From: Bartonella grahamii ATCC 700132
Lineage (GTDB): Bacteria; Pseudomonadota; Alphaproteobacteria; Rhizobiales; Rhizobiaceae
Direction: 5' to 3'
Length of the DNA stretch: 64,000 nt
NCBI RefSeq assembly: GCF_000518085.1
Contig: NZ_JACX01000011.1
Span: 1 to 64,000, forward strand
Part shown: piece after piece, positions 1 through 64,000 of the stretch
Numbering within the stretch: the stretch's first letter is position 1
How the letters are laid out: every line of letters starts with the position of its first letter
Made by a program: the position numbers and the translations under genes
The notes under the pieces: generated by a model
Database searches by the model: none
Told to the model about the DNA's origin: nothing
What the model saw: only the letters and a program-made list of their open reading frames with translations

Positions 1-774
1 GCTGATAAAGCAGCATCTAGCGCGGAGGAAAAAGCTGCTAGTGTTGTGGAGCACCAAGGGATTATTTTAGAGAATCAGCAGGCTTTATTTAAAGATTATG
101 ATTTAGATAAGCTTTTGCATAAGATACGAATGGTGCTTGAGCATAACAATCTAAAAAATGTTAACAAGCAGTTTCACGGGCTTTTTGATCAAAAAGCCTC
201 TTCTGTTTATTCTTGTTCTTTTGAAAAGTCCGCTGTGGATGAAAAATCTCAGACTGTAAAAGAAGAGATGGAGCAGGAGCATAGTACAGGTGATCAGACA
301 AAGGTTGCTGCTGTGGAAGCTAAGGTGGAGAGCTATGATCATGAAAACAGTCAACATTTTAACAAAGTGCATGAAGTAAGTGCTCCAATTGAAGCACATC
401 AGAGTGACAATCTTTCTTCTTCTAAAGCTTTGTATAAGGAAGGGTATGATTTTATTCGTTCTGCCAACTATGTTGATGCTGAAAAAAGCTTTTGCGCTTT
501 TCAAAATCGTTACAAAAAAGATTCTTTGAGTGATGATGCTTTATTTTGGTTGGCTGAATCTTTGTTGGGACAAAAACGCTATCATGAAGCAGCGCAAGTT
601 TATCTTACCGCATGGTATGCAGATAAAAAGAAGCTCTATACCTCCGAGATTTTGCTGAAATTAGCAAGAAGTATGATCGCTCTTGAGCCAAATAAAGACG
701 ATTGTGCTCATTTTTTGAAAAAATCAAAACATCAAAAAACATTAGAGTCTATTTTTTGTAAACCTGCAAAATAA
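1..774 (+). CDS. ybgF: Tol-Pal system protein YbgF/CpoB, 3' part
   Basis: The reading frame is open from base 1, so the gene begins outside the window and only its C-terminal part (about 257 residues) is seen. The last 120 residues look like TolA-binding tetratricopeptide repeats (YKEGYDFIRSANYVDAEKSF, then DALFWLAESLLGQKRYHEAA), as expected for the periplasmic protein that links the Tol-Pal complex with cell-wall synthesis during division. The part before it is rich in Glu, Lys and Ala and looks disordered. The gene sits directly before tilS and ftsH, the usual order after pal in Rhizobiales. The identification rests on the TPR pattern and this synteny. Confidence 0.8.
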   Translation, partial: ADKAASSAEEKAASVVEHQGIILENQQALFKDYDLDKLLHKIRMVLEHNNLKNVNKQFHGLFDQKASSVYSCSFEKSAVDEKSQTVKEEMEQEHSTGDQTKVAAVEAKVESYDHENSQHFNKVHEVSAPIEAHQSDNLSSSKALYKEGYDFIRSANYVDAEKSFCAFQNRYKKDSLSDDALFWLAESLLGQKRYHEAAQVYLTAWYADKKKLYTSEILLKLARSMIALEPNKDDCAHFLKKSKHQKTLESIFCKPAK

Positions 775-783
775 ATAGCGAGG

Positions 784-2280
784 TTGTTTTCAGTGTGCGT
801 TAGACTGGCAAGAAATCTCTTTAAAACATCGGATTTTATTCAGTGTCAGAAGTTGATTCTTGCCGTCTCAGGGGGAAGTGATTCTTTGGCTTTGATGTTT
901 TTGGTCAAAGAGCATTTGGAAACTCTCTCAGTTCCTCCAGAAATGATTGTTGTCACGGTTGATCATCAATTGCGTAAAGAATCAACGCGTGAAGTAGAAA
1001 CTGTTGCGAAAATTTGTCGAGTCCATCACATTAAACATATTGCTGTGCGGTGGGAAGGTGAAAAACCAAAGACGCATATTGCTTCCAGTGCTCGTGTTGC
1101 ACGCTATGATCTCTTGGTTAAAGAAGCACAAAAACAAGGCGCATCAGTTATTATGACGGGCCATACACTCAATGATCAGGTTGAAACCTATCAAATGCGG
1201 TATCAACGTCTCCAAAAGAATAGAGGTGCGTTGCACGGTGAAGTTGGTGCCATGCGTGATGAGGTTTATTCCAGTGGTTTTGCCGGTGTTTTGCGCGGTG
1301 AAGCCGATGGTATACGTGATGAGAATCATGCCAGAGAAATAAGAAAAAAGATTACCAAAAAAAACGATAGTCCCCTATATGAGCGTGGTTTATCCTGTAT
1401 TCCGCGTGAGGCGTTGTTGCATAGAAAAGTGCGTTTGATTCGGCCGCTCCTTGGTGTAAAACGCCAAACATTACGGAATTATTTACGCTTACAAGGACAA
1501 ACATGGATTGATGATCCAACCAATGAAGATCGCAATTTTGAACGTGTGCGCGTGCGTCAGTCTCTTCATCCTGAAAAATTGGCTTATATTGCTCAAAAAA
1601 TAAATGAAGCCGCATTGCAGCGTCGTCAACAAGCGAAAAATATTGCTGATTTGATCTTAGCGCTGGATATTACTGTTCAACATGGGCGTTGTTTCATAGC
1701 AAAGCCTGCGCTATTTTTACAGAAACATTCCAGTTTTCCTTTTGTGGTGGGGCTCTTTGCGGTACTGATGGGAGGGGGATTTTATTTACTTCCCAATCAA
1801 AAATTAAGCATGCTTGTTCAAAAACTCTGTCTCGATTCTGTAGAAAAGAAGCGTTTTACTTATGCGGGATCTGTTATTGAATATAACAAGCACGGAATTT
1901 CTTTGTGGCGTGAAGGGCGGAATATGAAAGAGGCTATTGTTGAGCCAGATAAAACTTTTATATGGGATGGGCGCTATCAGATCACAAATCATGGATCTAA
2001 GGCTATAAAGATTGGAGCCGCAAATTTAGAACAGCTGAAATTTTTATTGAAAAATAGCGATTTTGAGCTTGAAAAGCCTCATTTTCCCTCTTTACAATCG
2101 CTGCTGATGATCTCAAATCACAAAGGGTATGATATTCCAGAGTTGATTTCTCGAGCAGTTGTTCATAAACACGTTATCATCAAGCGGATTATGGCACCTT
2201 TCGATTGGCTTTCCTCACGAGAAGATGCTGCCTTGGTAAATGTTCTGGAACCTTTTTTTAATATTGAGGTGAAAAGATAA
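784..2280 (+). CDS. tilS: tRNA(Ile)-lysidine synthetase
   Basis: TilS converts C34 of the tRNA-Ile CAU anticodon to lysidine, using ATP and lysine, in the cytoplasm. The PP-loop ATP site is visible near residue 30 (AVSGGSDSLALMF) and the second N-type ATPase motif lies around GHTLNDQVET. At 498 aa it is longer than many TilS proteins. Part of the excess is a glycine- and charge-rich insertion at about residues 147-195 made of two copies of a 20-residue unit (LHGEVGAMRDE and LRGEADGIRDE). The start is uncertain: TTG at 784 is used here, but GTG at 793 is equally plausible because an AGG lies at 781-783. It follows ybgF by 9 bases and is probably cotranscribed with it. Confidence 0.9.
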   Translation: MFSVCVRLARNLFKTSDFIQCQKLILAVSGGSDSLALMFLVKEHLETLSVPPEMIVVTVDHQLRKESTREVETVAKICRVHHIKHIAVRWEGEKPKTHIASSARVARYDLLVKEAQKQGASVIMTGHTLNDQVETYQMRYQRLQKNRGALHGEVGAMRDEVYSSGFAGVLRGEADGIRDENHAREIRKKITKKNDSPLYERGLSCIPREALLHRKVRLIRPLLGVKRQTLRNYLRLQGQTWIDDPTNEDRNFERVRVRQSLHPEKLAYIAQKINEAALQRRQQAKNIADLILALDITVQHGRCFIAKPALFLQKHSSFPFVVGLFAVLMGGGFYLLPNQKLSMLVQKLCLDSVEKKRFTYAGSVIEYNKHGISLWREGRNMKEAIVEPDKTFIWDGRYQITNHGSKAIKIGAANLEQLKFLLKNSDFELEKPHFPSLQSLLMISNHKGYDIPELISRAVVHKHVIIKRIMAPFDWLSSREDAALVNVLEPFFNIEVKR

Positions 2281-2394
2281 AGAAAAATTATGCTAAAAGA
2301 AAATAAACAGCTTCTCATCCCTTGGCAAGGGGCTGACAAGGTTATATGTTAAGGGGAACTGTTTAAAATCTATATTTGATTAAGTGGGCTGAAT

Positions 2395-4545
2395 ATGAAT
2401 TCCAATTACCGCTCTCTCCTCATTTGGGGAGTTATTGCCTTGATTTTGATTGTGTCGTTTTCTCTCTTTAATGGAGATAGTCAGCGTTCTGGTGGTGGAG
2501 AAGTCTCCTATTCTGAATTTTTGCAAAAAGTTGAGAATAATGAGTTGAAATCTGTGACCATTCAAGGTCAAAAATTAACAGGACAAACCATTGAACATAG
2601 AGCTATTTCAACCTATGCTCCTCGCGATCCAGGTTTGATACAAAAATTGGAAAGCAAAAACGTTAATGTTAAAGCTATTCCTGAAAGCTCTGGAAATAGC
2701 ATTTTCCTCAATCTTCTCTTTTCCTTATTGCCTGTTATTATTATCGTGGGGGCGTGGGTCTTTTTTATGCGGCAAATGCAAAATGGATCACGCGGTGCAA
2801 TGGGATTTGGGAAATCAAAAGCGAGATTGCTTAATGAAGCGCAAGGACGTGTTACCTTTAAAGATGTTGCTGGCGTTGAAGAAGCAAAGCAAGATCTTCA
2901 AGAAATTGTTGAATTTTTACGTGAACCACAAAAATTTCAACGCTTAGGGGGGCGTATTCCGCGCGGTGTTTTGCTTGTTGGTCCTCCAGGAACCGGTAAA
3001 ACTTTGCTAGCACGTTCTGTGGCAGGTGAAGCCAATGTGCCATTCTTTACCATTTCAGGGTCTGATTTCGTTGAAATGTTTGTTGGTGTTGGGGCGAGCC
3101 GTGTGCGCGATATGTTCGAACAGGCTAAAAAAAATGCACCTTGTATTATCTTTATCGATGAAATCGATGCTGTTGGACGTCATCGGGGGGCTGGACTTGG
3201 TGGTGGAAACGATGAACGTGAACAGACCTTAAATCAGTTGCTTGTCGAAATGGATGGGTTTGAGCCCAATGAAAGTATTATTCTTATTGCTGCAACAAAC
3301 CGTCCCGATGTGCTTGATCCCGCTTTATTAAGACCAGGGCGTTTCGACCGACAAGTTGTTGTGCCAAACCCTGATGTTTCTGGGCGTGAACAAATCTTGA
3401 AAGTGCATGTGCGCAACGTGCCTTTAGCGCCTAACGTTGACTTAAAAATTTTGGCAAGGGGAACACCAGGATTTTCCGGTGCAGACCTGATGAATTTGGT
3501 CAATGAAGCTGCTCTTATGGCTGCGAGCCGTAATAAAAGAGTTGTCACGATGCAAGAATTCGAAGATGCCAAAGATAAGGTGATGATGGGGGCTGAACGG
3601 CGTTCAACCGCTATGACACAAGAGGAAAAAGAACTCACTGCTTATCACGAAGCAGGACATGCTATTGTGGCTCTTAATGTGCCGGTTGCTGATCCTGTCC
3701 ACAAAGCAACAATCGTTCCAAGGGGAAGAGCATTGGGAATGGTGATGCAATTGCCTGAAGGTGATCGCTATTCTATGAGTTATCGGTGGATGATTTCTCG
3801 TTTAGCCATTATGATGGGTGGACGTGTGGCTGAAGAATTAAAGTTTGGAAAGGAAAATATCACATCCGGTGCTTCTTCTGATATTGAGCAAGCAACTAAA
3901 TTAGCACGCGCAATGATCACACGGTGGGGATTTTCTGATCTGCTTGGAAATGTAGCTTATGGCGATAACCAAGATGAAGTCTTTTTGGGTCATTCTGTTG
4001 CGCGAACACAAAATGTCTCTGAAGAAACAGCGCGCATGATTGATATGGAAGTGCGTAAGCTTATTGATGATGCCTATAAAAATGCGACTAACATTTTGAA
4101 GACAAAAAGAAAAGAATGGTTTGCTTTGGCACAAGGTTTGTTGGAATATGAGACTTTAACGGGAGCTGAAATTAACGAAGTTATTGCAGGAAAGCCTCCT
4201 TCACGCACACAGAAAGATGAGAATGCTGCGCCACGGGGATCTTCTGTTCCAAAAACTGGAAAAATGAAGACAGAGACAACAGTGGAAGATGAAAAAAACG
4301 TTAAAACAGCGCCTCATAAAGCAGAGATCGATAAACTAGAGGCAGACAAAGCAGAGGAAGCTGTTGGGAAAAAAACAGCAAAATCCGGTAATGTTGAGCT
4401 TAAGGAGGCTCCGTCTAAAGAACGGCAGTCGGGTGAGACTGAGAAAAAAGCACAAAGCACAAAAGGTACCGCAAAATCAGTCAACCGCTCTAAAAGTAAT
4501 TCTGAAAAGAAGTCCAATACTGCGGGAGATGATAAAGAAAAATAA
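2395..4545 (+). CDS. ftsH: ATP-dependent zinc metalloprotease FtsH
   Basis: This is a membrane-anchored AAA+ protease that degrades misfolded membrane proteins and regulators. Two N-terminal membrane segments (about residues 7-24 and 102-124) flank a periplasmic domain. The Walker A motif GPPGTGKT is at residues 196-203, followed by Walker B (IIFIDEID) and the SRH region (RPGRFDRQV). The zinc motif HEAGH is at residues 418-422. The C-terminal tail after about residue 610 is long, rich in Lys, Glu, Ala and Thr and probably disordered; it makes the protein larger (716 aa) than the usual 610-650 aa. It lies downstream of tilS as in other Rhizobiales and is followed by a perfect hairpin. Confidence 0.98.
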
Positions 4546-4602
4546 GAACTGTTTATAATGCTTGAGTAACGATGTTTTAGGAAAACTTCTAAATTCTTTG
4601 AG

Positions 4603-4629
4603 AAAGGCGCAAGCAAAGCTTGCGCCTTT
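4603..4629 (+). terminator. Perfect hairpin after ftsH
   Basis: A 12-bp perfect stem (AAAGGCGCAAGC with GCTTGCGCCTTT) closes on a 3-base loop 58 bases after the ftsH stop. Only TTT follows the GC part before TAAT, so it is a weak-tailed intrinsic terminator or an mRNA-stabilising hairpin. Confidence 0.7.
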
Positions 4630-5091
4630 AATGTAATATTTGCAAAAATATGGAAGCAAAAAATTAAGCAAAGCCGTTGTATAATAACAGCTTTAGCAGG
4701 TTACAAGGCGAGGTGGTATTGTCCTTTACGGATTTGGCAAGGTGTGAGGCTAGGCGATAGATTTCCTTGCGGATTTGATAAGGTTTGAGGTTTGGTGCTG
4801 GGTTTCTTTACGGATTTGGCAACAGTGTGAGATGATCCTTTGGTTATGTTCAAGGGAACTATGAAGCATTTTTAGGCGATAATATTGCTTGTATGTGTGA
4901 GGGTGTGAACATAATTGGTTGAGAGTGGTTTAGATGTGTAGATGGTGGATAGGGTTCTTGATTGTCTAAATGCATGAAGGTTTAGATCAATGATCTGATT
5001 TTATATGGGGAGGGGGACTATTGTACCAAGGAGGCTTGTTAGGGTTTAAAAAAAAAGCCAAGGGAAGAATTATATATTAAAGGAAAGAGGC
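4630..5091. other. Gene-free GT-rich intergenic stretch
   Basis: No credible gene is seen between the ftsH hairpin and glmM. The plus strand is strongly G+T biased from about 4690 to 5030. It carries an imperfect short repeat of the form GGATTTGGCAA/GGATTTGATAAGG at 4730, 4773 and 4814. A purine-rich Shine-Dalgarno (AAAGGAAAGAGG) precedes glmM. Confidence 0.6.
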
Positions 5092-6465
5092 ATGGTGCAA
5101 AAATATTTTGGTACAGATGGAATTCGGGGGAAAGCCAATTCATTTCCTATGACACCCGATTTTGCCATGAAAGTTGGAATGGCTGTAGGGGTTTTATTCC
5201 GCTCACAACATCAATCACGTCGTGTGGTGATTGGCAAGGATACACGATTATCTGGCTATATGTTGGAAAACGCTTTGGTTTCAGGATTGACTGCTGCGGG
5301 GATGGAAGCTTTTTTATTGGGTCCAGTGCCAACACCTGCTGTTGCAATGCTTTGCCGCTCTTTGCGAGCGGATCTTGGGGTGATGATTTCTGCTTCTCAT
5401 AATCCGTTCTATGATAATGGAATTAAACTTTTTGGTCCTGATGGTTTTAAACTTTCAGATGATATGGAAGCGAAAATTGAACAATTGATCGATACAGATC
5501 TTTCAAAATCTTTAGCAAGTTCTGCTGAAATTGGTTATGCAAAACGGGTTGAGGGGGATATTTATCGTTATATTGAATATGCCAAACGGACCTTGCCGCG
5601 TGATGTTCGCTTAGATGCTTTGCGTATTGTTGTGGATTGTGCCAATGGGGCTGCTTATAAAGCTGCTCCCCGTGCTTTATGGGAATTGGGGGCTGAGGTT
5701 TTTGCTATTCATGATGAGCCCAATGGTACCAATATTAATCAAAAATGTGGATCAACCGATTTAAGCTCTTTAAAACGAAAAGTGCATGAAGTGCGTGCTG
5801 ATGTGGGGATTGCTCTTGATGGAGATGGAGATCGTGTTCTCATTGTTGATGAAAAAGCACAAACGGTTGATGGAGATCAGTTGATTGCTGTAATTGCTGA
5901 AAATTGGCATAAAATGGGACGATTACGGTGCAATGGTGTTGTCACAACGATTATGTCAAATCTTGGACTGGAGCGTTTCTTGAACAGTAAAGGGTTGCAC
6001 CTTGTAAGGACAAATGTTGGAGATCGTTATGTTGTCGATGCCATGCGCCAAAAGGGATATAATGTTGGTGGTGAGGCTTCTGGGCATATCGTGCTTAGTG
6101 ATTTTGGTACAACGGGTGATGGCTTGGTGGCTGCATTGCAGATTTTAGCCTGTATGAAGGAAAGTCAAAGCCCTATGAGCCAATTGTGTAAACGGTTTGA
6201 ACCTGTACCGCAAATTTTAAAAAATGTAACGATTAAAAATAAAAATGTACTGAAAAAAAATCCAGTCAAAGCGGCCATTGATCAAGCAGAGAAGCGGTTG
6301 GGAAAAGAGGCACGGCTGGTGATCCGCGCTTCTGGAACTGAGCCGCTTATCCGCCTTATGGCTGAAGGCGATGCACGAGAAGTATTGGACACGGTTGTGA
6401 CAGAGTTGATGGATGTTATTATTCATCATGATGTACGCATGGGTACTGCACTTGAGGAATCTTGA
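5092..6465 (+). CDS. glmM: Phosphoglucosamine mutase
   Basis: GlmM interconverts glucosamine-6-phosphate and glucosamine-1-phosphate, the step before UDP-GlcNAc for peptidoglycan and LPS. The N-terminus (YFGTDGIRG) is the family signature. The phosphoserine loop ISASHNP puts the active serine at residue 102, the same number as in E. coli GlmM. The magnesium loop DGDGDR is at about residue 243-248, and the C-terminal phosphate-binding [10 protein letters not shown] is present. Length (457 aa) is close to normal. The start is supported by AAAGGAAAGAGG just upstream. The last 15 residues after the mutase fold are slightly extended. Confidence 0.97.
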
Positions 6466-7078
6466 ATTTTTTGAGAAAATTATCAGATCATCTTTGATAA
6501 AGGTCTTATTGTAATGCGGGATGTTGGCAATTACAAAAGGTATGGTAGCTATGTTAGTGATGTAATAACGGTAATGGATACTCTATCTACTAATAAATTA
6601 AATAAAAAAGAGAAAAATAGAGTTCTCATAACTATAATGCGTAGAGTGTTCTATAGTTTGTAAGATATTAAAACCATGCCTTTTTTTGATTTTCCTTTTT
6701 CTTTTGCTTATTCGTAAACTGGTTATTATTTTAACAGAGTTTATAGCAGGGGAGAGTTTTATTAGTGTTATTCATTCTTTTTACTGGATATACAGCGGGG
6801 GCAGATCCTTATGAACATCAAACAGCAATGGGTCATTGGTTATATCGTCGTTATGTTTCTAAGTGCAGCTGCCAATTGGGGATATGATGCGCTCCTACTA
6901 CGTTTAGCTCCCCTAATTATAAACTTATACTTTTCCGATAATGAGTAGAATAATTAGAAAGAGATGAGAATGAGCAATTTTTTCACGACAGTTCTAATGT
7001 TTATAAAGTAAAAAAACGTGTGGTATAAAAATTATGAACATTTTTTGTATCTTGTAGTGTTACACGCTATATTAATTT
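6466..7078. other. Intergenic stretch with one tiny possible ORF
   Basis: This 613-base stretch marks the border between housekeeping genes and the accessory block. The only ORF with any character is 6811-6948 (+, 45 codons, one hydrophobic segment beginning MNIKQQWVIGYIVV). It has no clear ribosome binding site and I do not call it a gene. The rest is AT-rich with no recognised element. Confidence 0.4.
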
Positions 7079-7402
7079 ATGATTTTAGGATTTAAACCTA
7101 AAAGGATTGAAGCTTTTTATAATACTGGCACGACTAAAGGGGTTAGAACCGCCCATGCTCAAAAATTGAAGCGTATTCTAGGTGTCTTTGAAGTTGCTAT
7201 ATCGCCAAATGATTTAAGTTTTTCGTCTTTTTGATTACATTTGCTAAAAGGTGATCTCAAGAATTATTGGTCAATTACTGTAAATGAAAATTGTCGTGTA
7301 ATAGTTCGCTTTGATAGCATAGATGTCGAAATGGTTGATTATCTGGATTATCATCAAAAAGGAGATCTAAACAATGATGAAGAATCCTTCACTTCCCGGT
7401 GA
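7079..7402 (+). pseudogene. higB: HigB/RelE-type killer toxin, interrupted by a stop
   Basis: A single reading frame of 107 codons encodes a plasmid-maintenance killer (HigB) type mRNA interferase: the N-terminal part has KGVRTAHAQKLKRIL and the C-terminal part has the typical core LKGDLKNYWSITVNENCRVI followed by VDYLDYHQK. An in-frame TGA at 7232-7234 splits it after 51 codons, just before the conserved core, so the toxin should be inactive. It overlaps the start of the higA remnant, as in intact higBA operons. The family call is from motif recognition; the inactivation is seen directly. Confidence 0.75.
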
Positions 7403-7645
7403 ATTATTGCGTGAAGATGTGATCAAAGAGCTTGGTTTATCCGTTAATGAAGCAGCAGAGTGGCTTGGTATTCTCGTGTAGCTCTTTCTAGAGTTTTAAA
7501 TGGAAAAGCCGCTATGAGTGCTAATCTTGCTATTAGGCTTGAAATGTCTGATGTAAGCACAGCACGTGCTTGGCTCGCTATGCAAACAAGTTATGATCTA
7601 TCAAAAAAAATCCTTAACAACAGTCTCATGATAAAGATTGCATAA
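7374..7645 (+). pseudogene. higA: HigA-type antitoxin, frameshifted
   Basis: The ATG at 7374 has an AAAGGAGAT Shine-Dalgarno and starts an XRE-family HigA antitoxin (PGELLREDVIKELGLSVNEA). After EAAEWLG the frame breaks at about 7472 and terminates at TAG 7479. The helix-turn-helix continues in another frame as SRVALSRVLNGKAAMS and then ARAWLAMQTSYDL. The expected C-terminus is missing because the sequence runs straight into a decayed copy of the vbhT 3' end. Together with the broken higB this is a dead toxin-antitoxin locus. Confidence 0.75.
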
Positions 7646-7749
7646 AAGAGTTTCAAACGGCGGTTAAGTTTTTGCAACAGAGACATGTGGAAGAGCAAAA
7701 TAATGCGATAGCGCGTACAAAATCAAAAGATGTGAACACGGTAAGATAA
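7600..7749 (+). pseudogene. Decayed 3' end of a second vbhT-like gene
   Basis: From about 7600 the sequence aligns with the last 150 bases of the intact vbhT (about 9360-9506): both carry CATAAAAGAGTTTCAAA, GTTTTTGCAACAGAGACA or a close variant, and GCGATAGCGCGT or a close variant, ending with AAAAGATGTGAACACGGTAAGATAA. This copy is frameshifted and lacks everything upstream. It is the tail of the C-terminal secretion-signal region of a former Fic-BID effector joined to the end of a higA remnant, so a deletion fused the two. Confidence 0.7.
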
Positions 7750-7813
7750 GGAATAAAATCTTGTTTCTGTAGTCTGTTTGGCTATAATAAATATAAGCAA
7801 AGGAGGGTTTTAT

Positions 7814-8002
7814 ATGTTGAGTGAAGAGGAAATTAAGCGACGTCGCTTTGCTGCTAAAAATGCATTAGCAAGTCAACGTTTAGAGGGATTAGAGCCAGAT
7901 CCGCTGGTTGTTGCTCAAGTAGAGCGTTATATTATAGGTGAGCTTGAAATAAGTGATATCATCAAAGATTATATGGAGCGGGTAAAACGTGGGGAAGTAT
8001 AA
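7814..8002 (+). CDS. vbhA: VbhA-type antitoxin of Fic protein
   Basis: VbhA is a small antitoxin that binds the VbhT Fic domain and blocks ATP positioning, preventing AMPylation of DNA gyrase and topoisomerase IV. The 62-aa product carries the inhibitory motif (S/T)xxxE(G/N) as SQRLEG, with Ser20 and Glu24 at the positions known for VbhA. An ATG preceded by AAAGGAGGG fixes the start at 7814 rather than the upstream in-frame ATG. Its end overlaps the GTG start of vbhT by 14 bases, so the two are translationally coupled, with the antitoxin made first. The identification is from strong remembered similarity to the Bartonella VbhA family. Confidence 0.92.
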   Translation: MLSEEEIKRRRFAAKNALASQRLEGLEPDPLVVAQVERYIIGELEISDIIKDYMERVKRGEV

Positions 8003-9506
8003 GGGGAGCGGTGATCCTTATACTGATCCTGAAACTGGTGTGATGTATAATCGGTTTGGTATTAAAGACAAAGCCACACTGCAGCGTGTAGAATCTACGA
8101 TTTCTTATGTAAAATCTTTCGAATTTGTACATACTCCTATTCGTGGTGAGTTTGATCTGGGTTACATGAAAGAGATCCATAGAAGACTGTTTGGTGACAT
8201 ATATGAATGGGCGGGACAAGTTCGTTTAGTGGATATTGCCAAAGGCAATAGTATGTTTGCTAGTTATAATCAGATTGAAAGTTATGCACCGAAGATTACA
8301 CAAAAGCTTGCAAAAGAACAGTATTTGTGTGGTCTTGGCGCTTATGACTTTAGCCAAAGGGCTGGGTATTACATGGGTGAGTTGAATGCATTACATCCGT
8401 TTCGAGAGGGGAATGGGCGTACTCAGCGTGAATTTATGGTGCAACTTGCTCGTGAAGCTGGTTATCATATCAACTGGAAGGGTATTGAGCGACAAGAAAT
8501 GACACGTGCGTCAATTGAAGCACATTTTGGTAATTCAGAATATCTGTCTGCACTCATCTATAAGAACCTTACCAAGTTTACAGAAAATAAAAGGGATGAT
8601 GTTTCTCAAGGTATTGGCAAAAATATTGCTTTTGGCGTTGATCTTAATGAAGAGTGCTTGGAACAACAAAAAGAGAAGATTGAAACTCCTTGGGATAGAG
8701 AAAAGACAAGTTTTGCTAAACGTCAAAAAGAAGAACTTGAACAATTACAAAATGATTTGAATGTTGTTGCAAAAGCAACAGAAAAAGCGCCATACCTTGC
8801 TGCTTATATGGATAACTCTAATCTAGAACAGAAGGTGCTAAGCGCTCTTAGAAATGAAAAATCTTACATTGATATGTTTAAAAAATTAAACAATCATTTA
8901 GCATTTATTTATAGAGATCCACAAGAGGCTGCCCTTAGGATTGAACAAACAATTTTAGCAGGTAAAGGCGATAAATTGCCTGATATTTTGGAAAGGGAAC
9001 CTGATAGAGCGGGTGAACTGCGTGGGTCGGATCGTTTTATTGATAAATTGAAGGCTATAGGAAAAGAACGAAAAGCAGCACTTTATCATGTTCCTCTCGC
9101 TATTTCTACTATGAGAGAGCTTCAATCCTTTTATAAGAATTCTTATGAGACACATATAAATAGGCTTACACGGGAGCGTGAGCGATTGAAAGTTGAAGTA
9201 CCCTCGCTTTCACAAGAAGCAGTGACTTTTATGAAAAATGTTGAAGCTGGTTGTGATAGTTATTTAAAGATACCAGAGCAGGTTAGTGAAGAATTTTTAA
9301 AGCTGCAAAGTGCTTTAGATAAACGTTTTGGACAGGATGCCATTCATAAATATGGTTTTGATTTATCAAAAGTGATCTCCAAAGAACAGTCTTATAATAA
9401 AGAACGCATAAAAGAGTTTCAAATGGTTGTTAAATTTTTGCAACAGAGACAACAGGAGAAAATCAACGCAATAGCGCGTGCAAGATCAAGAGATGTGATA
9501 CGGTGA
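7989..9506 (+). CDS. vbhT: VbhT: Fic AMP-transferase toxin with BID domain
   Basis: The 505-aa product starts with GTG inside vbhA. The Fic core is at about residues 25-200, with the intact catalytic loop HPFREGNGR at 136-144, so His136 matches the published VbhT catalytic histidine. It transfers AMP to target proteins. After a Lys/Glu-rich linker, residues about 330-480 resemble a BID domain (GELRGSDRFIDK, then LKVEVPSLSQEA), the secretion signal read by the VirD4 coupling protein of VirB-type T4SS. The tail is basic. The gene lies beside a vbh-type virB operon, but no coupling protein gene is in the window. Nothing suggests inactivation. Likely role: interbacterial toxin or conjugation-linked addiction module. 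Confidence 0.92.
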   Translation: MGKYKGSGDPYTDPETGVMYNRFGIKDKATLQRVESTISYVKSFEFVHTPIRGEFDLGYMKEIHRRLFGDIYEWAGQVRLVDIAKGNSMFASYNQIESYAPKITQKLAKEQYLCGLGAYDFSQRAGYYMGELNALHPFREGNGRTQREFMVQLAREAGYHINWKGIERQEMTRASIEAHFGNSEYLSALIYKNLTKFTENKRDDVSQGIGKNIAFGVDLNEECLEQQKEKIETPWDREKTSFAKRQKEELEQLQNDLNVVAKATEKAPYLAAYMDNSNLEQKVLSALRNEKSYIDMFKKLNNHLAFIYRDPQEAALRIEQTILAGKGDKLPDILEREPDRAGELRGSDRFIDKLKAIGKERKAALYHVPLAISTMRELQSFYKNSYETHINRLTRERERLKVEVPSLSQEAVTFMKNVEAGCDSYLKIPEQVSEEFLKLQSALDKRFGQDAIHKYGFDLSKVISKEQSYNKERIKEFQMVVKFLQQRQQEKINAIARARSRDVIR

Positions 9507-9586
9507 GGGCAAGGATAAAGCCTTATGCTGTATAAGCCCTATTAAGCCATACGGTAAAAGAGAGGTAATCAAAGGAGGTGTTTAAT

Positions 9587-9794
9587 ATGGGTGTGACAAA
9601 AGATGTTATACGTGCCTGCATAGATAGGCGTTAAAAAAGAAGCCGGTGAAATATTAGCAAATTTAGGACTTACGGTGTCTGATTTCATCCGTATTGTTTT
9701 GATAAAAGTTGTTTATGAAAAGGGATTGCCATTTAATATGTATATTCCTCATGCGGAAACGCTTAAAACTTTTGAGAAAAGTGATAAGGGTTAA
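9587..9794 (+). pseudogene. RelB/DinJ-type antitoxin, frameshifted
   Basis: A good Shine-Dalgarno (AAAGGAGGTG) precedes ATG 9587. The first codons read MGVTKDVIRACIDRR and then hit TAA at about 9632. The next frame continues with KKEAGEILANLGLTVSDFIR and LPFNMYIPHAETL, which is the RelB/DinJ ribbon-helix-helix antitoxin pattern. A two-base deletion near 9630 explains the break. No intact RelE/YafQ partner follows directly. Confidence 0.7.
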
Positions 9795-9927
9795 GAGATA
9801 TGTATTGCTAAAGATAGGTAAGATTTATTTCGTCATTTGGATATTTGATATTTCTGATCATTCACTTCAAATTAGCTTTTAATTTACATCATTATCGTTA
9901 TGGGTGTTTCCGTATATTGAATGATGT

Positions 9928-10267
9928 ATGCAAACCGTGATTAAAACGGCAGCTTATTGAATTTCTGCAAAAAAAGAAGGCGTATCGCTTGAAGAATTAT
10001 TTGATATTGTTTCTTTTATTGCTACTCATCCAGATGCTGGTGATCTTGTGGAAGGTACGAGAGGGAAGCTAAGGAACGTCAGGTTTTAAAGCATAAGGGG
10101 TAAAAGAGGGAGATATAGGGTTATAGCCTTTTTTGGGTGGTCAAAATATTCCGGTGTTGATCGAAGATGTGTACAGTCAATCATCTTGAGGCAATTTGGC
10201 AAAATCAGAGAGGAATGCGTGGAAGAAAAATTTAACTGCGCTTCTCGATGAATATCGAAAAAAATAA
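9928..10267 (+). pseudogene. RelE/HigB2-type toxin, decayed
   Basis: From ATG 9928 the frame reads MQTVIKTAAY, then an in-frame TGA at 9958, then EGVSLEELFDIVSFIATHPD and AGDLVEGTRG, and after frameshifts the C-terminal motif AKSERNAWKKNLTALLDEYR ending at TAA 10265. This order is typical of the RelE/ParE-superfamily HigB2 toxins (dimer helix, PGTGG loop, AKxERxxL tail). Several frame breaks make it non-functional. It is followed immediately by its antitoxin remnant. Confidence 0.65.
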
Positions 10268-10269
10268 TA

Positions 10270-10483
10270 ATGGATAAGGCAAATAAAGCAGGACCTCGTA
10301 TATTAAAAGGTGTTTGTGAAGCTTTTGTCTGAAGCTAAAGGTGAAACTGATACTAAATTTGTATCGATATTCCTGCAAATGTTGATATCAAAAAAAATCA
10401 GAAAAGATATTGGGTTATAGATATCATTTTCGGCACGTTGTGGTTTTTCTGTGGGGCGCATTCGTGATTGGGAATGGAGGTGA
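10270..10483 (+). pseudogene. XRE-family antitoxin partner, decayed
   Basis: Starting at ATG 10270 the frames in order give ANKAGPRILKGVCEAF, EAKGETDTKF, DIPANVDIKKI and finally FSARCGFSVGRIRDWEW. This is the layout of the short HTH antitoxin that accompanies HigB2 toxins (ERILEGVREAL, then PADIDVRAIR, then an HTH ending in RDWEQGR). Internal stops and frameshifts are present. The sequence stops being alignable at the tryptophan motif, 60 bases before an inverted virB11 fragment. Confidence 0.65.
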
Positions 10484-10540
10484 TATTTTTACTTCTTTTT
10501 GCTTTTTGCTTTCGATTATTGAAAATGAATCTGAAGCTAT

Positions 10541-10577
10541 GGTGGTAATTTAGCACGCGATGATATCCGCGGCTTAT
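10541..10577. repeat. Inverted copy of a virB11 segment
   Basis: These 37 bases are the exact reverse complement of 10738-10774, which encodes GGNLARDDIRGL near the end of virB11. The plus-strand copy keeps the same codons (GGNLARDDIRGL then a stop). The two arms enclose 160 bases. It indicates a second, inverted virB11 end left by a past duplication or rearrangement at this border of the T4SS locus. Confidence 0.9.
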
Positions 10578-10633
10578 AATCGTGTTTTTAAGAAAGCTCT
10601 ATTGGTATAAAAGGGGGGTGAGGGTTGCGTTTT

Positions 10634-11686
10634 TTAAAAAGCATCACGGCGTTTGAAAGGATCGTAATAGATTTCTGTTACACGAAATTTTCCTTCGAGG
10701 CGTTTACATTGGATGATGACATCTATCATCGAGATTAATAAGCCGCGGATATCATCGCGTGCTAAATTACCACCACCGTCACTTTCTTTGACTAAAAGGG
10801 TCATTTGTTCGAAGGCTGCAAGTGCTGTTGAGGCATGGACGGTGGTAATGGAGCCTGGGTGACCAGAGTTGACATTACGGATATAGTAAAAGGCTGTACC
10901 ATCACGCAGCTCTTGTAGAAGGATTCTGTCGGGGCGCATGCGTAAGCCAGATTCAAGTAGTTCTTTTGCGCCTGCTTTTGCTAAGCCCTGGTTATCTTTT
11001 GAATAAAAGAGTTGGACTTTGTTTGAATGGGGAACGACAAGTTCTGGCGTGTCCTCAATGGTGAGAATTCGTTCATATTCAGGGATTTTTGCAATTAAAG
11101 CTTTGGAGAGGGTTGTTTTCCCGGAACCGGTTTTGCCCGATATTAAGATATTTTGTTGTGTAATAACGGCTCTTTCTAAAAAGGTGCAAAAATCTTTAGC
11201 GATAAAGAGATCTGTTAACTCTTTGTCTGTATCAGAGAGTTCGGATAACCGTTCAGTCATTTGTTGTGTGGGTGTGAAACTGGTGTTTTGGGCGACAGAA
11301 AACAGATTGTTTTCATGTAAACTTTCAAGAGAAAAAGTGCGTGATGAAGGTTTACGAATGGTCATGCTAATGGTATTGGCTGCAACAGCTGGAGGCATAA
11401 CAATTTGTATGCGTTCGTTGTTTGGCAGTGTTGCGGAGAGAACGGGATTTTCTACACTGATTTTTTGTGTTGTGTAGGCAGCAACAACTTTTGCAATTCC
11501 TTCTAGTTCGCCGTAGGTTAGTTCTTTTAAGATGTGGGTTTGCCAACCATCTGGACCCTCAACAATTACTTCGCCGGGGCGATTGATAACAATTTCAAAT
11601 AAATTCTCATCATTGAGGAAGTCATCTAAGATCTTTAATTTTGTTAAAACGATAGAGGCGCGTTCTGCATTTTTTGCTGATGGCAT
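10634..11686 (-). CDS. virB11: T4SS traffic ATPase VirB11
   Basis: VirB11 is the hexameric cytoplasmic ATPase that switches the type IV secretion channel between pilus assembly and substrate transfer. The 350-aa product has an N-terminal domain, then Walker A GKTGSGKTT at about residue 185, then the Asp box ILTIEDTPEL, Walker B region RILLQELRDG and His box GHPGSITTVHAST. It is the last gene of the minus-strand virB operon, 17 bases after virB10. No virD4 follows; only decayed DNA and an inverted 37-base copy of its own 3' part. The protein looks intact. Confidence 0.96.
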   Translation of the reverse strand: MPSAKNAERASIVLTKLKILDDFLNDENLFEIVINRPGEVIVEGPDGWQTHILKELTYGELEGIAKVVAAYTTQKISVENPVLSATLPNNERIQIVMPPAVAANTISMTIRKPSSRTFSLESLHENNLFSVAQNTSFTPTQQMTERLSELSDTDKELTDLFIAKDFCTFLERAVITQQNILISGKTGSGKTTLSKALIAKIPEYERILTIEDTPELVVPHSNKVQLFYSKDNQGLAKAGAKELLESGLRMRPDRILLQELRDGTAFYYIRNVNSGHPGSITTVHASTALAAFEQMTLLVKESDGGGNLARDDIRGLLISMIDVIIQCKRLEGKFRVTEIYYDPFKRRDAF

Positions 11687-11703
11687 AATGTGACTTTATT
11701 GGC

Positions 11704-12876
11704 TTAATGAAAAAAGGAATAGCTGGGAGTAGAGCGGTTTCTTTTGCTCTTTACGACTAGTTTATAGACAGATGAAAAATCGAGATCTTTTGCTACGAAA
11801 ATGTTGACGAGTTCGCCTTGAAATTTTTCTAAGGTAGGAGGGATATTGATTTGATTTTCAAGGGCAATACTGGCGGCCTCTTTTCCAGTGTTGTTTGCGC
11901 CTTCAAAACCGCCGCCTCCAGAGTTGTTTGAACCTTCTTTATTGGAATTGCCTACTATTTTATTTGTTAGGGCGGTTGTGGCACCATCAATAACGGTGAG
12001 TAAAAGGGAAGAGCCAAAGCGTTCCCACCAATGGGTGTTGATGTTGCCATCAAACCCGGCTCTGCCTAAACTGTCGGTTGCGGGTGAGGCAAGGTCGATA
12101 ATGACACCGGTTGGGGTTTTGGCTCTTGTCCAGAGCACAAAGAGGCGAGATTGACCTTGTTTTATCCCTCCGCGGTATTCTCCAACGACTTGGGTTCCTT
12201 TATCAAGCAAAACAACGCGCCCATTGTCAGAGAGGATATCACGGTTGATGATGCAGCTTGCAAAGCCTGGTTGCTCACTGTTTAATGCGGTTTCTAAGAT
12301 ACAGGGAATAGAGGTTCCCATGGCGATGATAAAGTTTCTATTGCCGATGAGTTTTGCTTTTGTTTCTTCTGTTTTGGTAGGCTTTAATAGGGTCGCAAAA
12401 TTTTGTGTGTCTTGAAGGGCAGGAGAATTTTGCGCATTTGCGAGATTTTCGAGGGCATGGAGTTTGTCAAAGGGGTTGAGAGTCGTGTTGACGATGTCTT
12501 TTAATTGAGATTTAGAACCTTTGGCAAAAGCGAGAACAGGGGCGCGTCTTGCGGCATCAAGTAGTGGGTCATCTTTTTTGGGTTCTTGTGCGAGTGGTTG
12601 TGGTGGTGGTAAGGTTATTGGCGCTATGTTGGCACGCGGGTCAGAGGGGGCGAGCTCTAAAGGGGCGAGGGAATTGTGAAAGCTTTTTTCTTGTTTTTTA
12701 TGAGCTTTTGCGGTGTCTTTTTGTTCTGGGGGGGAGGATAAGATGTTCCAGAGCACATAGCCGCAGATTCCTATACAGGCTATTGCGACAACTATTTTTT
12801 TGCCGGCGGTTTTGGCGCTATTGTTTTTGCCATCCCCAATAGATCCACGATCTTCGATGATTGGTTTATCACTCAT
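11704..12876 (-). CDS. virB10: T4SS channel protein VirB10
   Basis: VirB10 spans the envelope from the inner membrane to the outer-membrane cap of the T4SS core complex and transduces energy. The 390-aa product has a short cytoplasmic N-terminus, one membrane helix (about residues 28-46, VVAIACIGICGYVLW), a Pro-rich periplasmic region (APITLPPPQPLAQEPK) and a C-terminal TrbI/VirB10 domain with IPCILETALNSE and GTQVVGEYRGGIKQGQSRLF. A Gly/Asn-rich loop (about 320-335) corresponds to the variable antenna region. A Shine-Dalgarno AGGGGACAAC supports the start. It lies 27 bases after virB9. Confidence 0.96.
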   Translation of the reverse strand: MSDKPIIEDRGSIGDGKNNSAKTAGKKIVVAIACIGICGYVLWNILSSPPEQKDTAKAHKKQEKSFHNSLAPLELAPSDPRANIAPITLPPPQPLAQEPKKDDPLLDAARRAPVLAFAKGSKSQLKDIVNTTLNPFDKLHALENLANAQNSPALQDTQNFATLLKPTKTEETKAKLIGNRNFIIAMGTSIPCILETALNSEQPGFASCIINRDILSDNGRVVLLDKGTQVVGEYRGGIKQGQSRLFVLWTRAKTPTGVIIDLASPATDSLGRAGFDGNINTHWWERFGSSLLLTVIDGATTALTNKIVGNSNKEGSNNSGGGGFEGANNTGKEAASIALENQINIPPTLEKFQGELVNIFVAKDLDFSSVYKLVVKSKRNRSTPSYSFFH

Positions 12877-12903
12877 ATGTTGTCCCCTTCAATTCCCGCT
12901 TAT

Positions 12904-13758
12904 TTAAAGATCTGATGCAACTTTACGTTCAACAGCTGGTGAGGTTGTTCCAGTATTTGGATTTGTGCCTTTAGGTTGATAGGCTTCGTTAAAGACGCAT
13001 AGGACGTTTTTTCCCTTTCTTAGGGTGAAGTGCGCGCTAATGGCATGGACAATCACCATGTTGCCTCTTGTGGTTTTGGGAACCAGCGATTCTGTACCGT
13101 CATTGTTGACGATGTAAATGGCAGGGATTTCTTGGTTGTCTGGAAATGTAAATGTTGTGGTTTTGCCATTGTCATAAACGGAGGAGGGTTCGAGCACGCT
13201 TGAGCCTTGAGCGGTGTAAGCCCAATTGCGTGGTCCGTAGGTTTCAGAAGCGTTGAAGACATTATCAATACGCTGGGCTTGTTGTTTTTCTTGTCGCATA
13301 AGGGCGGCGAGTCTTCTTTGTTCTGCTTCTTCTTGTGGGTAGCGAAATTTCACAAGGAAATATGTTTCTTGTCCAGAGGAAATTTCCCCATCTTTGACCA
13401 TGAGTTCAAATTGATAGGAGCGCTTTGAGCCATCAAGCTTTGTGGTGACGACTTGGAGATTGGTAATGGGTTGGACTTCTCGGGCTTTTAGGAAAAGAAT
13501 ATTGCCAGCGGGAGCGACTTCCCACGCAACGCTGTTGCCAATTGCCACATGGGCAATTTCTTCATTGGGAGAAAATTCTATTTGTACCGATGAGCGTATG
13601 GAGCCAATAATTTTTGTGACATTATAAGCATCATAGTTGATAAAGCGAATGCGGCTATCGCTTGGCGCGCGGGTGGGAAAAATACTGGCATGGCTCAAGG
13701 CTATAGGAGAGAGGGTAATAGCGATGTTAAGAATGAGAAAAAGAATTTTTTTTGTCAT
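12904..13758 (-). CDS. virB9: T4SS outer-core protein VirB9
   Basis: VirB9 joins VirB7 and VirB10 in the outer-membrane core ring. The 284-aa product begins with a signal peptide (MTKKILFLILNIAITLSPIA, cleavage near SHA), followed by the N-terminal VirB9 domain (DSRIRFINYDAYNVTKIIG) and the C-terminal domain (NWAYTAQGSS, then NQEIPAIYIVNNDG). Its ATG lies two bases after the virB8 stop, so the two are coupled. Nothing suggests truncation. Confidence 0.95.
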   Translation of the reverse strand: MTKKILFLILNIAITLSPIALSHASIFPTRAPSDSRIRFINYDAYNVTKIIGSIRSSVQIEFSPNEEIAHVAIGNSVAWEVAPAGNILFLKAREVQPITNLQVVTTKLDGSKRSYQFELMVKDGEISSGQETYFLVKFRYPQEEAEQRRLAALMRQEKQQAQRIDNVFNASETYGPRNWAYTAQGSSVLEPSSVYDNGKTTTFTFPDNQEIPAIYIVNNDGTESLVPKTTRGNMVIVHAISAHFTLRKGKNVLCVFNEAYQPKGTNPNTGTTSPAVERKVASDL

Positions 13759-13760
13759 GA

Positions 13761-14432
13761 TCAGTTGACCACTTCCGGATCGGTTCTATATTCATTAACA
13801 ATAAACCCTAGAGGATTTATCAAACGGTTTTGGACAGAGATAGGGGCATTGATATATTCAAAGGTAAGTGTTGCAACCCAGTGGGTGATGAATTCTTTGT
13901 TGTTGTCGTTGTCATGGATGGTTCTGTAGTAACGCACTTGGGCAACATCGTCATTGATAAAGGAGATTGATTTTATTGTTATTGTAACGGAGGCGTGTTT
14001 ATAGAGAATTTGAGGACTTTGGGGATTTCTTGCTCCATACCAGCTGGCAAATCTTTGCTGTTCTTCAGAAGAAGAGAGGAGAGAGACGGTTTGGAAGTTG
14101 TGTTGTGTTTCTTCTGTGGTGAAGCCTTCACGGGAGCGGACATATTTTGCAGCAAAGTAGCGTGTGATTGCTTCGTCGACATTGGTGAGACCTTCTTTTA
14201 AGGCTTCCACAACTTCAACAATGCCGGTTGAATTGTCCACACGGATGACAAAAGGTTCCACGGTTTTAAGGGGCGTGAGGGTGATGACCGCGAGAGAAGA
14301 CATTATTGCAACAGCAACCGCGATGCCGGCAATGGCAAGCGAGACGCGGGTGGTGCGGCGTGAGGCGAGCATGCGATCTTGATCAAACGAGCGTGCTTCG
14401 GCAATGTATTGTTCTATGTCTTTTTCTTTCAT
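13761..14432 (-). CDS. virB8: T4SS assembly factor VirB8
   Basis: VirB8 is a bitopic inner-membrane protein that nucleates T4SS assembly. The chosen ATG at 14432 ([14 protein letters not shown]) overlaps the virB7 stop as ATGA; an in-frame ATG at 14447 is possible but lies inside virB7. One membrane helix at about residues 30-52 ([20 protein letters not shown]) is followed by the periplasmic NTF2-like domain with the conserved core region VRYYRT and a C-terminal [12 protein letters not shown]. Length of 223 aa is typical. Confidence 0.95.
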
Positions 14433-14710
14433 GCTTTTTGCCCGCAATTTTTGTAAGATTTGATTTCTTCATCCGTTAATTTTTGTGCCAGAAGCGTTTC
14501 CAGCTTCCCTTCTTTTAGGGTTGAAGGGGTGTTGTTACTGATGATAATGGGCGTGGGCGTGGGTTTTTTCCCTTCCCAATTCCACATTGATCTGTTGAGT
14601 GGACGTTTAGAATATCCATCACACTTTGGGAGTGACTTCAGTGTGTTTGGTGAAGACACACAGCCACTGAGAAAGAGAAACGGCAAGATTACCCCAATTT
14701 TTTTTAACAT
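14429..14710 (-). CDS. virB7: T4SS lipoprotein VirB7
   Basis: This small lipoprotein occupies the virB7 position between virB6 and virB8. From ATG 14710 (preceded by AAAGGAAATGGAAG) the 93-aa product has a lipoprotein signal ending in the lipobox LSGC ([17 protein letters not shown]), then a Pro/Thr-rich mature part. VirB7 anchors VirB9 in the outer membrane. Sequence conservation in this family is low, so the call relies on position, size and the lipobox. Its stop overlaps the virB8 start. Confidence 0.85.
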
Positions 14711-14724
14711 TCTTCCATTTCCTT

Positions 14725-15636
14725 TCATTTTATTAGGCCTAATATTGCCATTGCTTTCTGTTCCATCTTATCCATATGCTTCTGCATAGCTTTGAAAGGA
14801 GCTTTTACTGCGTCGACGCCTGCTTTCGTTGATCCTGTAAGAGCAGCTCCACCAGAAGCTAAAGCCGATGCGATTTCTGGCAATTTGTAAAAGATAAGAA
14901 TACCACAACTGCTGATACCTAAAAATTGCACTAAAGCAACGATCATATCTCTAGGACTATCTGAAAGGAGTTTTGTTGCAAGATCGACATATAAACCACC
15001 GATTATGACTATTAATACCTGAAGTATGATGAAATTTACTGTTTGATTTAACCATGCTTCTGTAAATCTTCTGGTTGAGGAAAACATATAGAGACTTATG
15101 AAGAGTGGACCTACTGATAGGACAAGAAACAAACCAATTTTAGCATATACTGAGACGAAAAAACCGACACCACAAAAGAGAGCAGAAACTCCTAAGCAGA
15201 AAAGACCAGCAAGCCAATAGACAGCAAATGTAAATGTATGTTCTCTGTTGGCAGCATCAAAAACGTGTCCAGCAGCAGTTTGTATCATATTATCCCATAC
15301 ATTTTTATCTGAATGTGCTCCTTGGGTGACATTTGCAACGGCATTCGGCAGATCGTTGAAGAATATATCCCTAACCCAAGTATTATAATGGGTGGCGTTT
15401 GTGGCAAGTGCAACAATAATGCCAAGTTTGAAAACTGTTGCTATAAACTCCCATAAGGGCATGGAAGAACGCCCATAGATGATATTGTACCCTATAAATA
15501 TAATATAGATTGTACAAGACGCTTTAAGCGGAGTAGATAAAGATGATGAGAGATTTCTAATGGTGTCATCCATTACCTTTGTGAGGGGCTCGATCAACCC
15601 GTTGTCTATCATGGTAAATATATCATACGCTGCCAT
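14725..15636 (-). CDS. virB6: T4SS inner-membrane channel protein VirB6
   Basis: VirB6 is the polytopic inner-membrane channel component of the T4SS. The 303-aa product shows at least five hydrophobic segments (about residues 37-55, 67-85, 143-170, 172-192, 205-225 and 240-255) and ends with a polar tail. The N-terminus (DIFTMIDNGLIEPLTKVMDD) is shared with two truncated fragments further upstream in the operon (16032-16253 and 16749-16952). It therefore appears to be the one functional copy left after duplication of a virB6-eexN unit. Confidence 0.93.
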   Translation of the reverse strand: MAAYDIFTMIDNGLIEPLTKVMDDTIRNLSSSLSTPLKASCTIYIIFIGYNIIYGRSSMPLWEFIATVFKLGIIVALATNATHYNTWVRDIFFNDLPNAVANVTQGAHSDKNVWDNMIQTAAGHVFDAANREHTFTFAVYWLAGLFCLGVSALFCGVGFFVSVYAKIGLFLVLSVGPLFISLYMFSSTRRFTEAWLNQTVNFIILQVLIVIIGGLYVDLATKLLSDSPRDMIVALVQFLGISSCGILIFYKLPEIASALASGGAALTGSTKAGVDAVKAPFKAMQKHMDKMEQKAMAILGLIK

Positions 15637-15697
15637 TGTTTTTCTCCGCTTCTTATCATACGGGTTCGCGTTCCATACAAAGTCGAATTTTTATGCT

Positions 15698-15982
15698 TTA
15701 ATTACTGTCTTCTTTCTTTTCAGATTGTTCTTTCATTTTTTGTTTATCGTCATTTTTACGATATTTATTTAGATAGTTATCAAAATTTTCTTGACGTACT
15801 TCTTCTATTGCTTTGTCTAAATTTTTACAATTTTGTGAATCTCCTGTCCATCCACACTTACGTCTCCATTCATCGCGTAAATTTTTATCTTTTTTAAATT
15901 CTGCAACACTATAGGTTTTTTCACAACCAGCCGTGATGAGCCCAGCGCAAAGCAGCAATGTTGTTATGAGAACTTTATTCAT
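15698..15982 (-). CDS. eexN: EexN-type entry-exclusion lipoprotein, copy 5
   Basis: A lipoprotein of 94 aa with signal and lipobox MNKVLITTLLLCAGLITAGC, followed by EKTYSVAEFKKDKNLRDEW and a second conserved Cys pair (KCGWTGDSQNCKNLDKA), the layout of EexN family proteins from conjugation operons. EexN proteins block redundant DNA entry from donors with the same transfer system. It is the copy next to the intact virB6 and one of the two short ones, with a Lys/Asp-rich tail. The family name is from motif recognition. Confidence 0.8.
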   Translation of the reverse strand: MNKVLITTLLLCAGLITAGCEKTYSVAEFKKDKNLRDEWRRKCGWTGDSQNCKNLDKAIEEVRQENFDNYLNKYRKNDDKQKMKEQSEKKEDSN

Positions 15983-16031
15983 CGATATTTCCCCTTCATT
16001 TTTTCAGTTTTACAAGGTTTGAGCACAATCT

Positions 16032-16253
16032 TTAAATTATGCTTGTGTTATCGGTTGTTTCACAACCAGTGATGATAAATCTAGGGCACAGACATATTGT
16101 TGCCATAAATATATTATAAAGAGCGTGAAATGCTTTAAGTTGAGCAGCTAAAGCGCAATAGTGATGTGTAATGACGTCATTCATTGTCTTTGTAATGGGC
16201 TCCATCAACATATTGTCTATTTTAGTGAATATGCCTTTGCTTTCTACTGCCAT
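16032..16253 (-). pseudogene. virB6 5' fragment, second
   Basis: A 73-codon ORF begins MAVESKGIFTKIDNMLMEP and continues ITKTMNDVITHHYCALAAQL, matching the first 40 residues of VirB6 (GIFTMIDNGLIEPLTKVMDD). After about residue 50 the similarity ends and the reading frame stops, so all channel-forming parts are gone. It keeps its start and spacing relative to the preceding eexN. It may be translated as a small peptide, but is best read as a remnant of a duplicated virB6. Confidence 0.75.
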
Positions 16254-16279
16254 TGAGATGCTCCGCTCTTCATTATGTC

Positions 16280-16684
16280 TTAATGGTTATTTTGTTGTTC
16301 TTCTGCCGCGCGCTCTTTTGCTCTTCGTTCTTCTTCAGCGCGTGTTTCCGCTCTTTGTTTTTCGAGTATTTTTTGAGTCTCAGCTCTCATTTTTTCACGA
16401 TCAGCTTTTTGTTTCGCCATAAATTCTTCATATCTTTTGCGATTTTCTTCTGCAATTTTACGACTTCTTTCTGCTTCTTTTGCTTCATATTCTTTCTGAA
16501 GTTCTAAAAATGCTAACCGCATGTTTTCACAATTTTTTGAAGTTCCTGCAAATCCACATTTCGCATCCCACTCGAAGCGTAAATTTTTATCTTTTTTAAA
16601 TTCTGCGACGCTATAGGTTTTTTCACATCCAGCTGTGATGAGCCCTGTGCAAAGTAGCAATGTTGTTATGAGAACTTTATTCAT
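16280..16684 (-). CDS. eexN: EexN-type entry-exclusion lipoprotein, copy 4
   Basis: From ATG 16684 (after AAGAAGGGGAAATAC) the 134-aa product has the same lipoprotein signal as its neighbours (LLLCTGLITAGC) and the Cys-bearing domain CGFAGTSKNCENMRLAFLEL. The C-terminal 75 residues are a Lys/Glu/Arg-rich coiled coil ending AEEQQNNH, which differs in length and sequence from the short copies. It is very similar to copy 3; the signal and Cys domain are nearly identical while the charged tail has drifted. Confidence 0.8.
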   Translation of the reverse strand: MNKVLITTLLLCTGLITAGCEKTYSVAEFKKDKNLRFEWDAKCGFAGTSKNCENMRLAFLELQKEYEAKEAERSRKIAEENRKRYEEFMAKQKADREKMRAETQKILEKQRAETRAEEERRAKERAAEEQQNNH

Positions 16685-16748
16685 AGTATTTCCCCTTCTT
16701 TCTTTCAGTTTTACAAGTTTTGAGCACAATCTTTAAATTATGCTTGTG

Positions 16749-16952
16749 TTATCGGTTTTTATAACCAGTGATGATAAATCTAGGGCACAGACATAATGTT
16801 GCCATAAATCTATTGTATAGTCTGTAAGGTTCTTTAAGTTGAGCAGCTAAAGCGCAGTAGTGATGTGTAATGGCGCTATCCATTGTTTTTGTAATGGGCT
16901 CCATCAACATATTGTCGATATAAGAAAATATGCCTTTGCTTTCTACTGCCAT
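16749..16952 (-). pseudogene. virB6 5' fragment, first
   Basis: A 67-codon ORF with the same start as the other fragment (MAVESKGIFSYIDNMLMEP) and the same ending (CLCPRFIITG). It matches only the N-terminal 40-50 residues of VirB6. The plus-strand DNA around both fragments is nearly identical from the fragment end through the following eexN signal, showing that the duplicated unit was virB6(5')-eexN. Confidence 0.75.
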
Positions 16953-16978
16953 TGAGATGCTCCGCTCTTCATTATGTC

Positions 16979-17383
16979 TTAATTATTATTCTGTTGTTCT
17001 TCTGCCGCCCGTTCTTTTGCTCTTCGTTCTTCTTCCGCGCGCTCTTTTGCTTTTTGTTCAGCTAATTTTTTTTGAGTATTAGCTTCCATTTTTTCAAGAT
17101 CAGCTTTTTGTTTCGCCATAAATTCTTCATATCTTTTGCGATCGTTCTCTTCCGCTTGACGCTCTCTTTCTGCTGCTTGTGCCTCATATTCTTTTTCAAG
17201 TTCTAAAAATGCTAACCGCATGTTTTCACAATTTTTTGAAGTTCCTGCAAATCCACATCTAGCATCCCACTCGAAGCGTAAATTTTTATCTTTTTTAAAT
17301 TCTGCGACGCTATAGGTTTTTTCACATCCAGCCGTGATAATTCCAGTGCAAAGTAGCAATGTTGTTACGAGAACTTTATTCAT
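16979..17383 (-). CDS. eexN: EexN-type entry-exclusion lipoprotein, copy 3
   Basis: A 134-aa lipoprotein (MNKVLVTTLLLCTGIITAGC) with the EexN Cys domain (ARCGFAGTSKNCENMRLAF) and a Lys/Glu/Ala-rich coiled-coil tail. It lies 2 bases before copy 2 ends and is probably translated from the same message. Compared with copy 4 the tail carries several substitutions and a slightly different heptad pattern. Confidence 0.8.
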   Translation of the reverse strand: MNKVLVTTLLLCTGIITAGCEKTYSVAEFKKDKNLRFEWDARCGFAGTSKNCENMRLAFLELEKEYEAQAAERERQAEENDRKRYEEFMAKQKADLEKMEANTQKKLAEQKAKERAEEERRAKERAAEEQQNNN

Positions 17384-17385
17384 GA

Positions 17386-17811
17386 TTAATGATTGTCCTG
17401 TTGTTGTTGTTTAGCTTTAGCGCGCTCTTCTGCTTCTCTTTCGGCTTGTTCTTTTGCTTTTTCTTCAGCTTCTTTTTTTTCTATTTCAGCTTGCCTTTTT
17501 TCAAAATCAATTTTCCATTTTTCATGTCTAGCTCGCATTTCGGCTCGATATTCTTCCATCGCTTTACGCATGTTTTCGTTGTGCTCCCTAATTCTCTCTT
17601 CAGCTTTTGCTTCATATTCCTTTTGAAGTTCAAGTTGTGCTAATCTTAGGTTTTCACAATTTTTTGAAGTTCCTGCGAATCCACATTTAGCATTCCACTC
17701 TCCCATCAAATTTTTATCTTTTTTAAATTCTGCGACGCTATAGGTTTTTTCGCAACCAGCCGTGATGAGCCCTGTGCAAAGCAGCAATGTTGTTATGAGA
17801 ACTTTATTCAT
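17386..17811 (-). CDS. eexN: EexN-type entry-exclusion lipoprotein, copy 2
   Basis: A 141-aa lipoprotein with signal MNKVLITTLLLCTGLITAGC and Cys domain AKCGFAGTSKNCENLRLAQL. The long charged tail is the most divergent of the three long copies (HNENMRKAMEEYRAEMRARH, then EKRQAEIEKKEAEEKAKEQA). Its ATG overlaps the stop of copy 1, so the two are translationally coupled. Confidence 0.8.
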   Translation of the reverse strand: MNKVLITTLLLCTGLITAGCEKTYSVAEFKKDKNLMGEWNAKCGFAGTSKNCENLRLAQLELQKEYEAKAEERIREHNENMRKAMEEYRAEMRARHEKWKIDFEKRQAEIEKKEAEEKAKEQAEREAEERAKAKQQQQDNH

Positions 17812-18089
17812 TATTTATTGTCCTGTTTCTTTTCAGATTCTTGTTTATCGTCATTTGTCGAGCCAGTTCTCCCCCATCCCCATGTTGGAAGACTCTCACG
17901 ATAAGCTTGCTCTGCGTTTTTACAATTTTGCGAATCGAGATCCCCTGATGTCATACATTTCATTTTCCATTTTTCGTATAATTTGTGATCTTTCTTAAAT
18001 TCTTCTACGCTGTGGGTTTTTTCACAACCAGCCGTGATCAGCCCTGTGCAAAGTAGCAATGTTGTTATGATGATCTTGTTCATGTTCAA
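17811..18089 (-). CDS. eexN: EexN-type entry-exclusion lipoprotein, copy 1
   Basis: The first of five tandem eexN-like genes, directly after virB5. The 92-aa product (MNMNKIIITTLLLCTGLITA, lipobox TAGC) has a longer spacing between the conserved cysteines (CMTSGDLDSQNCKNAEQAYR) and a short Lys/Asp-rich tail. It is the most divergent copy with copy 5, suggesting these two are older than the near-identical copies 3 and 4. Confidence 0.8.
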   Translation of the reverse strand: MNMNKIIITTLLLCTGLITAGCEKTHSVEEFKKDHKLYEKWKMKCMTSGDLDSQNCKNAEQAYRESLPTWGWGRTGSTNDDKQESEKKQDNK

Positions 18090-18106
18090 GCCCCTCTTTC
18101 TCCCGT

Positions 18107-18880
18107 TTATTGACCACGCAGTTTTTTGGCATAATCTGCATATCGCGCTGCAAATTCTTCGTAAGCTCGTTGTTCGGCAGCTTTGTATTCCGCTTGTTGA
18201 ATCATCGCGGCGGCTTGCATTTGGAGTATTTTTGTTTGGAGGTCTGCTTGTACCGCTGCTAATTTTGCTTGAATGCCTTGAATTTTACCCGCATCTTTAG
18301 TGCTTCCAAGTTCATCGAGAAGCTTGGTAATGTTTTTTTGTGTTTCACTGGCTTCTTCGTAGACGTCTTGGCCTTTTGCTGCTTGTCCTACTACGCGCTG
18401 TTCGGCTTTTTTCACTTCCTGTGCGTAAAAAGCATCTACTGCTTCTTTTGATCCTGCTCCGCCTGAGGGCTCTTTGTATTTAAGTTCTTCTTGCCATTTT
18501 TGCGTGTTTTTGCTGCCGCCACCGCCGCCGCCGCCACCGCCGCCGCTGCCCATCGATTGTTGAAAGTGGTTAAAGTCAGAAGGGAGGGCGCCACTGCTCC
18601 CTTGCTTGTTAAACATGTCTTTCAATCCCGAGATGTCAGGCTTGACATTCAAGGAGTTATATAATTGTTTCGCTTGATCGAGTTGGCTCTTTAATTGCTC
18701 AAGCTGTTGTGCACCTTGTTGAATTTGTTCTTGCAATTTGCCAAGCTGTTGTGTGCCTTGCTGGACTTGTTTCATTATTTGTCCAACAGCCGCGGGATCA
18801 TATACCATGATAGCAAAGGCATTTGTTTGAAAGCCAAATGAAGCTGCACAAAGGGCTGTTGCCAATAAAAGTTTTTTCAT
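18107..18880 (-). CDS. virB5: T4SS minor pilin VirB5
   Basis: VirB5 caps the T-pilus and contributes to recipient contact. The ATG at 18880 overlaps the virB4 stop as ATGA, and the 257-aa product has a clear signal peptide (MKKLLLATALCAASFGFQTN, cleavage near AFA). The mature protein is largely helical and Gln-rich (QQGTQQLGKLQEQIQQGAQQ), typical of VirB5/TrwJ. A run of ten glycines at about residues 113-122 is encoded by GGC/GGT repeats. The C-terminal half is a long coiled coil. It is longer than the 17-kDa VirB5 of the Bartonella VirB/D4 system. Confidence 0.85.
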   Translation of the reverse strand: MKKLLLATALCAASFGFQTNAFAIMVYDPAAVGQIMKQVQQGTQQLGKLQEQIQQGAQQLEQLKSQLDQAKQLYNSLNVKPDISGLKDMFNKQGSSGALPSDFNHFQQSMGSGGGGGGGGGGSKNTQKWQEELKYKEPSGGAGSKEAVDAFYAQEVKKAEQRVVGQAAKGQDVYEEASETQKNITKLLDELGSTKDAGKIQGIQAKLAAVQADLQTKILQMQAAAMIQQAEYKAAEQRAYEEFAARYADYAKKLRGQ

Positions 18881-21237
18881 TGTTTTGATCTTTCTTGAAA
18901 AATAGGAAGCCATTTTTCTGGAGATTGTCCAACTTCATCCATAATGGTCTCTAGGAGTTCAATATTCTTGGTGGTGCCGCTTAAAATGGCTATTTCATCA
19001 TCAAAGCCGCGTAAATTCAGTTCTGCTACAACAGAACTTTGCCCTTGTTTGATGAGAAAACGCCGTGACTCACGGCTTAATTCTGATTGTATCAGGTTAA
19101 ATTCTCTGTCCGATAATTTAAAACCTTCTACATAATCCCCATGATTGCCCTTTTGATTGGGAAAATAAATCTGTGTGGGGCATTGCTCTATAATGGTGTG
19201 AGCAATGGTCGAATTGATCGCATCTTTGGGAGATTGTGTTGCAAACAACATCAAACCATTTTGTTTACGAATAGTTTTCAGCCTGTCTTGCGCAAAGGCT
19301 TTAAAGGAATCATCCTCTAAGGCTTTCCAAAACTCATCAATGACAATGATAATACGACGTCCATCAATCAGAGACAAAATTCTATGAAAAAGATACATCA
19401 TTAAAGGTGGACGAATTTCATCATTGTCTAAAAAATCCGTCATGTCATAACCAATAAATTTTGCATCAATGCCAATGTCGTCATCAGGATTGTCAAAAAC
19501 CCACCCTAAGGCATTGCCTTTACACCATCTTTCTAAACGACCCGATATCCCCTCCCTATGCGTGGTGTCAAAAAACATTTGTAAGGCAGAGATCGTCCGT
19601 TGTTCTTTTGGCAACAAGGCAAGCTGCTCAACAGCCGCCGTAATGTCTTGTCTTTCTGATTCACTGATCTTTTGATCTTCAGAAGAAACAAGCTTTATAA
19701 TCCATTGGCGTAAAAAAACTCTATCTGCTGGATTGTTATAGTCTAAGCCTTTTAGCGGTGCTATGCCTGTCGGTTTACCATTCTTCAAGGGCATATAAGT
19801 GCCGCCACCCGCTCTGACAAAAAGTTCTGCACCCCGATCTTTGTCAAAAAAGACCATATTGGGATCATGCTTTTGAAGTTGTGCTAAAAGAAAATTGACA
19901 ATAACCGTTTTCCCAGAACCAGAGGGACCACAAACAAACGTATTGCCTAAATCACCAAAGTGAAAGTTAAAATAAAACGGTGAACCAGCAGAGGTTTTCA
20001 TCAAGGCTACCGCTGGTCCCCACACATTGCCATCTATTTTTCCAACCGGAAAAGAATGAAAAGGAGAAAGCGCTGCATAATTGCGGCTGGTTATCGCTCC
20101 AGAGCGGGTGCGATAAGCATAATTGCCAGGCAATTGTGCCCACCAAGCCGCCGCTAACCCTAAATCTTCCCGCGCAATCACAGCCCCACCATCTGTAAGA
20201 CGAGAACGCGCTTTGGCAAGATTATCCGCTAACTCTTGCGGCGTATCAGCAAAAACTGCCAATGATAAATGATGTTCCCCTAAAACAAAACGATTGGATT
20301 CAAGATCATCAAGCGCATCATCCAGCTCCATAATTTGTGAGCCCGCACGGTCTCCTGCATTGACCATTTGGTTTTGTTTGCGCCCCATAATCTGCTTGGC
20401 AATGTTTTTGCTCTTGAAAACAAAAGATTGGGTGAAAATAAACTCAAAGGGAAGCGTGAGCAAACCATCCGCCATGCCTACCCTGGTTTTTGCTGGATAT
20501 TCTTTCCAACCAAACATGCCCGCAAACCGCTGTCCTGCCTCATAGCGTATTTCTATGATCTCTTTCCCAAAAATGAGACGGTCTGAATAAACGGTCGACG
20601 CTATCGTCCCCCATGTGAGGGGGATACGTTCACGACGACCTCCCACCAATTGGTGGATAAACTCACTTTGCTGCGAATAAATATTGCCTTCATGTTCATA
20701 AAGGCTCAGTCTTTTTGCACCATAACGCTCTAAATTTTGAATAAGATCTGTTGTAATATCTTCAAGCTTGCGAATGGACTCTGCGTCAGCTTCTGTCTTT
20801 TCTTGTTTGGCTTTGCCTAAACGTTTGAAAAACTCCACTAATTTATCCGTTTGATCAACGTGTGGATTCCACAAAATCGAAAGATAAAGATCATTGCGAT
20901 AAAGCTCCTGTGAAACCATCCGCTCACGATATTTATCATCTAATTGCTTGGCAAATGCCGATCTGAAAGTCCCATCCGGATAAACAGTTTCACGCTTTCT
21001 GATAATATGGCTATAAAGCGCTATCCGTTCATCCGCTATGTTTTTAAACAGATTATTGAGCTGTTCGTGAAGCACATTCAGATCAATAATATCCGCTGTC
21101 TCAAAGTTAATCCCTTCAAGTTTAATAACGGACATGAGAGCGCGTGAATCCAGCGCAATGATGTGTTTATTGACATGGCGCACGTAAGGAATGATCGCCT
21201 CTGGCTGCTTTTCACGTTTGCGCTCTGTTGTGTTCAT
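18877..21237 (-). CDS. virB4: T4SS ATPase VirB4
   Basis: VirB4 is the large ATPase that powers pilus biogenesis and substrate transfer at the inner membrane. The 786-aa product is full length. The N-terminal domain ends near residue 420. The Walker A motif GPSGSGKT lies near residue 440, Walker B (RRIIIVIDEFWKAL) near 635 and the conserved FATQSPKDAINS follows. The start shares bases with the virB3 stop (TAATG), and the stop overlaps virB5, so virB3-virB4-virB5 are tightly coupled. Confidence 0.97.
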   Translation of the reverse strand: MNTTERKREKQPEAIIPYVRHVNKHIIALDSRALMSVIKLEGINFETADIIDLNVLHEQLNNLFKNIADERIALYSHIIRKRETVYPDGTFRSAFAKQLDDKYRERMVSQELYRNDLYLSILWNPHVDQTDKLVEFFKRLGKAKQEKTEADAESIRKLEDITTDLIQNLERYGAKRLSLYEHEGNIYSQQSEFIHQLVGGRRERIPLTWGTIASTVYSDRLIFGKEIIEIRYEAGQRFAGMFGWKEYPAKTRVGMADGLLTLPFEFIFTQSFVFKSKNIAKQIMGRKQNQMVNAGDRAGSQIMELDDALDDLESNRFVLGEHHLSLAVFADTPQELADNLAKARSRLTDGGAVIAREDLGLAAAWWAQLPGNYAYRTRSGAITSRNYAALSPFHSFPVGKIDGNVWGPAVALMKTSAGSPFYFNFHFGDLGNTFVCGPSGSGKTVIVNFLLAQLQKHDPNMVFFDKDRGAELFVRAGGGTYMPLKNGKPTGIAPLKGLDYNNPADRVFLRQWIIKLVSSEDQKISESERQDITAAVEQLALLPKEQRTISALQMFFDTTHREGISGRLERWCKGNALGWVFDNPDDDIGIDAKFIGYDMTDFLDNDEIRPPLMMYLFHRILSLIDGRRIIIVIDEFWKALEDDSFKAFAQDRLKTIRKQNGLMLFATQSPKDAINSTIAHTIIEQCPTQIYFPNQKGNHGDYVEGFKLSDREFNLIQSELSRESRRFLIKQGQSSVVAELNLRGFDDEIAILSGTTKNIELLETIMDEVGQSPEKWLPIFQERSKQ

Positions 21238-21560
21238 TATAATTCCTCATAATTACGAATTAATCGTAATGGAGAAATACTTCCCCCACCCCATAGACTC
21301 GAATTTCTGGCAAAAATAGATGTCTTTTGCCATGTCAGAAGAATACGAAATTTGTTATGGTCATGCTTTAGGATTTCCTTGAATATGAAATGCAGCATCA
21401 CACCAAAGGTGATAAGAAAAATATTGCCTGTCATAATGAACAACATCATCGTTCCTATCGCATTTAATCCCATAGCTTCCACCGTCACGCCTGCAATCAT
21501 TGCAGGGCGTGTGCAAGCAAGAAATAACGTATCTTCTGTTAGCTTATCGTGCTCTTTCAT
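21237..21560 (-). CDS. virB3: T4SS protein VirB3
   Basis: VirB3 is a short inner-membrane protein that works with VirB4. The 107-aa product starts with the family-typical LFLACTRPAMIAGVTVEAMG and has two adjacent hydrophobic stretches at about residues 30-65, followed by a polar C-terminus. The stop overlaps the virB4 start. It lies 27 bases after virB2. Confidence 0.93.
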   Translation of the reverse strand: MKEHDKLTEDTLFLACTRPAMIAGVTVEAMGLNAIGTMMLFIMTGNIFLITFGVMLHFIFKEILKHDHNKFRILLTWQKTSIFARNSSLWGGGSISPLRLIRNYEEL

Positions 21561-21587
21561 GGCTTTGAAAGGCTAGAGTCAAGCGAA

Positions 21588-21938
21588 TTAAGACATAAAC
21601 ATTGATGCGATTTGTGGTGCACCAAAAACAATGCCGATGCCAACACAAACAAAAAAAGCTTTACGCATTTCAACATAACCAGCAATCCATGCAAGCCCAA
21701 TACCAGCAACCGCAATGGTTGCAATCGATTTTGCAATGTTTCCTGTTAAAGCTTTGACTAATTTATCAAGAGCAGTTTCAACTTTTCCAAAGTCACCTGC
21801 GGCAAATGCTGGTTCACTCAGTGCGATGAAGGCAATAAACAGCATCAATGCTGCTGTTAACCATTTCTTTTGTGTGTTGGATAGAGCAGTTTTTTGTAAG
21901 GTATGTTCACAACTGAACAAATTATTCATGTTTTTCAT
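21588..21938 (-). CDS. virB2: T4SS major pilin VirB2
   Basis: VirB2 is the pilus subunit. The 116-aa preprotein has a long signal region ending at about residue 47 (ALSEPAFAAGDFGKVETALD), then two hydrophobic helices (about 70-90 and 95-112) separated by a short polar loop, the classic cyclic or linear pilin arrangement. ATG 21938 is preceded by CGGGGAAATTTTC. This is the first gene of the operon; the single pilin copy contrasts with the repeated trwL pilins of the Trw system. Confidence 0.93.
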   Translation of the reverse strand: MKNMNNLFSCEHTLQKTALSNTQKKWLTAALMLFIAFIALSEPAFAAGDFGKVETALDKLVKALTGNIAKSIATIAVAGIGLAWIAGYVEMRKAFFVCVGIGIVFGAPQIASMFMS

Positions 21939-21975
21939 GAAAATTTCCCCGCTTTATGTTTAAGTTTATAATAAT

Positions 21976-21996
21976 ATTAATATTCAAAATATTAAT
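21976..21996. promoter_or_regulatory. AT-rich palindrome between virB2 and nuclease gene
   Basis: A perfect 9-bp inverted repeat (ATTAATATT, spacer CAA, AATATTAAT) lies 38 bases upstream of virB2 in the divergent intergenic region. The core TAATATTCAAAAT recurs at 22086-22098, overlapping the start codon of the divergent nuclease gene. The repeated core suggests a shared operator for both directions, but the high AT content makes chance occurrence possible. Confidence 0.4.
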
Positions 21997-22096
21997 CAGG
22001 AATCATGTAAATGAAAAAAATAAATTTTTCTATCGATAAATTAACAATATTTAATCTTTTATTAATTAATAAACAAAAAATATAGTAATATTCAAA

Positions 22097-22840
22097 ATGA
22101 TACTTTTAAAATGTCTTAGAGCAGCGCCTAAATATATTGTCTTAATTTATATTATTATTTTGGGAGGCTTTTATTTCAGTCAACATACTGAAAAACTTAT
22201 GCAAACTTCTTTTTTTAAAGTGCCAGAAAAGACAATAGAAAACCTTGTTCAAAATCCGAAGTCACAATTGATAGATTATGCAAACCAACAAGATGCAAAC
22301 CAACAAGATGTGATGTTACATCCAGAACCACTCGCATCACAATTTTATGAAGAAAATGTGCCGGTCTATTCCGGTGCTATACAGGTCACAAGTGGTGTGA
22401 CCTTTAAAATGATTACGCTTGTGGATGATGGATGGAGAAAAAAGATTATCCGTGATATTCGATTATATGGTGTGGAAAGCTGTGAAATGAGGCAATTTGC
22501 CTCACGCAATGGCGTTAAGTGGCCATGTGGTGCTTTTGTTACTGCTTGGCTTGTCTCAAAAACAATCGATAAAAAGGTTACTTGTCGGCAAGCACGTGTC
22601 ATTCAACAGGTTCATTATGCACAATGTTTTGTGGATGGGGTTGATCTGGCACGTTTGGGGCTTGCAGAAGGGTTAATGGTGTTAACAAAAGATCAGCATA
22701 ATTTTCCATCTCCAGCAGACTATAAAACTCTGCAATCTGCTGCTCAAAAAGCACAAAATGGCTTATGGTCGAGCCAATTTCAACAACCAGAAGATTGGCG
22801 AAGAGATCACGGGAGCTATAATCCTATTGACCATTATTGA
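22097..22840 (+). CDS. Membrane-anchored thermonuclease-like protein
   Basis: A 247-aa protein with one N-terminal membrane helix (about residues 12-30, YIVLIYIIILGGFYFS) and a C-terminal staphylococcal-nuclease-like (SNase) domain: IRDIRLYGVESCEM fits the catalytic loop region, and CFVDGVDLARLGLAEGLMVL followed by QSAAQKAQNGLWS fits the typical C-terminal end. The E in YGVESCE is present, but the first catalytic Arg of the family is not obvious. Related SNase genes occur in conjugative plasmids. A 15-base tandem duplication (22281-22310) gives the repeat ANQQDANQQD. It is transcribed away from virB2. Nuclease activity is inferred. Confidence 0.75.
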   Translation: MILLKCLRAAPKYIVLIYIIILGGFYFSQHTEKLMQTSFFKVPEKTIENLVQNPKSQLIDYANQQDANQQDVMLHPEPLASQFYEENVPVYSGAIQVTSGVTFKMITLVDDGWRKKIIRDIRLYGVESCEMRQFASRNGVKWPCGAFVTAWLVSKTIDKKVTCRQARVIQQVHYAQCFVDGVDLARLGLAEGLMVLTKDQHNFPSPADYKTLQSAAQKAQNGLWSSQFQQPEDWRRDHGSYNPIDHY

Positions 22841-23545
22841 TAAAGCGTCCTCTTAAGCACTATTTAAAAGTCAAGGCAATATTCCACTACGAACTTTATC
22901 AGAAAAAAGTTAATCATAATCCACACAGTTCTTGGTGGACAACTCTCTTCAGTAAAAATTGTTGTGTTTAAAGCTCGCGTATGCATATAGGTTGCTTACT
23001 ACAGCGCTATGTAAGAGGGGGTTTCCTTGGCTATATGTCAATTTCGTTTTGCTTTTTAAATGAAAGGCTTTCTGCCTCTCAAACTCTTAATAATCGCACC
23101 CCAAAATCATGACATCAAACCTGCGTTTAAATGAGAAGGCTAAAATCCTTAAGTTTTAAAGGCTGGGAAATTCTTAAAAGCGTATCGTTAGGCGCACGTG
23201 TGCCCCTTGATCAATAACCAAAAGGCTTATCTTGTTCTTTTCTCACGCGGCTTTGATATCATGATTAAAGAGAAAGCTTATAGGGGGATAAGTCAAAAGA
23301 AAGTGATGAAAATAATAAGGTATTTTAAGTGATATATATTTGAAAATATTATAAAAAAGACAAGAAAAGATAATAAATGGATATTTTGTTATATAAATAC
23401 TTAGCGTTAAACGGATAGGTTATGAAAAGCCTTTCCAAAGTTTTTAAAACTGATTGTCTTTATACGTGTTAAAGTGTATAATGACGTTGTCGGGTGTGAG
23501 TTACACAAAATACTCTTTTAGTTAGAGATTGATACTAGCATTTTT
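22841..23545. other. Gene-free stretch between nuclease and lipoprotein genes
   Basis: About 700 bases with no convincing ORF on either strand and no recognised repeat. It is probably decayed coding DNA of the former mobile region. Confidence 0.45.
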
Positions 23546-23710
23546 TTAAAATGCATGATCACGATCTGTAGAGGTTAATTCTTCATCAAAAAACTTTTTA
23601 GCTTGTTCTTCTTGTTGGGCTCTACGTTTTTCCTCTTCACTTTTACCACAACCTGTAATATTCAATCCTATAGTCAATAGAGCTAAGCATATTAAAATAA
23701 TTTTTTTCAT
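23546..23710 (-). CDS. Small lipoprotein
   Basis: A 54-aa ORF begins MKKIILICLALLTIGLNITG and has the lipobox ITGC, followed by a short Lys/Glu/Gln-rich mature peptide (KSEEEKRRAQQEEQAKKF). AGAGGGGGAAA just upstream of the ATG is a good Shine-Dalgarno. Size and composition resemble small lipoproteins encoded near T4SS operons; no family is recognised. Confidence 0.65.
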   Translation of the reverse strand: MKKIILICLALLTIGLNITGCGKSEEEKRRAQQEEQAKKFFDEELTSTDRDHAF

Positions 23711-23828
23711 TTTCCCCCTCTTTAGAAATTATATGTATTAATCTCATCAATTATATCGGAATACAGATTTAATTATCGTGATCTTTTGTTTTTTATTAGT
23801 ATTGTTAATGGAAAAATACGTGAACAGT

Positions 23829-24077
23829 TTATTGTAAATATCTTATAAGTCTATCATAATAAAAAATTAGAAGGAAAGAGCCAAAACCTAATATAAACGA
23901 ACAAATTGTAATGTTTATTAGTGCTTTTGACCAACCTATTGATAATATCATAATAGGAATTGTAAGCAATCCTATAAACCCCATTATCACTATAAGGCTT
24001 AGTATCAATCTTAAAGGACCACGAAGCCATAAAAGCAAAAGGACTAGCGCCTCTTTGCTTATTTGTGATTTTGACAT
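23829..24077 (-). CDS. Small two- or three-helix membrane protein
   Basis: An 82-aa product with hydrophobic segments at about residues 10-18, 22-47 and 53-74 and charged ends. The ATG at 24077 is preceded by GTGAGGGGAAAATA. It is not recognised. Its position with the lipoprotein and the rep remnant suggests an origin in the same mobile element. Confidence 0.5.
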   Translation of the reverse strand: MSKSQISKEALVLLLLWLRGPLRLILSLIVIMGFIGLLTIPIMILSIGWSKALINITICSFILGFGSFLLIFYYDRLIRYLQ

Positions 24078-24143
24078 TATTTTCCCCTCACGCGCTTAAA
24101 TCAAGATGCTCTATAATATACACAGTACAATAAATGACACAAG

Positions 24144-24685
24144 TTATTTTGTTATAAAATCTTCGAGATCTGTTTGATGTTCAACGGATGAAATATCCGG
24201 TTTGGTAGAAGATGATTCTATTTGATATTCTTTCATAAAAGCAACTTTTTCTTCTTTGAAGAACAGAATAGGATTCACTCAGTATTGATTAGGCAATTTT
24301 GGTTTTAAAATTCCTTTTTGTATGAGCTTTCTTAAACCATTGTGAAAAGTTCTGTCGACCATATCGCGCTTTTTTCCATTTATACCTCCATCAAACCAGA
24401 TTAAGGTAACGCTGCTGGGGTCTTCGTTTGTTGATTTATTAGATCGATATTCTTCTAAAACTATTATCAAAGCACGATGTCCTGTACGAGATAAATTAAA
24501 AATTGCTTGAATGCCATCAGAAAATATTTCTATAAAATTTTCTTTATTTTTTCTGTGACGTGAATTGTAGGTATGACCTCTGTTCTATTCGTATCAGAGT
24601 TGATAAATTTTTGTTGTGTAATGGACGTTTTTACAACTTTCTTATCGGTAAAAATTTCAGATTTTTTTGAAAAAAGAATTTTCAT
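24144..24685 (-). pseudogene. Plasmid replication initiator remnant
   Basis: Three consecutive pieces in two frames make one protein of about 180 residues. The N-terminal part starts at 24685 (MKILFSKKSEIFTDK). A frameshift in an A-rich run near 24550 leads to GIQAIFNLSRTGHRALIIVL, then DGGINGKKRDMVDRTFHNGL and KLIQKGILKPKLPNQY. An in-frame TGA at 24279-24281 (probably a former Trp codon) interrupts before VNPILFFKEEKVAFMKEYQ, which stays open to 24144. The pattern of a winged-helix core followed by YWxNPxxFFxxxxxxF(V/M)KEY is typical of small plasmid Rep proteins. It is broken twice and should be inactive. Confidence 0.65.
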
Positions 24686-24807
24686 ACGGGGAATATTTTT
24701 GCTTTATAAATTCAAATCGATGATGTGACCTATGGTCATGAAAAAAGGCTTATGAAAAAATAGAGGAAAGGTAAAACTGAAAACACCTTGCCTTCAAAAA
24801 CAACCAA

Positions 24808-25029
24808 TTGCTTCAAATCAAACCAGAATTTTTAATGCAAGCATTGCCTCATGTTGCTATGTTCATGAAACATGGATTGCAATCTGAAAGAGATTTAATC
24901 GGATCCATGGAATTTTTAGCGAAAATGAAAGGGATTTCCTTTCAGGCACTTGAAGAAGCTAAAGAGACTATAAGAAAAAATGTGCTTTCTTTTGTTATAA
25001 AAGAAAGCACATTGGGGGGATTAGAGTGA
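24808..25029 (+). CDS. Hypothetical small protein, uncertain
   Basis: A 73-aa ORF opens with TTG; an ATG at 24835 would give MQALPHVAMFMKHGLQSERD and is as likely. It looks helical and amphipathic, with no recognised domain. Its last 16 codons are built on a perfect 14-bp inverted repeat (24980-25012), which may mean the 3' end is a terminator hairpin read in frame or that the gene has been truncated here. Confidence 0.35.
   Translation: MLQIKPEFLMQALPHVAMFMKHGLQSERDLIGSMEFLAKMKGISFQALEEAKETIRKNVLSFVIKESTLGGLE
24980..25012. terminator. Perfect 14-bp hairpin
   Basis: ATGTGCTTTCTTTT pairs exactly with AAAAGAAAGCACAT around the loop GTTAT. A run of six A precedes it on the plus strand, giving a T-run after the hairpin on the minus strand, so it fits an intrinsic terminator for minus-strand transcription. 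Confidence 0.5.
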
Positions 25030-25043
25030 CAGTTTTACATATT

Positions 25044-25487
25044 TTACTTTGAAAAGCGGTCTTTTTTATCTTTTTTCCACAAAAAATAAGTTACAAGTCC
25101 GAGAATGGGAACTCTCAATTTGGCAAAAGGGAAATGTTGACTGAGAGCTGCAAGGCTGGAAACGGTCGCGTCTGTCATTAGTTTATGGCGTTGTTCTTCT
25201 GTCTTTTTTTGTTGGTCATAGCGTTGATAAGCCTTGAAAACCCGACTGATAATAAGACCTAATCCTGCAAGAAAAAGACAAATTAAAAACATGATACTGG
25301 CAGCAGCAAGAGGCTTCATAACAGAACATAACGCAATAAAACCGATGATACATAAAAAAAGCAAAGACATGAAGAATGAAATGCCAATAAACCCATAGCA
25401 AATTGCTTGAAGGCGTACTTGCTTGACAGTGCTTTTAAGCCCTCCACCGACAAGATGGTTTAAAAGAGGAGCGATAAACTTATGCAT
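25044..25487 (-). CDS. Holin-like membrane protein (phage holin superfamily III-like)
   Basis: A 147-aa membrane protein with two close hydrophobic segments (about residues 30-54 and 60-82) and a shorter C-terminal one (about 128-139). It ends in a basic tail. It follows a YqjD/DUF883-type gene by 3 bases, a pairing seen with the YqjD-YqjE type envelope proteins; the layout of two central helices fits YqjE/holin-X proteins. Its role is unknown, probably envelope-associated and stationary-phase related. Confidence 0.6.
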   Translation of the reverse strand: MHKFIAPLLNHLVGGGLKSTVKQVRLQAICYGFIGISFFMSLLFLCIIGFIALCSVMKPLAAASIMFLICLFLAGLGLIISRVFKAYQRYDQQKKTEEQRHKLMTDATVSSLAALSQHFPFAKLRVPILGLVTYFLWKKDKKDRFSK

Positions 25488-25490
25488 TGC

Positions 25491-25820
25491 TTAACGACGC
25501 AGTAATTGAGAAAGAATAAAACCAACCCCTGCGGCAAACAAAACGCTTTTGCCAGGATTTTTGCGAACGCATTGATTCATGGTTTGTTCAAGATCACTGA
25601 TTTTGTCTTTTGCTTGAGACATCATGTCTTCACCACTTTCTTTCGCTGAATGATATAGTTTTTCCGCTTTGTCTTTGGCGGCGTTAAATTTGTTTGCACC
25701 AAGATCTGTCAGGGTTGAGGTAATCCCTGAAATTTCAGTGCGTAACTTTTCTAATTGTCCTTGTAGGTCTTTTTCTTCTACGGTTGTTTTATTATGCTGT
25801 GTTGTTTTGTTCTGAGCCAT
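25491..25820 (-). CDS. YqjD/ElaB-type (DUF883) membrane-anchored protein
   Basis: A 109-aa protein with a long amphipathic helical region (KFNAAKDKAEKLYHSAKESG) and a single C-terminal membrane anchor preceded by the family motif VRKNPGKSVLFAAGVGF. This is the ElaB/YqjD family, ribosome- or envelope-associated proteins of stationary phase. It overlaps or abuts the following holin-like gene and is probably cotranscribed with it. Confidence 0.8.
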   Translation of the reverse strand: MAQNKTTQHNKTTVEEKDLQGQLEKLRTEISGITSTLTDLGANKFNAAKDKAEKLYHSAKESGEDMMSQAKDKISDLEQTMNQCVRKNPGKSVLFAAGVGFILSQLLRR

Positions 25821-26822
25821 GATATTCTTTCCCTCTCTTGATTTATTATATTTGTATTGGTGTGTTCATAGTGATCATTTGCATTGGAGTGAAAATTTTC
25901 ACTGGTTGAGTAACGCCAAAAGTTTTTTTTGGTTCCTTTCATTTTGTCGAATTTAAAACTGTTTTTGATAAAATAAATCTTTCCTATACGATAGGCAATA
26001 CCCGTAAAGGATTGCATCCGTTGAAAATTGTCTTATGCTTTTGCAGGAAGTTAGCACCATTCTTCAGTTTCTTGTGGCGCAGTTTTTATAATAGTTTTTT
26101 AAAAGCGTGTTAAGGCTTATTTTTTAGGTTTGTGACAGATAAAAAACATGGTTGTTGCGCTTTTGCGGCAGAAGCAATGTCATTTTTATGCTTTTGCAGA
26201 AGAACAAGAAAATAATATTGCTGTTCTTTACTCTCTATGTATTTGGGGACTAAACGAGCACTCCCATTATACTTGTGGTCAGTTTAAGATATTGCGATAG
26301 TTCTTTTTTTAAATGTAAGGTATATTTTTATTTTGGGATAGGTGGTACTTCAGTGCACTGGTTGTTAGAGATGTGCATATTCTTTTCTTCAAGAGTGTTA
26401 TGATCTTTTTGCTGCTTATTCCATGCAAGCAAATATTTTGTTGGGTTTAAAAGAGCTGCTGAAATGAGAGAAGCTTTGCGATATGAGGGATTCATTCAAC
26501 AGAAACGATGATAAATTATTCTTATAAATTAAAATATTATATGCAATACTCCTTGCGAGTCTATTATTTTGCCAAATTTATGTAATAAATTGATTGGCTA
26601 AGATCAACTTGTTGAATTGTTAGAGAAAAATTTCTTGAGTTATTTCTTTAGAATAAGAGAGAGCTTGTGGAATAAAACTATACTTGATTTATCAAGTTTT
26701 CTTTCTTAAGAGGAATGCGAAAATGACGTTAAAAGGGTAGTGGCATTGTGGAACAGTGATGCTGTGCGGGGTGACGATCCAGCTCATAAATAAAGATAAG
26801 ACCATAAGAATGTGAGATAGAA
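25821..26822. other. 1-kb region upstream of exbB
   Basis: No gene is supported. The stretch is AT-rich. At about 26455-26515 the bases GAAATGAGAGAAGC...GATTCATTCAACAG resemble the end of the dispersed repeat described at 40280-40660. The exbB promoter should lie within its last 200 bases, but no clear Fur, Irr or RirA box was found. Confidence 0.4.
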
Positions 26823-27707
26823 ATGGAATCTGAAACAGTACCTTTAGATAATATGTCTGCTGTAGTGACAGCGCATGATTTTTCTCCTTTTTCTATGTTT
26901 ATGGCTGCTGATTGGGTGGTGAAAGCCGTTATCATTATTTTGTTACTTGCTTCTCTTATGTCTTGGACAATTGCTTTTGTGAAAATTATTGAGATCACTT
27001 TGGCAAAACGAAGAGTACGTCATGAACTTCAATTGGTTCTTAATGCTCAGACTCTTACGCGTTTGGCAGCTAGCTTGAAAGAAAGCAAAGGGGCTGGAGT
27101 GTTTTTTCTCAAAGAAGTTCTTAAAGAGGTGTATCTTTCTACACAACAGGTTCATTTTTCTGCTCCTGAAGGGATAAATAAAAGCTCTGGGGAAAGAACC
27201 GGTGCAAGGGAAAGTGCACAAACGATTGAAGACATTCTCTTTTATGAGGAGAGCAATCAATATGAAGATGTTTCCCGCGATGTTCGCGATGTTAGGGCTC
27301 GCGATGTTCATGAAGGTTTAAAAGAAAGGGTTCATTCGCTTTTGTCACGCTGCTTGTTGGCTGCTACACGCCGTGTTGCATGTGGAAGCACTGTTCTTGC
27401 AACCATTGGCGCAATTGCTCCTTTTGTGGGTCTTTTTGCGACTGTTTGGGGCATTATGAATTCTTTTATTGGGATTGCTCAGTCTCAAACAACGCGACTT
27501 GATGTGGTTGCTCCTGGGATTGCTGAAGCCTTATTCGCAACAGCTATTGGGCTTTTTGTAGCTATCCCCGCCGTTGTTATGTATAATAGCCTTATGCGTG
27601 CTTTGAATGGTTATCGCAATGATTTAGGCGATATCGCTGCGGCTCTTGAAAGGCTCTTGAGCCGTGAACTTGATAAACAAAGACAACAGAAAAGTCATAA
27701 AAAATGA
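26823..27707 (+). CDS. exbB: Biopolymer transport protein ExbB
   Basis: ExbB forms the proton-driven inner-membrane motor that energises TonB-dependent uptake, in Bartonella mainly of haemin. The 294-aa product has three membrane helices (about residues 30-52, 190-215 and 232-255). The core motif region APFVGLFATVWGIMNSFIGI followed by VVAPGIAEALFATAIGLFVA is characteristic of ExbB rather than TolQ (SQTTRLDVVAPG). The cytoplasmic loop is enlarged by a charged, variable stretch at about 110-165 that contains a small repeat (DVRDVRARDVHEG). exbD follows with an ATGA overlap. Confidence 0.92.
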   Translation: MESETVPLDNMSAVVTAHDFSPFSMFMAADWVVKAVIIILLLASLMSWTIAFVKIIEITLAKRRVRHELQLVLNAQTLTRLAASLKESKGAGVFFLKEVLKEVYLSTQQVHFSAPEGINKSSGERTGARESAQTIEDILFYEESNQYEDVSRDVRDVRARDVHEGLKERVHSLLSRCLLAATRRVACGSTVLATIGAIAPFVGLFATVWGIMNSFIGIAQSQTTRLDVVAPGIAEALFATAIGLFVAIPAVVMYNSLMRALNGYRNDLGDIAAALERLLSRELDKQRQQKSHKK

Positions 27708-28285
27708 AAGCAAGCCTGAATAATGATTGGGATACAGACGAAAGTGGGTTGCAAAGCGAAATCAATGTGACCCCTTTTATTGATGTTATATTGGTGTTGC
27801 TTATTGTTTTTATGGTTGCTGCACCTTTGGCAACATCTGTCATTCCCGTTCAGCTTCCTTCTATAACTCAAATACCTTCAGTGGTTCAGTCTGATGAACC
27901 TCTTTATGTTACTTTGCAAAAAGATCGTTCTCTTTACATTGGTGATCATCTTGTAGAACAAGCAGCTTTGAGAGAAGCTTTGTTGAGGGAAACTACGCAA
28001 AATTTAGAGACAAAAATTTTAATCAAAGCCGATAGCGAAATTGATTATGGTGCTGTCATCGATTTATTAAATCAAATACGCATGGCTGGATATAATAAAA
28101 TCGGTCTTGTAGGATTGCAAAACTCTACCAATCTTACCTCAAAAGGTGTGATCAATAATAAAACCACAGGGGTAGCGGACGCTACTGTCGATGGAGCGGG
28201 TGGTAACGTTGTGGGGCATGTGGATGCCGTAACAACGGGCACAGCGGTAAATGCTAATATTTCAGAAGCTGCCTCTGACCAGTGA
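27704..28285 (+). CDS. exbD: Biopolymer transport protein ExbD
   Basis: ExbD pairs with ExbB in the TonB motor. The 193-aa product begins with the cytoplasmic SEINVTPFIDVILVLLIVFM, which carries the conserved membrane Asp of the family, followed by a periplasmic domain ending KADSEIDYGAVIDLLNQIRM. The last 45 residues are a Thr/Gly/Val-rich extension absent from most ExbD proteins. The start overlaps the exbB stop. A tonB gene would be expected next, but only a decayed copy of the exbD 3' end follows. Confidence 0.92.
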   Translation: MKASLNNDWDTDESGLQSEINVTPFIDVILVLLIVFMVAAPLATSVIPVQLPSITQIPSVVQSDEPLYVTLQKDRSLYIGDHLVEQAALREALLRETTQNLETKILIKADSEIDYGAVIDLLNQIRMAGYNKIGLVGLQNSTNLTSKGVINNKTTGVADATVDGAGGNVVGHVDAVTTGTAVNANISEAASDQ

Positions 28286-28329
28286 TAAAAAACAGCCTTT
28301 GTTGCAGGAAGCAAAGCATATGACTCAAA

Positions 28330-28492
28330 GTCGTAGAGTGAAATTGATGAGGGTTTTGTCGTGGATTTATTAAACCAAATACGCATGGGTTTGATATTAC
28401 GCAGGGGGTTCATATATTGAATCGGTTTTTTAAGATTAAGCTCTACTAATCTTGCCTCAAGAGGTGTGATCGAGAAAAACAGCAGGAGTGGT
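28330..28492 (+). pseudogene. Decayed duplicate of the exbD 3' part
   Basis: The sequence reading GTGAAATTGATGAGGGTTTT, then GTGGATTTATTAAACCAAAT and ACGCATGGG, and later CTCAAGAGGTGTGATCGAG, aligns with exbD codons for EIDYGAVIDLLNQIRMAG and SKGVINNK (28030-28165). Frame is lost and gaps are present. It shows that exbD, or exbB-exbD, was once duplicated in tandem. Confidence 0.7.
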
Positions 28493-28544
28493 TGTTGTGT
28501 GTCTTAATACATTTTAAAGCCCTTTTTGCGACGGTGTTTATAAA

Positions 28545-28870
28545 TGGTATGACGGTAAAGCCCCCCGTAAAATAATAAAAAATCTATTGAACCTCACTAT
28601 CTTTATGCTTAACAAAAGAGCAAGCGAGCACCATTATAGTATTTATATTTTCTCCCAATGTTGTGACAGTACTTAGTACAAGTATTCATTATAGGTATTT
28701 TCTACATGCTAGCCACGTTTGGAACGTGAGAGATATACTTTTGATTGATGTAATATAAATAGATTTGCAATGAAACAATCTTATAGTATTGAGATTTCTC
28801 ATTTAAGTTGCAAGATAATTAATTATTATAAATCAATATGATGTATAGATTGTAGACATTACAAGCGGTA
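28545..28870 (+). repeat. Dispersed intergenic repeat, copy 1
   Basis: This degenerate copy contains the family landmarks in order: GGTATGACGGTAAAG, ATCTTTATGCTTAACAAAAGAGCAAGCG, TGTTGTGACAGTACTTAG, TTGATTGATG and AATGAAACAATC. The same landmarks recur at 31040, 40280, 45265 and 54155 in the same orientation. No ORF is conserved across copies. Confidence 0.7.
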
Positions 28871-29109
28871 TGTGGGCTCTCAATGGTTAATGCCAATGTT
28901 TTTGTTATGGGGGGAGGGGTGTCCGGTGATAACGAAGTTTTGTATAGCGCAAGAAACGTAATTGAGAGATGATTGTTTAGAGGTTCCGTTTAGTAAAAAA
29001 CTTTGAAGGCACATGCGCACTCCTTCTACACTTTAAAAGCCCAAAGGACTTCCAGTGAAAGAGTGGTTGCGAGTGTTATATTTTGAGAGTAGCGATTTTT
29101 CAGAGCTTC

Positions 29110-29640
29110 TTAAGTATGCCCCGTTGAACCAAAACCTCCTGTTCCACGGCTCTCGTTATGGCTTTGGGTATTTTGCTCTGGTTCAATGGCGCAAACATTG
29201 ACTTGGGATACGGGAGCGATGACTGTTTGGGCAATGCGCATTCCCCGTTGGATAGAAAAGTCTTCTTGTCCTAAATTGATAAGAAGGACTTTGACTTCAC
29301 CACGGTAATCACTATCAATCGTTCCTGGAGTGTTGAGGCATGTGATGCCGTGTTTTAAGGCTAAGCCAGAGCGTGGACGTATTTGTGCTTCAAGCCCACG
29401 TGATAAATGAAAAATGAGACCTGTTGGAATAAGTGCCCGCTGCCCAGGGGCAAGAACAAGCGTTTCTTCTTCTCCAATTGCTGCACGTAGATCAAGACCC
29501 GCAGAACCAGCCGTTGCGTAGTGAGGAAGTTCTAAACCTTGTCCGTGTGCAAGACGCTGAACAAATAAAGTCAGGGCATGTGAAGATTGAGAAGAGACAG
29601 GGTGATTGTTTAGAGGGGCGTTGGTTTCAGAGTGCGACAT
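29110..29640 (-). CDS. dut: dUTP pyrophosphatase
   Basis: Dut hydrolyses dUTP to dUMP and pyrophosphate, keeping uracil out of DNA. All five motifs are seen: [31 protein letters not shown], the motif 4 region [12 protein letters not shown] and the Gly-rich C-terminal arm [10 protein letters not shown]. The 176-aa product has about 25 extra N-terminal residues compared with most trimeric dUTPases ([20 protein letters not shown]), a common feature of Bartonella annotations. It is monocistronic. Confidence 0.96.
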
Positions 29641-29885
29641 GATAAAGGTATTTCCAAAATATGAGGTCTAGAAAGAAATGGTACTTTAACAAAAGATATC
29701 CATAAAACCAAGTCGATAAAGGTTTGTTAATACAGGTTGTCCCCAGAGCTTGCTGATCTAGAATATTCCAAAACGCCATCTGACATCATTAATGGTATTT
29801 TTCAATAATGACATCATCAATGATGGCTTATACCTAAGGACATACGCTTATTTGAGATCTAAATTATGGTTACAGATAAGATTTT

Positions 29886-30695
29886 TTAGATACTACCAAT
29901 AAGAATACCCGTGGCAAAAACTAAAGCACCACCAATGATGACCTGTAAAGAGGCACGCCAAAAGGGAGTTGACATGAATTTGTTTTGGATCCAGACGATT
30001 GCGCCTAGTTCGAAAAAAACAATGATAAAAGCAATAACGGTCGCTACATAAAAAGAGTTGATCAAATAGGGAAGAGTATGGCCCAATCCCCCTAATGTTG
30101 TCATAATGCCGCTGGCAAGACCTCTTTTTAATGGTGAACCACGCCCTGATAATTTACCGTCATCGTGGGCTGCTTCTGTGAAACCCATCGAAAGTCCTGC
30201 ACCAATTGAAGCTGAGAGCCCTATCAAAAAAGTTTGATGCGTGTCTCCTGTGGCAAAAGCTGCTGCAAAAATGGGGGCAAGGGTCGAGACAGAGCCATCC
30301 ATTAATCCTGCAAGACCTGGTTGAATCCAAGTTAAAAGTGTTTGTCTTTGCGTTTTCGAAGGTTTTTTTACGGTGTTATTGGCCACTGTTGTTTTTTTAG
30401 AGGGATGGCTGCTCTTGCTTTTTACAAGAGAAGTTCGGTCACATAATGAACCGATAGTGTTTGCACGATTATGGCAAGTAAGGCACAAAAGTTCCTTATA
30501 ATTTTTAAGCTCTTGAAGCCCCATGGCGGTAAAAATTGCCGCTTCCTTAGAGGAATAAGGTTCTAGAGCTTTTGCATATTTTAAATAGAGCGCTGCATGT
30601 TGCTCTTTTACTTTGAGCGCTTGAAGCATCATTTTTTGTGCTGAACGAAAGAACAGAGCTTTACGTTGTACAAATGAAAAAAACGATCTTAACAT
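29886..30695 (-). CDS. mbfA: MbfA-like VIT-family iron transport protein
   Basis: The C-terminal 140 residues form a VIT1/CCC1-type membrane domain (GLAGLMDGSVSTLAPIFAAA, then GLSASIGAGLSMGFTEA), which exports ferrous iron or manganese. In Rhizobiales MbfA this is preceded by a ferritin-like di-iron domain. Here the N-terminal part (about 110 residues) still resembles the second half of a ferritin-like fold (QHAALYLKYAKAL, then IFTAMGLQELKN) followed by a CxxC (LTCHN). The protein, 269 aa, is shorter than usual MbfA of about 320 aa, so the di-iron site may be incomplete. Membrane segments at about 142-165, 170-190, 207-230 and 245-268. Confidence 0.75.
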   Translation of the reverse strand: MLRSFFSFVQRKALFFRSAQKMMLQALKVKEQHAALYLKYAKALEPYSSKEAAIFTAMGLQELKNYKELLCLTCHNRANTIGSLCDRTSLVKSKSSHPSKKTTVANNTVKKPSKTQRQTLLTWIQPGLAGLMDGSVSTLAPIFAAAFATGDTHQTFLIGLSASIGAGLSMGFTEAAHDDGKLSGRGSPLKRGLASGIMTTLGGLGHTLPYLINSFYVATVIAFIIVFFELGAIVWIQNKFMSTPFWRASLQVIIGGALVFATGILIGSI

Positions 30696-31039
30696 TTTCT
30701 GTTCCTCTGCACTTTAGAATAATTCTAAAACATAAGAAAAATAAACCGAAAGTCAATCTAAAAGTTAAAAACTGACAAATTACAAAAAGGTTGCACTGAG
30801 AAATAAAGAGTGCTGGGAAGTCAAGAAAGCAAAGGAGATTTATCAAGAATAATGGTCACATGAAAGAAATGATTGCGTGAAAAATTTAAGAGAAAATATG
30901 CTTTATTTTGCTACAGGGACGTTTGAATGGAGTGTTTCAATGTATTGTGCTAGAGAATGTAGGGAAAGGAATAAGCTAGCACCATCATTCATTTGATGCG
31001 TTCAAAAGACTGTAACAGCTCTTGGAATTTGAGATGATT

Positions 31040-31335
31040 CTTTAAAAGAGACCTTTTTCAAGGGACAAAAGCCCATTTCGCGAGGGGACCCTGTGAAGAG
31101 TATAGAAGGGTAGAGCGACAAAATTTCCATGAAATAATATAAACTCCATTGAGTCTTCTTAATCTTTACGCTTCATAAAAGAGCAAGCCGGCATCATCAT
31201 ACACCTTAGCTCCCAGTGTTGCGACAGTCTTTAGCACGGTTTATTATAGGCATGGCATTTTATTGTACAGTTTTACGCCACTTGATCCCACGTGTGGAGG
31301 TGTAAGACAGTATTCTTATGATATTTACGCGCATT
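31040..31335 (+). repeat. Dispersed intergenic repeat, copy 2
   Basis: Copy 2 of the family reads TTAAAAGAGACC, CCCATTTCGCGA, ATCTTTACGCTTCATAAAAG, AGCAAGCCGGCATCATCATA, AGTGTTGCGACAGTCTTTAGC and GCATTTTATTGTACAGTTTT. A reverse-strand half copy of the final part (GTTTCAATATAAGAAG, GAGAGAATCCTAC) lies at about 31555-31615, so this site has two parts in opposite orientation. Confidence 0.75.
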
Positions 31336-31337
31336 TT

Positions 31338-31464
31338 AGCGTTGTTACAGCTTTTACATTTAGGTGGATTTTTTAGCGTGTAACGAATTATCTTTTGTGC
31401 TGTGATTGCAGGGGCAGGTTTAAGGGTGGGAGTGCATAAATGAGAGAGATATTATCATATCAAA
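31338..31464 (+). repeat. 127-bp direct repeat, left copy
   Basis: This block (AGCGTTGTTACAGCTTTTAC ... ATTATCATATCAAA) recurs at 32878-33006 with only a few differences (A/G, G/C and a two-base insertion). The two copies are 1,540 bases apart and enclose a single gene (31764-32414). Confidence 0.92.
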
Positions 31465-31763
31465 TTGTTTGATCACGCATGAAAATTTATGCTTTATGAA
31501 GGGGCATTTACCGCCTTGTAACTTGCCTGATATCTTGCATGAAAGCCCAAAATTCAGTAGGATTCTCTCACTTCAAAACTTCTTATATTGAAACAATTCA
31601 AATCATTTTCTTGTGTATCACAAGGATGGGTGTGGGTGCTGTGTTTTTATTTAAAGTATGGGATGAGTTGAAATGTGAGAAGTGCATAATCTCTACGCGT
31701 TAACAAACGTTTTTGATGTTTTTAAAAAAGAGCGAAATTGTACAGATAAAAAAGGGAGCATAT

Positions 31764-32414
31764 ATGGAAAATAGTGATGGTTTGAAATTTTGGCGGCTTT
31801 CTGAAAAACTAACAATACTGCAGGCAGCGCTTTTAATAGTTGGATTAAATCCAGGAAAGTATTTGTTTGTCAACAAATTAGAACCAGAAAAAAGTGATAT
31901 TTACGAAGATAACCTTTCCGTATCATCAGAGAAAACTGCTAATTTCCGTGCAGCCTATCATGCTATCGTTCAAGCGGGAAAAAGCAATCGATTAGAGATA
32001 GAATGGTCGTACTATAATTTTTCGGATTTTATAGATGCAGATTCCTCATATGTTCGCGTTGATGATTTAAAAGAATGGCTTTCATCGCGTGGTCTGTACC
32101 CTCCATTTTTTTTCCCTGAGGATGATTCTGCTGAGACTAAGGACCAAAAATATGCGTTTCAAGATCCAACGCATCCACGTTACGCTCCAAAGCTTGCTGC
32201 TATTGTTGCGGCATGGGAAGCGGTGAGTGAGGTTGAGGGTGGTAAAACTGTTAAAGGAACGCTTGCAAAATGGTTGCAACAGAATGCTGATCAATATGAT
32301 TTACACAATAAGAAAAATGGTAAGTTAAAAAAGGATGTTATTGAGGAATTAGCGGCTGTTGCGAATTGGGAACCTACCGGAGGGGCGCCTAAGACACCTG
32401 CCAGCTCTCTTTGA
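31764..32414 (+). CDS. Hypothetical protein between direct repeats
   Basis: The 216-aa product starts at the ATG preceded by AAAAAAGGGAGC; an upstream in-frame start at 31713 is less likely. It is soluble and acidic: an N-terminal region FWRLSEKLTILQAALLIVGL, a middle region, and a C-terminal helical domain (KGTLAKWLQQNADQYDL, LKKDVIEELAAVANWEPTGG). The last part resembles the short DNA-binding-like domains seen at the end of many prophage-encoded hypothetical proteins, but I do not recognise the family. It is flanked on both sides by a 127-bp direct repeat, as if it moved or was duplicated with it. Confidence 0.7.
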   Translation: MENSDGLKFWRLSEKLTILQAALLIVGLNPGKYLFVNKLEPEKSDIYEDNLSVSSEKTANFRAAYHAIVQAGKSNRLEIEWSYYNFSDFIDADSSYVRVDDLKEWLSSRGLYPPFFFPEDDSAETKDQKYAFQDPTHPRYAPKLAAIVAAWEAVSEVEGGKTVKGTLAKWLQQNADQYDLHNKKNGKLKKDVIEELAAVANWEPTGGAPKTPASSL

Positions 32415-32877
32415 TCAAAAGAAAAAAAATAAAAAGATCACTAAAATTGTGCTGTTTTTTTTGATAATTTTGAAGGTAATCTCTTTTTCTGGGGGAGATT
32501 TTTACTTTTCTTCCCTAGATTATAAGTAATTGTTTTTCAATGAAAATAATTTTTATAGTGTTCCTCTGACTGTTCAGGCGGGGGAAAATAGACATTTTGG
32601 GGCAGTAAAATTTACCCTGTAGTTTTCGTAACTTACCTCTCTATTTTTGTTTGATTTTTTTGGGCATTTTTAAAATCCGTTATCAATTTAAGGAGTGCAA
32701 CATGATTACAGTTAATCTTTTTTTTACTATGCGTAAAAGTGTGAAAATTTTTCGGGGAAATGTACGGATATTTGGCAATGTGTTGCGGATGAGGTGGTAC
32801 ATAAATCGTTTAGAATAGGCGTATTATCATGTTGGTTAAAGTTTGAATGATCGCTGTTATTCAAATAGTCGAAGTTG

Positions 32878-33006
32878 AGCGTTGTTACAGCTTTTGCATT
32901 TAGGTGGATTTTTTAGCGTGTAACGAATTATCTTTTGTGCTGTGATTGCAGGCGCAGGTTTAAGGATAGGAGTGCATAAATGAGAGAGAGATATTATCAT
33001 ATCAAA
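32878..33006 (+). repeat. 127-bp direct repeat, right copy
   Basis: This is the right-hand copy of the block at 31338-31464. It has the same ends and an extra GA in the purine run near ATGAGAGAGAG. After it the sequences diverge completely. No ORF is conserved in the repeat. Confidence 0.92.
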
Positions 33007-33109
33007 CAGTGTTCAATTTATCGCATTGCATTGTTATGAATATAGCTGATCAAAATTTATTTATCATGTAGAGTGGGAAAAAGTTAACAGTATTAATTGA
33101 ATATAAAAA

Positions 33110-33143
33110 AACATAAACTGTAATCTGAATTACAGTTTATGTT
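33110..33143 (-). terminator. Intrinsic terminator of the 33196-33564 gene
   Basis: A perfect 14-bp stem (AACATAAACTGTAA with TTACAGTTTATGTT) with a 6-base loop is followed on the minus strand by a run of seven T. It lies 53 bases beyond the stop of the minus-strand gene at 33196. Confidence 0.8.
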
Positions 33144-33195
33144 ATTAAGTATTAAATAAGCTTCCTGTTTAAACTGTATTTAAGTGAAACGTTGT

Positions 33196-33564
33196 TTAAA
33201 CGAGCATCCACGCACTGTCCGCAAAAGCATTGAATGTTCTTTCACCCGGTATACGATAAGGATCCCGCTTTTTAGAAAACAACCATGAAAAATACGCAAT
33301 AAGACCCCAAAGTGCTGGTGCAAGTCCCATCATAACTCCTACCTTTACAACACCTTTTTTAACATCTTGTTCAGTGCTTTGTGTTGAAATATGATCCATA
33401 ACCATATCAATAGCTTTAACAACTTTATTTTCTTTTGACACTGTAGAAGCAAAACTAGAACCTTGAGAATGGCTATTCAAATAATAAGCATTAGCTTCCA
33501 AAATCTGTGAAAAGAAAAAGGCTATTGTAACAATATATAACGCGATTTTTTGAAATATTTTCAT
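33196..33564 (-). CDS. Secreted or membrane protein, unknown
   Basis: The 122-aa product has a signal peptide (MKIFQKIALYIVTIAFFFSQ, cleavage near ANA) and one further hydrophobic helix at about residues 74-95 (VGVMMGLAPALWGLIAYFSW) followed by a basic KKRDPYR stretch. This leaves about 50 residues outside the membrane. It has its own terminator. No family is recognised; the small size and layout are reminiscent of pilin-like or phage-lysis membrane proteins, without firm evidence. Confidence 0.6.
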   Translation of the reverse strand: MKIFQKIALYIVTIAFFFSQILEANAYYLNSHSQGSSFASTVSKENKVVKAIDMVMDHISTQSTEQDVKKGVVKVGVMMGLAPALWGLIAYFSWLFSKKRDPYRIPGERTFNAFADSAWMLV

Positions 33565-34825
33565 TATAATGATCCCAATTTAAAAGATTTAAACAATTTT
33601 TTTTCATTACACTCTCTAAACAAAACAAAAAAAGCACCGTGGCATCCCGTGATGTATAATTTTATTATGTGTTTAATGTGTTGTTAATACAGAGTGTTTA
33701 ATTGCACATTTTATATTATATTTTATGTAATTTCAATAGTTTATTGATTCTGTAAACTTTTCATTTTGGTTTTTTACTTAAATTATAAGCTGTAATTTTT
33801 TTGTTAATTTAGAAATAAATTTAAATTATATTATTGTTTTTATTATATTTATTTTATAATCTTTTTTGGTAATTCGTAAACGCAATTCTATATTATTAAC
33901 GGAGATATTTTAAATAAACAAAATGTTTTTTAATAAGCAAAATGTAGTTTTATTGTGGTGTAAATGACATATGTTCTGTATGAACTTTTCAAATTTCATA
34001 GCATTTTATAAAAATGCTATGAAATATTGATGTAATTTTTAAGATATATTTCGGTGTGAAGTAATCGTTTTATGTTATCTTGTAAAAACACTATTTTGCG
34101 GTGTGGTGATGTAAGTTCTGTGTTCAGCGTTATAGTTATCAATCGGTTATCATATGGTAAGTAAGCTAATATTATTCAGATTACATAAGCATTATTAGCA
34201 GAAATTGATGCGTTCAAAGATGAATGGAGTATTCTGTGTAGTCTTAAAGCGTTTGAATCATTAAATAATGCTATTTATTTTTCTTTTCAAAAGTGCTGGC
34301 TTTTTCATCCGCTTCATTCGTATTGAGGGACGTAAATAAACAAGTTGTGAGGTCGAATATCTTTTGGTAAATTGAGCGATTGAACACTTCAATAGCGCGA
34401 AGAACAAGGGATTGTTTGTTATGCCAAATTATGAAAAAATTTTTTCAATCTCGGAAAGATATTCCTATTGCGGCAAATCATATAAAGTTTAAGCAATGGC
34501 AGCACGGTTTTTTGTGCAATGAAATGATAAATATGTACAACATCACGGTAATCTCCGTGGGAAACTTTACCAGATCAATAGTACGGATAGTGACTTCTGC
34601 TTACCCCAAATCGCAGATATTTCAAAACAACAACGGTGGAGAATGAATGTTGGATATGTTCTAGGGAAGGTTGCAAAAAATGGCTAAAAAGTTCTCAAAA
34701 AAGATACCAAAAATGACGAAAGGAGCGGTTTCCCACTCCTTCGTTCCTATCTCCCCTTTCGGGGAAGCGGCCACCATTACTGATGCCGTGTATGCTGACA
34801 TATATACGCTTATTTTTTTTAAAAG
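33565..34825. other. AT-rich gene-free region
   Basis: From 33565 to about 34200 the sequence is extremely AT-rich, with many TTTTA/TAATTT runs and a short inverted repeat (CATAGCATTTTATAAAAATGCTATG at about 33999-34023). The 34380-34877 part has only short ORFs without ribosome binding sites. The stretch may separate an acquired block from core genes. Confidence 0.45.
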
Positions 34826-35350
34826 TCAATGGTGTAAACGCGGTAAATGTTTGAGCATAAGAGCTATGACTTTATGAAATTCTTCTTCAGATAATCTTGG
34901 AACAGTACGTGAGCAACTTAAACGACTTACAGAAACTGTTGTGACATAATTGCAGATAATCCATGCTTTTTTATTTTCTATAGGAGATCGAAGTGGGTAG
35001 GCGGCTGGATTATTGGGTTGTGATTTCGTCGAAAAAGGCAAAACTGTCACATTTCCATAGAGTTTTGCATTCTTAGAAAGCACTAAAACAGGCCGCTTTT
35101 TCCAAAATTCAGGGAGTATCGAATCATGAGGAAAATCGCACCAAAAAACTTGTCTGATGCGTGGTGCCGATTTGATTCGTGGTTTTATATGAGGTGGTTT
35201 TTGGTAAGGAGCATTTAAATCTCTTTCTTTTATATGCTCGCGCCATGCATTATAATCATGTTCCATCATAACACATGGTTCTTCAAGTTTGGTTATATCT
35301 AAGGAAATAGGTGATAGGGTAGGAGGCGCTGTGTTCTTATCTTCAGCCAT
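34826..35350 (-). CDS. PemK/MazF-like type II toxin, no visible antitoxin
   Basis: Residues about 68-174 fit the PemK/MazF fold: VFWCDFPHDSILPEFWKKRP, VLVLSKN, TVLPFSTKSQ and IICNYVTTVSVSRLS. These proteins are usually mRNA endonucleases neutralised by a short upstream antitoxin. Here the toxin core carries an N-terminal extension of about 67 residues with Pro-rich parts (PYQKPPHIKPRIKSAPRIRQ), and no antitoxin ORF lies on either side. The extension might be a cis antitoxin, or the protein may have another role, as in other Rhizobiales PemK-like proteins. Identification is by motif. Confidence 0.7.
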   Translation of the reverse strand: MAEDKNTAPPTLSPISLDITKLEEPCVMMEHDYNAWREHIKERDLNAPYQKPPHIKPRIKSAPRIRQVFWCDFPHDSILPEFWKKRPVLVLSKNAKLYGNVTVLPFSTKSQPNNPAAYPLRSPIENKKAWIICNYVTTVSVSRLSCSRTVPRLSEEEFHKVIALMLKHLPRLHH

Positions 35351-35499
35351 AGCAGACCATTTATATTTATCGGTCCCCTCACTTATTATTTTACGGCTTT
35401 TCTATCATGGGTTTTTATCAAAATGTTGCTCATAAGTACAGAGAAGTGAAACCATAAAATGGATATATCTGCTTATTTTTGTCTTTTGAGTACAACGCT

Positions 35500-35600
35500 A
35501 GAGGAGGGATATTGGTGATAGGGGGGTGGCGGTGGGTGGTTTTGGGTGGTGATTGGTGACTTGGAGGGTTCTTGGTTAGGGGGAAGCGATTGGAGAGAAC
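35500..35600 (+). other. G-rich intergenic tract with quadruplex potential
   Basis: The plus strand has clustered G-runs (GGGGGGTGGCGGTGGGTGG, then TTTTGGGTGGTGATTGG), giving four or more G-tracts within 40 bases. It lies in the 280-base gap downstream of dsbB and upstream of the PemK-like gene, both on the minus strand. Confidence 0.5.
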
Positions 35601-35631
35601 GAGTGCACGCGGTTTCGTTTCTATTTTATGG

Positions 35632-36204
35632 TTAGAGTTTTTTATTGCTTGAAAGGAGTCCTTTTGAGGCAACATAAAAACTGATAAGCATGTAAAATAG
35701 ACTAGCAACGACATTCCAGCCGGCAAATGAAAGAAAAAGAAAGCGTGCGGATGCTTCAGAACAAGAAGGGGGATGAATGTTGTTTAACTGGTTAAGAAGC
35801 TGGTTAATGTCTGAGGTTTTTCTCACTGCGCTTAAACCACAACTGAGGGGGGCTGCCCAAAAGCCGTATTCAACACCTGCATGATAAATGGCTAAAACAA
35901 GGCTTATACACATTAAGACAAAAACACACAAAAATAAAAGTTGTATCCAAGCAGACATGCGAAAAAAACATGCCCCAAAACCTGCTAAGAGCAAAAAGGG
36001 TATGGCACCATAATAGGGAAAACGCTCTATGAGACACAAATCGCAAGGAAGATACCCTCCAAAATATTCAAAACCAAGGGCAAGACCTATTGTAGCGGAC
36101 AAGCAAAAAGCAAGAAAAAAAGCCCATAAACTTTGTTCTTTTCTGCTGGGTTCAAGATGAAGGTGCTTGTATAAAAGTGGGTGAGAAGACAAAACGCACG
36201 CCAT
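35632..36204 (-). CDS. dsbB: Disulfide bond formation protein DsbB
   Basis: DsbB reoxidises periplasmic DsbA and passes electrons to quinone. The 190-aa membrane protein has four main helices and the first periplasmic cysteine pair as CDLC (residues about 58-61, in LPCDLCLIERFPYYGA). The second pair is formed by Cys in LSCGLSAV and PPSCSEA. The start is preceded by AGGAACAG. The upstream DedA-family gene ends 12 bases before, so the two are probably an operon next to tRNA-Leu. Confidence 0.88.
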   Translation of the reverse strand: MACVLSSHPLLYKHLHLEPSRKEQSLWAFFLAFCLSATIGLALGFEYFGGYLPCDLCLIERFPYYGAIPFLLLAGFGACFFRMSAWIQLLFLCVFVLMCISLVLAIYHAGVEYGFWAAPLSCGLSAVRKTSDINQLLNQLNNIHPPSCSEASARFLFLSFAGWNVVASLFYMLISFYVASKGLLSSNKKL

Positions 36205-36216
36205 TAAGTCTGTTCC

Positions 36217-36894
36217 TTATAAAAGCTTTTTGTTTAAAAAAGCTATGAAAATCCCATAAATTAAAACGAGACTAACACAACCAATGAGAATAATCCATTT
36301 GAAATTCTGTACTAGAAAATTCATTGCTTTTTGCCCAAAATGTTTAATCAGCCACGCGAGAAGATAAAAACGAGCGCCTCTAGAAAAAATACAAATAAGA
36401 ATGAAAAGTTCAAGACGTACACTCATTACACCGGCCAAAATTGTGACAATCTTGATGGGGGGAAGATGAAAAAAACCTGATGTTATCAGTAAAATGACTA
36501 GAAATTGCAGGGTTGCACTATTTTTCAGAGATTCAAAACTTTCAACCTTACCATAAATTTCTAAAATGGGTTTGGCAAGAGTATCATAGGCAAAATGTCC
36601 GATAAACCAACCGGCAATGCCTCCTAATACAGAACAGATAGTCGCAATCAAAGCATAGCGATAAACTCGCTTTTGATGGATAAGCAGCATCGGAATATAT
36701 AAAACATCTATGGGAATTGGAAAAACAGAACTTTCAATAAAGGCAATGAAACCAAGCCAGTGTGGTGCTGTACGCCGATTTGCCAAAGAAATCGTCCAAA
36801 GCTTTAATTTGTTTAATATCATGAGGCTTTCTATAAATTTAAGAGGTAAAGACTTTACAAATGAGATTGTTATAAATCCGGTAGAGAAATCCAA
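36217..36894 (-). CDS. DedA/YqaA-family membrane protein
   Basis: A 225-aa protein of the DedA/SNARE-associated (VTT) family, YqaA-type: the reentrant-loop region FIAFIESSVFPIPIDVLYIP and the Gly-rich LGGIAGWFIGHFAYD are typical. DedA proteins take part in lipid-carrier or phospholipid translocation. A shorter form starting at ATG 36822 (MILNKLKLWT) is equally plausible. Membrane helices are at about residues 45-62, 78-100, 130-150, 165-185 and 197-218. Confidence 0.85.
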   Translation of the reverse strand: MDFSTGFITISFVKSLPLKFIESLMILNKLKLWTISLANRRTAPHWLGFIAFIESSVFPIPIDVLYIPMLLIHQKRVYRYALIATICSVLGGIAGWFIGHFAYDTLAKPILEIYGKVESFESLKNSATLQFLVILLITSGFFHLPPIKIVTILAGVMSVRLELFILICIFSRGARFYLLAWLIKHFGQKAMNFLVQNFKWIILIGCVSLVLIYGIFIAFLNKKLL

Positions 36895-37043
36895 TAAAGA
36901 AAATATTTCATAAAACAGATAAGAAAATGATATGAATTCTTAAAAAATGAGAAGTCTGCTGTTGACGAATCTGTGCTTCTTCATATAGTGCAAAGGAATA
37001 ATCGACAAGTCTGTATTTTAAGTCCTGTCTTTTGTAGCAATGT

Positions 37044-37128
37044 GCGGGTGTGGTGGAACTGGTAGACGCGCCAGACTCAAAATCTGGTTCCGAGAGGAGT
37101 GTCGGTTCGAGTCCGACCACCCGCACCA
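37044..37128 (+). tRNA. tRNA-Leu (CAA)
   Basis: The 85-base sequence starts GCGGGTG and ends CACCCGC plus A and encoded CCA. The acceptor stem pairs perfectly. The anticodon stem CCAGA/TCTGG holds the loop CTCAAAA, so the anticodon is CAA. A long variable arm (TTCCGAGAGGAGTG) marks it as a class II tRNA, and the T arm contains GTTCGAGTC. Confidence 0.98.
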
Positions 37129-38449
37129 TCTCATAGAGATTTTCCTTTATCCTGTTATGGCTATCATGTTAATTTATAAAACATGTGGGATTTATAGATA
37201 GTCTTCACTGTTTTGCATGTTGAATGAAAAACCTCGAATACCATAGGATTCTTTCATTTTAAGTTTGTTTATTTTAAGTCTGTTTATAGTAAATTAACCG
37301 AAATCATGTCTTTTGTACATTGCAAGCTAGATGCGCTATTGTGGAATGAAATTTTACAAAAAATGAATAAAAATGCCTCTCAATAAACCGTTTCAAGGGT
37401 ATCATTGGGGGGTAGGAGTATATGATGGATGGTGCCAGCTTGCACTTTTATCTTGCACTTTTATGAAGTGTAAAGATGATGCTCTATAGATTTTATATTC
37501 TTGTGGGCGTTGTTGCAAAATGGGCGTCAGGGTTTTGAGAGATGTTTCTTGAAAACACGCATGTGAATTGCCAACCCAAGTGTCTTGGATTTGAGTGTGT
37601 TTGGGATTTGAGTGTGTTTGGGATTTGAGTGTGTTTGGTTTGGAGCGCTGTCGTATGACATGAGGGGCGTGATCCAAAAAAGTCCCGTGAGAAACACAAG
37701 CATGAGGCAATGCGTAAACTCCTTTCTTTAAAAGACAGAGCTGTAGAGGCTTTGAAAGTCGTAACAGGGAAGTAAAAGGAAATAGTAAGGTTGGAAATTG
37801 GTTTTTGCCTTGACAATTTCATATTCTCCCCAAATGAAACTGTTTCCCCGTTACAGAAATTCCATAAACAGAGAACCGCAATATCCTCTCTCCACTCTGG
37901 CATACAATAGCTGTAAAACACTCTCATTTGAAGTGTGGTCATATAGGGTCTGTAAACTTCCTTGAAACGTTACAGTAATTTTTTTCAGTGTGTGTTGGAT
38001 ATTTTTAAGTTTGTTTGTTTTACTTTAGGTTTAAGGGCATTCCATGGGGAGGTGCCAAGAGGAGCCTGTCCCAAGAGCCCCCAAGATTCGTTGTGTTCTT
38101 ACAAACGGATATGATTTTAGAAATGGGTTTTTAGAATCTTTATCCTTTGAGAGTGGGGAGGCCAAGTCAACATCATCCTATAAAACTGCAATTGATGCAC
38201 AATATCCATAGTTCTTTTAAAGAAACATCTCTTAATAACTGCTCTCATTTATTTTACGATGGCGTATTTTACGATGGTAGCCAGTGGTATGATGGTAAAG
38301 CTTTTATATTCTAAATGTATTACATGAAAGGGGGAGAGGATAGGAGCTTGCTTTAAAAGAGGGAGAGGCTTTATTGTTTCGTGACGATTTGTTTACAGTT
38401 TAGTCTTGGTTTTTAGAATCCGCGTCTTTTTAGGAGGGAAAGGGGCATA
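37129..38449. other. Gene-poor region after tRNA-Leu
   Basis: No supported gene is seen in 1.3 kb. It contains a 17-bp tandem repeat (37587-37637), a partial match to the dispersed repeat at about 38210-38310 (AAAGAAACATCTCTTAAT, GGTATGATGGTAAAG), and a segment (about 38060-38160) resembling 52220-52360 and 54690-54800 (TTTTAGAATCTTTATCC). Confidence 0.5.
37587..37637 (+). repeat. 17-bp tandem repeat, three units
   Basis: GGATTTGAGTGTGTTTG is repeated exactly three times with no spacer, and a partial fourth unit follows. Such repeats expand and shrink easily. Confidence 0.95.
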
Positions 38450-38478
38450 AAAAAACCCCGTTTTTAACAGGGTTTTTT
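38450..38478. terminator. Bidirectional intrinsic terminator
   Basis: AAAAAAACCCC, a short loop region and AGGGTTTTTTT form a short GC core with A and T runs on both sides. It lies 29 bases after the stop of the minus-strand porin-like gene. Confidence 0.7.
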
Positions 38479-38506
38479 TAAGAGTTCGATTTTTTTTTTA
38501 CAAAAC

Positions 38507-39397
38507 TTAGAATTTATAAGCGATACCAAAGCGAACATCATGTGTTTGAGAAGAGATTTTAAGATCATCGTTTGCAAATTTCTTTTTAAAGAAATCTGAA
38601 TAACGATATTCTGTACGCATGATGATATTATCTGTCATTGCAAGATCAAAACCACCACCAACAGTGTAACCAAACAGTGTTTTTGTTTTATCTAACACAT
38701 TGCCAGAAGCAAAAACTGTCGAATCTTCTTGTGATTTTGATAAAAGTGACATGATATATTGCATTTGTGTATAGGCTATACCCCCTGCAATATAAGGCAT
38801 AAGACGATGGGAAGCAAAACCAATACGCGCACGCGCAGCACCAGACCATTTTTCTTTCAATGTTACACTGCTGACAACAATGTCACCATAGTTGGGTATC
38901 GTTTCATCCTGAGCTGCAGGTTTTATGATAGGAATCCCAGCTTCTTTAAAGGCAATGTTAATAGAGTCTAATTCATTTAGAATTTTCTTTCCATTGTCTG
39001 TTTGGGTGCTTTTCCTCCCAGACCAGACTATGTCCGTATCAAAACCGAAAACAAGGTCATCTCCCAGATCAATATTAGAACCTGCATACAAACCTGCTCT
39101 CAATCCTGACGGTTTCGGTGATAAATTTCTATCAACCCAAGCCCATTTTCCATCCCTGGCTTCTTGTGCGTAATCTAGAGTATTTTTACTGGAAAAATAT
39201 CCAATTTGTCCTCCAAAATAAAAACCAGACCAAGAAAAAGGTGCAGAAACAGTAACCGGTGTGATACGTGACGATGAATCATTTTGCAATGAAACCTTCG
39301 GTTTTGATTGCTCAAAGATTACCGTATCTGCTGCTTGCGCTGTTGAAGTGGTAATGAAAGTGAAAATAGATAGTGCAATTAAACATTTTGTTTTCAT
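38507..39397 (-). CDS. Hbp/Omp25-type outer membrane beta-barrel protein
   Basis: The 296-aa product has a signal peptide (MKTKCLIALSIFTFITTSTA, cleavage near AQA) and a small outer-membrane beta-barrel ending in the aromatic residue (VRFGIAYKF), as required for Bam insertion. WSGFYFGGQIGYFSSKN and GYTVGGGFDLAMTDNIIMRT are typical of the Omp25/Omp31 and Bartonella haemin-binding protein (Hbp/Pap31) family. Such proteins bind haem or fibronectin at the cell surface. Which paralogue it is cannot be told. It has its own terminator; the 150 bases upstream are AT-rich without a clear regulator box. Confidence 0.88.
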   Translation of the reverse strand: MKTKCLIALSIFTFITTSTAQAADTVIFEQSKPKVSLQNDSSSRITPVTVSAPFSWSGFYFGGQIGYFSSKNTLDYAQEARDGKWAWVDRNLSPKPSGLRAGLYAGSNIDLGDDLVFGFDTDIVWSGRKSTQTDNGKKILNELDSINIAFKEAGIPIIKPAAQDETIPNYGDIVVSSVTLKEKWSGAARARIGFASHRLMPYIAGGIAYTQMQYIMSLLSKSQEDSTVFASGNVLDKTKTLFGYTVGGGFDLAMTDNIIMRTEYRYSDFFKKKFANDDLKISSQTHDVRFGIAYKF

Positions 39398-40012
39398 AAA
39401 AACGTCCCCAATTTATTTCAGATACAAATCGTATTATATATAAATTGGTTAAAAAAATCTATAGTTAATATCATTATGAAAACTAAAATGCGCATAAAAT
39501 CTATAATTAACCATATTAAAGCGTTTTCAAAACTTGTTTTCGTGCTATTATCCCGCGTTTTTCTTAATTTTTCAGGATTTTTATATATTGCTTCAGTGTT
39601 CTCTGTGTTTTAGAAAAGATTATAGTATAGTAAATAAGCTTTTGATTTGTTTAAAGAACCATTGTTTTATATATATTAAAAACACCCTTTGTTGTTCATT
39701 GTTAAATATATTGTCTATAATGATTGATATCATTGTGCTTAATATTCAATTGATCGTAAAAAATACATATTGGCATTATCACATTCTTTGCTCGTTTCTG
39801 ATATTGCGTAGCTTTGTATTGCGATAGCCTTTTGAGCATTTGAGAGGGTGAGCGACTTTATTTCTTTATTTCTTTTTTTATCTATATGCCACTTTTGCTT
39901 ATGACAATCCAAGCGAATAGTTTTGATTGATTGAATAGAATACGAAGAATAAGAAGGAGAAAAGTGCGAGAATTTAAAGTTTTATGAGGTTTCTCACGCA
40001 CCATGTCAAACG
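39398..40012. other. AT-rich gap with partial repeat
   Basis: No gene is supported. The end (about 39890-39990) contains CTTATGACAATCCAAGCGAA and TTTTGATTGATTGAATAGAA, matching the last third of the dispersed repeat. It lies directly before the fumC fragment. Confidence 0.5.
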
Positions 40013-40249
40013 TTAAATTCTGCTTTCCGTTCGCTTAGAGCCGGAACGTGGATGAGAGCCTAAAAAATGAATGTCGTTGGCAATTTTAAACAGATTAGCG
40101 CGTGCATTCAGGTTTTTGTGGAAATGGGTGAGGGCGCTATGATGGGTAAATGCCTCAAATTTCTTGCGAGCTGTCAAGGATATCCTCGTCAGAGAGCTGT
40201 TTGTTTCAGCAAAGAGAAAAACTTTTTGGTGCATTGAGTTTTTTTCCAA
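40013..40249 (-). pseudogene. Internal fragment of fumC, decayed
   Basis: The minus-strand frame reads KKFEAFTHHSALTHFHKNLN and [19 protein letters not shown], an imperfect copy of the FumC segment [20 protein letters not shown] and [19 protein letters not shown] (plus-strand 41300-41460). It keeps orientation and about 75 codons but lacks both ends of the enzyme. Confidence 0.85.
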
Positions 40250-40279
40250 CAGCTGTTCCTCTGTTGGACACTTCTATCT

Positions 40280-40660
40280 TTACGCTTTATAAAGGAGACA
40301 TCTCTTAATGATTCCAAACCCATTTCATGAAGGTATCTCGTGAATGGTATAACGATAAATCCATTGAGCACCCCCATCTTTACGTTTCATAAAGGAGCAA
40401 GCCAGTACCATCATTATATTTGCCAGCTCGTGGGTGTTGTGACAGTCCTTGGCACTTGAGGCGGTTCATTAGAGGCGTTTTTAGTCCTGTCTTAATCTTA
40501 TACAATTTCTATTCACACATTCATCTCGCCAAACATTTACCTCGCCAAACATTTACCTCGCTTGTGATGTGCAAGTGAGTGATTTTGATTGATTCAACAT
40601 AGGACAGATTTAAAACGGGAAAATCCTACGGTATTTAGGATTCTCATTCAATATGGATAA
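40280..40660 (+). repeat. Dispersed intergenic repeat, copy 3 (most complete)
   Basis: This copy shows all landmarks: AAGGAGACATCTCTTAATG, CCCATTTCATGAAGG, TGGTATAACGATAAATCC, ATCTTTACGTTTCATAAAGG, AGCAAGCCAGTACCATCATT, TGTTGTGACAGTCCTTGGCA, TTCATTAGAGGCG, GATTTTGATTGATTCAACAT and AAATCCTACGGTATTTAGGA. It also contains a 16-base tandem duplication (CGCCAAACATTTACCT). It is wedged between two fumC fragments. Confidence 0.8.
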
Positions 40661-40702
40661 TGCTAGATTATCATTATAGATAAATACATTATCTCATTGA
40701 GA

Positions 40703-40765
40703 CCGGAGTAGAAATGTGGACCAGAGTCTAAAATGAACGCCGTGGGTAATCGTTATCGGTCATCA
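40703..40765 (-). pseudogene. Second, shorter fumC fragment
   Basis: CCGGAGTAGAAATGTGGACC followed by AGAGTCTAAAATGAACGCCG and TGGGTAATCG matches the fumC bases CCGGAACGTGGTCCTGAGCC and TAAAAACCGAATGTCATTAGC at 41319-41360. It is another trace of the same fumC segment, more decayed than 40013-40249. Confidence 0.6.
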
Positions 40766-40841
40766 TCGGGGTTCTTACACCCCGATCTTTTGACAGAAAG
40801 ATTTGTTTTAAGACGTTTGCATCCTTTTTTTAGTGAGTTGT

Positions 40842-42230
40842 TTATTGGGGAGAAATCATCTTTTTGGGATCAACCAGCCGGTCATAATCAGCTCCAGAAA
40901 CGCCAGCTTTTATTGCTTCTGCGCGCAAAGTTGTATCATTTTTATGCGCTGCTTTGGCAATTTCAGCAGCTTTTTCATAGCCAATTTCTGGTGCAAGAGC
41001 TGTGACTAACATGAGTGAGCGCTCCATGAGCGAGTGAATATGAATGCGATTGGCTCGTAATCCTTGAATGCAATGTTCATCAAAAGAGCGCATGCAATCA
41101 CCAAGAAGGGTAATTGATTGTAAAACGTTATAGCCAATAACAGGTTTATAAACGTTGAGTTCAAAATGTCCTTGGCTTGCGGCAAATGTTACACTGGTGT
41201 GATTGCCAAAAACTTGGCATGCGACCATGGTTAAGGCTTCACATTGCGTGGGATTAACTTTGCCTGGCATGATGGAAGATCCGGGTTCATTTTCGGGAAG
41301 ACTGAGTTCCCCTAAACCGGAACGTGGTCCTGAGCCTAAAAACCGAATGTCATTAGCAATTTTAAACAGATCAGCAGCAAGAGCATTCAAGCTTCCGTGG
41401 AAATGCGCAAGGGCTCCATGATGGGCGAGTGCTTCAAATTTATTGCTGGCAGTTTGGAATGTTATTCCTGTGAAAGCGCTCACTGTTTGCGCAAAAGCAA
41501 TGTCAAAACCTTTTGGCGCATTTAGTCCTGTGCCAACAGCCGTGCCACCTTGAGCAAGCATGTGGACATCGGTTAGAGCATTTTCAATGCGCTGAAGATT
41601 GGCTTCTAATGCAGCACGATAGCCTGAAAATTCTTGCCCTAAAGTTAAAGGCGTTGCATCTTGGGTATGGGTGCGGCCGATTTTAATGATGTCTGCAAAT
41701 TCTTGCTCTTTTTGTTTTAGTGTACCAATAAGAGCTTCAAGGATTGGCAGTAAGTGTTGGCGTGTTTGCAACGTGGTGGCAATGTGAAGCGCTGTGGGAA
41801 AGGAATCGTTCGATGATTGACTCATATTGACATGGTCATTGGGATGAACTGGTTTTTTGCTGCCAAGTTTTCCTCCCAAAATCTTACTGGCACGATTAGC
41901 AATGACTTCATTGACATTCATATTGCTTTGTGTGCCAGAGCCTGTTTGCCAGACGGAGAGTGGGAAATGCGTATCAAAATCGCCGGCAAGCACTTCATCG
42001 GCGGCGGCAATAATTGCTTTTCCAATATTTTCTGGTAGTTTTCCTTTGTCCATATTTACAACAGCTGCAGCTTTTTTGACAAGGACTAAGGCATAGATGA
42101 TGGCAAGAGGCTGCTTTTCACTACCAATATTAAAATTATGCAGTGAACGTTCAGTTTGTGCTCCCCAATAACGATCTTGACGTACCGCAATCGTTCCAAA
42201 GCTATCCGTTTCCTGACGTGTTTCAACCAT
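40842..42230 (-). CDS. fumC: Fumarate hydratase class II
   Basis: FumC interconverts fumarate and malate in the TCA cycle. The 462-aa product is full length for the class II, iron-free family. The superfamily signature [15 protein letters not shown] is intact, as are [25 protein letters not shown] (substrate-binding) and [20 protein letters not shown]. The C-terminus is typical (VDPKKMI). It is monocistronic and divergent from groES-groEL; two decayed partial copies of its middle part lie downstream. Confidence 0.97.
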
Positions 42231-42340
42231 GATAAGATCCTTTTTTGTTCACGGGTTCTTAAAAAAGCTAAATAACGCGAAAGTGCAATGAGAGGCAAGA
42301 CTTTGAAGCTTCATTTAGAGAAATTATTTTATGGCTATTC

Positions 42341-42369
42341 TTGACATTAAGAGATGCAGATTTTATATC
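42341..42369 (+). promoter_or_regulatory. groES-groEL promoter
   Basis: TTGACA (42341-42346) and TATATC (42364-42369) are 17 bases apart, close to the housekeeping sigma consensus. Transcription would start just before or at the CIRCE element, which begins 9 bases after the -10 box. Confidence 0.8.
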
Positions 42370-42378
42370 TAACTCATA

Positions 42379-42405
42379 CTAGCACTCTCAAGCTATGAGT
42401 GCTAG
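42379..42405 (+). promoter_or_regulatory. CIRCE operator (HrcA site)
   Basis: CTAGCACTC and GAGTGCTAG are separated by exactly nine bases, matching the CIRCE consensus TTAGCACTC-N9-GAGTGCTAA with symmetrical end changes. It sits 51 bases upstream of groES and is the binding site of the heat-shock repressor HrcA. Confidence 0.96.
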
Positions 42406-42456
42406 CAAGAACTTTTAAGATTAATGCAATTATGTTCAGTTTTAAGGATTTAAAAC

Positions 42457-42753
42457 ATGGCTAATATACAATTCCGCCCACTTCACGACCGTGTCGTTGT
42501 CCGTCGGGTTGAATCTGAAAATAAAACGGCTGGTGGGATTATCATCCCTGATACAGCAAAAGAAAAACCTCAAGAAGGCGAAGTGATTGCTGTTGGCAAT
42601 GGCGCTCTCGATGATAACGGAAAGCGTGTGCCTTTAGAAGTCAAAACAGGAGACCGTATCCTCTTTGGAAAATGGTCTGGAACTGAAGTCAAGATTAATG
42701 GGGAAGACCTCCTCATCATGAAAGAATCTGACATTATGGGAATTATGGGCTAA
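42457..42753 (+). CDS. groES: Co-chaperonin GroES
   Basis: GroES caps the GroEL folding chamber. The 98-aa product has the signature start [16 protein letters not shown], the mobile loop region [20 protein letters not shown] and the C-terminal half [20 protein letters not shown]. It is the first gene of the HrcA-controlled groESL operon, 58 bases before groEL. Confidence 0.98.
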
Positions 42754-42811
42754 TTGAAGCGCTTAACTTTTCATTGTGTACTATTTTGAGAAAACTCCAA
42801 GGAGAAATTAA

Positions 42812-44455
<1,644 letters not shown>

Positions 44456-44483
44456 GCTCTTGTTCCATAGAAGTAATAAAGAA

Positions 44484-44509
44484 ACGGGCCTTCTGTGCCC
44501 GTTTTTTTT
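44484..44509 (+). terminator. groESL intrinsic terminator
   Basis: ACGGGC and GCCCGT pair around a 7-base loop, followed by a run of seven to eight T, 29 bases after the groEL stop. Confidence 0.92.
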
Positions 44510-46452
44510 AATGCTTTTTCACGTTTTGTACAGTTCTTCCTTTTATGACAATGATCTTATAGCATTTTGTTATTTTTCATTGGTTGATGTATCGCCATTG
44601 TGAATAGATCTCTCTCTTTATTCATGACTTTTTCTCTTGCATTTATGAGATGTTTTTATTGTGCGGGGATCGTGGTTTTCTTTGAAAATATTTTATTGAT
44701 AAAAATACAACTTTTTGATTTATAGTCATTTCTTTCTTATACAGTTCTATTTTTTCATTTTAAGTTTATGTATGCAACATTAAAAAATCTTGTGTTTGTA
44801 CTTTCGTGTTTGCGCTTTAGAAGGGCGAATGGTTTTTATGAACCAACGCAAGAGTTCGTGCCCATTGAAAGTTGAAGAGAGAAAGTTGGGCAAAGCATGT
44901 TGGGTCTTGTTTGTTTTTTTATGAATAAGATGCTGGTGTTTAAGATTTTGTATGAAAACAAAATTTAAGGTTTGCTCTGTTAAAGGGCTTTTGTATACTG
45001 GGACAAGCATATCTCTGTTTGGTTAATCTCTGCAATAGAAAGACAGCCTCATTGAGGAAGAATGTAAAGGCATATAATCACTCGTCTTGTCATCATCTTT
45101 TTGCTTTACGACTTTTAAAGGTATTTATAGTAATATCTTATTAAATAATGAAGATGATGCCTCAAACTTTTGTTGCTTGCGTATCTTTTTTTTGTGAAAT
45201 CCCTCACGTAAAACAGAAAAGTCGCAAATATATTTGTCTCCAAATATACATTTTTGCCTATTGACGTGTTTTTTAAGAGACATTTCGCTTGTCACACCGA
45301 TTTCGCAATGGACGATTTCGTAATGGATTCATGAATGGCATAAGGGCAAAGTTCTCATGAAGTGCATAACTATAGGGCACGATCATCTTTACGCTTAATA
45401 AAAGAATACGCGAACGTTATCATACATTTTCCAGCTCTCAATGTTATGACAAGCCGTTAGTCCGTGAGACGGTGAGGCATGCCTTGCTTGTATAGTTTTG
45501 ACCCATACACTGTAATGTGCAAGCGACATGGTTTGGATTGTTTCAAAAGAAACAGGTTTGGAAATGAGAGAATCCCACGATATGCAGGGTTTTAATTCAA
45601 GTTGAAGAGTGCTTAATGATAGTTATAAATCAATGTGATGTGGTTTTACTCTTTTCAAGAGCATTGCATTCTTGCAAATAACGATAATCATGTGTTTCTT
45701 CACATTTTTTAATGGATTTTAATGGCAAAACTTTTAATGGAGCAACGTTTTTATTTATAAGAATAATTTATTGTTTTGTATGTTGAATAAGAGATTTTTA
45801 TTGCGGTGGATTTTTTTATTTCAATTCTTTCTTATGTTGAAATAATCTCAATTATTTTCTTATACCTTACAAGTGGATGGAGCTAGGGTAAAATACTTAA
45901 AGAAAATAAAAATGCATCTCATGAATATTCTCAAATAGTCAGTTTTTTATAAAAAGAGTTTTTGTAAACGTGGGGGGGTATAAACGGGGGTTTTATAAAT
46001 ATTGGGGATTGGTAACGTGTAGGGTGGTGTCCGATTGCTCTTTTTTAAAGCGTAAAGAAAGGGGATTTTAGGCAAGTTAATGCTTTTTGCGTTGTTTACT
46101 TATGCAATTATTAAAAAAATATCTCTAAATATTTTTAAATTTTTTCGCGATGGTATCTTCCCGATGGGATTTGTGAAGAGTATAAAATCTTTTGATCATC
46201 AATAGGTTATTTAAAAATGTATGTTGGTATGATCATTTTCTTATGTTACCAGAGTTGTTGACTCACGCGTTTGTTAAAAATCTCTCTTCATGCTCCTAAA
46301 TTCATTTCATGAAAGCGTTGGTGAAGAGTGTGTAAAAATTTCTCCATGAGACGTGAAAAATCATCAATAAAATCTCCGTGTTTTCAAAAAATAACGAATG
46401 GCTTTTTATATTTTTAAAAAAGATTTAACACGTCTCATGTTTTTTATTTATT
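44510..46452. other. 2-kb gene-free region
   Basis: No gene is supported on either strand. It holds dispersed repeat copy 4 (45265-45600) and weaker matches to its first third at about 46140-46200 and 46300-46350 (GATGGGATTTGTGAAGAGTA, CATTTCATGAAAG). The rest is AT-rich. Confidence 0.5.
45265..45600 (+). repeat. Dispersed intergenic repeat, copy 4
   Basis: Landmarks in order: TTTTTTAAGAGACATTTCGC, CATGAATGGCATAAGGGCAA, ATCATCTTTACGCTTAATAAAAG, AATGTTATGACAAGCCGTTAG, TTTGGATTGTTTCAAAAGAA, GAGAGAATCCCACGATATGCAGG. Same orientation as the other copies. Confidence 0.75.
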
Positions 46453-46665
46453 TTAGAGCTGAATATTCGATTTTTGTGTAAAAATATTTGCCAATGCATC
46501 CACGATACGTGAAAAATCAAGCGCTAATAAGAAAATGATGAATATAATCCACTTCGTATAGCGTGACATTATTTTTACACTTTTATAAGTCGTGATGATT
46601 TCTTGTAGGATTTCTTTTTCCTGGTCTGTCAGCTCTGTTTTTTTTCTAGCCATGTTTCCACCCAC
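46453..46665 (-). CDS. Small one-helix membrane protein of lysis module
   Basis: The 70-aa product has a charged N-terminal half (KKTELTDQEKEILQEII) and one membrane helix at about residues 40-56 (WIIFIIFLLALDF). It overlaps the end of the lipoprotein gene before it, so it belongs to the same transcript. The function is unknown; a holin or an anti-holin is possible from the context. Confidence 0.55.
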   Translation of the reverse strand: MGGNMARKKTELTDQEKEILQEIITTYKSVKIMSRYTKWIIFIIFLLALDFSRIVDALANIFTQKSNIQL

Positions 46666-46858
46666 ACAAGCCTTCCCCTTGTTTGTTATGCTTTAAAATA
46701 TCTCTTGCTAGATTTGAGCTGATGATATTGAGATCTTTTTTGTCTAAATAAATGGGCATCCAACCAACGCAAGAAAAAGGTTCATTTATTGTTTTTATCG
46801 CGCAACCAGCGAGTAAGAGCAGCGCGTACATCAGGATCACTTTTTTGATTAATTTCAT
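46646..46858 (-). CDS. Outer-membrane spanin-like lipoprotein (Rz1-like)
   Basis: A 70-aa lipoprotein with signal MKLIKKVILMYALLLLAGC and a short mature part. Its first 77 bases overlap the 3' end of the preceding spanin-like gene in a different frame, the same nested layout as Rz/Rz1 lysis genes. It is not Pro-rich as in lambda, so the call rests on the lipobox, size and overlap. Confidence 0.6.
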   Translation of the reverse strand: MKLIKKVILMYALLLLAGCAIKTINEPFSCVGWMPIYLDKKDLNIISSNLARDILKHNKQGEGLCGWKHG

Positions 46859-47018
46859 TTTCCACCTCTAGTCGTGTTGTTGATGACTTTAGCGTTTTTT
46901 CTATTTGCTTTTGTTGTTCAATCTTTTTTCCAAGAGTAAAAACTTTTGCTAAAGCGATAAAAAAAGCGGTTAGAGTCGCTCCTGTTATCATCAGATTTTT
47001 TTTCATCCACCACATCAT
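46782..47018 (-). CDS. Inner-membrane spanin-like protein (Rz-like)
   Basis: From ATG 47018, which overlaps the lysozyme stop as ATGA, the 78-aa product has an N-terminal membrane helix (MITGATLTAFFIALAKVF) and a long charged helix (KKIEQQKQIEKTLKSS, LEVENEINQK). This layout suits an i-spanin. The longer ORF beginning at 47099 runs inside the lysozyme gene and is not used. Confidence 0.6.
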   Translation of the reverse strand: MMWWMKKNLMITGATLTAFFIALAKVFTLGKKIEQQKQIEKTLKSSTTRLEVENEINQKSDPDVRAALTRWLRDKNNK

Positions 47019-47677
47019 AAGCGTTGCTCCCGAAACCGTTTTGCCACAAAGAAGATGCCAGCACAGGCGGCTAAAATCATAATGGCTGCCAATGCCCATT
47101 GGATGGGACCATTGCCTGCCAATAAGCCTCCAAGTCCAGAAAAAGAACCAATAATCGGTGTAAGTGCTTCTGCTTTGAAAAATCCCATTGGTTCTTGCGT
47201 TTCTACGGTTTGGTAGTTAGGAGAAACATAAGCACCTTTTGCCCATAGTCCTGCTTCGGCTGCACGACGGTGCACTAAACCGTGAAGACGTTTTCCTCCT
47301 GCTTTGGTCCACTTTTGTAATTCAGCAGGGACGGCTTCATATTCGCCGTTATTGAGTTTTTTGAGCAGGGTCGAATTACAAAAAGCCGAAGCTCCTATAT
47401 TATAGCAAAACGATACGAGCGCGGCGAATTGTTCATCCGTTAAGGAAACCGTCACATTTGTTTCAACGGTATTTTCAAATTGTCTTAAATCTTGAGAAAG
47501 AACTTCTTCTGCTTGTTTTTCAGTAATGATCATGCCCTTGTGAACGAACGGTTCGCCAGCAGCGCTGGTATGTCCATAGCCAATTGTCCATACCCCGATG
47601 GCATCTTTATAGGCGTTCAAACGCAATCCTTCCCATTGTTTAATGAGTGCAAGCCCTGCTGATGATATTTTTCTCAT
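47015..47677 (-). CDS. Phage-type lysozyme (GH24 endolysin) with C-terminal membrane helix
   Basis: The 220-aa product cleaves peptidoglycan. Residues 1-150 form a GH24 lysozyme: the catalytic Glu is in LIKQWEGLRLNAYKD, followed by GVWTIGYGHTSAAGEP and the CYNIG region. ATG 47677 has GGAG six bases upstream, better than the in-frame ATGs at 47689 and 47704. The end carries one membrane helix (about 185-205) and a basic tail (KRFREQRL), so it is membrane-bound. With the spanin-like genes behind it, it forms a lysis cassette, most likely of a Bartonella prophage or gene-transfer agent. Confidence 0.9.
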   Translation of the reverse strand: MRKISSAGLALIKQWEGLRLNAYKDAIGVWTIGYGHTSAAGEPFVHKGMIITEKQAEEVLSQDLRQFENTVETNVTVSLTDEQFAALVSFCYNIGASAFCNSTLLKKLNNGEYEAVPAELQKWTKAGGKRLHGLVHRRAAEAGLWAKGAYVSPNYQTVETQEPMGFFKAEALTPIIGSFSGLGGLLAGNGPIQWALAAIMILAACAGIFFVAKRFREQRL

Positions 47678-47789
47678 TTGCTTCTCCATAAAATAAAGCC
47701 TCACGTTAACGTGAGGCTGGTCGACATATTAAAAATGAAATTTTTTACTCCTCAAAAACAGAAGAGACGTGAAACTTTAATAAAATCAA

Positions 47790-48280
47790 AATGTTAGTTG
47801 TAGCATCTTAAGGGATGGGATAATGGTTGGCCAAGTGGGATAATGGTTTGGCTGGTGTTTTCCGTTGAGAGATGTTGTTGGTTTTGAGACTTGGTGCTGG
47901 TTTGTTGATAGGGGCTTATTGGTGCTGGTCTTATTGATGTTGGTGAGGTTGGCGATTGTGTTGATGTACGCAATGGCATTATGGTGGCATTACGGTTGTG
48001 TTAGCGGTGGCATGAGAGGTGTGGTTGGAGGGGTGACATATATGTTGGTGAATGGAATTTTTAGAAGGCACTGTTGGCGTGGCAGGGGGGGAGGGGTGCA
48101 CAATGATTTGTGTTAGCATTGGTGTTGGTGATTACGGTTGTTTTGGCAGGGGTTGTGGGGGGGGGGGAGAGATGGGGAGAACGGATGGTGTTGATTGTGA
48201 GGGATAAGAGAGCGGCTGTTTGCGGTTGTTTTGGCAAGTGGTACTGATGTGGAGGCGCTTGAGATAAAAGTGCACAACTC
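47790..48280 (+). other. G+T-rich stretch with an 11-base G run
   Basis: Over about 480 bases the plus strand is dominated by G and T (GGTTGG, GGTGTTGG, GGTGGCAT). It contains eleven consecutive G at 48157-48167, flanked by GGGG at 48149-48152 and 48174-48177. The ORFs here are products of the bias. It separates the lysis cassette from the YopJ-like genes. Confidence 0.7.
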
Positions 48281-48595
48281 TTAGAAAAAATCTACAGAAA
48301 GATGCGTGTGCTTTTATTTAACATCCAAAACTATAAAATATTTTATGTATTCAGCTTTCTATCTATTCAAATATAGATCATTGTTAAGAAGAGCTGTGGA
48401 ATTTTGATAAAATTTTAAAATCGACAGATTTTGATAGAACAGTCCTGTTTTGCCTTTTGTCTTTAAGAGGTCACGTTGCTTGTTGTTTGCATCTTTACCT
48501 GCTTACAAAGGGACAAGAAGATTTGCTAACAGCAATTTGCACCTCACCGTCAAGCAGCAGAGCCTCGTTCTTTATGGGTATGGAAAAAAACTCAA

Positions 48596-49525
48596 TTACA
48601 TCATCAAAGATTTGTATTCAGTGAGCCTTTTTTGGTGGGAGGAAACGGAAACAGTTTTTCCTTCTGTTGTTCTTAAGTTTTTTTCAAATCTCTCTCTCAG
48701 AGTTTCACCTTTTTTGTTTACTGTTTCATGTTCAGCATCCGGATTGGTTTTTAAATATTGTTCTAGACGTTTTCTTCCTTGCGCATGCTTGTATAAACTG
48801 ATGGGAAGATAGGAATCTAACTTTTCAGCAGATAAAGATGAATTGGGTTCACATAATACACCCTTAACATTATCTTTGTGCAATCTTGCTAATTTATCAG
48901 ATTCAAGATGAAGCTTTTTGGCGAGGCTTAAGCTAAACATCCCACATTCAGAAGAGCTTCGCTGAATATCCATTTCTGCCGTGGTAAAAGAATAAGGAGG
49001 CAGTTGAAGACATTGAAGGGTTTGATTTATTTTTATCCCTAGTTTGCAAGCAGTGATATTCTGAAATGTTGTAGGTTCAAGCATAATCAAAGAGATTTTG
49101 TCATCAACTTTTTGATAATCAAGGACTGCAAAGTGGATTTTACTTCCCGAATTTACTATAAATCGAGCAGATTTTGCGTCGCTCTCAACCACTTCCTTTA
49201 GTGCGTGCGAAAACTCTTCTGCTGTAAGAGCCAATTTGAGATTCATTTCTGGATATTTGCTGTTTGCTTTTTCTACGAGAGCCGGCATCAATCTAATATC
49301 TATATTTTCATAATAAGAGTTAATCCAACGGCCGGTGACGAGATCATCCTCTAAGTCTGTAATAATAGCTTTCAACTTTTCCTGACTCAAGGTGCTCTCT
49401 TCTTTTTGAGGAGCGTTGAGTTGTTCTAAACGGGCAATAAGGCTTTCTAAGGATTCATTTTCGATGTTACTTTCTGCTATTTGTGAGGCATGAGCGGCAG
49501 TATCTTTTGAATCTTGTGGCTTCAT
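48596..49525 (-). CDS. YopJ-family acetyltransferase homologue, copy A
   Basis: The 309-aa product carries the YopJ/Ulp1-like catalytic core: His131 in SKIHFAVLDYQ, Glu150 in SLIMLEPTTF and Cys194 in SSECGMFSLSLAKK. The spacings (19 and 44 residues) equal those of Yersinia YopJ (109, 128, 172). The family acetylates Ser/Thr/Lys of host kinases, activated by inositol hexakisphosphate. There is no signal peptide and no BID domain. CGGAGG before ATG sets the start. It is about 20 residues longer than YopJ at the C-terminus. Bartonella lacks the T3SS that exports family members elsewhere, so the delivery route is unknown. Confidence 0.88.
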   Translation of the reverse strand: MKPQDSKDTAAHASQIAESNIENESLESLIARLEQLNAPQKEESTLSQEKLKAIITDLEDDLVTGRWINSYYENIDIRLMPALVEKANSKYPEMNLKLALTAEEFSHALKEVVESDAKSARFIVNSGSKIHFAVLDYQKVDDKISLIMLEPTTFQNITACKLGIKINQTLQCLQLPPYSFTTAEMDIQRSSSECGMFSLSLAKKLHLESDKLARLHKDNVKGVLCEPNSSLSAEKLDSYLPISLYKHAQGRKRLEQYLKTNPDAEHETVNKKGETLRERFEKNLRTTEGKTVSVSSHQKRLTEYKSLMM

Positions 49526-49899
49526 AATATGAACCTCCGTGGTTATAATCGGGAGGCAATATTATTTTCTTATATTTTGACCAAATAATGTTTTGAAAAA
49601 GAATCTTTATCTCTTGAAGATTAAGGAAAAAATCATTTTTCGGCTGCTTTATAAGAAAGTACGGGTAGGTCTTTTCAAAACTTGCGTGTTTTATGTTTGT
49701 TCAAAGTCTTAAAATACGGGCTTTAAAATGGGCTGCTTTTAATAGAATACGATTGTTTTGCCTTTTGTTTGAAGAGGTAATTGCTCACTTTTTGCATTTT
49801 TACTTCTTTCAAAGGGAAAAGAAGATTTGCTAACAGCAACCCACACCTTACTGTCAAGCAGCATAACTTCATTCTTTATAGATATGAAAAAAGTCTTCA

Positions 49900-50880
49900 T
49901 TACATCATCAGAGATTTGTATTCCGTCGCTCTTTTTCTGTGCTGTGAAACAGAAACAGTTTTTGTCTCTGTTACACTTAAGCTTCTTTCAAACCTCTCGG
50001 TTAGAGTTTCTCCTTTTTTGTTTACTTTTTCATGTGCTGCTTCTGGATTGGCTTTTAGATATTCCCTAAGACGTCTTCTTCCTTGCACGTGTTTGTATAA
50101 ACGAGCTGGAAGATATGGATCTAACTTTTCAGCAGGTAAAGGCGTATCTGGTTCACATAACATGCCTTTAATATTATCTTTGTGCAGTCTTTTTAATTTA
50201 TCAGCTTCGAGATAAAGCTTTTTGGCAAGGCTTAAGCTGAACATCCCACATTCAGAGGAACTGCGTTGAATATCCATTTCTGCCATGGCAAAATGAATGT
50301 TAGGCAATTGGTGATCTTCAATGGATTGTCGCGTTCTTAATGCAAGTAAGGCGGGGAGCGTGTCACGCAGTGAGGTAGGTTCTAAAAAGATCAAAGATGT
50401 TTTGTCTTCTATAGTTTGATGATCAACGACCGCAAAATGGATTCCCCTATCATGCGCATTAACAATCAGCCTGGAAGATTTTATGCCGTTTTCGAGCGTT
50501 TCTTTAAGCGCAAGGGCAAAGCCGTCAGGGGGCGTCGCAAGTTTAAGATTCATCTCTGGATATTTACGATTTGCTTGATCTACCAAGGCTGGCATCATAT
50601 AAAGATCTAAAATATCATAATAATTTTTTATCCAACTTCCATCGGCATTATGCTGTTCTAAACCAGCAACAATATCTTTTAATTCCGCACGATTAAAAGG
50701 AGTATTTCTAATTTTTTCGATGTTGAGCCGTTCTAAATGTGAAGCAAGATTGTCTAGTGATGCATTTGCACGCGCTCCTTCGGGTGTCTTCGCAGCTTTT
50801 TGTGCGCTTGCTTCTTCAGGTGCGCTTGTACTTTCGGGTATTTGTGAGGAATGAGGGGGGGAAGAATCTTGTGGCTTCAT
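49900..50880 (-). CDS. YopJ-family acetyltransferase homologue, copy B
   Basis: The 326-aa product, starting at ATG 50880 after TATGGAGGC, is a diverged paralogue of the neighbour. The triad is conserved: His148 in GIHFAVVDHQ, Glu167 in SLIFLEPTSL and Cys211 in SSECGMFSLS, with the same 19 and 44 spacing. The N-terminus is different, with an extra Ala/Pro/Glu-rich region (about residues 16-40), and the segment between Glu and Cys has changed (TLPALLALRTRQSIEDHQLP). The C-terminal 80 residues are close to copy A. Both copies look intact. Confidence 0.88.
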   Translation of the reverse strand: MKPQDSSPPHSSQIPESTSAPEEASAQKAAKTPEGARANASLDNLASHLERLNIEKIRNTPFNRAELKDIVAGLEQHNADGSWIKNYYDILDLYMMPALVDQANRKYPEMNLKLATPPDGFALALKETLENGIKSSRLIVNAHDRGIHFAVVDHQTIEDKTSLIFLEPTSLRDTLPALLALRTRQSIEDHQLPNIHFAMAEMDIQRSSSECGMFSLSLAKKLYLEADKLKRLHKDNIKGMLCEPDTPLPAEKLDPYLPARLYKHVQGRRRLREYLKANPEAAHEKVNKKGETLTERFERSLSVTETKTVSVSQHRKRATEYKSLMM

Positions 50881-50975
50881 GATATTAGCCTCCATATTAA
50901 TAATCAATGGACGACATTATTTTCTTCAACTTTGGCTAAACAATGTTTTGAAAGAGAGCTTTTGCATTTTGAAAG

Positions 50976-52371
50976 ATGAGGCGATGAGAGCATATTGTTG
51001 TCGTTTTCATATTATTATTCGTATATTGCTCATCATTTCTGTGAATGTATTGTATCGATATTTTTATTGGGGTATTTTGTTAGAGCGTTTTATTGGGAGC
51101 CCTTATTGGATACTGCTTGTTTTGAAAATCTCAAAATTATAGGGCTGTTGGTGATGCAAATTGAATGATGCAGAAGAAAAATAATCAGAGAAAGACGAAA
51201 GATACCTTCAAACAGGAGGCTTCTGAAGATTGTCGCGAAACACACTGTTTGACAACAGTCTATAATAACTCAAACATTTGATGATGAAATCTGGGCGCAA
51301 AAAACCCCTTACCGCACCCATTATTAAATACGATTTTTCATATTCTGTCAACAGCGAAACGATTATTTTTTCCTTTTTTATTGTGGCAACAAATCTACAG
51401 AAAAAAGCTCATTCATTAGCTATGCAGCAAAATATGTTGTTTTAATGGGAAAGTTTTTGATGTGGCAAAAAACATTTTCTCCTTTGAGAAAAGAGGGAGC
51501 AAGGTGAAGGGAGAGGAGAGAGTTGTGGTTTTGAAATCCGTGGTATTTTATTGATGGAATTGGGAAGGCGGTGGTTGGCAGGTGTTGCGGGAGTAAAGCG
51601 TAGGTGTTGGCGATTGGGGCTGTGCTGTCTGTCATATTAGCGGTGGCGTGATGAGTGGATGGTTACCGGTACAGTTGTTGATGAGGGAGGAGATTGTTGG
51701 TGGGGGCTTTTTCTTTCGTTTAAGGGATGATGCTTTTAATTTTGTAAAAAATCAATGGGGTGTCTTAATGATGAGCTATTGATTTATAATGATGTTTTAG
51801 TCGTTATTGATCTTGAATGAGAAATCCAGATTATGCTGCAATCAAAGCCATGTCTCTTGTTCGTCATAAGATCAGAAGAGCTGTATAGAATTGTACAAAA
51901 AAAGATGCACAATGACTATAATGAATTGTCTCAAGGGCTAAGGATATCGCGATATTGGGGGAAAAGTGGATGATGAGGGCGGTTTGTTACAATGGGAGGT
52001 GATGGGGAGGTGATGGGGAAAATGTTGCTGTTTGAAGAGGGGGCAATATTTATCTTGCCTATGTCGTGAAATATGCTGTGAATTATTGTCCTTTGAGGCA
52101 TGGGTAGATATATAGTTGAGGTATGGTGATAAGTCTCTTTGACAGGTTGAAGCGTTTTTTAAAGGGCGTGGTGGATATTTTAAAGCTTGTTTGTTGCGTG
52201 CTTTAAGCTCGTCAATCCCATGGAATTCTATGAAAGGCAAGTCCAGTGGGTCTCAAGTGTAACTTGCCAAGAAGGATTGTCTCTTTACAACGGAGCTGGT
52301 TACAAAGAGGCATGTTACAAAGGGGATTTTGGAATCTTTATCCTGTGAGGGAGAGAAAACGATGGGTGTTT
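50976..52371. other. Gene-free region with G-rich part
   Basis: No gene is supported in 1.4 kb. The 51480-51720 part is G+T-rich with AAGGCGGTGGTTGGCAGGTG and similar runs. Around 52220-52360 a block ending GGAATCTTTATCCTGTGAGG resembles 38060-38160 and 54690-54800. Confidence 0.45.
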
Positions 52372-52953
52372 TTAGCTAATGCTCTTTTTGCTAGAACAGT
52401 CAAAATGTTTATAAAGGGCATCAAGAATAATACGCAACGAACCAACAAGATTAGGCAGCGGTTGATCTTCTATAACAAGATATTGTAATGCCGCATGAAA
52501 GTTGTGTTGACGATGTAAATATTGCGCTTCTTTAATCGCTTCTTGCATATCTTCATAGTGTTCCGTCGCTCTTTGAACCCATTGCTTTTTTGTTTTCTCA
52601 TCTGATGCGCTGTGCGTAAAACCATCATAATAGCCGTTTGGTAAGCCTTTTGCACATAAATAGTCGTTTCTGATTTGCAAGTATCGTTGCGCCGTATCAT
52701 ATTGCTCTTTACTGATGCCTGATGAATCCCCTTTATAGCCAAGCAAACAAAGACGCCCAATATAGGTTCCGACAAGCGGATTTTTCGCTTCTTCGAGGCT
52801 TAAACCAAAGTGTTTTGCACGCATTTCAATCGCAGATTGAAGCGCAGATTCGCTGGGGCTTTGGGCACGTGAAATACGGCCATTGGGCTCTCTGAGTTTG
52901 CCTGTTATTCTCGGTCTACCGCGTTTTTTACGTATTTTCATGAACTTAACCAT
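52372..52953 (-). CDS. Phage or GTA packaging-type protein (terminase small subunit-like)
   Basis: The 193-aa soluble product starts with a basic AT-hook-like segment (KKRGRPRITGKLREPNGR) and continues SALQSAIEMRAKHFGLSLEE and GTYIGRLCLLGYKGDSSGIS, then KEQYDTAQRYLQIRNDYLCA. This pattern occurs in Rhizobiales prophages and gene-transfer agents just before the terminase large subunit, where it is thought to act as a small subunit. Here it is alone: no terminase, portal or capsid gene follows within the window. The family assignment is from memory of the pattern. Confidence 0.6.
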   Translation of the reverse strand: MVKFMKIRKKRGRPRITGKLREPNGRISRAQSPSESALQSAIEMRAKHFGLSLEEAKNPLVGTYIGRLCLLGYKGDSSGISKEQYDTAQRYLQIRNDYLCAKGLPNGYYDGFTHSASDEKTKKQWVQRATEHYEDMQEAIKEAQYLHRQHNFHAALQYLVIEDQPLPNLVGSLRIILDALYKHFDCSSKKSIS

Positions 52954-53007
52954 TTAAATGAAAAATAAACTGTCTGTTGATGGGGGACAGTGATGTAAAA
53001 AGCACTT

Positions 53008-53058
53008 TGAGCAAATACTGGGGGAGGGAGCAAATACTGGGTGGGCAAATACTGGGGG
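53008..53058 (+). repeat. Short tandem repeat, three units
   Basis: GAGCAAATACTGGGGGAGG, GAGCAAATACTGGGTGG and GCAAATACTGGGGG follow one another, an imperfect 14-19 base repeat upstream of the phage-type gene on the opposite strand. Confidence 0.85.
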
Positions 53059-53155
53059 AATATGAGCTGTTGCAGATCAAAGGAGAAACGGATACTAAAG
53101 GCGTCTTTCAGCACAAAGAACAGCAACGGGGTGGGGCGAAAAAATCATCTTTAAG

Positions 53156-53320
53156 GTGTTTCTTGTCATTTTTATCTTACCCCTACCAGTCTTATTTTTC
53201 GCCCCTATCATGCTTATTTTTTCATGGATAGCGGATTATTTGCTCTCTAAAGATTTCTCAACTGCTCTAGAACAGTTGAAAAGAAACTTTTGTCACATGC
53301 GAATAAATAAACAAGAATGA
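53156..53320 (+). pseudogene. Remnant of a module B membrane protein
   Basis: From GTG 53156 a 54-codon frame encodes one hydrophobic helix (FLVIFILPLPVLFFAPIMLI) followed by a charged helix (STALEQLKRNFCHMRINKQE), the same order as the C-terminal half of the module B proteins in the array at 55169-62181. The first helix of the module is missing. It shows that the array once reached further left. Confidence 0.45.
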
Positions 53321-54154
53321 TGTTTTATGGGTATGGCGTCATCTTTCTAATAGGAAGTCTTTTCTAATAGGATTATTTGCCTTCTTTCTCATGAGCGCTT
53401 TGTGGAAACTTTTCAGTTTCACCTTTGAAAAGTCATTGTTTTTAGTGGGGTTTTATCATTCGGGGGGCCTTGTTATCGGGAGGCATATTGGGGGTTTCTT
53501 ATTGGGCGCTGTACCAAGATACCTGATATAGATCAGACTGCTAACATACCTTTATCTTTTATAGAGGATTTTATCTTTTTTTTTGAGCGATACAGAGCTT
53601 AAAAAAACAAACTTTTCAATGTTCTTATAATAGCATAAGATCCTTATCTTTTCAAGTAAAATATGGTTCATCAGTTCAAAATAATAAAATAAACTGTGAA
53701 GGATCAAGCGATTTAGAGTTATCGTTTATAGAGGATATTTTTGTTTTTGCTGTTTTAATGGATTTCATCATAAAAAAGGGAGGTGGTCACTTAAAATGGT
53801 TAAATGACGGGATGCAATATCCAAAGAAGCTTTATAAGCGGCAGGTAACTTGATAAAAGAGGCGTTTATTAAGAGATGCTTTTATAAAGGTGGGGGCTAT
53901 GAGGTGTAAGACATTTCTTTTTTAATTTTAAAATAGGGACTTTTTTAATCAAGAAATTTTAAAATGAGAATTGAAAAACTTCAAAGCTGCTGTAGGCGCA
54001 TTTTAGATAATCGGTTGTTTGGTTTGGTCTGTGGGGCGTGCTTATTGCTTCACGCTTTTGTTTATCGCGTTCTTGTTTATCATATTCTGGGGGCACATCT
54101 CTTACGTCATACACAATGCCTCAAACGGAATATACTTATTGCGGCATATTCACG
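53321..54154. other. Gene-poor region before the membrane protein array
   Basis: Only short ORFs without ribosome binding sites are present. Hydrophobic scraps at 53340-53520 (CTTTCTCATGAGCGCTTTGTGG region) may be more traces of array genes. I cannot support any gene. Confidence 0.4.
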
Positions 54155-54510
54155 CGCTTGTTTTTAAGAGACATCTTTTACATGTGCTCGAGCCCATTTC
54201 ACGACGGTGGCTCAAGAAGGGTATCATGGTAAAGCTTTCATGATAATATAAAATCCCATGATAATATAACTTTATTAAGTATCATCATTTTTAGGCTTCA
54301 TAAAAGCGTAAGCTGGTATCATCGCATGACTTTGCCAATTCCCAATATGTATTACAAGCTCTTGGCATTTGAGACGGTTTATAAGAGGCATTTTCATTGT
54401 ACAATTTCACTCCGCATGGCTCCCCCACTTTTTACGTACAAGCAAATAATTTTGATTGATTCAACAGGGAGTAGATTTGAAATGAGAGAATCTTACAGCA
54501 TTTAGGATGT
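54155..54510 (+). repeat. Dispersed intergenic repeat, copy 5
   Basis: Landmarks in order: TTTTTAAGAGACATCTTTTA, CCCATTTCACGACGG, GTATCATGGTAAAGC, TTTAGGCTTCATAAAAGCG, AAGCTGGTATCATCGCATG, ATTACAAGCTCTTGGCATTT, GAGACGGTTTATAAGAGGC, TTTTGATTGATTCAACAGG and GAGAGAATCTTACAGCATTT. Same orientation as the other four. Confidence 0.8.
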
Positions 54511-55168
54511 GTTGATTATTAAGATACAAAGCGCTTGTGAAAATGTTTTTTATCTTGTTATGCCATAAAATACTGTCATTTGAGGCGGGGATAGGAAGGC
54601 TTATGAGGCATTACAACGTTTGACGCATATAAGTGTTAAAAATTAGGTGCCAATGTTAAGGAATAATTTGTGTTAAGGGAGGTGTTGTTCGTAGAGCGCT
54701 TTATGCAAGTGGAGCCCATAAAGTGCTCAGCAGGTAGAGTGCACTTAAGAGCAATGGGATTGTTTACAAACTGAGGTGGGTTTTAAAATCTTTATTCTTT
54801 GAGGCGAGCAAGGAATATCATTATCCTTTGCTTCATATATACTCGGCTTCATTTAAGCGGTGAAAACACTGTCGTTTATGGTGGGTATGTCAGTTTTCCA
54901 CATGGGATGTTTTTTAGATTAAATATTTGTTGGATTTTTGTAAAACGGTGTCCTTTAGGGTTTATGTGATCGATAAAGAGAGGGAAAGGGGTGTTTGGGC
55001 TTGTAAGCGCGTCATGTATAAGCGCGTATAGGGACTAAGTGAATAAAATATTTAGAAGGGATTATAGTGCTTGCTTTACTCTGAGAAGAGTGCTAAGCGA
55101 ATTTGTCGCGCTGGTGGCGTGCTATCAAATTTGAAGAGTGGGAATTTTAAAAGTGGGGGAGTATCCGT

Positions 55169-55687
55169 ATGATCGAAGATAAATCACAACAGCAATCTGC
55201 CCATGAGGGAGATAAGGCTTTTGTATCGCAGCCAGTGTTGGATCAATCGGCAACTTTCAAAAAATTGACGGCTCTCTCAACAAGCGATTATATCATCATT
55301 TGTTGTTTGGCTATCCTCTTGTTGGTGCTTTTTGTCGCAACTGTTTATATGGATCCTCTGGATTTTTTTCACATTATGTCCAAAGAACAGTTCCAAGCAC
55401 TGGGACAAATGAAACAAGAAAGTTTTCAGGAAATAATTCAGGAGAGCCTTGCACATCCTTTTAAAAATCCTATCATTGAGCATTTGCTTGATGCGGGGTG
55501 GAATAGTGTTTGGGCTTTTTTATGTTTCTTACCGCAAATGATTTTTGGCGTTCTTTTTGGTTTTTGTCCGCTCTTTGTTGTCTTTAACATCGTATTTAAA
55601 CGGGATGTGAAGGAAATGATGAAGCTGTGGGAAACCTTGCCAGAGCAGCAACAGCTAGACAACCAATCTCTTAACAGAAGACTATAG
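55169..55687 (+). CDS. Array membrane protein 1 (module B)
   Basis: The 172-aa product has a polar N-terminus, two membrane helices (about residues 45-63, YIIICCLAILLLVLFVA, and 115-142, AFLCFLPQMIFGVLFGFCPL) and a charged end (KRDVKEMMKLWETLPEQQQL). The motif ALSTSDY before helix 1 fits the FSxKDY signature shared by the array. The loop between helices is longer than in other members. GTGGGGGAG is upstream of the ATG. The family is not recognised. Confidence 0.7.
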   Translation: MIEDKSQQQSAHEGDKAFVSQPVLDQSATFKKLTALSTSDYIIICCLAILLLVLFVATVYMDPLDFFHIMSKEQFQALGQMKQESFQEIIQESLAHPFKNPIIEHLLDAGWNSVWAFLCFLPQMIFGVLFGFCPLFVVFNIVFKRDVKEMMKLWETLPEQQQLDNQSLNRRL

Positions 55688-55696
55688 GAGGGGAAA

Positions 55697-56248
55697 GTGA
55701 CCGCTTCTTTAATCATTGGAATGTTGATTGCCGTAGGGACGGCAATTTTTATTTGTTCTGCAATTTTTATGGTATTCCTTTCTACCATGGTGACAATCGT
55801 TGCACTTTATTATTCTTTAATAAAACGGACAATCTTGTTATTGGCGACGCAGCGAAAATTAAAAAAGGGTGCAGCGCAGAATTTGAGGCATAATCAGGCA
55901 GAGGGTAGAGGACAGAATACAGTTCTTGCAACACAGTTCAGTGCCTTTTCTTTTCAAGAATCTTTGCTTCTCTCAAAAAAAGATTGTTTTATGATCTTTT
56001 TTATCGCTTTCGTTATGGTTGCACTTTGTACAGGTGTTGTCGTTTTTTTAGCGTTTCTTCCAAAATCTGCAATTTTTTTGCACAATTACGTGCCTATGAT
56101 AGTGCTTCACATTATTGATTTTGTCATGCGACTGCTGTTTTGGGTCTGGACATGTATTGTTGTTTCTTTACCTGTCATTTTAATTCTCCATAGTTTCCTT
56201 CAGTATGGCGTGAAAAAAACAGCAAAGAGATTAGAAACATTTGTTTGA
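55697..56248 (+). CDS. Array membrane protein 2 (modules A+B)
   Basis: A GTG start is preceded by AGGAGGGGAAA. The 183-aa product joins module A (membrane helix at about 8-38, then YYSLIKRTILLLATQRKLKK) to module B (QESLLLSKKDCFMIFFIAF, helices at about 98-118 and 132-160, tail YGVKKTAKRLETF). The junction is an Asn/Gln-rich linker. It starts 9 bases after protein 1. Confidence 0.7.
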   Translation: MTASLIIGMLIAVGTAIFICSAIFMVFLSTMVTIVALYYSLIKRTILLLATQRKLKKGAAQNLRHNQAEGRGQNTVLATQFSAFSFQESLLLSKKDCFMIFFIAFVMVALCTGVVVFLAFLPKSAIFLHNYVPMIVLHIIDFVMRLLFWVWTCIVVSLPVILILHSFLQYGVKKTAKRLETFV

Positions 56249-56303
56249 AGAGAATAAAAATGATAATTTCACATCAATACGATAGGGAAAAAAAGGGAGC
56301 ATT

Positions 56304-56861
56304 ATGATGCAGCATTTGGCTTTTTTAGGGTTCGTTATCATTGCCATTTTAATGGTTATGGTCGTTGTTAGGTTTCCTTACCTGTTGATCAAACATATCA
56401 GGTTATCTTTTAAACTCGCTCAAGACTTGAAAAAGAGTACGACGCAACAAAAGCAAGCTGTACAACAATTGCGCAATGATCGGGGAGAAATGAAAAGACA
56501 CAATCTCGTATTTAAGACCCTTGATGCGAAAATGCGTTTTCTTAACGTCAAAGAAGCTCTGCCCTTTTCTTCAAAAGAATGTAAAATAATCTTTTTTATC
56601 CTTATTCTCTTTTCTGTTTTGCAATCTGCTTGCTCTATCGCAAATTTTGTATGGTGGAAAAATGATAGCGTTGCCTTTATTATGCAGCTGTTGAGCCTTA
56701 TATGGTTAGGGGTTCTTCTCTTTTCTCCGATCATTGGGATCATGTGCATGCAGTTAACGAGAAAATTGAACAAAATGCTTCAACAATTGGAAGAAGCGAT
56801 ACCACAACGCGATCAGGCAATGCGTATGCAGAATGTGGAAGGGGGACAAAATGACGAGTAG
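56304..56861 (+). CDS. Array membrane protein 3 (modules A+B)
   Basis: A 185-aa protein. Module A: helix at about 6-28 and a long Lys/Gln-rich helix (KLAQDLKKSTTQQKQAVQQL). Module B: KEALPFSSKECKIIFFILIL, second helix at about 135-155 and tail TRKLNKMLQQLEEAIPQRDQ. The module A lacks the usual YYSxIKRxRL motif but keeps a basic IKHIRLSF at the same place. The stop overlaps the next start. Confidence 0.7.
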   Translation: MMQHLAFLGFVIIAILMVMVVVRFPYLLIKHIRLSFKLAQDLKKSTTQQKQAVQQLRNDRGEMKRHNLVFKTLDAKMRFLNVKEALPFSSKECKIIFFILILFSVLQSACSIANFVWWKNDSVAFIMQLLSLIWLGVLLFSPIIGIMCMQLTRKLNKMLQQLEEAIPQRDQAMRMQNVEGGQNDE

Positions 56862-57048
56862 TCTTATAACATTAATAGCCATTTCTTTTCTGTTCTTTAC
56901 GCTCTTAAGTGTTTTAATATGGGCACCGGTCGTTGTCATTTATTACCTGTTTATCAAGCGTGCGCGGCTTTATTGTCGCGTGAAAAAGGAACTGAAATGC
57001 GTGCTGAATGAACGCGATATCGCCTTAAAACAGATCTCTCAAAAATAA
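56851..57048 (+). CDS. Array membrane protein 4 (module A alone)
   Basis: The 65-aa product is module A by itself: one long hydrophobic helix (about 4-32) followed by YYLFIKRARLYCRVKKELKC and a short end. The ATG lies inside the 3' end of gene 3 after GAAGGGGGACAAA, an 11-base overlap, so it is translationally coupled. Its helix and basic motif closely match the N-terminus of the 386-aa protein at 59773. Confidence 0.65.
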   Translation: MTSSLITLIAISFLFFTLLSVLIWAPVVVIYYLFIKRARLYCRVKKELKCVLNERDIALKQISQK

Positions 57049-57059
57049 AAAGCAGCAGA

Positions 57060-57377
57060 ATGTTTGATAAAAAACAGCTTTCTCTTGTTTGGCAAGACTA
57101 TAAAAAAATATTCTATCTTTCTACAGTCATGGCGACTGCTCCAATAGTTATAACTACTGTCGTTCAGATATGGAGAGAAAGGGACTTTGTTTCTCTTGTC
57201 GTATTCGAGCCGCTGGCATGGATGCTTGCCTGTACTTTTTTATTCTTACCGATTGTTTTTATTATGCGTTTTATCGTGACCCGTCGGTTGAAGAAAATGA
57301 TACGGCAATTAGAAGAAGAGGTTGAGCAGAAAAAAGCTCCAGTTATATTATACGATGTGAGCGAGGGGAAAAAGTGA
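57060..57377 (+). CDS. Array membrane protein 5 (module B alone)
   Basis: The 105-aa product: SLVWQDYKKIFYLSTVM opens helix 1 (about 18-38), helix 2 is at about 53-75, and the tail is VTRRLKKMIRQLEEEVEQKK. The combination of a basic RRLKKxIxQLEE tail after helix 2 is the most constant feature of module B. It follows gene 4 by 11 bases. Confidence 0.65.
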   Translation: MFDKKQLSLVWQDYKKIFYLSTVMATAPIVITTVVQIWRERDFVSLVVFEPLAWMLACTFLFLPIVFIMRFIVTRRLKKMIRQLEEEVEQKKAPVILYDVSEGKK

Positions 57378-57670
57378 AGAGATGCTTTTGTTGCCATAAG
57401 CCTTGCGTTTGACTTGTTCATTAAGGAGCATGGGGTGCGCTTCTCGTTTTATGCTTTTTTATATTTGTGCTGTGTTTTTGAAAAGAATTGAGGCTCTCGC
57501 TTGATTGGGTTTTTTGCTTGCGTGAGGCTTTTGCTTGCGTGGGGCTTTTGTTTGAGCGGTGAGGGGGAAAGCGAAGAGAGGCTTTTATTGTTTTTGGGCT
57601 TCATTTGCTGTTGGTGTTTTCTTAAAGAGAGAAAATCTTGTAACTTATTTTCTTTATCAAGTATAAAAAT

Positions 57671-58790
57671 GTGTCTTACCAAGCGATATTGAGAGCGAAA
57701 AATCTATACTTAAAGCACAAGATATTCTGGTGTTTGGGGAAGAAGAGCCCATTTTTTGCAGGTGGAAAGGCAAAGCGCATAAAGAAGGCGAGCCAAAAGC
57801 TTAAGTTTTTGATCAAAACGTTTTGCTCCATGGAAAGTGCAACAGTGCTTTTAAAGAGCTTGGGTTGGAGGAGAGAAATTGAAAGAAAAGAGGGACATCT
57901 ATTTATTTACGAGACTGTTATTTATTTACGAGACCGTGAAGGACAGTTTCTCTCTCTGGATGAAAAAGGTTTTGTGCAATTTGATTATGGAATTGTGGGA
58001 GATGCTGGTATCCATGCGGCGGCTTGCCAAATAATTAATCCTTATTATTTTAAGGCTTTGCCAGATTTATAACTGGACTTTGAAGCAAAGGGGTGGATTT
58101 TAAGGCAAAGGGATTGAAATTTTTTGAGGAAGAGGTAAGCGTAGGGCGTTTACGTTGTGTACTTGAGTAAGCTTTCGATGAGGCAATGACTGAGGTTGAT
58201 CTGGGACTGAGCTTGATCTTGGCAGTGTGCTTGGCTTTCAAAATGGGGGCACCGCCTTGGAAAAAGGAAATAATGATATCTCTCAAGGGACTTCTTCTTT
58301 GCTGTGCACCCTTGGAGCTTTGGTATTGAGGGCTGATGTTAAAATTTTACACCCTTCTCACAAAAGCTTTATGGAAGGTGAGAGGCTGGGCTTTGAAAAA
58401 AATATCAAAAAAATCTACAGGGGTCGGCTTTGCTGATGGTTCAAATTGTCATAAAGACAAAGCAACTTCGTTACGATTTTCTTTCATCAGTTGGCTTCTT
58501 CTTTGGAAAGAAGCTTATCTCTTGGAAATAAAAAGAGCAGTGATTAGAATTTTAGAGCCTCAGACCCAAATTTGTGCAATAAAAGAAGATATTCTTATGA
58601 ACATTTAATCGACGAGAAAAGAGAAGCCTTAGGACAGCAGGGGATACACTGTGAGTGATAAAAACATGATGTTTGAAGGTAATGGAAAAAAATGCAACTC
58701 TGATATTGTCTTTATAAAAGATGAGGGATACAAGCGCTTGGTATTGATGAACCCTCATTTATTGTGAGGACGAAAGCTTCGGTTCATGAA
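57671..58790 (+). pseudogene. Decayed copy of the module C protein
   Basis: The open part (to 58072) encodes MESATVLLKSLGWRREIERK, YLRDREGQFLSLDEKGFVQF and GIHAAACQIINPYYF, matching the 386-aa protein (MESATALLKSLGWRVEIEGK, GIHAAACQTIDPYNS). After a stop at 58070 homologous pieces continue in changing frames: LRCVLE, HKSFMEG and, near 58680-58740, the final GNGKKCNSDIVFIKDEG. Four or more frame breaks make it inactive. It lacks module A at its start; the ORF opens in unrelated sequence. Confidence 0.8.
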
Positions 58791-58935
58791 AATGGCTTAA
58801 AAATTGAAACAAATGAGGGATAAAAAATGAGGGGCAATGGAAAAAATGCACTATTGGACGAAGAACCACGGTCTTTTTCGCTTGAAGAAGCGTTTTTGAC
58901 ACGCAAAAATTATAAAGTCATCTTTTGCATTGCTT
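58668..58935 (+). repeat. 270-bp direct repeat within the array, left copy
   Basis: GATGTTTGAAGGTAATGG through the first 35 codons of the following gene recurs at 59253-59520 with few differences. The offset is 585 bases. The block joins the tail of a decayed module C gene to the start of a module B gene. Confidence 0.92.
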
Positions 58936-59183
58936 TTATTGTGGCAGCTTTTAAAGTGGCATTTTTTATGTTTTTTAAGTGGGATTTGACAGAGTGGTGG
59001 AATTATATCCTGTTCATTTTAACATTAATATTGGTTTTTATATCAGTGCTTCTTTTTTTGTTCATCCCTGTTGCCTTTGGGGTCCGTATCATTTTCACGG
59101 TTCTGTTGAAAGAAAAAATCAAGCAGTTGGATCAAGAAATTTGGAAGCGAAGAAAAACTGCTGCTCAACAAAACCGCGCGTGA
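58827..59183 (+). CDS. Array membrane protein 6 (module B alone)
   Basis: The 118-aa product begins MRGNGKNALLDEEPRSFSLE, then FLTRKNYKVIFCIAFIV opens helix 1; helix 2 is at about 70-92, and the tail is LLKEKIKQLDQEIWKRRKTA. The start of 35 residues is almost identical to that of protein 7, but both helices differ: shared ends, diverged middle. GAGGGATAAAAA precedes the ATG. Confidence 0.7.
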   Translation: MRGNGKNALLDEEPRSFSLEEAFLTRKNYKVIFCIAFIVAAFKVAFFMFFKWDLTEWWNYILFILTLILVFISVLLFLFIPVAFGVRIIFTVLLKEKIKQLDQEIWKRRKTAAQQNRA

Positions 59184-59252
59184 AGGGCGGGCAGAAAATG
59201 AATACTGGTCTTTATATATTCTCATGCGTTGTAGGAGACCTTCTATTTTTGC

Positions 59253-59520
59253 GATGTTTGAAGGTAATGGAAAAAAATGCAACTCTGATATTGTCTTTAT
59301 AAAAGATGAGGGATACAAGCGTTTGATATTGATGAACCCTCATTCATTGTGAGGACGAAAGCTTTAGTTCATGAAAATGGCTTAAAAATTGAAACAAATG
59401 AGGGATAAAAAATGAGGGGCAATGGAAAAAATGCACTATTGGACGAAGAACCACGGTCTTTTTCGCTTGAAGAAGCGTTTTTGACAAGCAAAAATTATAA
59501 AATCATCTTTTGCATTGCTC
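59253..59520 (+). repeat. 270-bp direct repeat within the array, right copy
   Basis: This is the right copy of 58668-58935. Its first 100 bases are a remnant of a second module C gene end (GNGKKCNSDIVFIKDEG frame), with no other part of that gene left. Confidence 0.92.
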
Positions 59521-59759
59521 TCATTGTGGTAACTTTGAGAATGGTTCTCTTCGTACTAATGTGGCGTGAGTGGAAAGGGAATGTCATAGCAGCTCTCTTT
59601 TCTATTGGGGAGTTTATATTAGATTTAACTTTTGTGCTCATTCCTGTTGCCTTTGTGGTCCGTATCATCTTTACGCGTTTGTTGAAAAAAAAGATCGATA
59701 AGTTGGATCAAGAAATCCGGCAGCGGAGCAAAACCGCTTCTCAACAAAACAGCGCGTGA
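59412..59759 (+). CDS. Array membrane protein 7 (module B alone)
   Basis: The 115-aa product shares its first 35 residues with protein 6 (FSLEEAFLTSKNYKIIFCIA) and has helices at about 35-55 and 66-92. The tail reads TRLLKKKIDKLDQEIRQRSK. It is followed after 13 bases by the full module A-C gene, the same order as the decayed copies upstream. Confidence 0.7.
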   Translation: MRGNGKNALLDEEPRSFSLEEAFLTSKNYKIIFCIALIVVTLRMVLFVLMWREWKGNVIAALFSIGEFILDLTFVLIPVAFVVRIIFTRLLKKKIDKLDQEIRQRSKTASQQNSA

Positions 59760-59772
59760 AGGGGCGGGGAAA

Positions 59773-60933
59773 ATGATAAATATTAAAATGATGGATATTA
59801 TTGTTGTACTCTCGTGGGGTGTGGGCTTGACGCTTTTCACGCTGCTTTCTGCTGTGGTCACGATGTTCATTTGGGCATTGTATTATTCTACTTTCAAGCG
59901 GGTGAGACTGTATTGCCAAGTGACAAAAGAATTCAACCGCGTGCTTGAACAACCTATCGCTTTTGAGCCGTCTAGTGGGGAAATGCCGATGATTAAATCA
60001 TCATCTGAGGAAAAAGAGTTTACAGAGTTTTCTCTGTCTAATGAGGAAATCTTAACGATGGAAAGTGCAACGGCGCTTTTAAAGAGTTTAGGATGGAGGG
60101 TGGAAATTGAAGGAAAAGGGGACCATTTGGCCACCTATTATTTACCAGATCGTGAAGTGCAGTTTCTTTATAATGCTGAGAAGGGGTATCCGCGATTTGA
60201 TTGTGCAATTGCGGTGGTTTCTGGTATCCATGCGGCGGCTTGCCAAACGATAGACCCTTATAATTCTGGAGGCTTGATTGCTCTCGAATTGAGTTTTGAT
60301 GTGAAGGGGTTGGAAATTTTTGAAGAAAAGGTAAGTGCCCAGCATTTACGCTGTGCACTCGAGAAAGCTTTAGAAAAGGCAATGACAGAGGTTGATCTTG
60401 GCAATATGCTTCGCTCTCAATATCGCATTCCTCCTTGGGAAAACAAAATTGTGGTCCCTCAGTTTGCTTCTTATTCGCTGCGCTATCTTGCAGCTCTGGC
60501 TTTGATGGGCGATGTTGAAACCTTAAATGCTTATCACAAAAGCTTTATGGAAGGTGAGAAGCTGGGCTTTGAGACAAGCATCGAAGAGGAGCATCTGGAA
60601 CGCGCGATGATAATCGCTCAAGCGGTAGAAAAGACAAAGCAACCCAGTTACGATTTGCTTAAACAGGCGGCAAAGGATTTTTCCATGGAGGTGGAGAGCT
60701 ATGAATATTTTAGAGCTAAAGATCCCAGTTTGTGTAATAGAAGAAGAGATTCTTATGAAAAATTGATCGAGGAAAAAAGAGAAGAATTAAGGCAACAGGG
60801 ATATTTTGTTTACGAAAAGGACGCGATTTGTGAGGTTGATGGAAAAACCTATCGTCCCGATATTCTTTACATAAAGGATGGGGAGTTAGAATATATGGAT
60901 GTAGAAATTAGGGTTGATGAAAAAATTTATTGA
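59773..60933 (+). CDS. Array protein 8 (modules A+C): membrane-anchored 386-aa protein
   Basis: Module A forms residues 1-55: helix at about 8-36, then YYSTFKRVRLYCQVTKEFNR. The rest is a soluble domain of unknown family, probably cytoplasmic: MESATALLKSLGWRVEIEGK (about 96-115), a strand-rich part with GIHAAACQTIDPY, an acidic helical region (LRCALEKALEKAMTEVDLGN) and a middle helical bundle. The C-terminus (about 330-386) is EEKREELRQQGYFVYEKD, CEVDGKTYRPDILYIKDGEL and ends in EIRVDEKIY. GGGGCGGGGAAA precedes the ATG. It is the only intact C protein among at least three former copies. Confidence 0.75.
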   Translation: MINIKMMDIIVVLSWGVGLTLFTLLSAVVTMFIWALYYSTFKRVRLYCQVTKEFNRVLEQPIAFEPSSGEMPMIKSSSEEKEFTEFSLSNEEILTMESATALLKSLGWRVEIEGKGDHLATYYLPDREVQFLYNAEKGYPRFDCAIAVVSGIHAAACQTIDPYNSGGLIALELSFDVKGLEIFEEKVSAQHLRCALEKALEKAMTEVDLGNMLRSQYRIPPWENKIVVPQFASYSLRYLAALALMGDVETLNAYHKSFMEGEKLGFETSIEEEHLERAMIIAQAVEKTKQPSYDLLKQAAKDFSMEVESYEYFRAKDPSLCNRRRDSYEKLIEEKREELRQQGYFVYEKDAICEVDGKTYRPDILYIKDGELEYMDVEIRVDEKIY

Positions 60934-61021
60934 GAAAAATAAAGAGTTTAGATAAATTAAAAACAGCTTAAACCTAAAAATAATGCGTAAAACACGCGAA
61001 GTGTAAAAGCAGAGGGGAACA

Positions 61022-61396
61022 ATGCAGGAGAAAAAAGCAACATTTGGAGAGTCTTTCTTTTTATTCAAAAAATTTATGGTGTCTTCAGTGGAAAGGCGTA
61101 AAGGGGTAGGGAGTTGTGAAATAATAGGGCGCTGCTTTTTCACTATGTTTTGCACATGTCTTATCATGATGGCTTTAGAAGTTCCTGCGGGTGCAAAATC
61201 TCTGGTAGAGCCGTTGCAATGGACAAGATGGGAAGGATTTGGTTCTCTTATTTTTCTCTTACCGGTGTTGATTTGGTTTTGTCTTCTCACACCACTTCCT
61301 ATTTTGTGGGGACTGCGCTCCGTTAAAGAGCGCAGATTGGAAAAAATAAAGAAAAAATTGAAAGAAGAAATAAAGCAGCAAGAGATTATTCAATGA
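61022..61396 (+). CDS. Array membrane protein 9 (module B-like)
   Basis: The 124-aa product has two helices (about residues 37-58, CFFTMFCTCLIMMALEV, and 77-100, SLIFLLPVLIWFCLL) and a basic tail (VKERRLEKIKKKLKEEIKQQ). The sequence before helix 1 (SSVERRKGVGSCEII) does not keep the SxKDY motif, so it is the most diverged module B. AGAGGGGAACA is upstream. Confidence 0.65.
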   Translation: MQEKKATFGESFFLFKKFMVSSVERRKGVGSCEIIGRCFFTMFCTCLIMMALEVPAGAKSLVEPLQWTRWEGFGSLIFLLPVLIWFCLLTPLPILWGLRSVKERRLEKIKKKLKEEIKQQEIIQ

Positions 61397-61400
61397 GACT

Positions 61401-61958
61401 ATGGCTATGAGGGGAGAGTTTGCGCTTTTTATTTTGTTTCTGCCGTTTGGATGTTTTCTTCTAAATGCAGTTACAGTTTTTGCCATTTTTGTGAATATGA
61501 TTATTGTGGCGCCTTATTATTCTTTAATAAAGTGTTTGAGGCTCTATTACAGAGTGAAAAAACAAAGACGTTTGATGAAAGAATACCCACAGCGTTTTTG
61601 TTTCTTTGAAAAAAGCGGAAAAGAGAAAGAGAGAGTACCGCAAAACTTAGAACTAGAAACACAGATAAGTTCCCATTCGTTAAAAAAATGGCTCGCTTTT
61701 TCACGCAAAGATTATATCCTCCACGCATGCCTCTCTTTCATCATTATGTTTTTCAAAGCTTATGTCTATGTGATTTTCTTTAAAGGGATAGATGAGAGCA
61801 GATTTATGTATATTGTCATTCTCTTGTTTTTCTGGTTTTTTTTATCTGTATCTATTTTTGCAACGATTCCTGTTGTTGTGATCCTTCGTGAAATTTTAAC
61901 CTCTCGGTTGAAAAAGAAAATTCAGCAATTGGAAGAAGTGACTGAAGCAACCCAATAA
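61401..61958 (+). CDS. Array membrane protein 10 (modules A+B)
   Basis: The 185-aa product is another A-B fusion: helix at about 9-40, then PYYSLIKCLRLYYRVKKQRR; a charged linker; then LAFSRKDYILHACLSFIIMF, helix 2 at about 135-165, and LTSRLKKKIQQLEEVTEATQ. It preserves the motifs of both modules best of all members. ATG 61407 is an alternative start. Confidence 0.7.
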   Translation: MAMRGEFALFILFLPFGCFLLNAVTVFAIFVNMIIVAPYYSLIKCLRLYYRVKKQRRLMKEYPQRFCFFEKSGKEKERVPQNLELETQISSHSLKKWLAFSRKDYILHACLSFIIMFFKAYVYVIFFKGIDESRFMYIVILLFFWFFLSVSIFATIPVVVILREILTSRLKKKIQQLEEVTEATQ

Positions 61959-62004
61959 ATCAATTTATACCACACAAATCAATTTATAAAGAGAAGGGGA
62001 TAAA

Positions 62005-62181
62005 ATGCATTACGAAATGGCGGCAGCTTGGACGATGATTTTGATCATTCTGCTGGGGGGTGTTTTTGATTTGTTCTTAACAATACCCATTGTGGCACTG
62101 TATATTTCTTTTATCAAACGTTTGATATCGTATTACAAGGTTACGAAACAATTAAACGCAGCGCTGAAAAAGCGTGTGTAG
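62005..62181 (+). CDS. Array membrane protein 11 (module A alone)
   Basis: The 58-aa product starts at an ATG after AGAAGGGGATAAA and consists of a hydrophobic helix (about 8-34) followed by LYISFIKRLISYYKVTKQLN and a basic end. It is the last gene of the array; the sequence beyond is repeats. Confidence 0.65.
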   Translation: MHYEMAAAWTMILIILLGGVFDLFLTIPIVALYISFIKRLISYYKVTKQLNAALKKRV

Positions 62182-62286
62182 CACTCATGTCATGGGGGGG
62201 GAAGTATGAGTTTTAGATCATGCCATTGCTTCACAGCTTGGGAGGAGGGCATAGATTATTTTTCTCATTTTACGCTGCTCTCTGTT
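62182..62286. other. Gap after array
   Basis: About 100 bases with no gene between the last array gene and the tandem repeats. Confidence 0.5.
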
Positions 62287-62937
62287 TGAAAAGGGCTGAT
62301 GTCCATTAATAGGCTTGTAATAGGCTGTGGCTGTTTATCAGAAGTTTTCCTGTTTTCTGTTAATTTACAAAATCGTAAAAACGTGAAACTGTAAAGGCGC
62401 AGATGTGTGGTTGATCAAGAGCTGTGAGGGTTGTGGGGCGATTGGGGAGAAGAGGGTGCCAATGGAGGGGCTGGATTGTGAAATGCGTCATTGAAATGGA
62501 GGGGCGTTTGGTGAAAAGGGCTGATGCTCATTAATAGGTTTGTAATAGGCTTTGGTTGTTTATCGGAAGGTTTCTTTTTTCTGTGAATTTGCAAAATCGC
62601 AAAAACGTGGAACTGTAAAGTCTAGGATGTGTGGTTGATCAAGAGCCGTGACGGTTTTGAGGTGGTTGGGGTAAAGAGGGTGCCAATGGAGGGGCTGGAT
62701 TGTGAAATGCGTCATTGGAATGGGGGCGTTTGGTGAAAATGGCTGATGTCAATTAATAGGCTTGTAATAGGCTTTGGCTGTTTATCGGAGGTTTTCTTGT
62801 TTTCTGTGAATTTGCAAAATCGTAAAAACGTGGAACTGCAAATGCAAGAATTTGTGGTTGATTAAGGATCGTGAGGGTTGTGGGGCGGTTGGGGAGAAGA
62901 GGGTGCCAATGGAGGGGCTGGATTGTGAAATGCGTTA
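62287..62937 (+). repeat. 224-bp tandem repeat, 2.9 units
   Basis: Units start at 62287, 62512 and 62734 (225 and 222 bases) with TGAAAAGGGCTGATG or TGAAAATGGCTGATG. Each contains TTAATAGGCTTGTAATAGGC, TTTACAAAATCGTAAAAACG or a close variant, TGTGGTTGATCAAGAGC, GAGAAGAGGGTGCCAATGGA and GGGGCTGGATTGTGAAATGC. The third unit breaks off at AAATGCGTTAAATTTG. The sequence is non-coding in all frames. Confidence 0.95.
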
Positions 62938-63876
62938 AATTTGAGAGAAGTTTTTCGTATCTTTGGTATATTTTGTATATGATCAGTGGTTCTCTTTATA
63001 AGGCTTTAAATTTAGCTCAATCCACCACTTGTTTTTTGAGTTTAATGGCTTGAAAGTTGACGGTTCTTTATTTTACGTTTTCTTATTTGCTGTCGTAAAA
63101 ATGCATTTAAAGCAGGTGTGCGTGCTAATTGTGTTTTCTATTGGTTTTTTTCTTTTCGGTTTATTGCGATACTTTTTTATTATGCTTAGCATATGAGGGT
63201 GCTTTTGTACGCTAACTGTAAGGGTGTCTAATTTTCATTCGGTTCTGATATGGTGTTTGTTATAATATATCATCCTATGATGTCATAAAACTCTGTTTTG
63301 ATATAAGCTTTCTTGGTACGTTTAAGTGTTGTTTTAAGGAGCGCGTTGAAATTTCTTTAAAAAAGCTTGTCGCGTATGAGTATTACGGGAAGACTATGAG
63401 CGGGAAATCAACTCGAACCTGCTAAAATTTGGACTGTTGAAAGAGAAGTTTTTCGTGGGAACCTTACGTTCCGTAGAAACCATTGTTCCGTAGAAACCGT
63501 CGTTCCTTGAGGTGTGGGGAGAAAGGTCAGTTTTAAAATAGACAAAAAATTCTAAACACAATTTGCTGTTTTAAGCTTTATGCCATGACGCCTTATAACA
63601 TAACGCCCCATAAGATTATGCTGTCTAAGTCCCGTGAGAAGGGAATAAACCGCCGTGAAGATCATAAACCGTCAGAGGGGAATAGCCCGTTTGAGAAGGG
63701 TAAAAACGTTTAGTTTTGGGGCTGTTGATATAGGCATGCTGTTTGAGAGGTGCAGAGAGGGGGATTGTTCGTTCGCAAAGCCTATGATGTAAAAGAGTAT
63801 GGGGGGCTCAAGAGGGTGTTCCAAGTATGGGTAGAGATTGAAGGGGCACGGCTTCTTTGAAAAGCATAGGTATTGA
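62938..63876. other. Gene-free stretch at right end
   Basis: About 940 bases without a supported gene. There is a small duplication TTCCGTAGAAACCATTG and TTCCGTAGAAACCGTCG at 63469-63501, and CATAACGCCCCATAAG/CATGACGCCTTATAAC near 63590. A short frame reading EREVFRGNLTFRRN around 63440 may be a coding remnant. Confidence 0.4.
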
Positions 63877-64000
63877 TTATAAATTTTGTTTATTCATATG
63901 GTTTTTTATGGCATCCAGTATCTGTTGGCTTATCTCCTGATGAGTCAGCCATCGTGAACCTTTTGGGGTTGTTTTTTGTCCTAATCGAATGGGGATAAAA
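63877..64000 (-). CDS. 3' end of an unidentified gene, cut by window edge
   Basis: On the minus strand the frame is open from the window edge for 40 codons (FIPIRLGQKTTPKGSRWLTH, then QEISQQILDAIKNHMNKQN) and ends at TAA 63877. The amphipathic composition looks coding. Too short to identify. Confidence 0.45.
   Translation of the reverse strand, partial: FIPIRLGQKTTPKGSRWLTHQEISQQILDAIKNHMNKQNL

Follow-up and report, generated by a model that had tools for sequence, protein, structure and literature searches.

We describe a tandem array of small membrane-protein genes at positions 55169-62181 of the window, the whole 64,000-nucleotide stretch of Bartonella grahamii DNA analysed here. An ORF check returned eleven intact plus-strand ORFs composed of three modules (A, B and C), as the earlier note had described, and genes were assigned from ORFs and module profiles. 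The array opens with a B gene of 172 aa with a long middle (55169..55687; B profile E 2e-19), which begins the first unit. It is followed by a GTG-initiated A+B gene holding the A of unit 1 and the B of unit 2 (55697..56248), a second A+B gene holding the A of unit 2 and the B of unit 3 (56304..56861), and the A gene of unit 3 (56833..57048). Next come a B gene with no A detected directly 3' of it (57060..57377), a decayed plus-strand copy of C in several frames (57644..58764), whose fragments are consecutive along the query, and a further B gene (58827..59183) that forms, with the B gene after it, the closest B pair in the array (57% identity). That following B gene (59412..59759) is the partner of an A+C gene (59773..60933), whose 386-aa product comprises module A, a DUF6990 domain (60070..60621) and a tail (60745..60930) that is a truncated nuclease of contact-dependent growth inhibition (CDI). 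The array inside the window closes with a B gene (61022..61396), an A+B gene (61401..61958) and an A gene (62005..62181). Several of the genes lie close together, as had also been claimed, with gaps of 9 nt (55687/55697), 13 nt (59759/59773) and 4 nt (61396/61401) and one overlap of 29 nt (56833/56861).

The array extends past 62181 to about 69.6 kb of a contig that runs to 70804. It resumes with a B+A gene at 65912, followed by a second B+A gene at 66805. Beyond these, a fragment of B lies at about 67.9 kb, the gene at 68054 is again a B, and positions 68456-69616 hold another intact A+C gene. The gene forms listed previously (A, B, A+B and A+C) all occur in the window, and B+A is now added to them. 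The earlier note had at least three copies of C with only one intact; the locus has three, namely an intact one in the window, an intact one beyond it and the decayed copy at ~57644-58764.

A and B form two distinct families, as proposed: every one of the 18 copies tested, drawn from the whole contig (7 of A, without the A portions of both B+A genes, and 11 of B), passed leave-one-out profile searches. Held-out copies scored 19.7-49.8 bits for A and 26.6-77.5 bits for B, against at most 15.5 bits (A) and 13.3 bits (B) for the best of 1000 same-letter shuffles. Neither module finds the other (≤11.4 bits), and the margin over shuffles is narrow for two A copies (19.7 versus 12.9 bits at 55697; 20.9 versus 15.5 at 56304). 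Among domains covering at least 75% of their profile, A averages 0.16 K/R in its first 10 residues and 6.6 in its last 22 (229 copies), and B averages 1.8 in its first 14, 4.3 in its last 20 and 0.07 per loop residue (276 copies). This charge bias and a low-confidence AlphaFold model of the A+B protein of 61401..61958 (pTM 0.36) suggest that B may form a hairpin of two membrane helices with both ends in the cytoplasm, and that A would be a single membrane helix with its N-end outside, closing in a basic cytoplasmic helix.

DUF6990 aside, no Pfam or NCBIfam family scored above its curated cut-off in 10 of the 11 window proteins (all but that of 59412-59759). A UPF0542 match to the protein of 56304 (26.2 bits against a cut-off of 27, over 31 residues) was rejected as a resemblance of helix plus basic stretch. 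Among nine of the eleven window proteins, PADLOC gave two weak matches (PDC-M67B, E 2.3e-4, at 58827; RT, E 0.048, at 56304) and PHROGs nothing better than E 0.006; an A+B protein query had no match on plasmids. Promoter-like sites (28, against 20.9 in shuffles, sd 5.3) and terminator-like sites (12, against 6.6, sd 2.6) are modestly in excess, which settles nothing about co-transcription.

Across 40 array loci, adjacent modules read BA 224 times, AB 153, BB 41 and AA 5, counted with minority-strand modules and A or B matches covering <60% of the profile dropped, and with runs broken at C and at gaps >1500 bases. In 2000 shuffles, AA averaged 80 and never fell below 61, and BA never exceeded 133. 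Because the modules nearly always alternate, we take the B-A pair as the repeat unit, and the A+B genes join the A of one pair to the B of the next. As gene borders fall at differing places, one and the same B-A-B-A chain is cut into B, A, A+B or B+A polypeptides, which hides the repeat unit. Two genes, those at 65912 and 66805, fuse B and A of a pair in one polypeptide. In a mirror test on domains with at least 75% profile coverage, similarity among B copies tracked that among their A partners within units (r=0.53, p=0.024, 9 units), and A showed no such relation to the B after it (r=-0.29, p=0.88, 8 pairs). The fusions and this small mirror-tree test lead us to predict a B-A complex.

The order of the copies is conserved between species. 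When 15 of the 39 other array loci were compared by reciprocal best hits, A showed no order inversion in any of the 15 and B none in 13; in the remaining two, the inverted B pairs numbered 3 of 55 and 3 of 28. Mean identity among copies within the window's array is about 30% for A and 28% for B. The copies are long-separated paralogues and not cassettes that have been shuffled, and the exchange or recombination of modules that had been proposed finds no support in these collinear, diverged copies. B paralogues bear out, to a modest degree, the related claim of shared ends and diverged middles: their identity is 0.35 at the N-end, 0.24 in TM1, 0.21 in the middle, 0.30 in TM2 and 0.40 in the tail; consistent diversification of the B middle was not seen (dN/dS 0.35-0.92). 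Pooled over five genome pairs, dN/dS is 0.32-0.51 for A and 0.43-0.57 for B, above that of neighbouring genes (0.13-0.31), and some single A or B genes exceed 1; A+C genes give 0.26-0.36 (8 comparisons). The order, identity and dN/dS values refer to domains covering at least 75% of their profile, and dN/dS to A or B pairs of at least 50% identity.

Module C matches Pfam DUF6990 (PF22499; E 4.5e-18, residues 100-283 of the protein of 59773). All 20 non-array Bartonella loci read have DUF6990 relatives inside CDI islands, and in 8 of them a CT nuclease or orphan CT lies directly upstream. Two Sinorhizobium records show a similar arrangement: in S. meliloti pSymB the last 4 nt of a hemagglutinin-repeat gene are shared with a DUF6990 gene, and in a second pSymB record another DUF6990 gene lies 3 nt behind a 2315-aa hemagglutinin-repeat ORF, the upstream gene having no TPS or toxin domain named by Pfam or NCBIfam. 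In P. aeruginosa, a DUF6990 gene and a CdiI_4 gene occur together on a single small record. Relatives are found in the position of CdiI, behind a CdiA/FhaB-type gene, except in two genomes of the same class, where the nearby ORFs listed, judged by inspection, do not look hemagglutinin-like, and in Fuscovulum, where the gene sits among transposases. One 870-aa CDI-island protein (locus L017) carries PF22499 four times, and such proteins fit polyimmunity, with several putative immunity domains in one polypeptide. In a tree of 60 of 112 domains, which does not show the direction of domain movement, the array copies of C form a single clade (SH-aLRT 84), which in turn clusters with domain 4 of CDI-island proteins (SH-aLRT 95). 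The likeness to immunity systems that the earlier note had seen survives for C, by way of the immunity-type context of its relatives, and not for a shuffled variable array. The A+C alignment found nothing among PDB sequences at E 1, and the literature searched contains no mention of DUF6990 by name.

The tail of the A+C protein (match 60745-60909) is homologous to a CDI nuclease (CdiA-CT) over the first half of the latter (hhalign probability 97.9%, E 4.7e-13, one comparison). It is present in 27 of 28 A+C sequences, a count that leans towards tails because the sequences were picked by a long match to a tail-containing profile. A+C shows how a DUF6990-type domain can be membrane-tethered beside part of a likely toxin. 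The suggestion that a toxin or fhaB-type gene might neighbour the array was not borne out for fhaB and CDI parts: the array loci scanned hold no match to TPS, FHA pre-toxin, SUKH, LHH or CT-nuclease queries (E 1e-4), and no toxin gene directly ahead of A+C in the place that a CdiI protein would lead one to expect. A Bartonella CT nuclease query had no plasmid match.

B was detected in 32 of 61 Bartonella genomes. Four of these 32 have no Pfam DUF6990 match; a custom profile shows C fragments in two of the four and none in the others (G043 and G051). A PT-VENN match occurs in 18 genomes, 17 of which have the array, and 15 of the 32 array genomes have no such match; this co-occurrence is confounded by shared ancestry.

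We tentatively propose that the array encodes tandem B-A membrane pairs, some bearing a membrane-tethered CDI-immunity-like domain, with a protective role that is plausible but falls short of probable. As some proteins bear an apparently borrowed CDI-type antidote, the array could serve as a membrane-bound defence. B and A would assemble into an inner-membrane hetero-oligomer. At certain positions A bears a cargo, predicted to be cytoplasmic, which combines the DUF6990 domain with the initial half of a CDI nuclease. The cargo's DUF6990 domain groups with the final domain of CDI-island proteins that have four domains and are immunity-like. A+C members might then hold a toxin-binding domain, immunity or decoy, at the inner face of the membrane, where a contact-delivered nuclease would be expected to emerge. 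Toxin binding by A+C and protection are predictions of this model. Most units lack C, so C-based immunity cannot account for the B-A pairs themselves. The fuller version of the proposal, a membrane-anchored immunity machine in which the assembly presents a captured immunity domain and a dead toxin half at the point of toxin entry while other pairs guard against other contact-delivered agents, is more speculative and we hold it as doubtful.

The best-surviving alternative is an inner-membrane B-A complex with a physiological role of its own, in the envelope, transport or sensing, to which DUF6990 was captured for binding and not for immunity. Such a role would suit the many pairs without C, the two array genomes showing neither a Pfam DUF6990 match nor a C fragment, the fixed order, the pooled dN/dS below 1 and the border genes present in 27 and 30 of the 40 loci. 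It would not be a core role, as B was not found in 29 and A in 30 of the 61 genomes, and it leaves unexplained why a tail derived from a toxin persists in the cargo beside an immunity-like domain; we consider it rather unlikely.

A shield against injected DNA, acting as phage superinfection exclusion or as self-protection against Bartonella gene transfer agent (GTA) particles, is improbable. Phage-borne homologues, the mark of superinfection exclusion, were found neither for the A+B protein in 50,697 phage records nor for the A+C alignment in viral contigs, PHROGs matches of nine proteins stayed at E ≥0.006, and one genome (G057) keeps the GTA endolysin and other flank genes and shows no array. 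In favour stand the presence of that endolysin (BgtA, NF058676) at 47015-47704 of the window and of a homologue in 13 of the 40 array loci, the weak PDC-M67B match of one B protein, and the fit that small hairpin membrane proteins might offer by analogy. We likewise think it improbable that the array is a decaying duplicated family of little function: C fragments and broken frames are common in array loci, dN/dS of A and B is raised and above 1 in some single genes, and the same array-free genome retains its flank genes, yet many copies are open and collinear between species, with pooled dN/dS below 1 and an A+C dN/dS of 0.26-0.36. The shuffled variable immunity, exclusion or surface array of the earlier note is very improbable and largely refuted by the order comparison. 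Block duplications in four loci (L068, L101, L105 and L107; two or three blocks of B, A+B, A+B, A, some incomplete) speak for it; against it are positional orthologues that stay collinear, copies in the window's array that are only about 30% identical, and the lack of a consistent diversifying signal.

Our preferred reading, possibly protective B-A pairs with an immunity-like cargo on some, describes a two-part membrane family of Bartonella with the B-A pair as its repeat unit, and gives DUF6990, a Pfam family of unknown function, a testable one in CDI immunity. If the array does protect, contact killing would be linked to a large and so far unexplained part of Bartonella genomes.

In the parts covered of the Bartonella literature on CDI, membrane proteins and genomic islands, including PMC3610622, PMC2847970 and PMC9662315, nothing concerns the array except possibly one entry. 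This is BgGI 3 of B. grahamii (Bgr_03980-Bgr_04180), 'Membrane proteins', 23 kb with 14 genes and called rodent-associated-lineage-specific (PMC2697382), which may be this array; the part of that account examined describes no modules and no function. Compared with CdiI proteins and their orphan copies, DUF6990 relatives occupy the same place, immediately behind the toxin-encoding end of a CdiA/FhaB-type gene, whereas in the array the domain is joined to a membrane module and to a piece of toxin, and no toxin gene occurs in the loci examined. Polyimmunity proteins, as set out in the text examined of PMC3482391 (which does not mention Bartonella), resemble the CDI-island DUF6990 proteins with up to four tandem domains, and polyimmunity loci resemble the array as tandem paralogues without toxins. 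Only C has an immunity-type relative, however; for the membrane modules A and B none is known. The rAID arrays of Bacteroidales, as far as the portion of PMC12247911 covered describes them, likewise gather orphan immunity genes away from toxin genes; they are recombinase-associated, whereas the Bartonella array keeps its order.

The membrane-protein array at window positions 55169-62181 is built from two protein families, A (one membrane helix followed by a basic, predicted cytoplasmic helix) and B (a two-helix hairpin), together with a third module, C, which is the DUF6990 domain (PF22499, E 4.5e-18). All eleven open reading frames described in the earlier note were found in the window, and its observation of an array of recurring modules is confirmed. 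When each of 7 A and 11 B copies was searched with a profile built from the remaining copies, the held-out copies scored 19.7-49.8 bits (A) and 26.6-77.5 bits (B), against maxima of 15.5 and 13.3 bits, respectively, over 1000 letter-preserving shuffles and at most 11.4 bits for the opposite module; for two A copies the margin over shuffles was narrow. Because held-out copies outscore both controls, we conclude that A and B are two separate families of genuine modules, not generic membrane helices. No curated Pfam or NCBIfam match for A or B was found among the 10 proteins scanned.

The array continues beyond the window on its contig (C10, 70,804 bases, of which the window covers 1-64000) in this 2.2-Mb Bartonella genome. 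Past two minus-strand genes, encoding a short-chain dehydrogenase-like protein and an FMN reductase, it resumes with two B+A genes (contig positions 65912 and 66805), followed by a B fragment (near 67.9 kb), a B gene (68054) and another intact A+C gene, of 386 aa (68456-69616). A decayed C copy lies within the window at about 57644-58764. Additionally, a short plus-strand frame at 53099-53317, ~1.8 kb ahead of the array, has a weak B match (E 1e-4) and is a possible B relic, and a decayed DUF6990 copy with many stops occurs elsewhere in the same genome (contig C5, locus L019 8406-9148, minus strand).

Modules were mapped in 40 array loci from ~34 genomes, six loci being extra pieces of genomes already represented, with no correction for relatedness; minority-strand modules and short matches were left out of adjacency counts. 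Neighbouring modules alternate almost constantly (BA 224, AB 153, BB 41, AA 5), compared with 2000 within-locus shuffles giving means of 80 for AA (minimum 61) and 117 for BB (minimum 97) and a BA maximum of 133. Because A and B alternate, the array is a row of B-A pairs: 'B+A' genes are the pair itself, and 'A+B' genes join the A of one pair to the B of the next. In one small test, similarities among B copies tracked those among the A modules of the same pair (r 0.53, p 0.024, 9 pairs) and not those across to the neighbouring pair, taken as A with the following B (r -0.29, p 0.88, 8 pairs). The block B, A+B, A+B, A is present two or three times in four loci (L068, L101, L105 and L107), some copies being incomplete.

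The earlier note had proposed that the modules were shuffled by recombination; a row of B-A pairs that keep their order takes the place of that idea. Reciprocal best matches of the window's A copies show 0 inversions in 15 of 15 other arrays compared, and those of its B copies 0 in 13 of 15, with inversions in 3 of 55 pairs in locus L068 and 3 of 28 in L067. Within the window's array, mean identity is 30% among A copies and 28% among B copies. Pooled over five genome pairs, dN/dS was 0.32-0.51 among A copies and 0.43-0.57 among B copies; single-gene values scattered, some being >1 on few changes. The ratio was 0.26-0.36 for A+C (8 comparisons) and 0.13-0.31 for three other genes, namely hyp52372, the FMN reductase gene and the dehydrogenase-like gene (10 comparisons). 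Judged from these sequence comparisons, the copies are old, distinct and weakly to moderately constrained.

Among 61 Bartonella genomes, B is matched in 32 and A in 31, and in an order-level sample B occurs in 1 of 297 genomes, the window's own. Matches listed per genome fall mostly in one region; two further contigs of genome G028 also hold B-A pairs, and elsewhere draft contig breaks split arrays. The far-border gene (125 aa; C10 70117-70494, minus strand, equivalent to L016 8118-8495) matches B genome for genome, being found in the 32 that have B and in no other of the 61; it has internal stops in many, and no match at E 0.001 in Pfam or at E 0.1 in NCBIfam. The upstream border gene (193 aa; window 52372-52953, minus strand) likewise lacks a Pfam or NCBIfam match and belongs to a family found in 51 of 61 genomes with up to 15 matches per genome; because the family is multi-copy, its weakest matches (loci L099 and L104; 37-40% identity) may be paralogues. 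Across the 40 loci, which are cut at differing points, the upstream gene is present in 27 and the far-border gene in 30. Genome G057 gave no match to A, B, C or the A+C tail at E 10 and retains the upstream border gene, a YopJ gene, the endolysin and a far-side gene. Shared ancestry accounts for much of the distribution of the array and its border genes.

Other genes near the array include an endolysin (47015-47704, minus strand) scoring above the cut-off of the NCBIfam Bartonella gene transfer agent endolysin BgtA model, with homologues in 13 of 40 array loci, and two upstream YopJ-family acetyltransferase genes (48596-49525 and 49900-50907, minus strand), with homologues in 17 of 40. A type IV secretion VirB4 ATPase gene (18877-21237, minus strand) lies ~34 kb away.

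Of 61 Bartonella genomes, 29 have a DUF6990 match, 28 of them above the cut-off, as do 3 of 398 genomes of a phylum sample, including the window's own; we found no mention of 'DUF6990' in the literature searched. Bartonella encodes two forms: ~390-aa A+C proteins in the array, and, outside the array, longer proteins bearing as many as four domains (among matches listed, the open frames span about 600-1070 aa, many of them 850-890). We examined 20 non-array loci, two from the window's genome (L017, L018) and 18 from the DUF6990 match list (L112-L129). All 20 match at least one query for parts of contact-dependent growth inhibition (CDI) islands (TPS, FHA pre-toxin, SUKH, LHH and CT nuclease), and 8 of them have a CT nuclease or orphan CT immediately upstream of the DUF6990 gene. 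The array loci, searched together with these 20, matched none of the five queries. Within L018, positions 867-6335 form a CDI island that contains several SUKH genes, a piece of an LHH nuclease and a truncated fhaB start.

Further afield, a DUF6990 gene immediately follows a hemagglutinin-repeat gene, for which no TPS or toxin domain is named, in two records of S. meliloti pSymB; a circular 1.8-kb P. aeruginosa record (L134, NZ_CP137494.1) lists two genes, CdiI_4 and DUF6990; and Agrobacterium has a partial match. CDI-like neighbours were not seen in two same-class genomes and Fuscovulum, which counts against the CDI link. In a quick tree of 60 of 112 DUF6990 domains, with a long-branch warning for other parts of the tree, array C forms a single clade (SH-aLRT 84) grouped with domain 4 of CDI-island proteins (SH-aLRT 95). 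The final 55-60 residues of A+C match the CT nuclease over its first half (hhalign probability 97.9%, E 4.7e-13 for one comparison; 39% identity over 62 columns), and a tail profile retrieves CT nuclease frames in L112, L113, L117 and L128. This tail occurs in 27 of 28 A+C sequences, picked with a tail-containing profile; L063 has a shortened version, and L067 has lost it. The nuclease, for which Pfam names no toxin family, is presumably of the PD-(D/E)XK type; its second half is missing from A+C, as the protein ends at or within ~20 residues past the second conserved acidic motif. A derivation of module C from CDI immunity is credible.

A carries 0.16 K/R in the 10 residues before its helix and 6.6 in its last 22, and B is basic at both ends with a charge-poor loop. 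Under the positive-inside rule, this distribution predicts A as N-out/C-in and B as N-in/C-in. An AlphaFold model of an A+B protein (mean pLDDT 68.1, pTM 0.36), with long helices at 4-61, 102-127 and 132-184, does not have the confidence that a fold match requires. We infer that the B and A of one unit associate within the inner membrane and that A+C would hold an immunity or decoy domain on the cytoplasmic side of that membrane. The array is present in 17 of 18 genomes with a PT-VENN match, and 15 of 32 array genomes have no PT-VENN match; this pattern fits an orphan defence retained after toxin loss, and fits equally an array function unrelated to CDI. A protective role for the array is proposed.

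Earlier reports offer points of comparison. CDI genes are mentioned on islands in B. henselae (PMC4927057), and a B. grahamii genomic island, BgGI 3, labelled 'membrane proteins' (PMC2697382), may be this array locus. Polyimmunity proteins and loci have also been described (PMC3482391).
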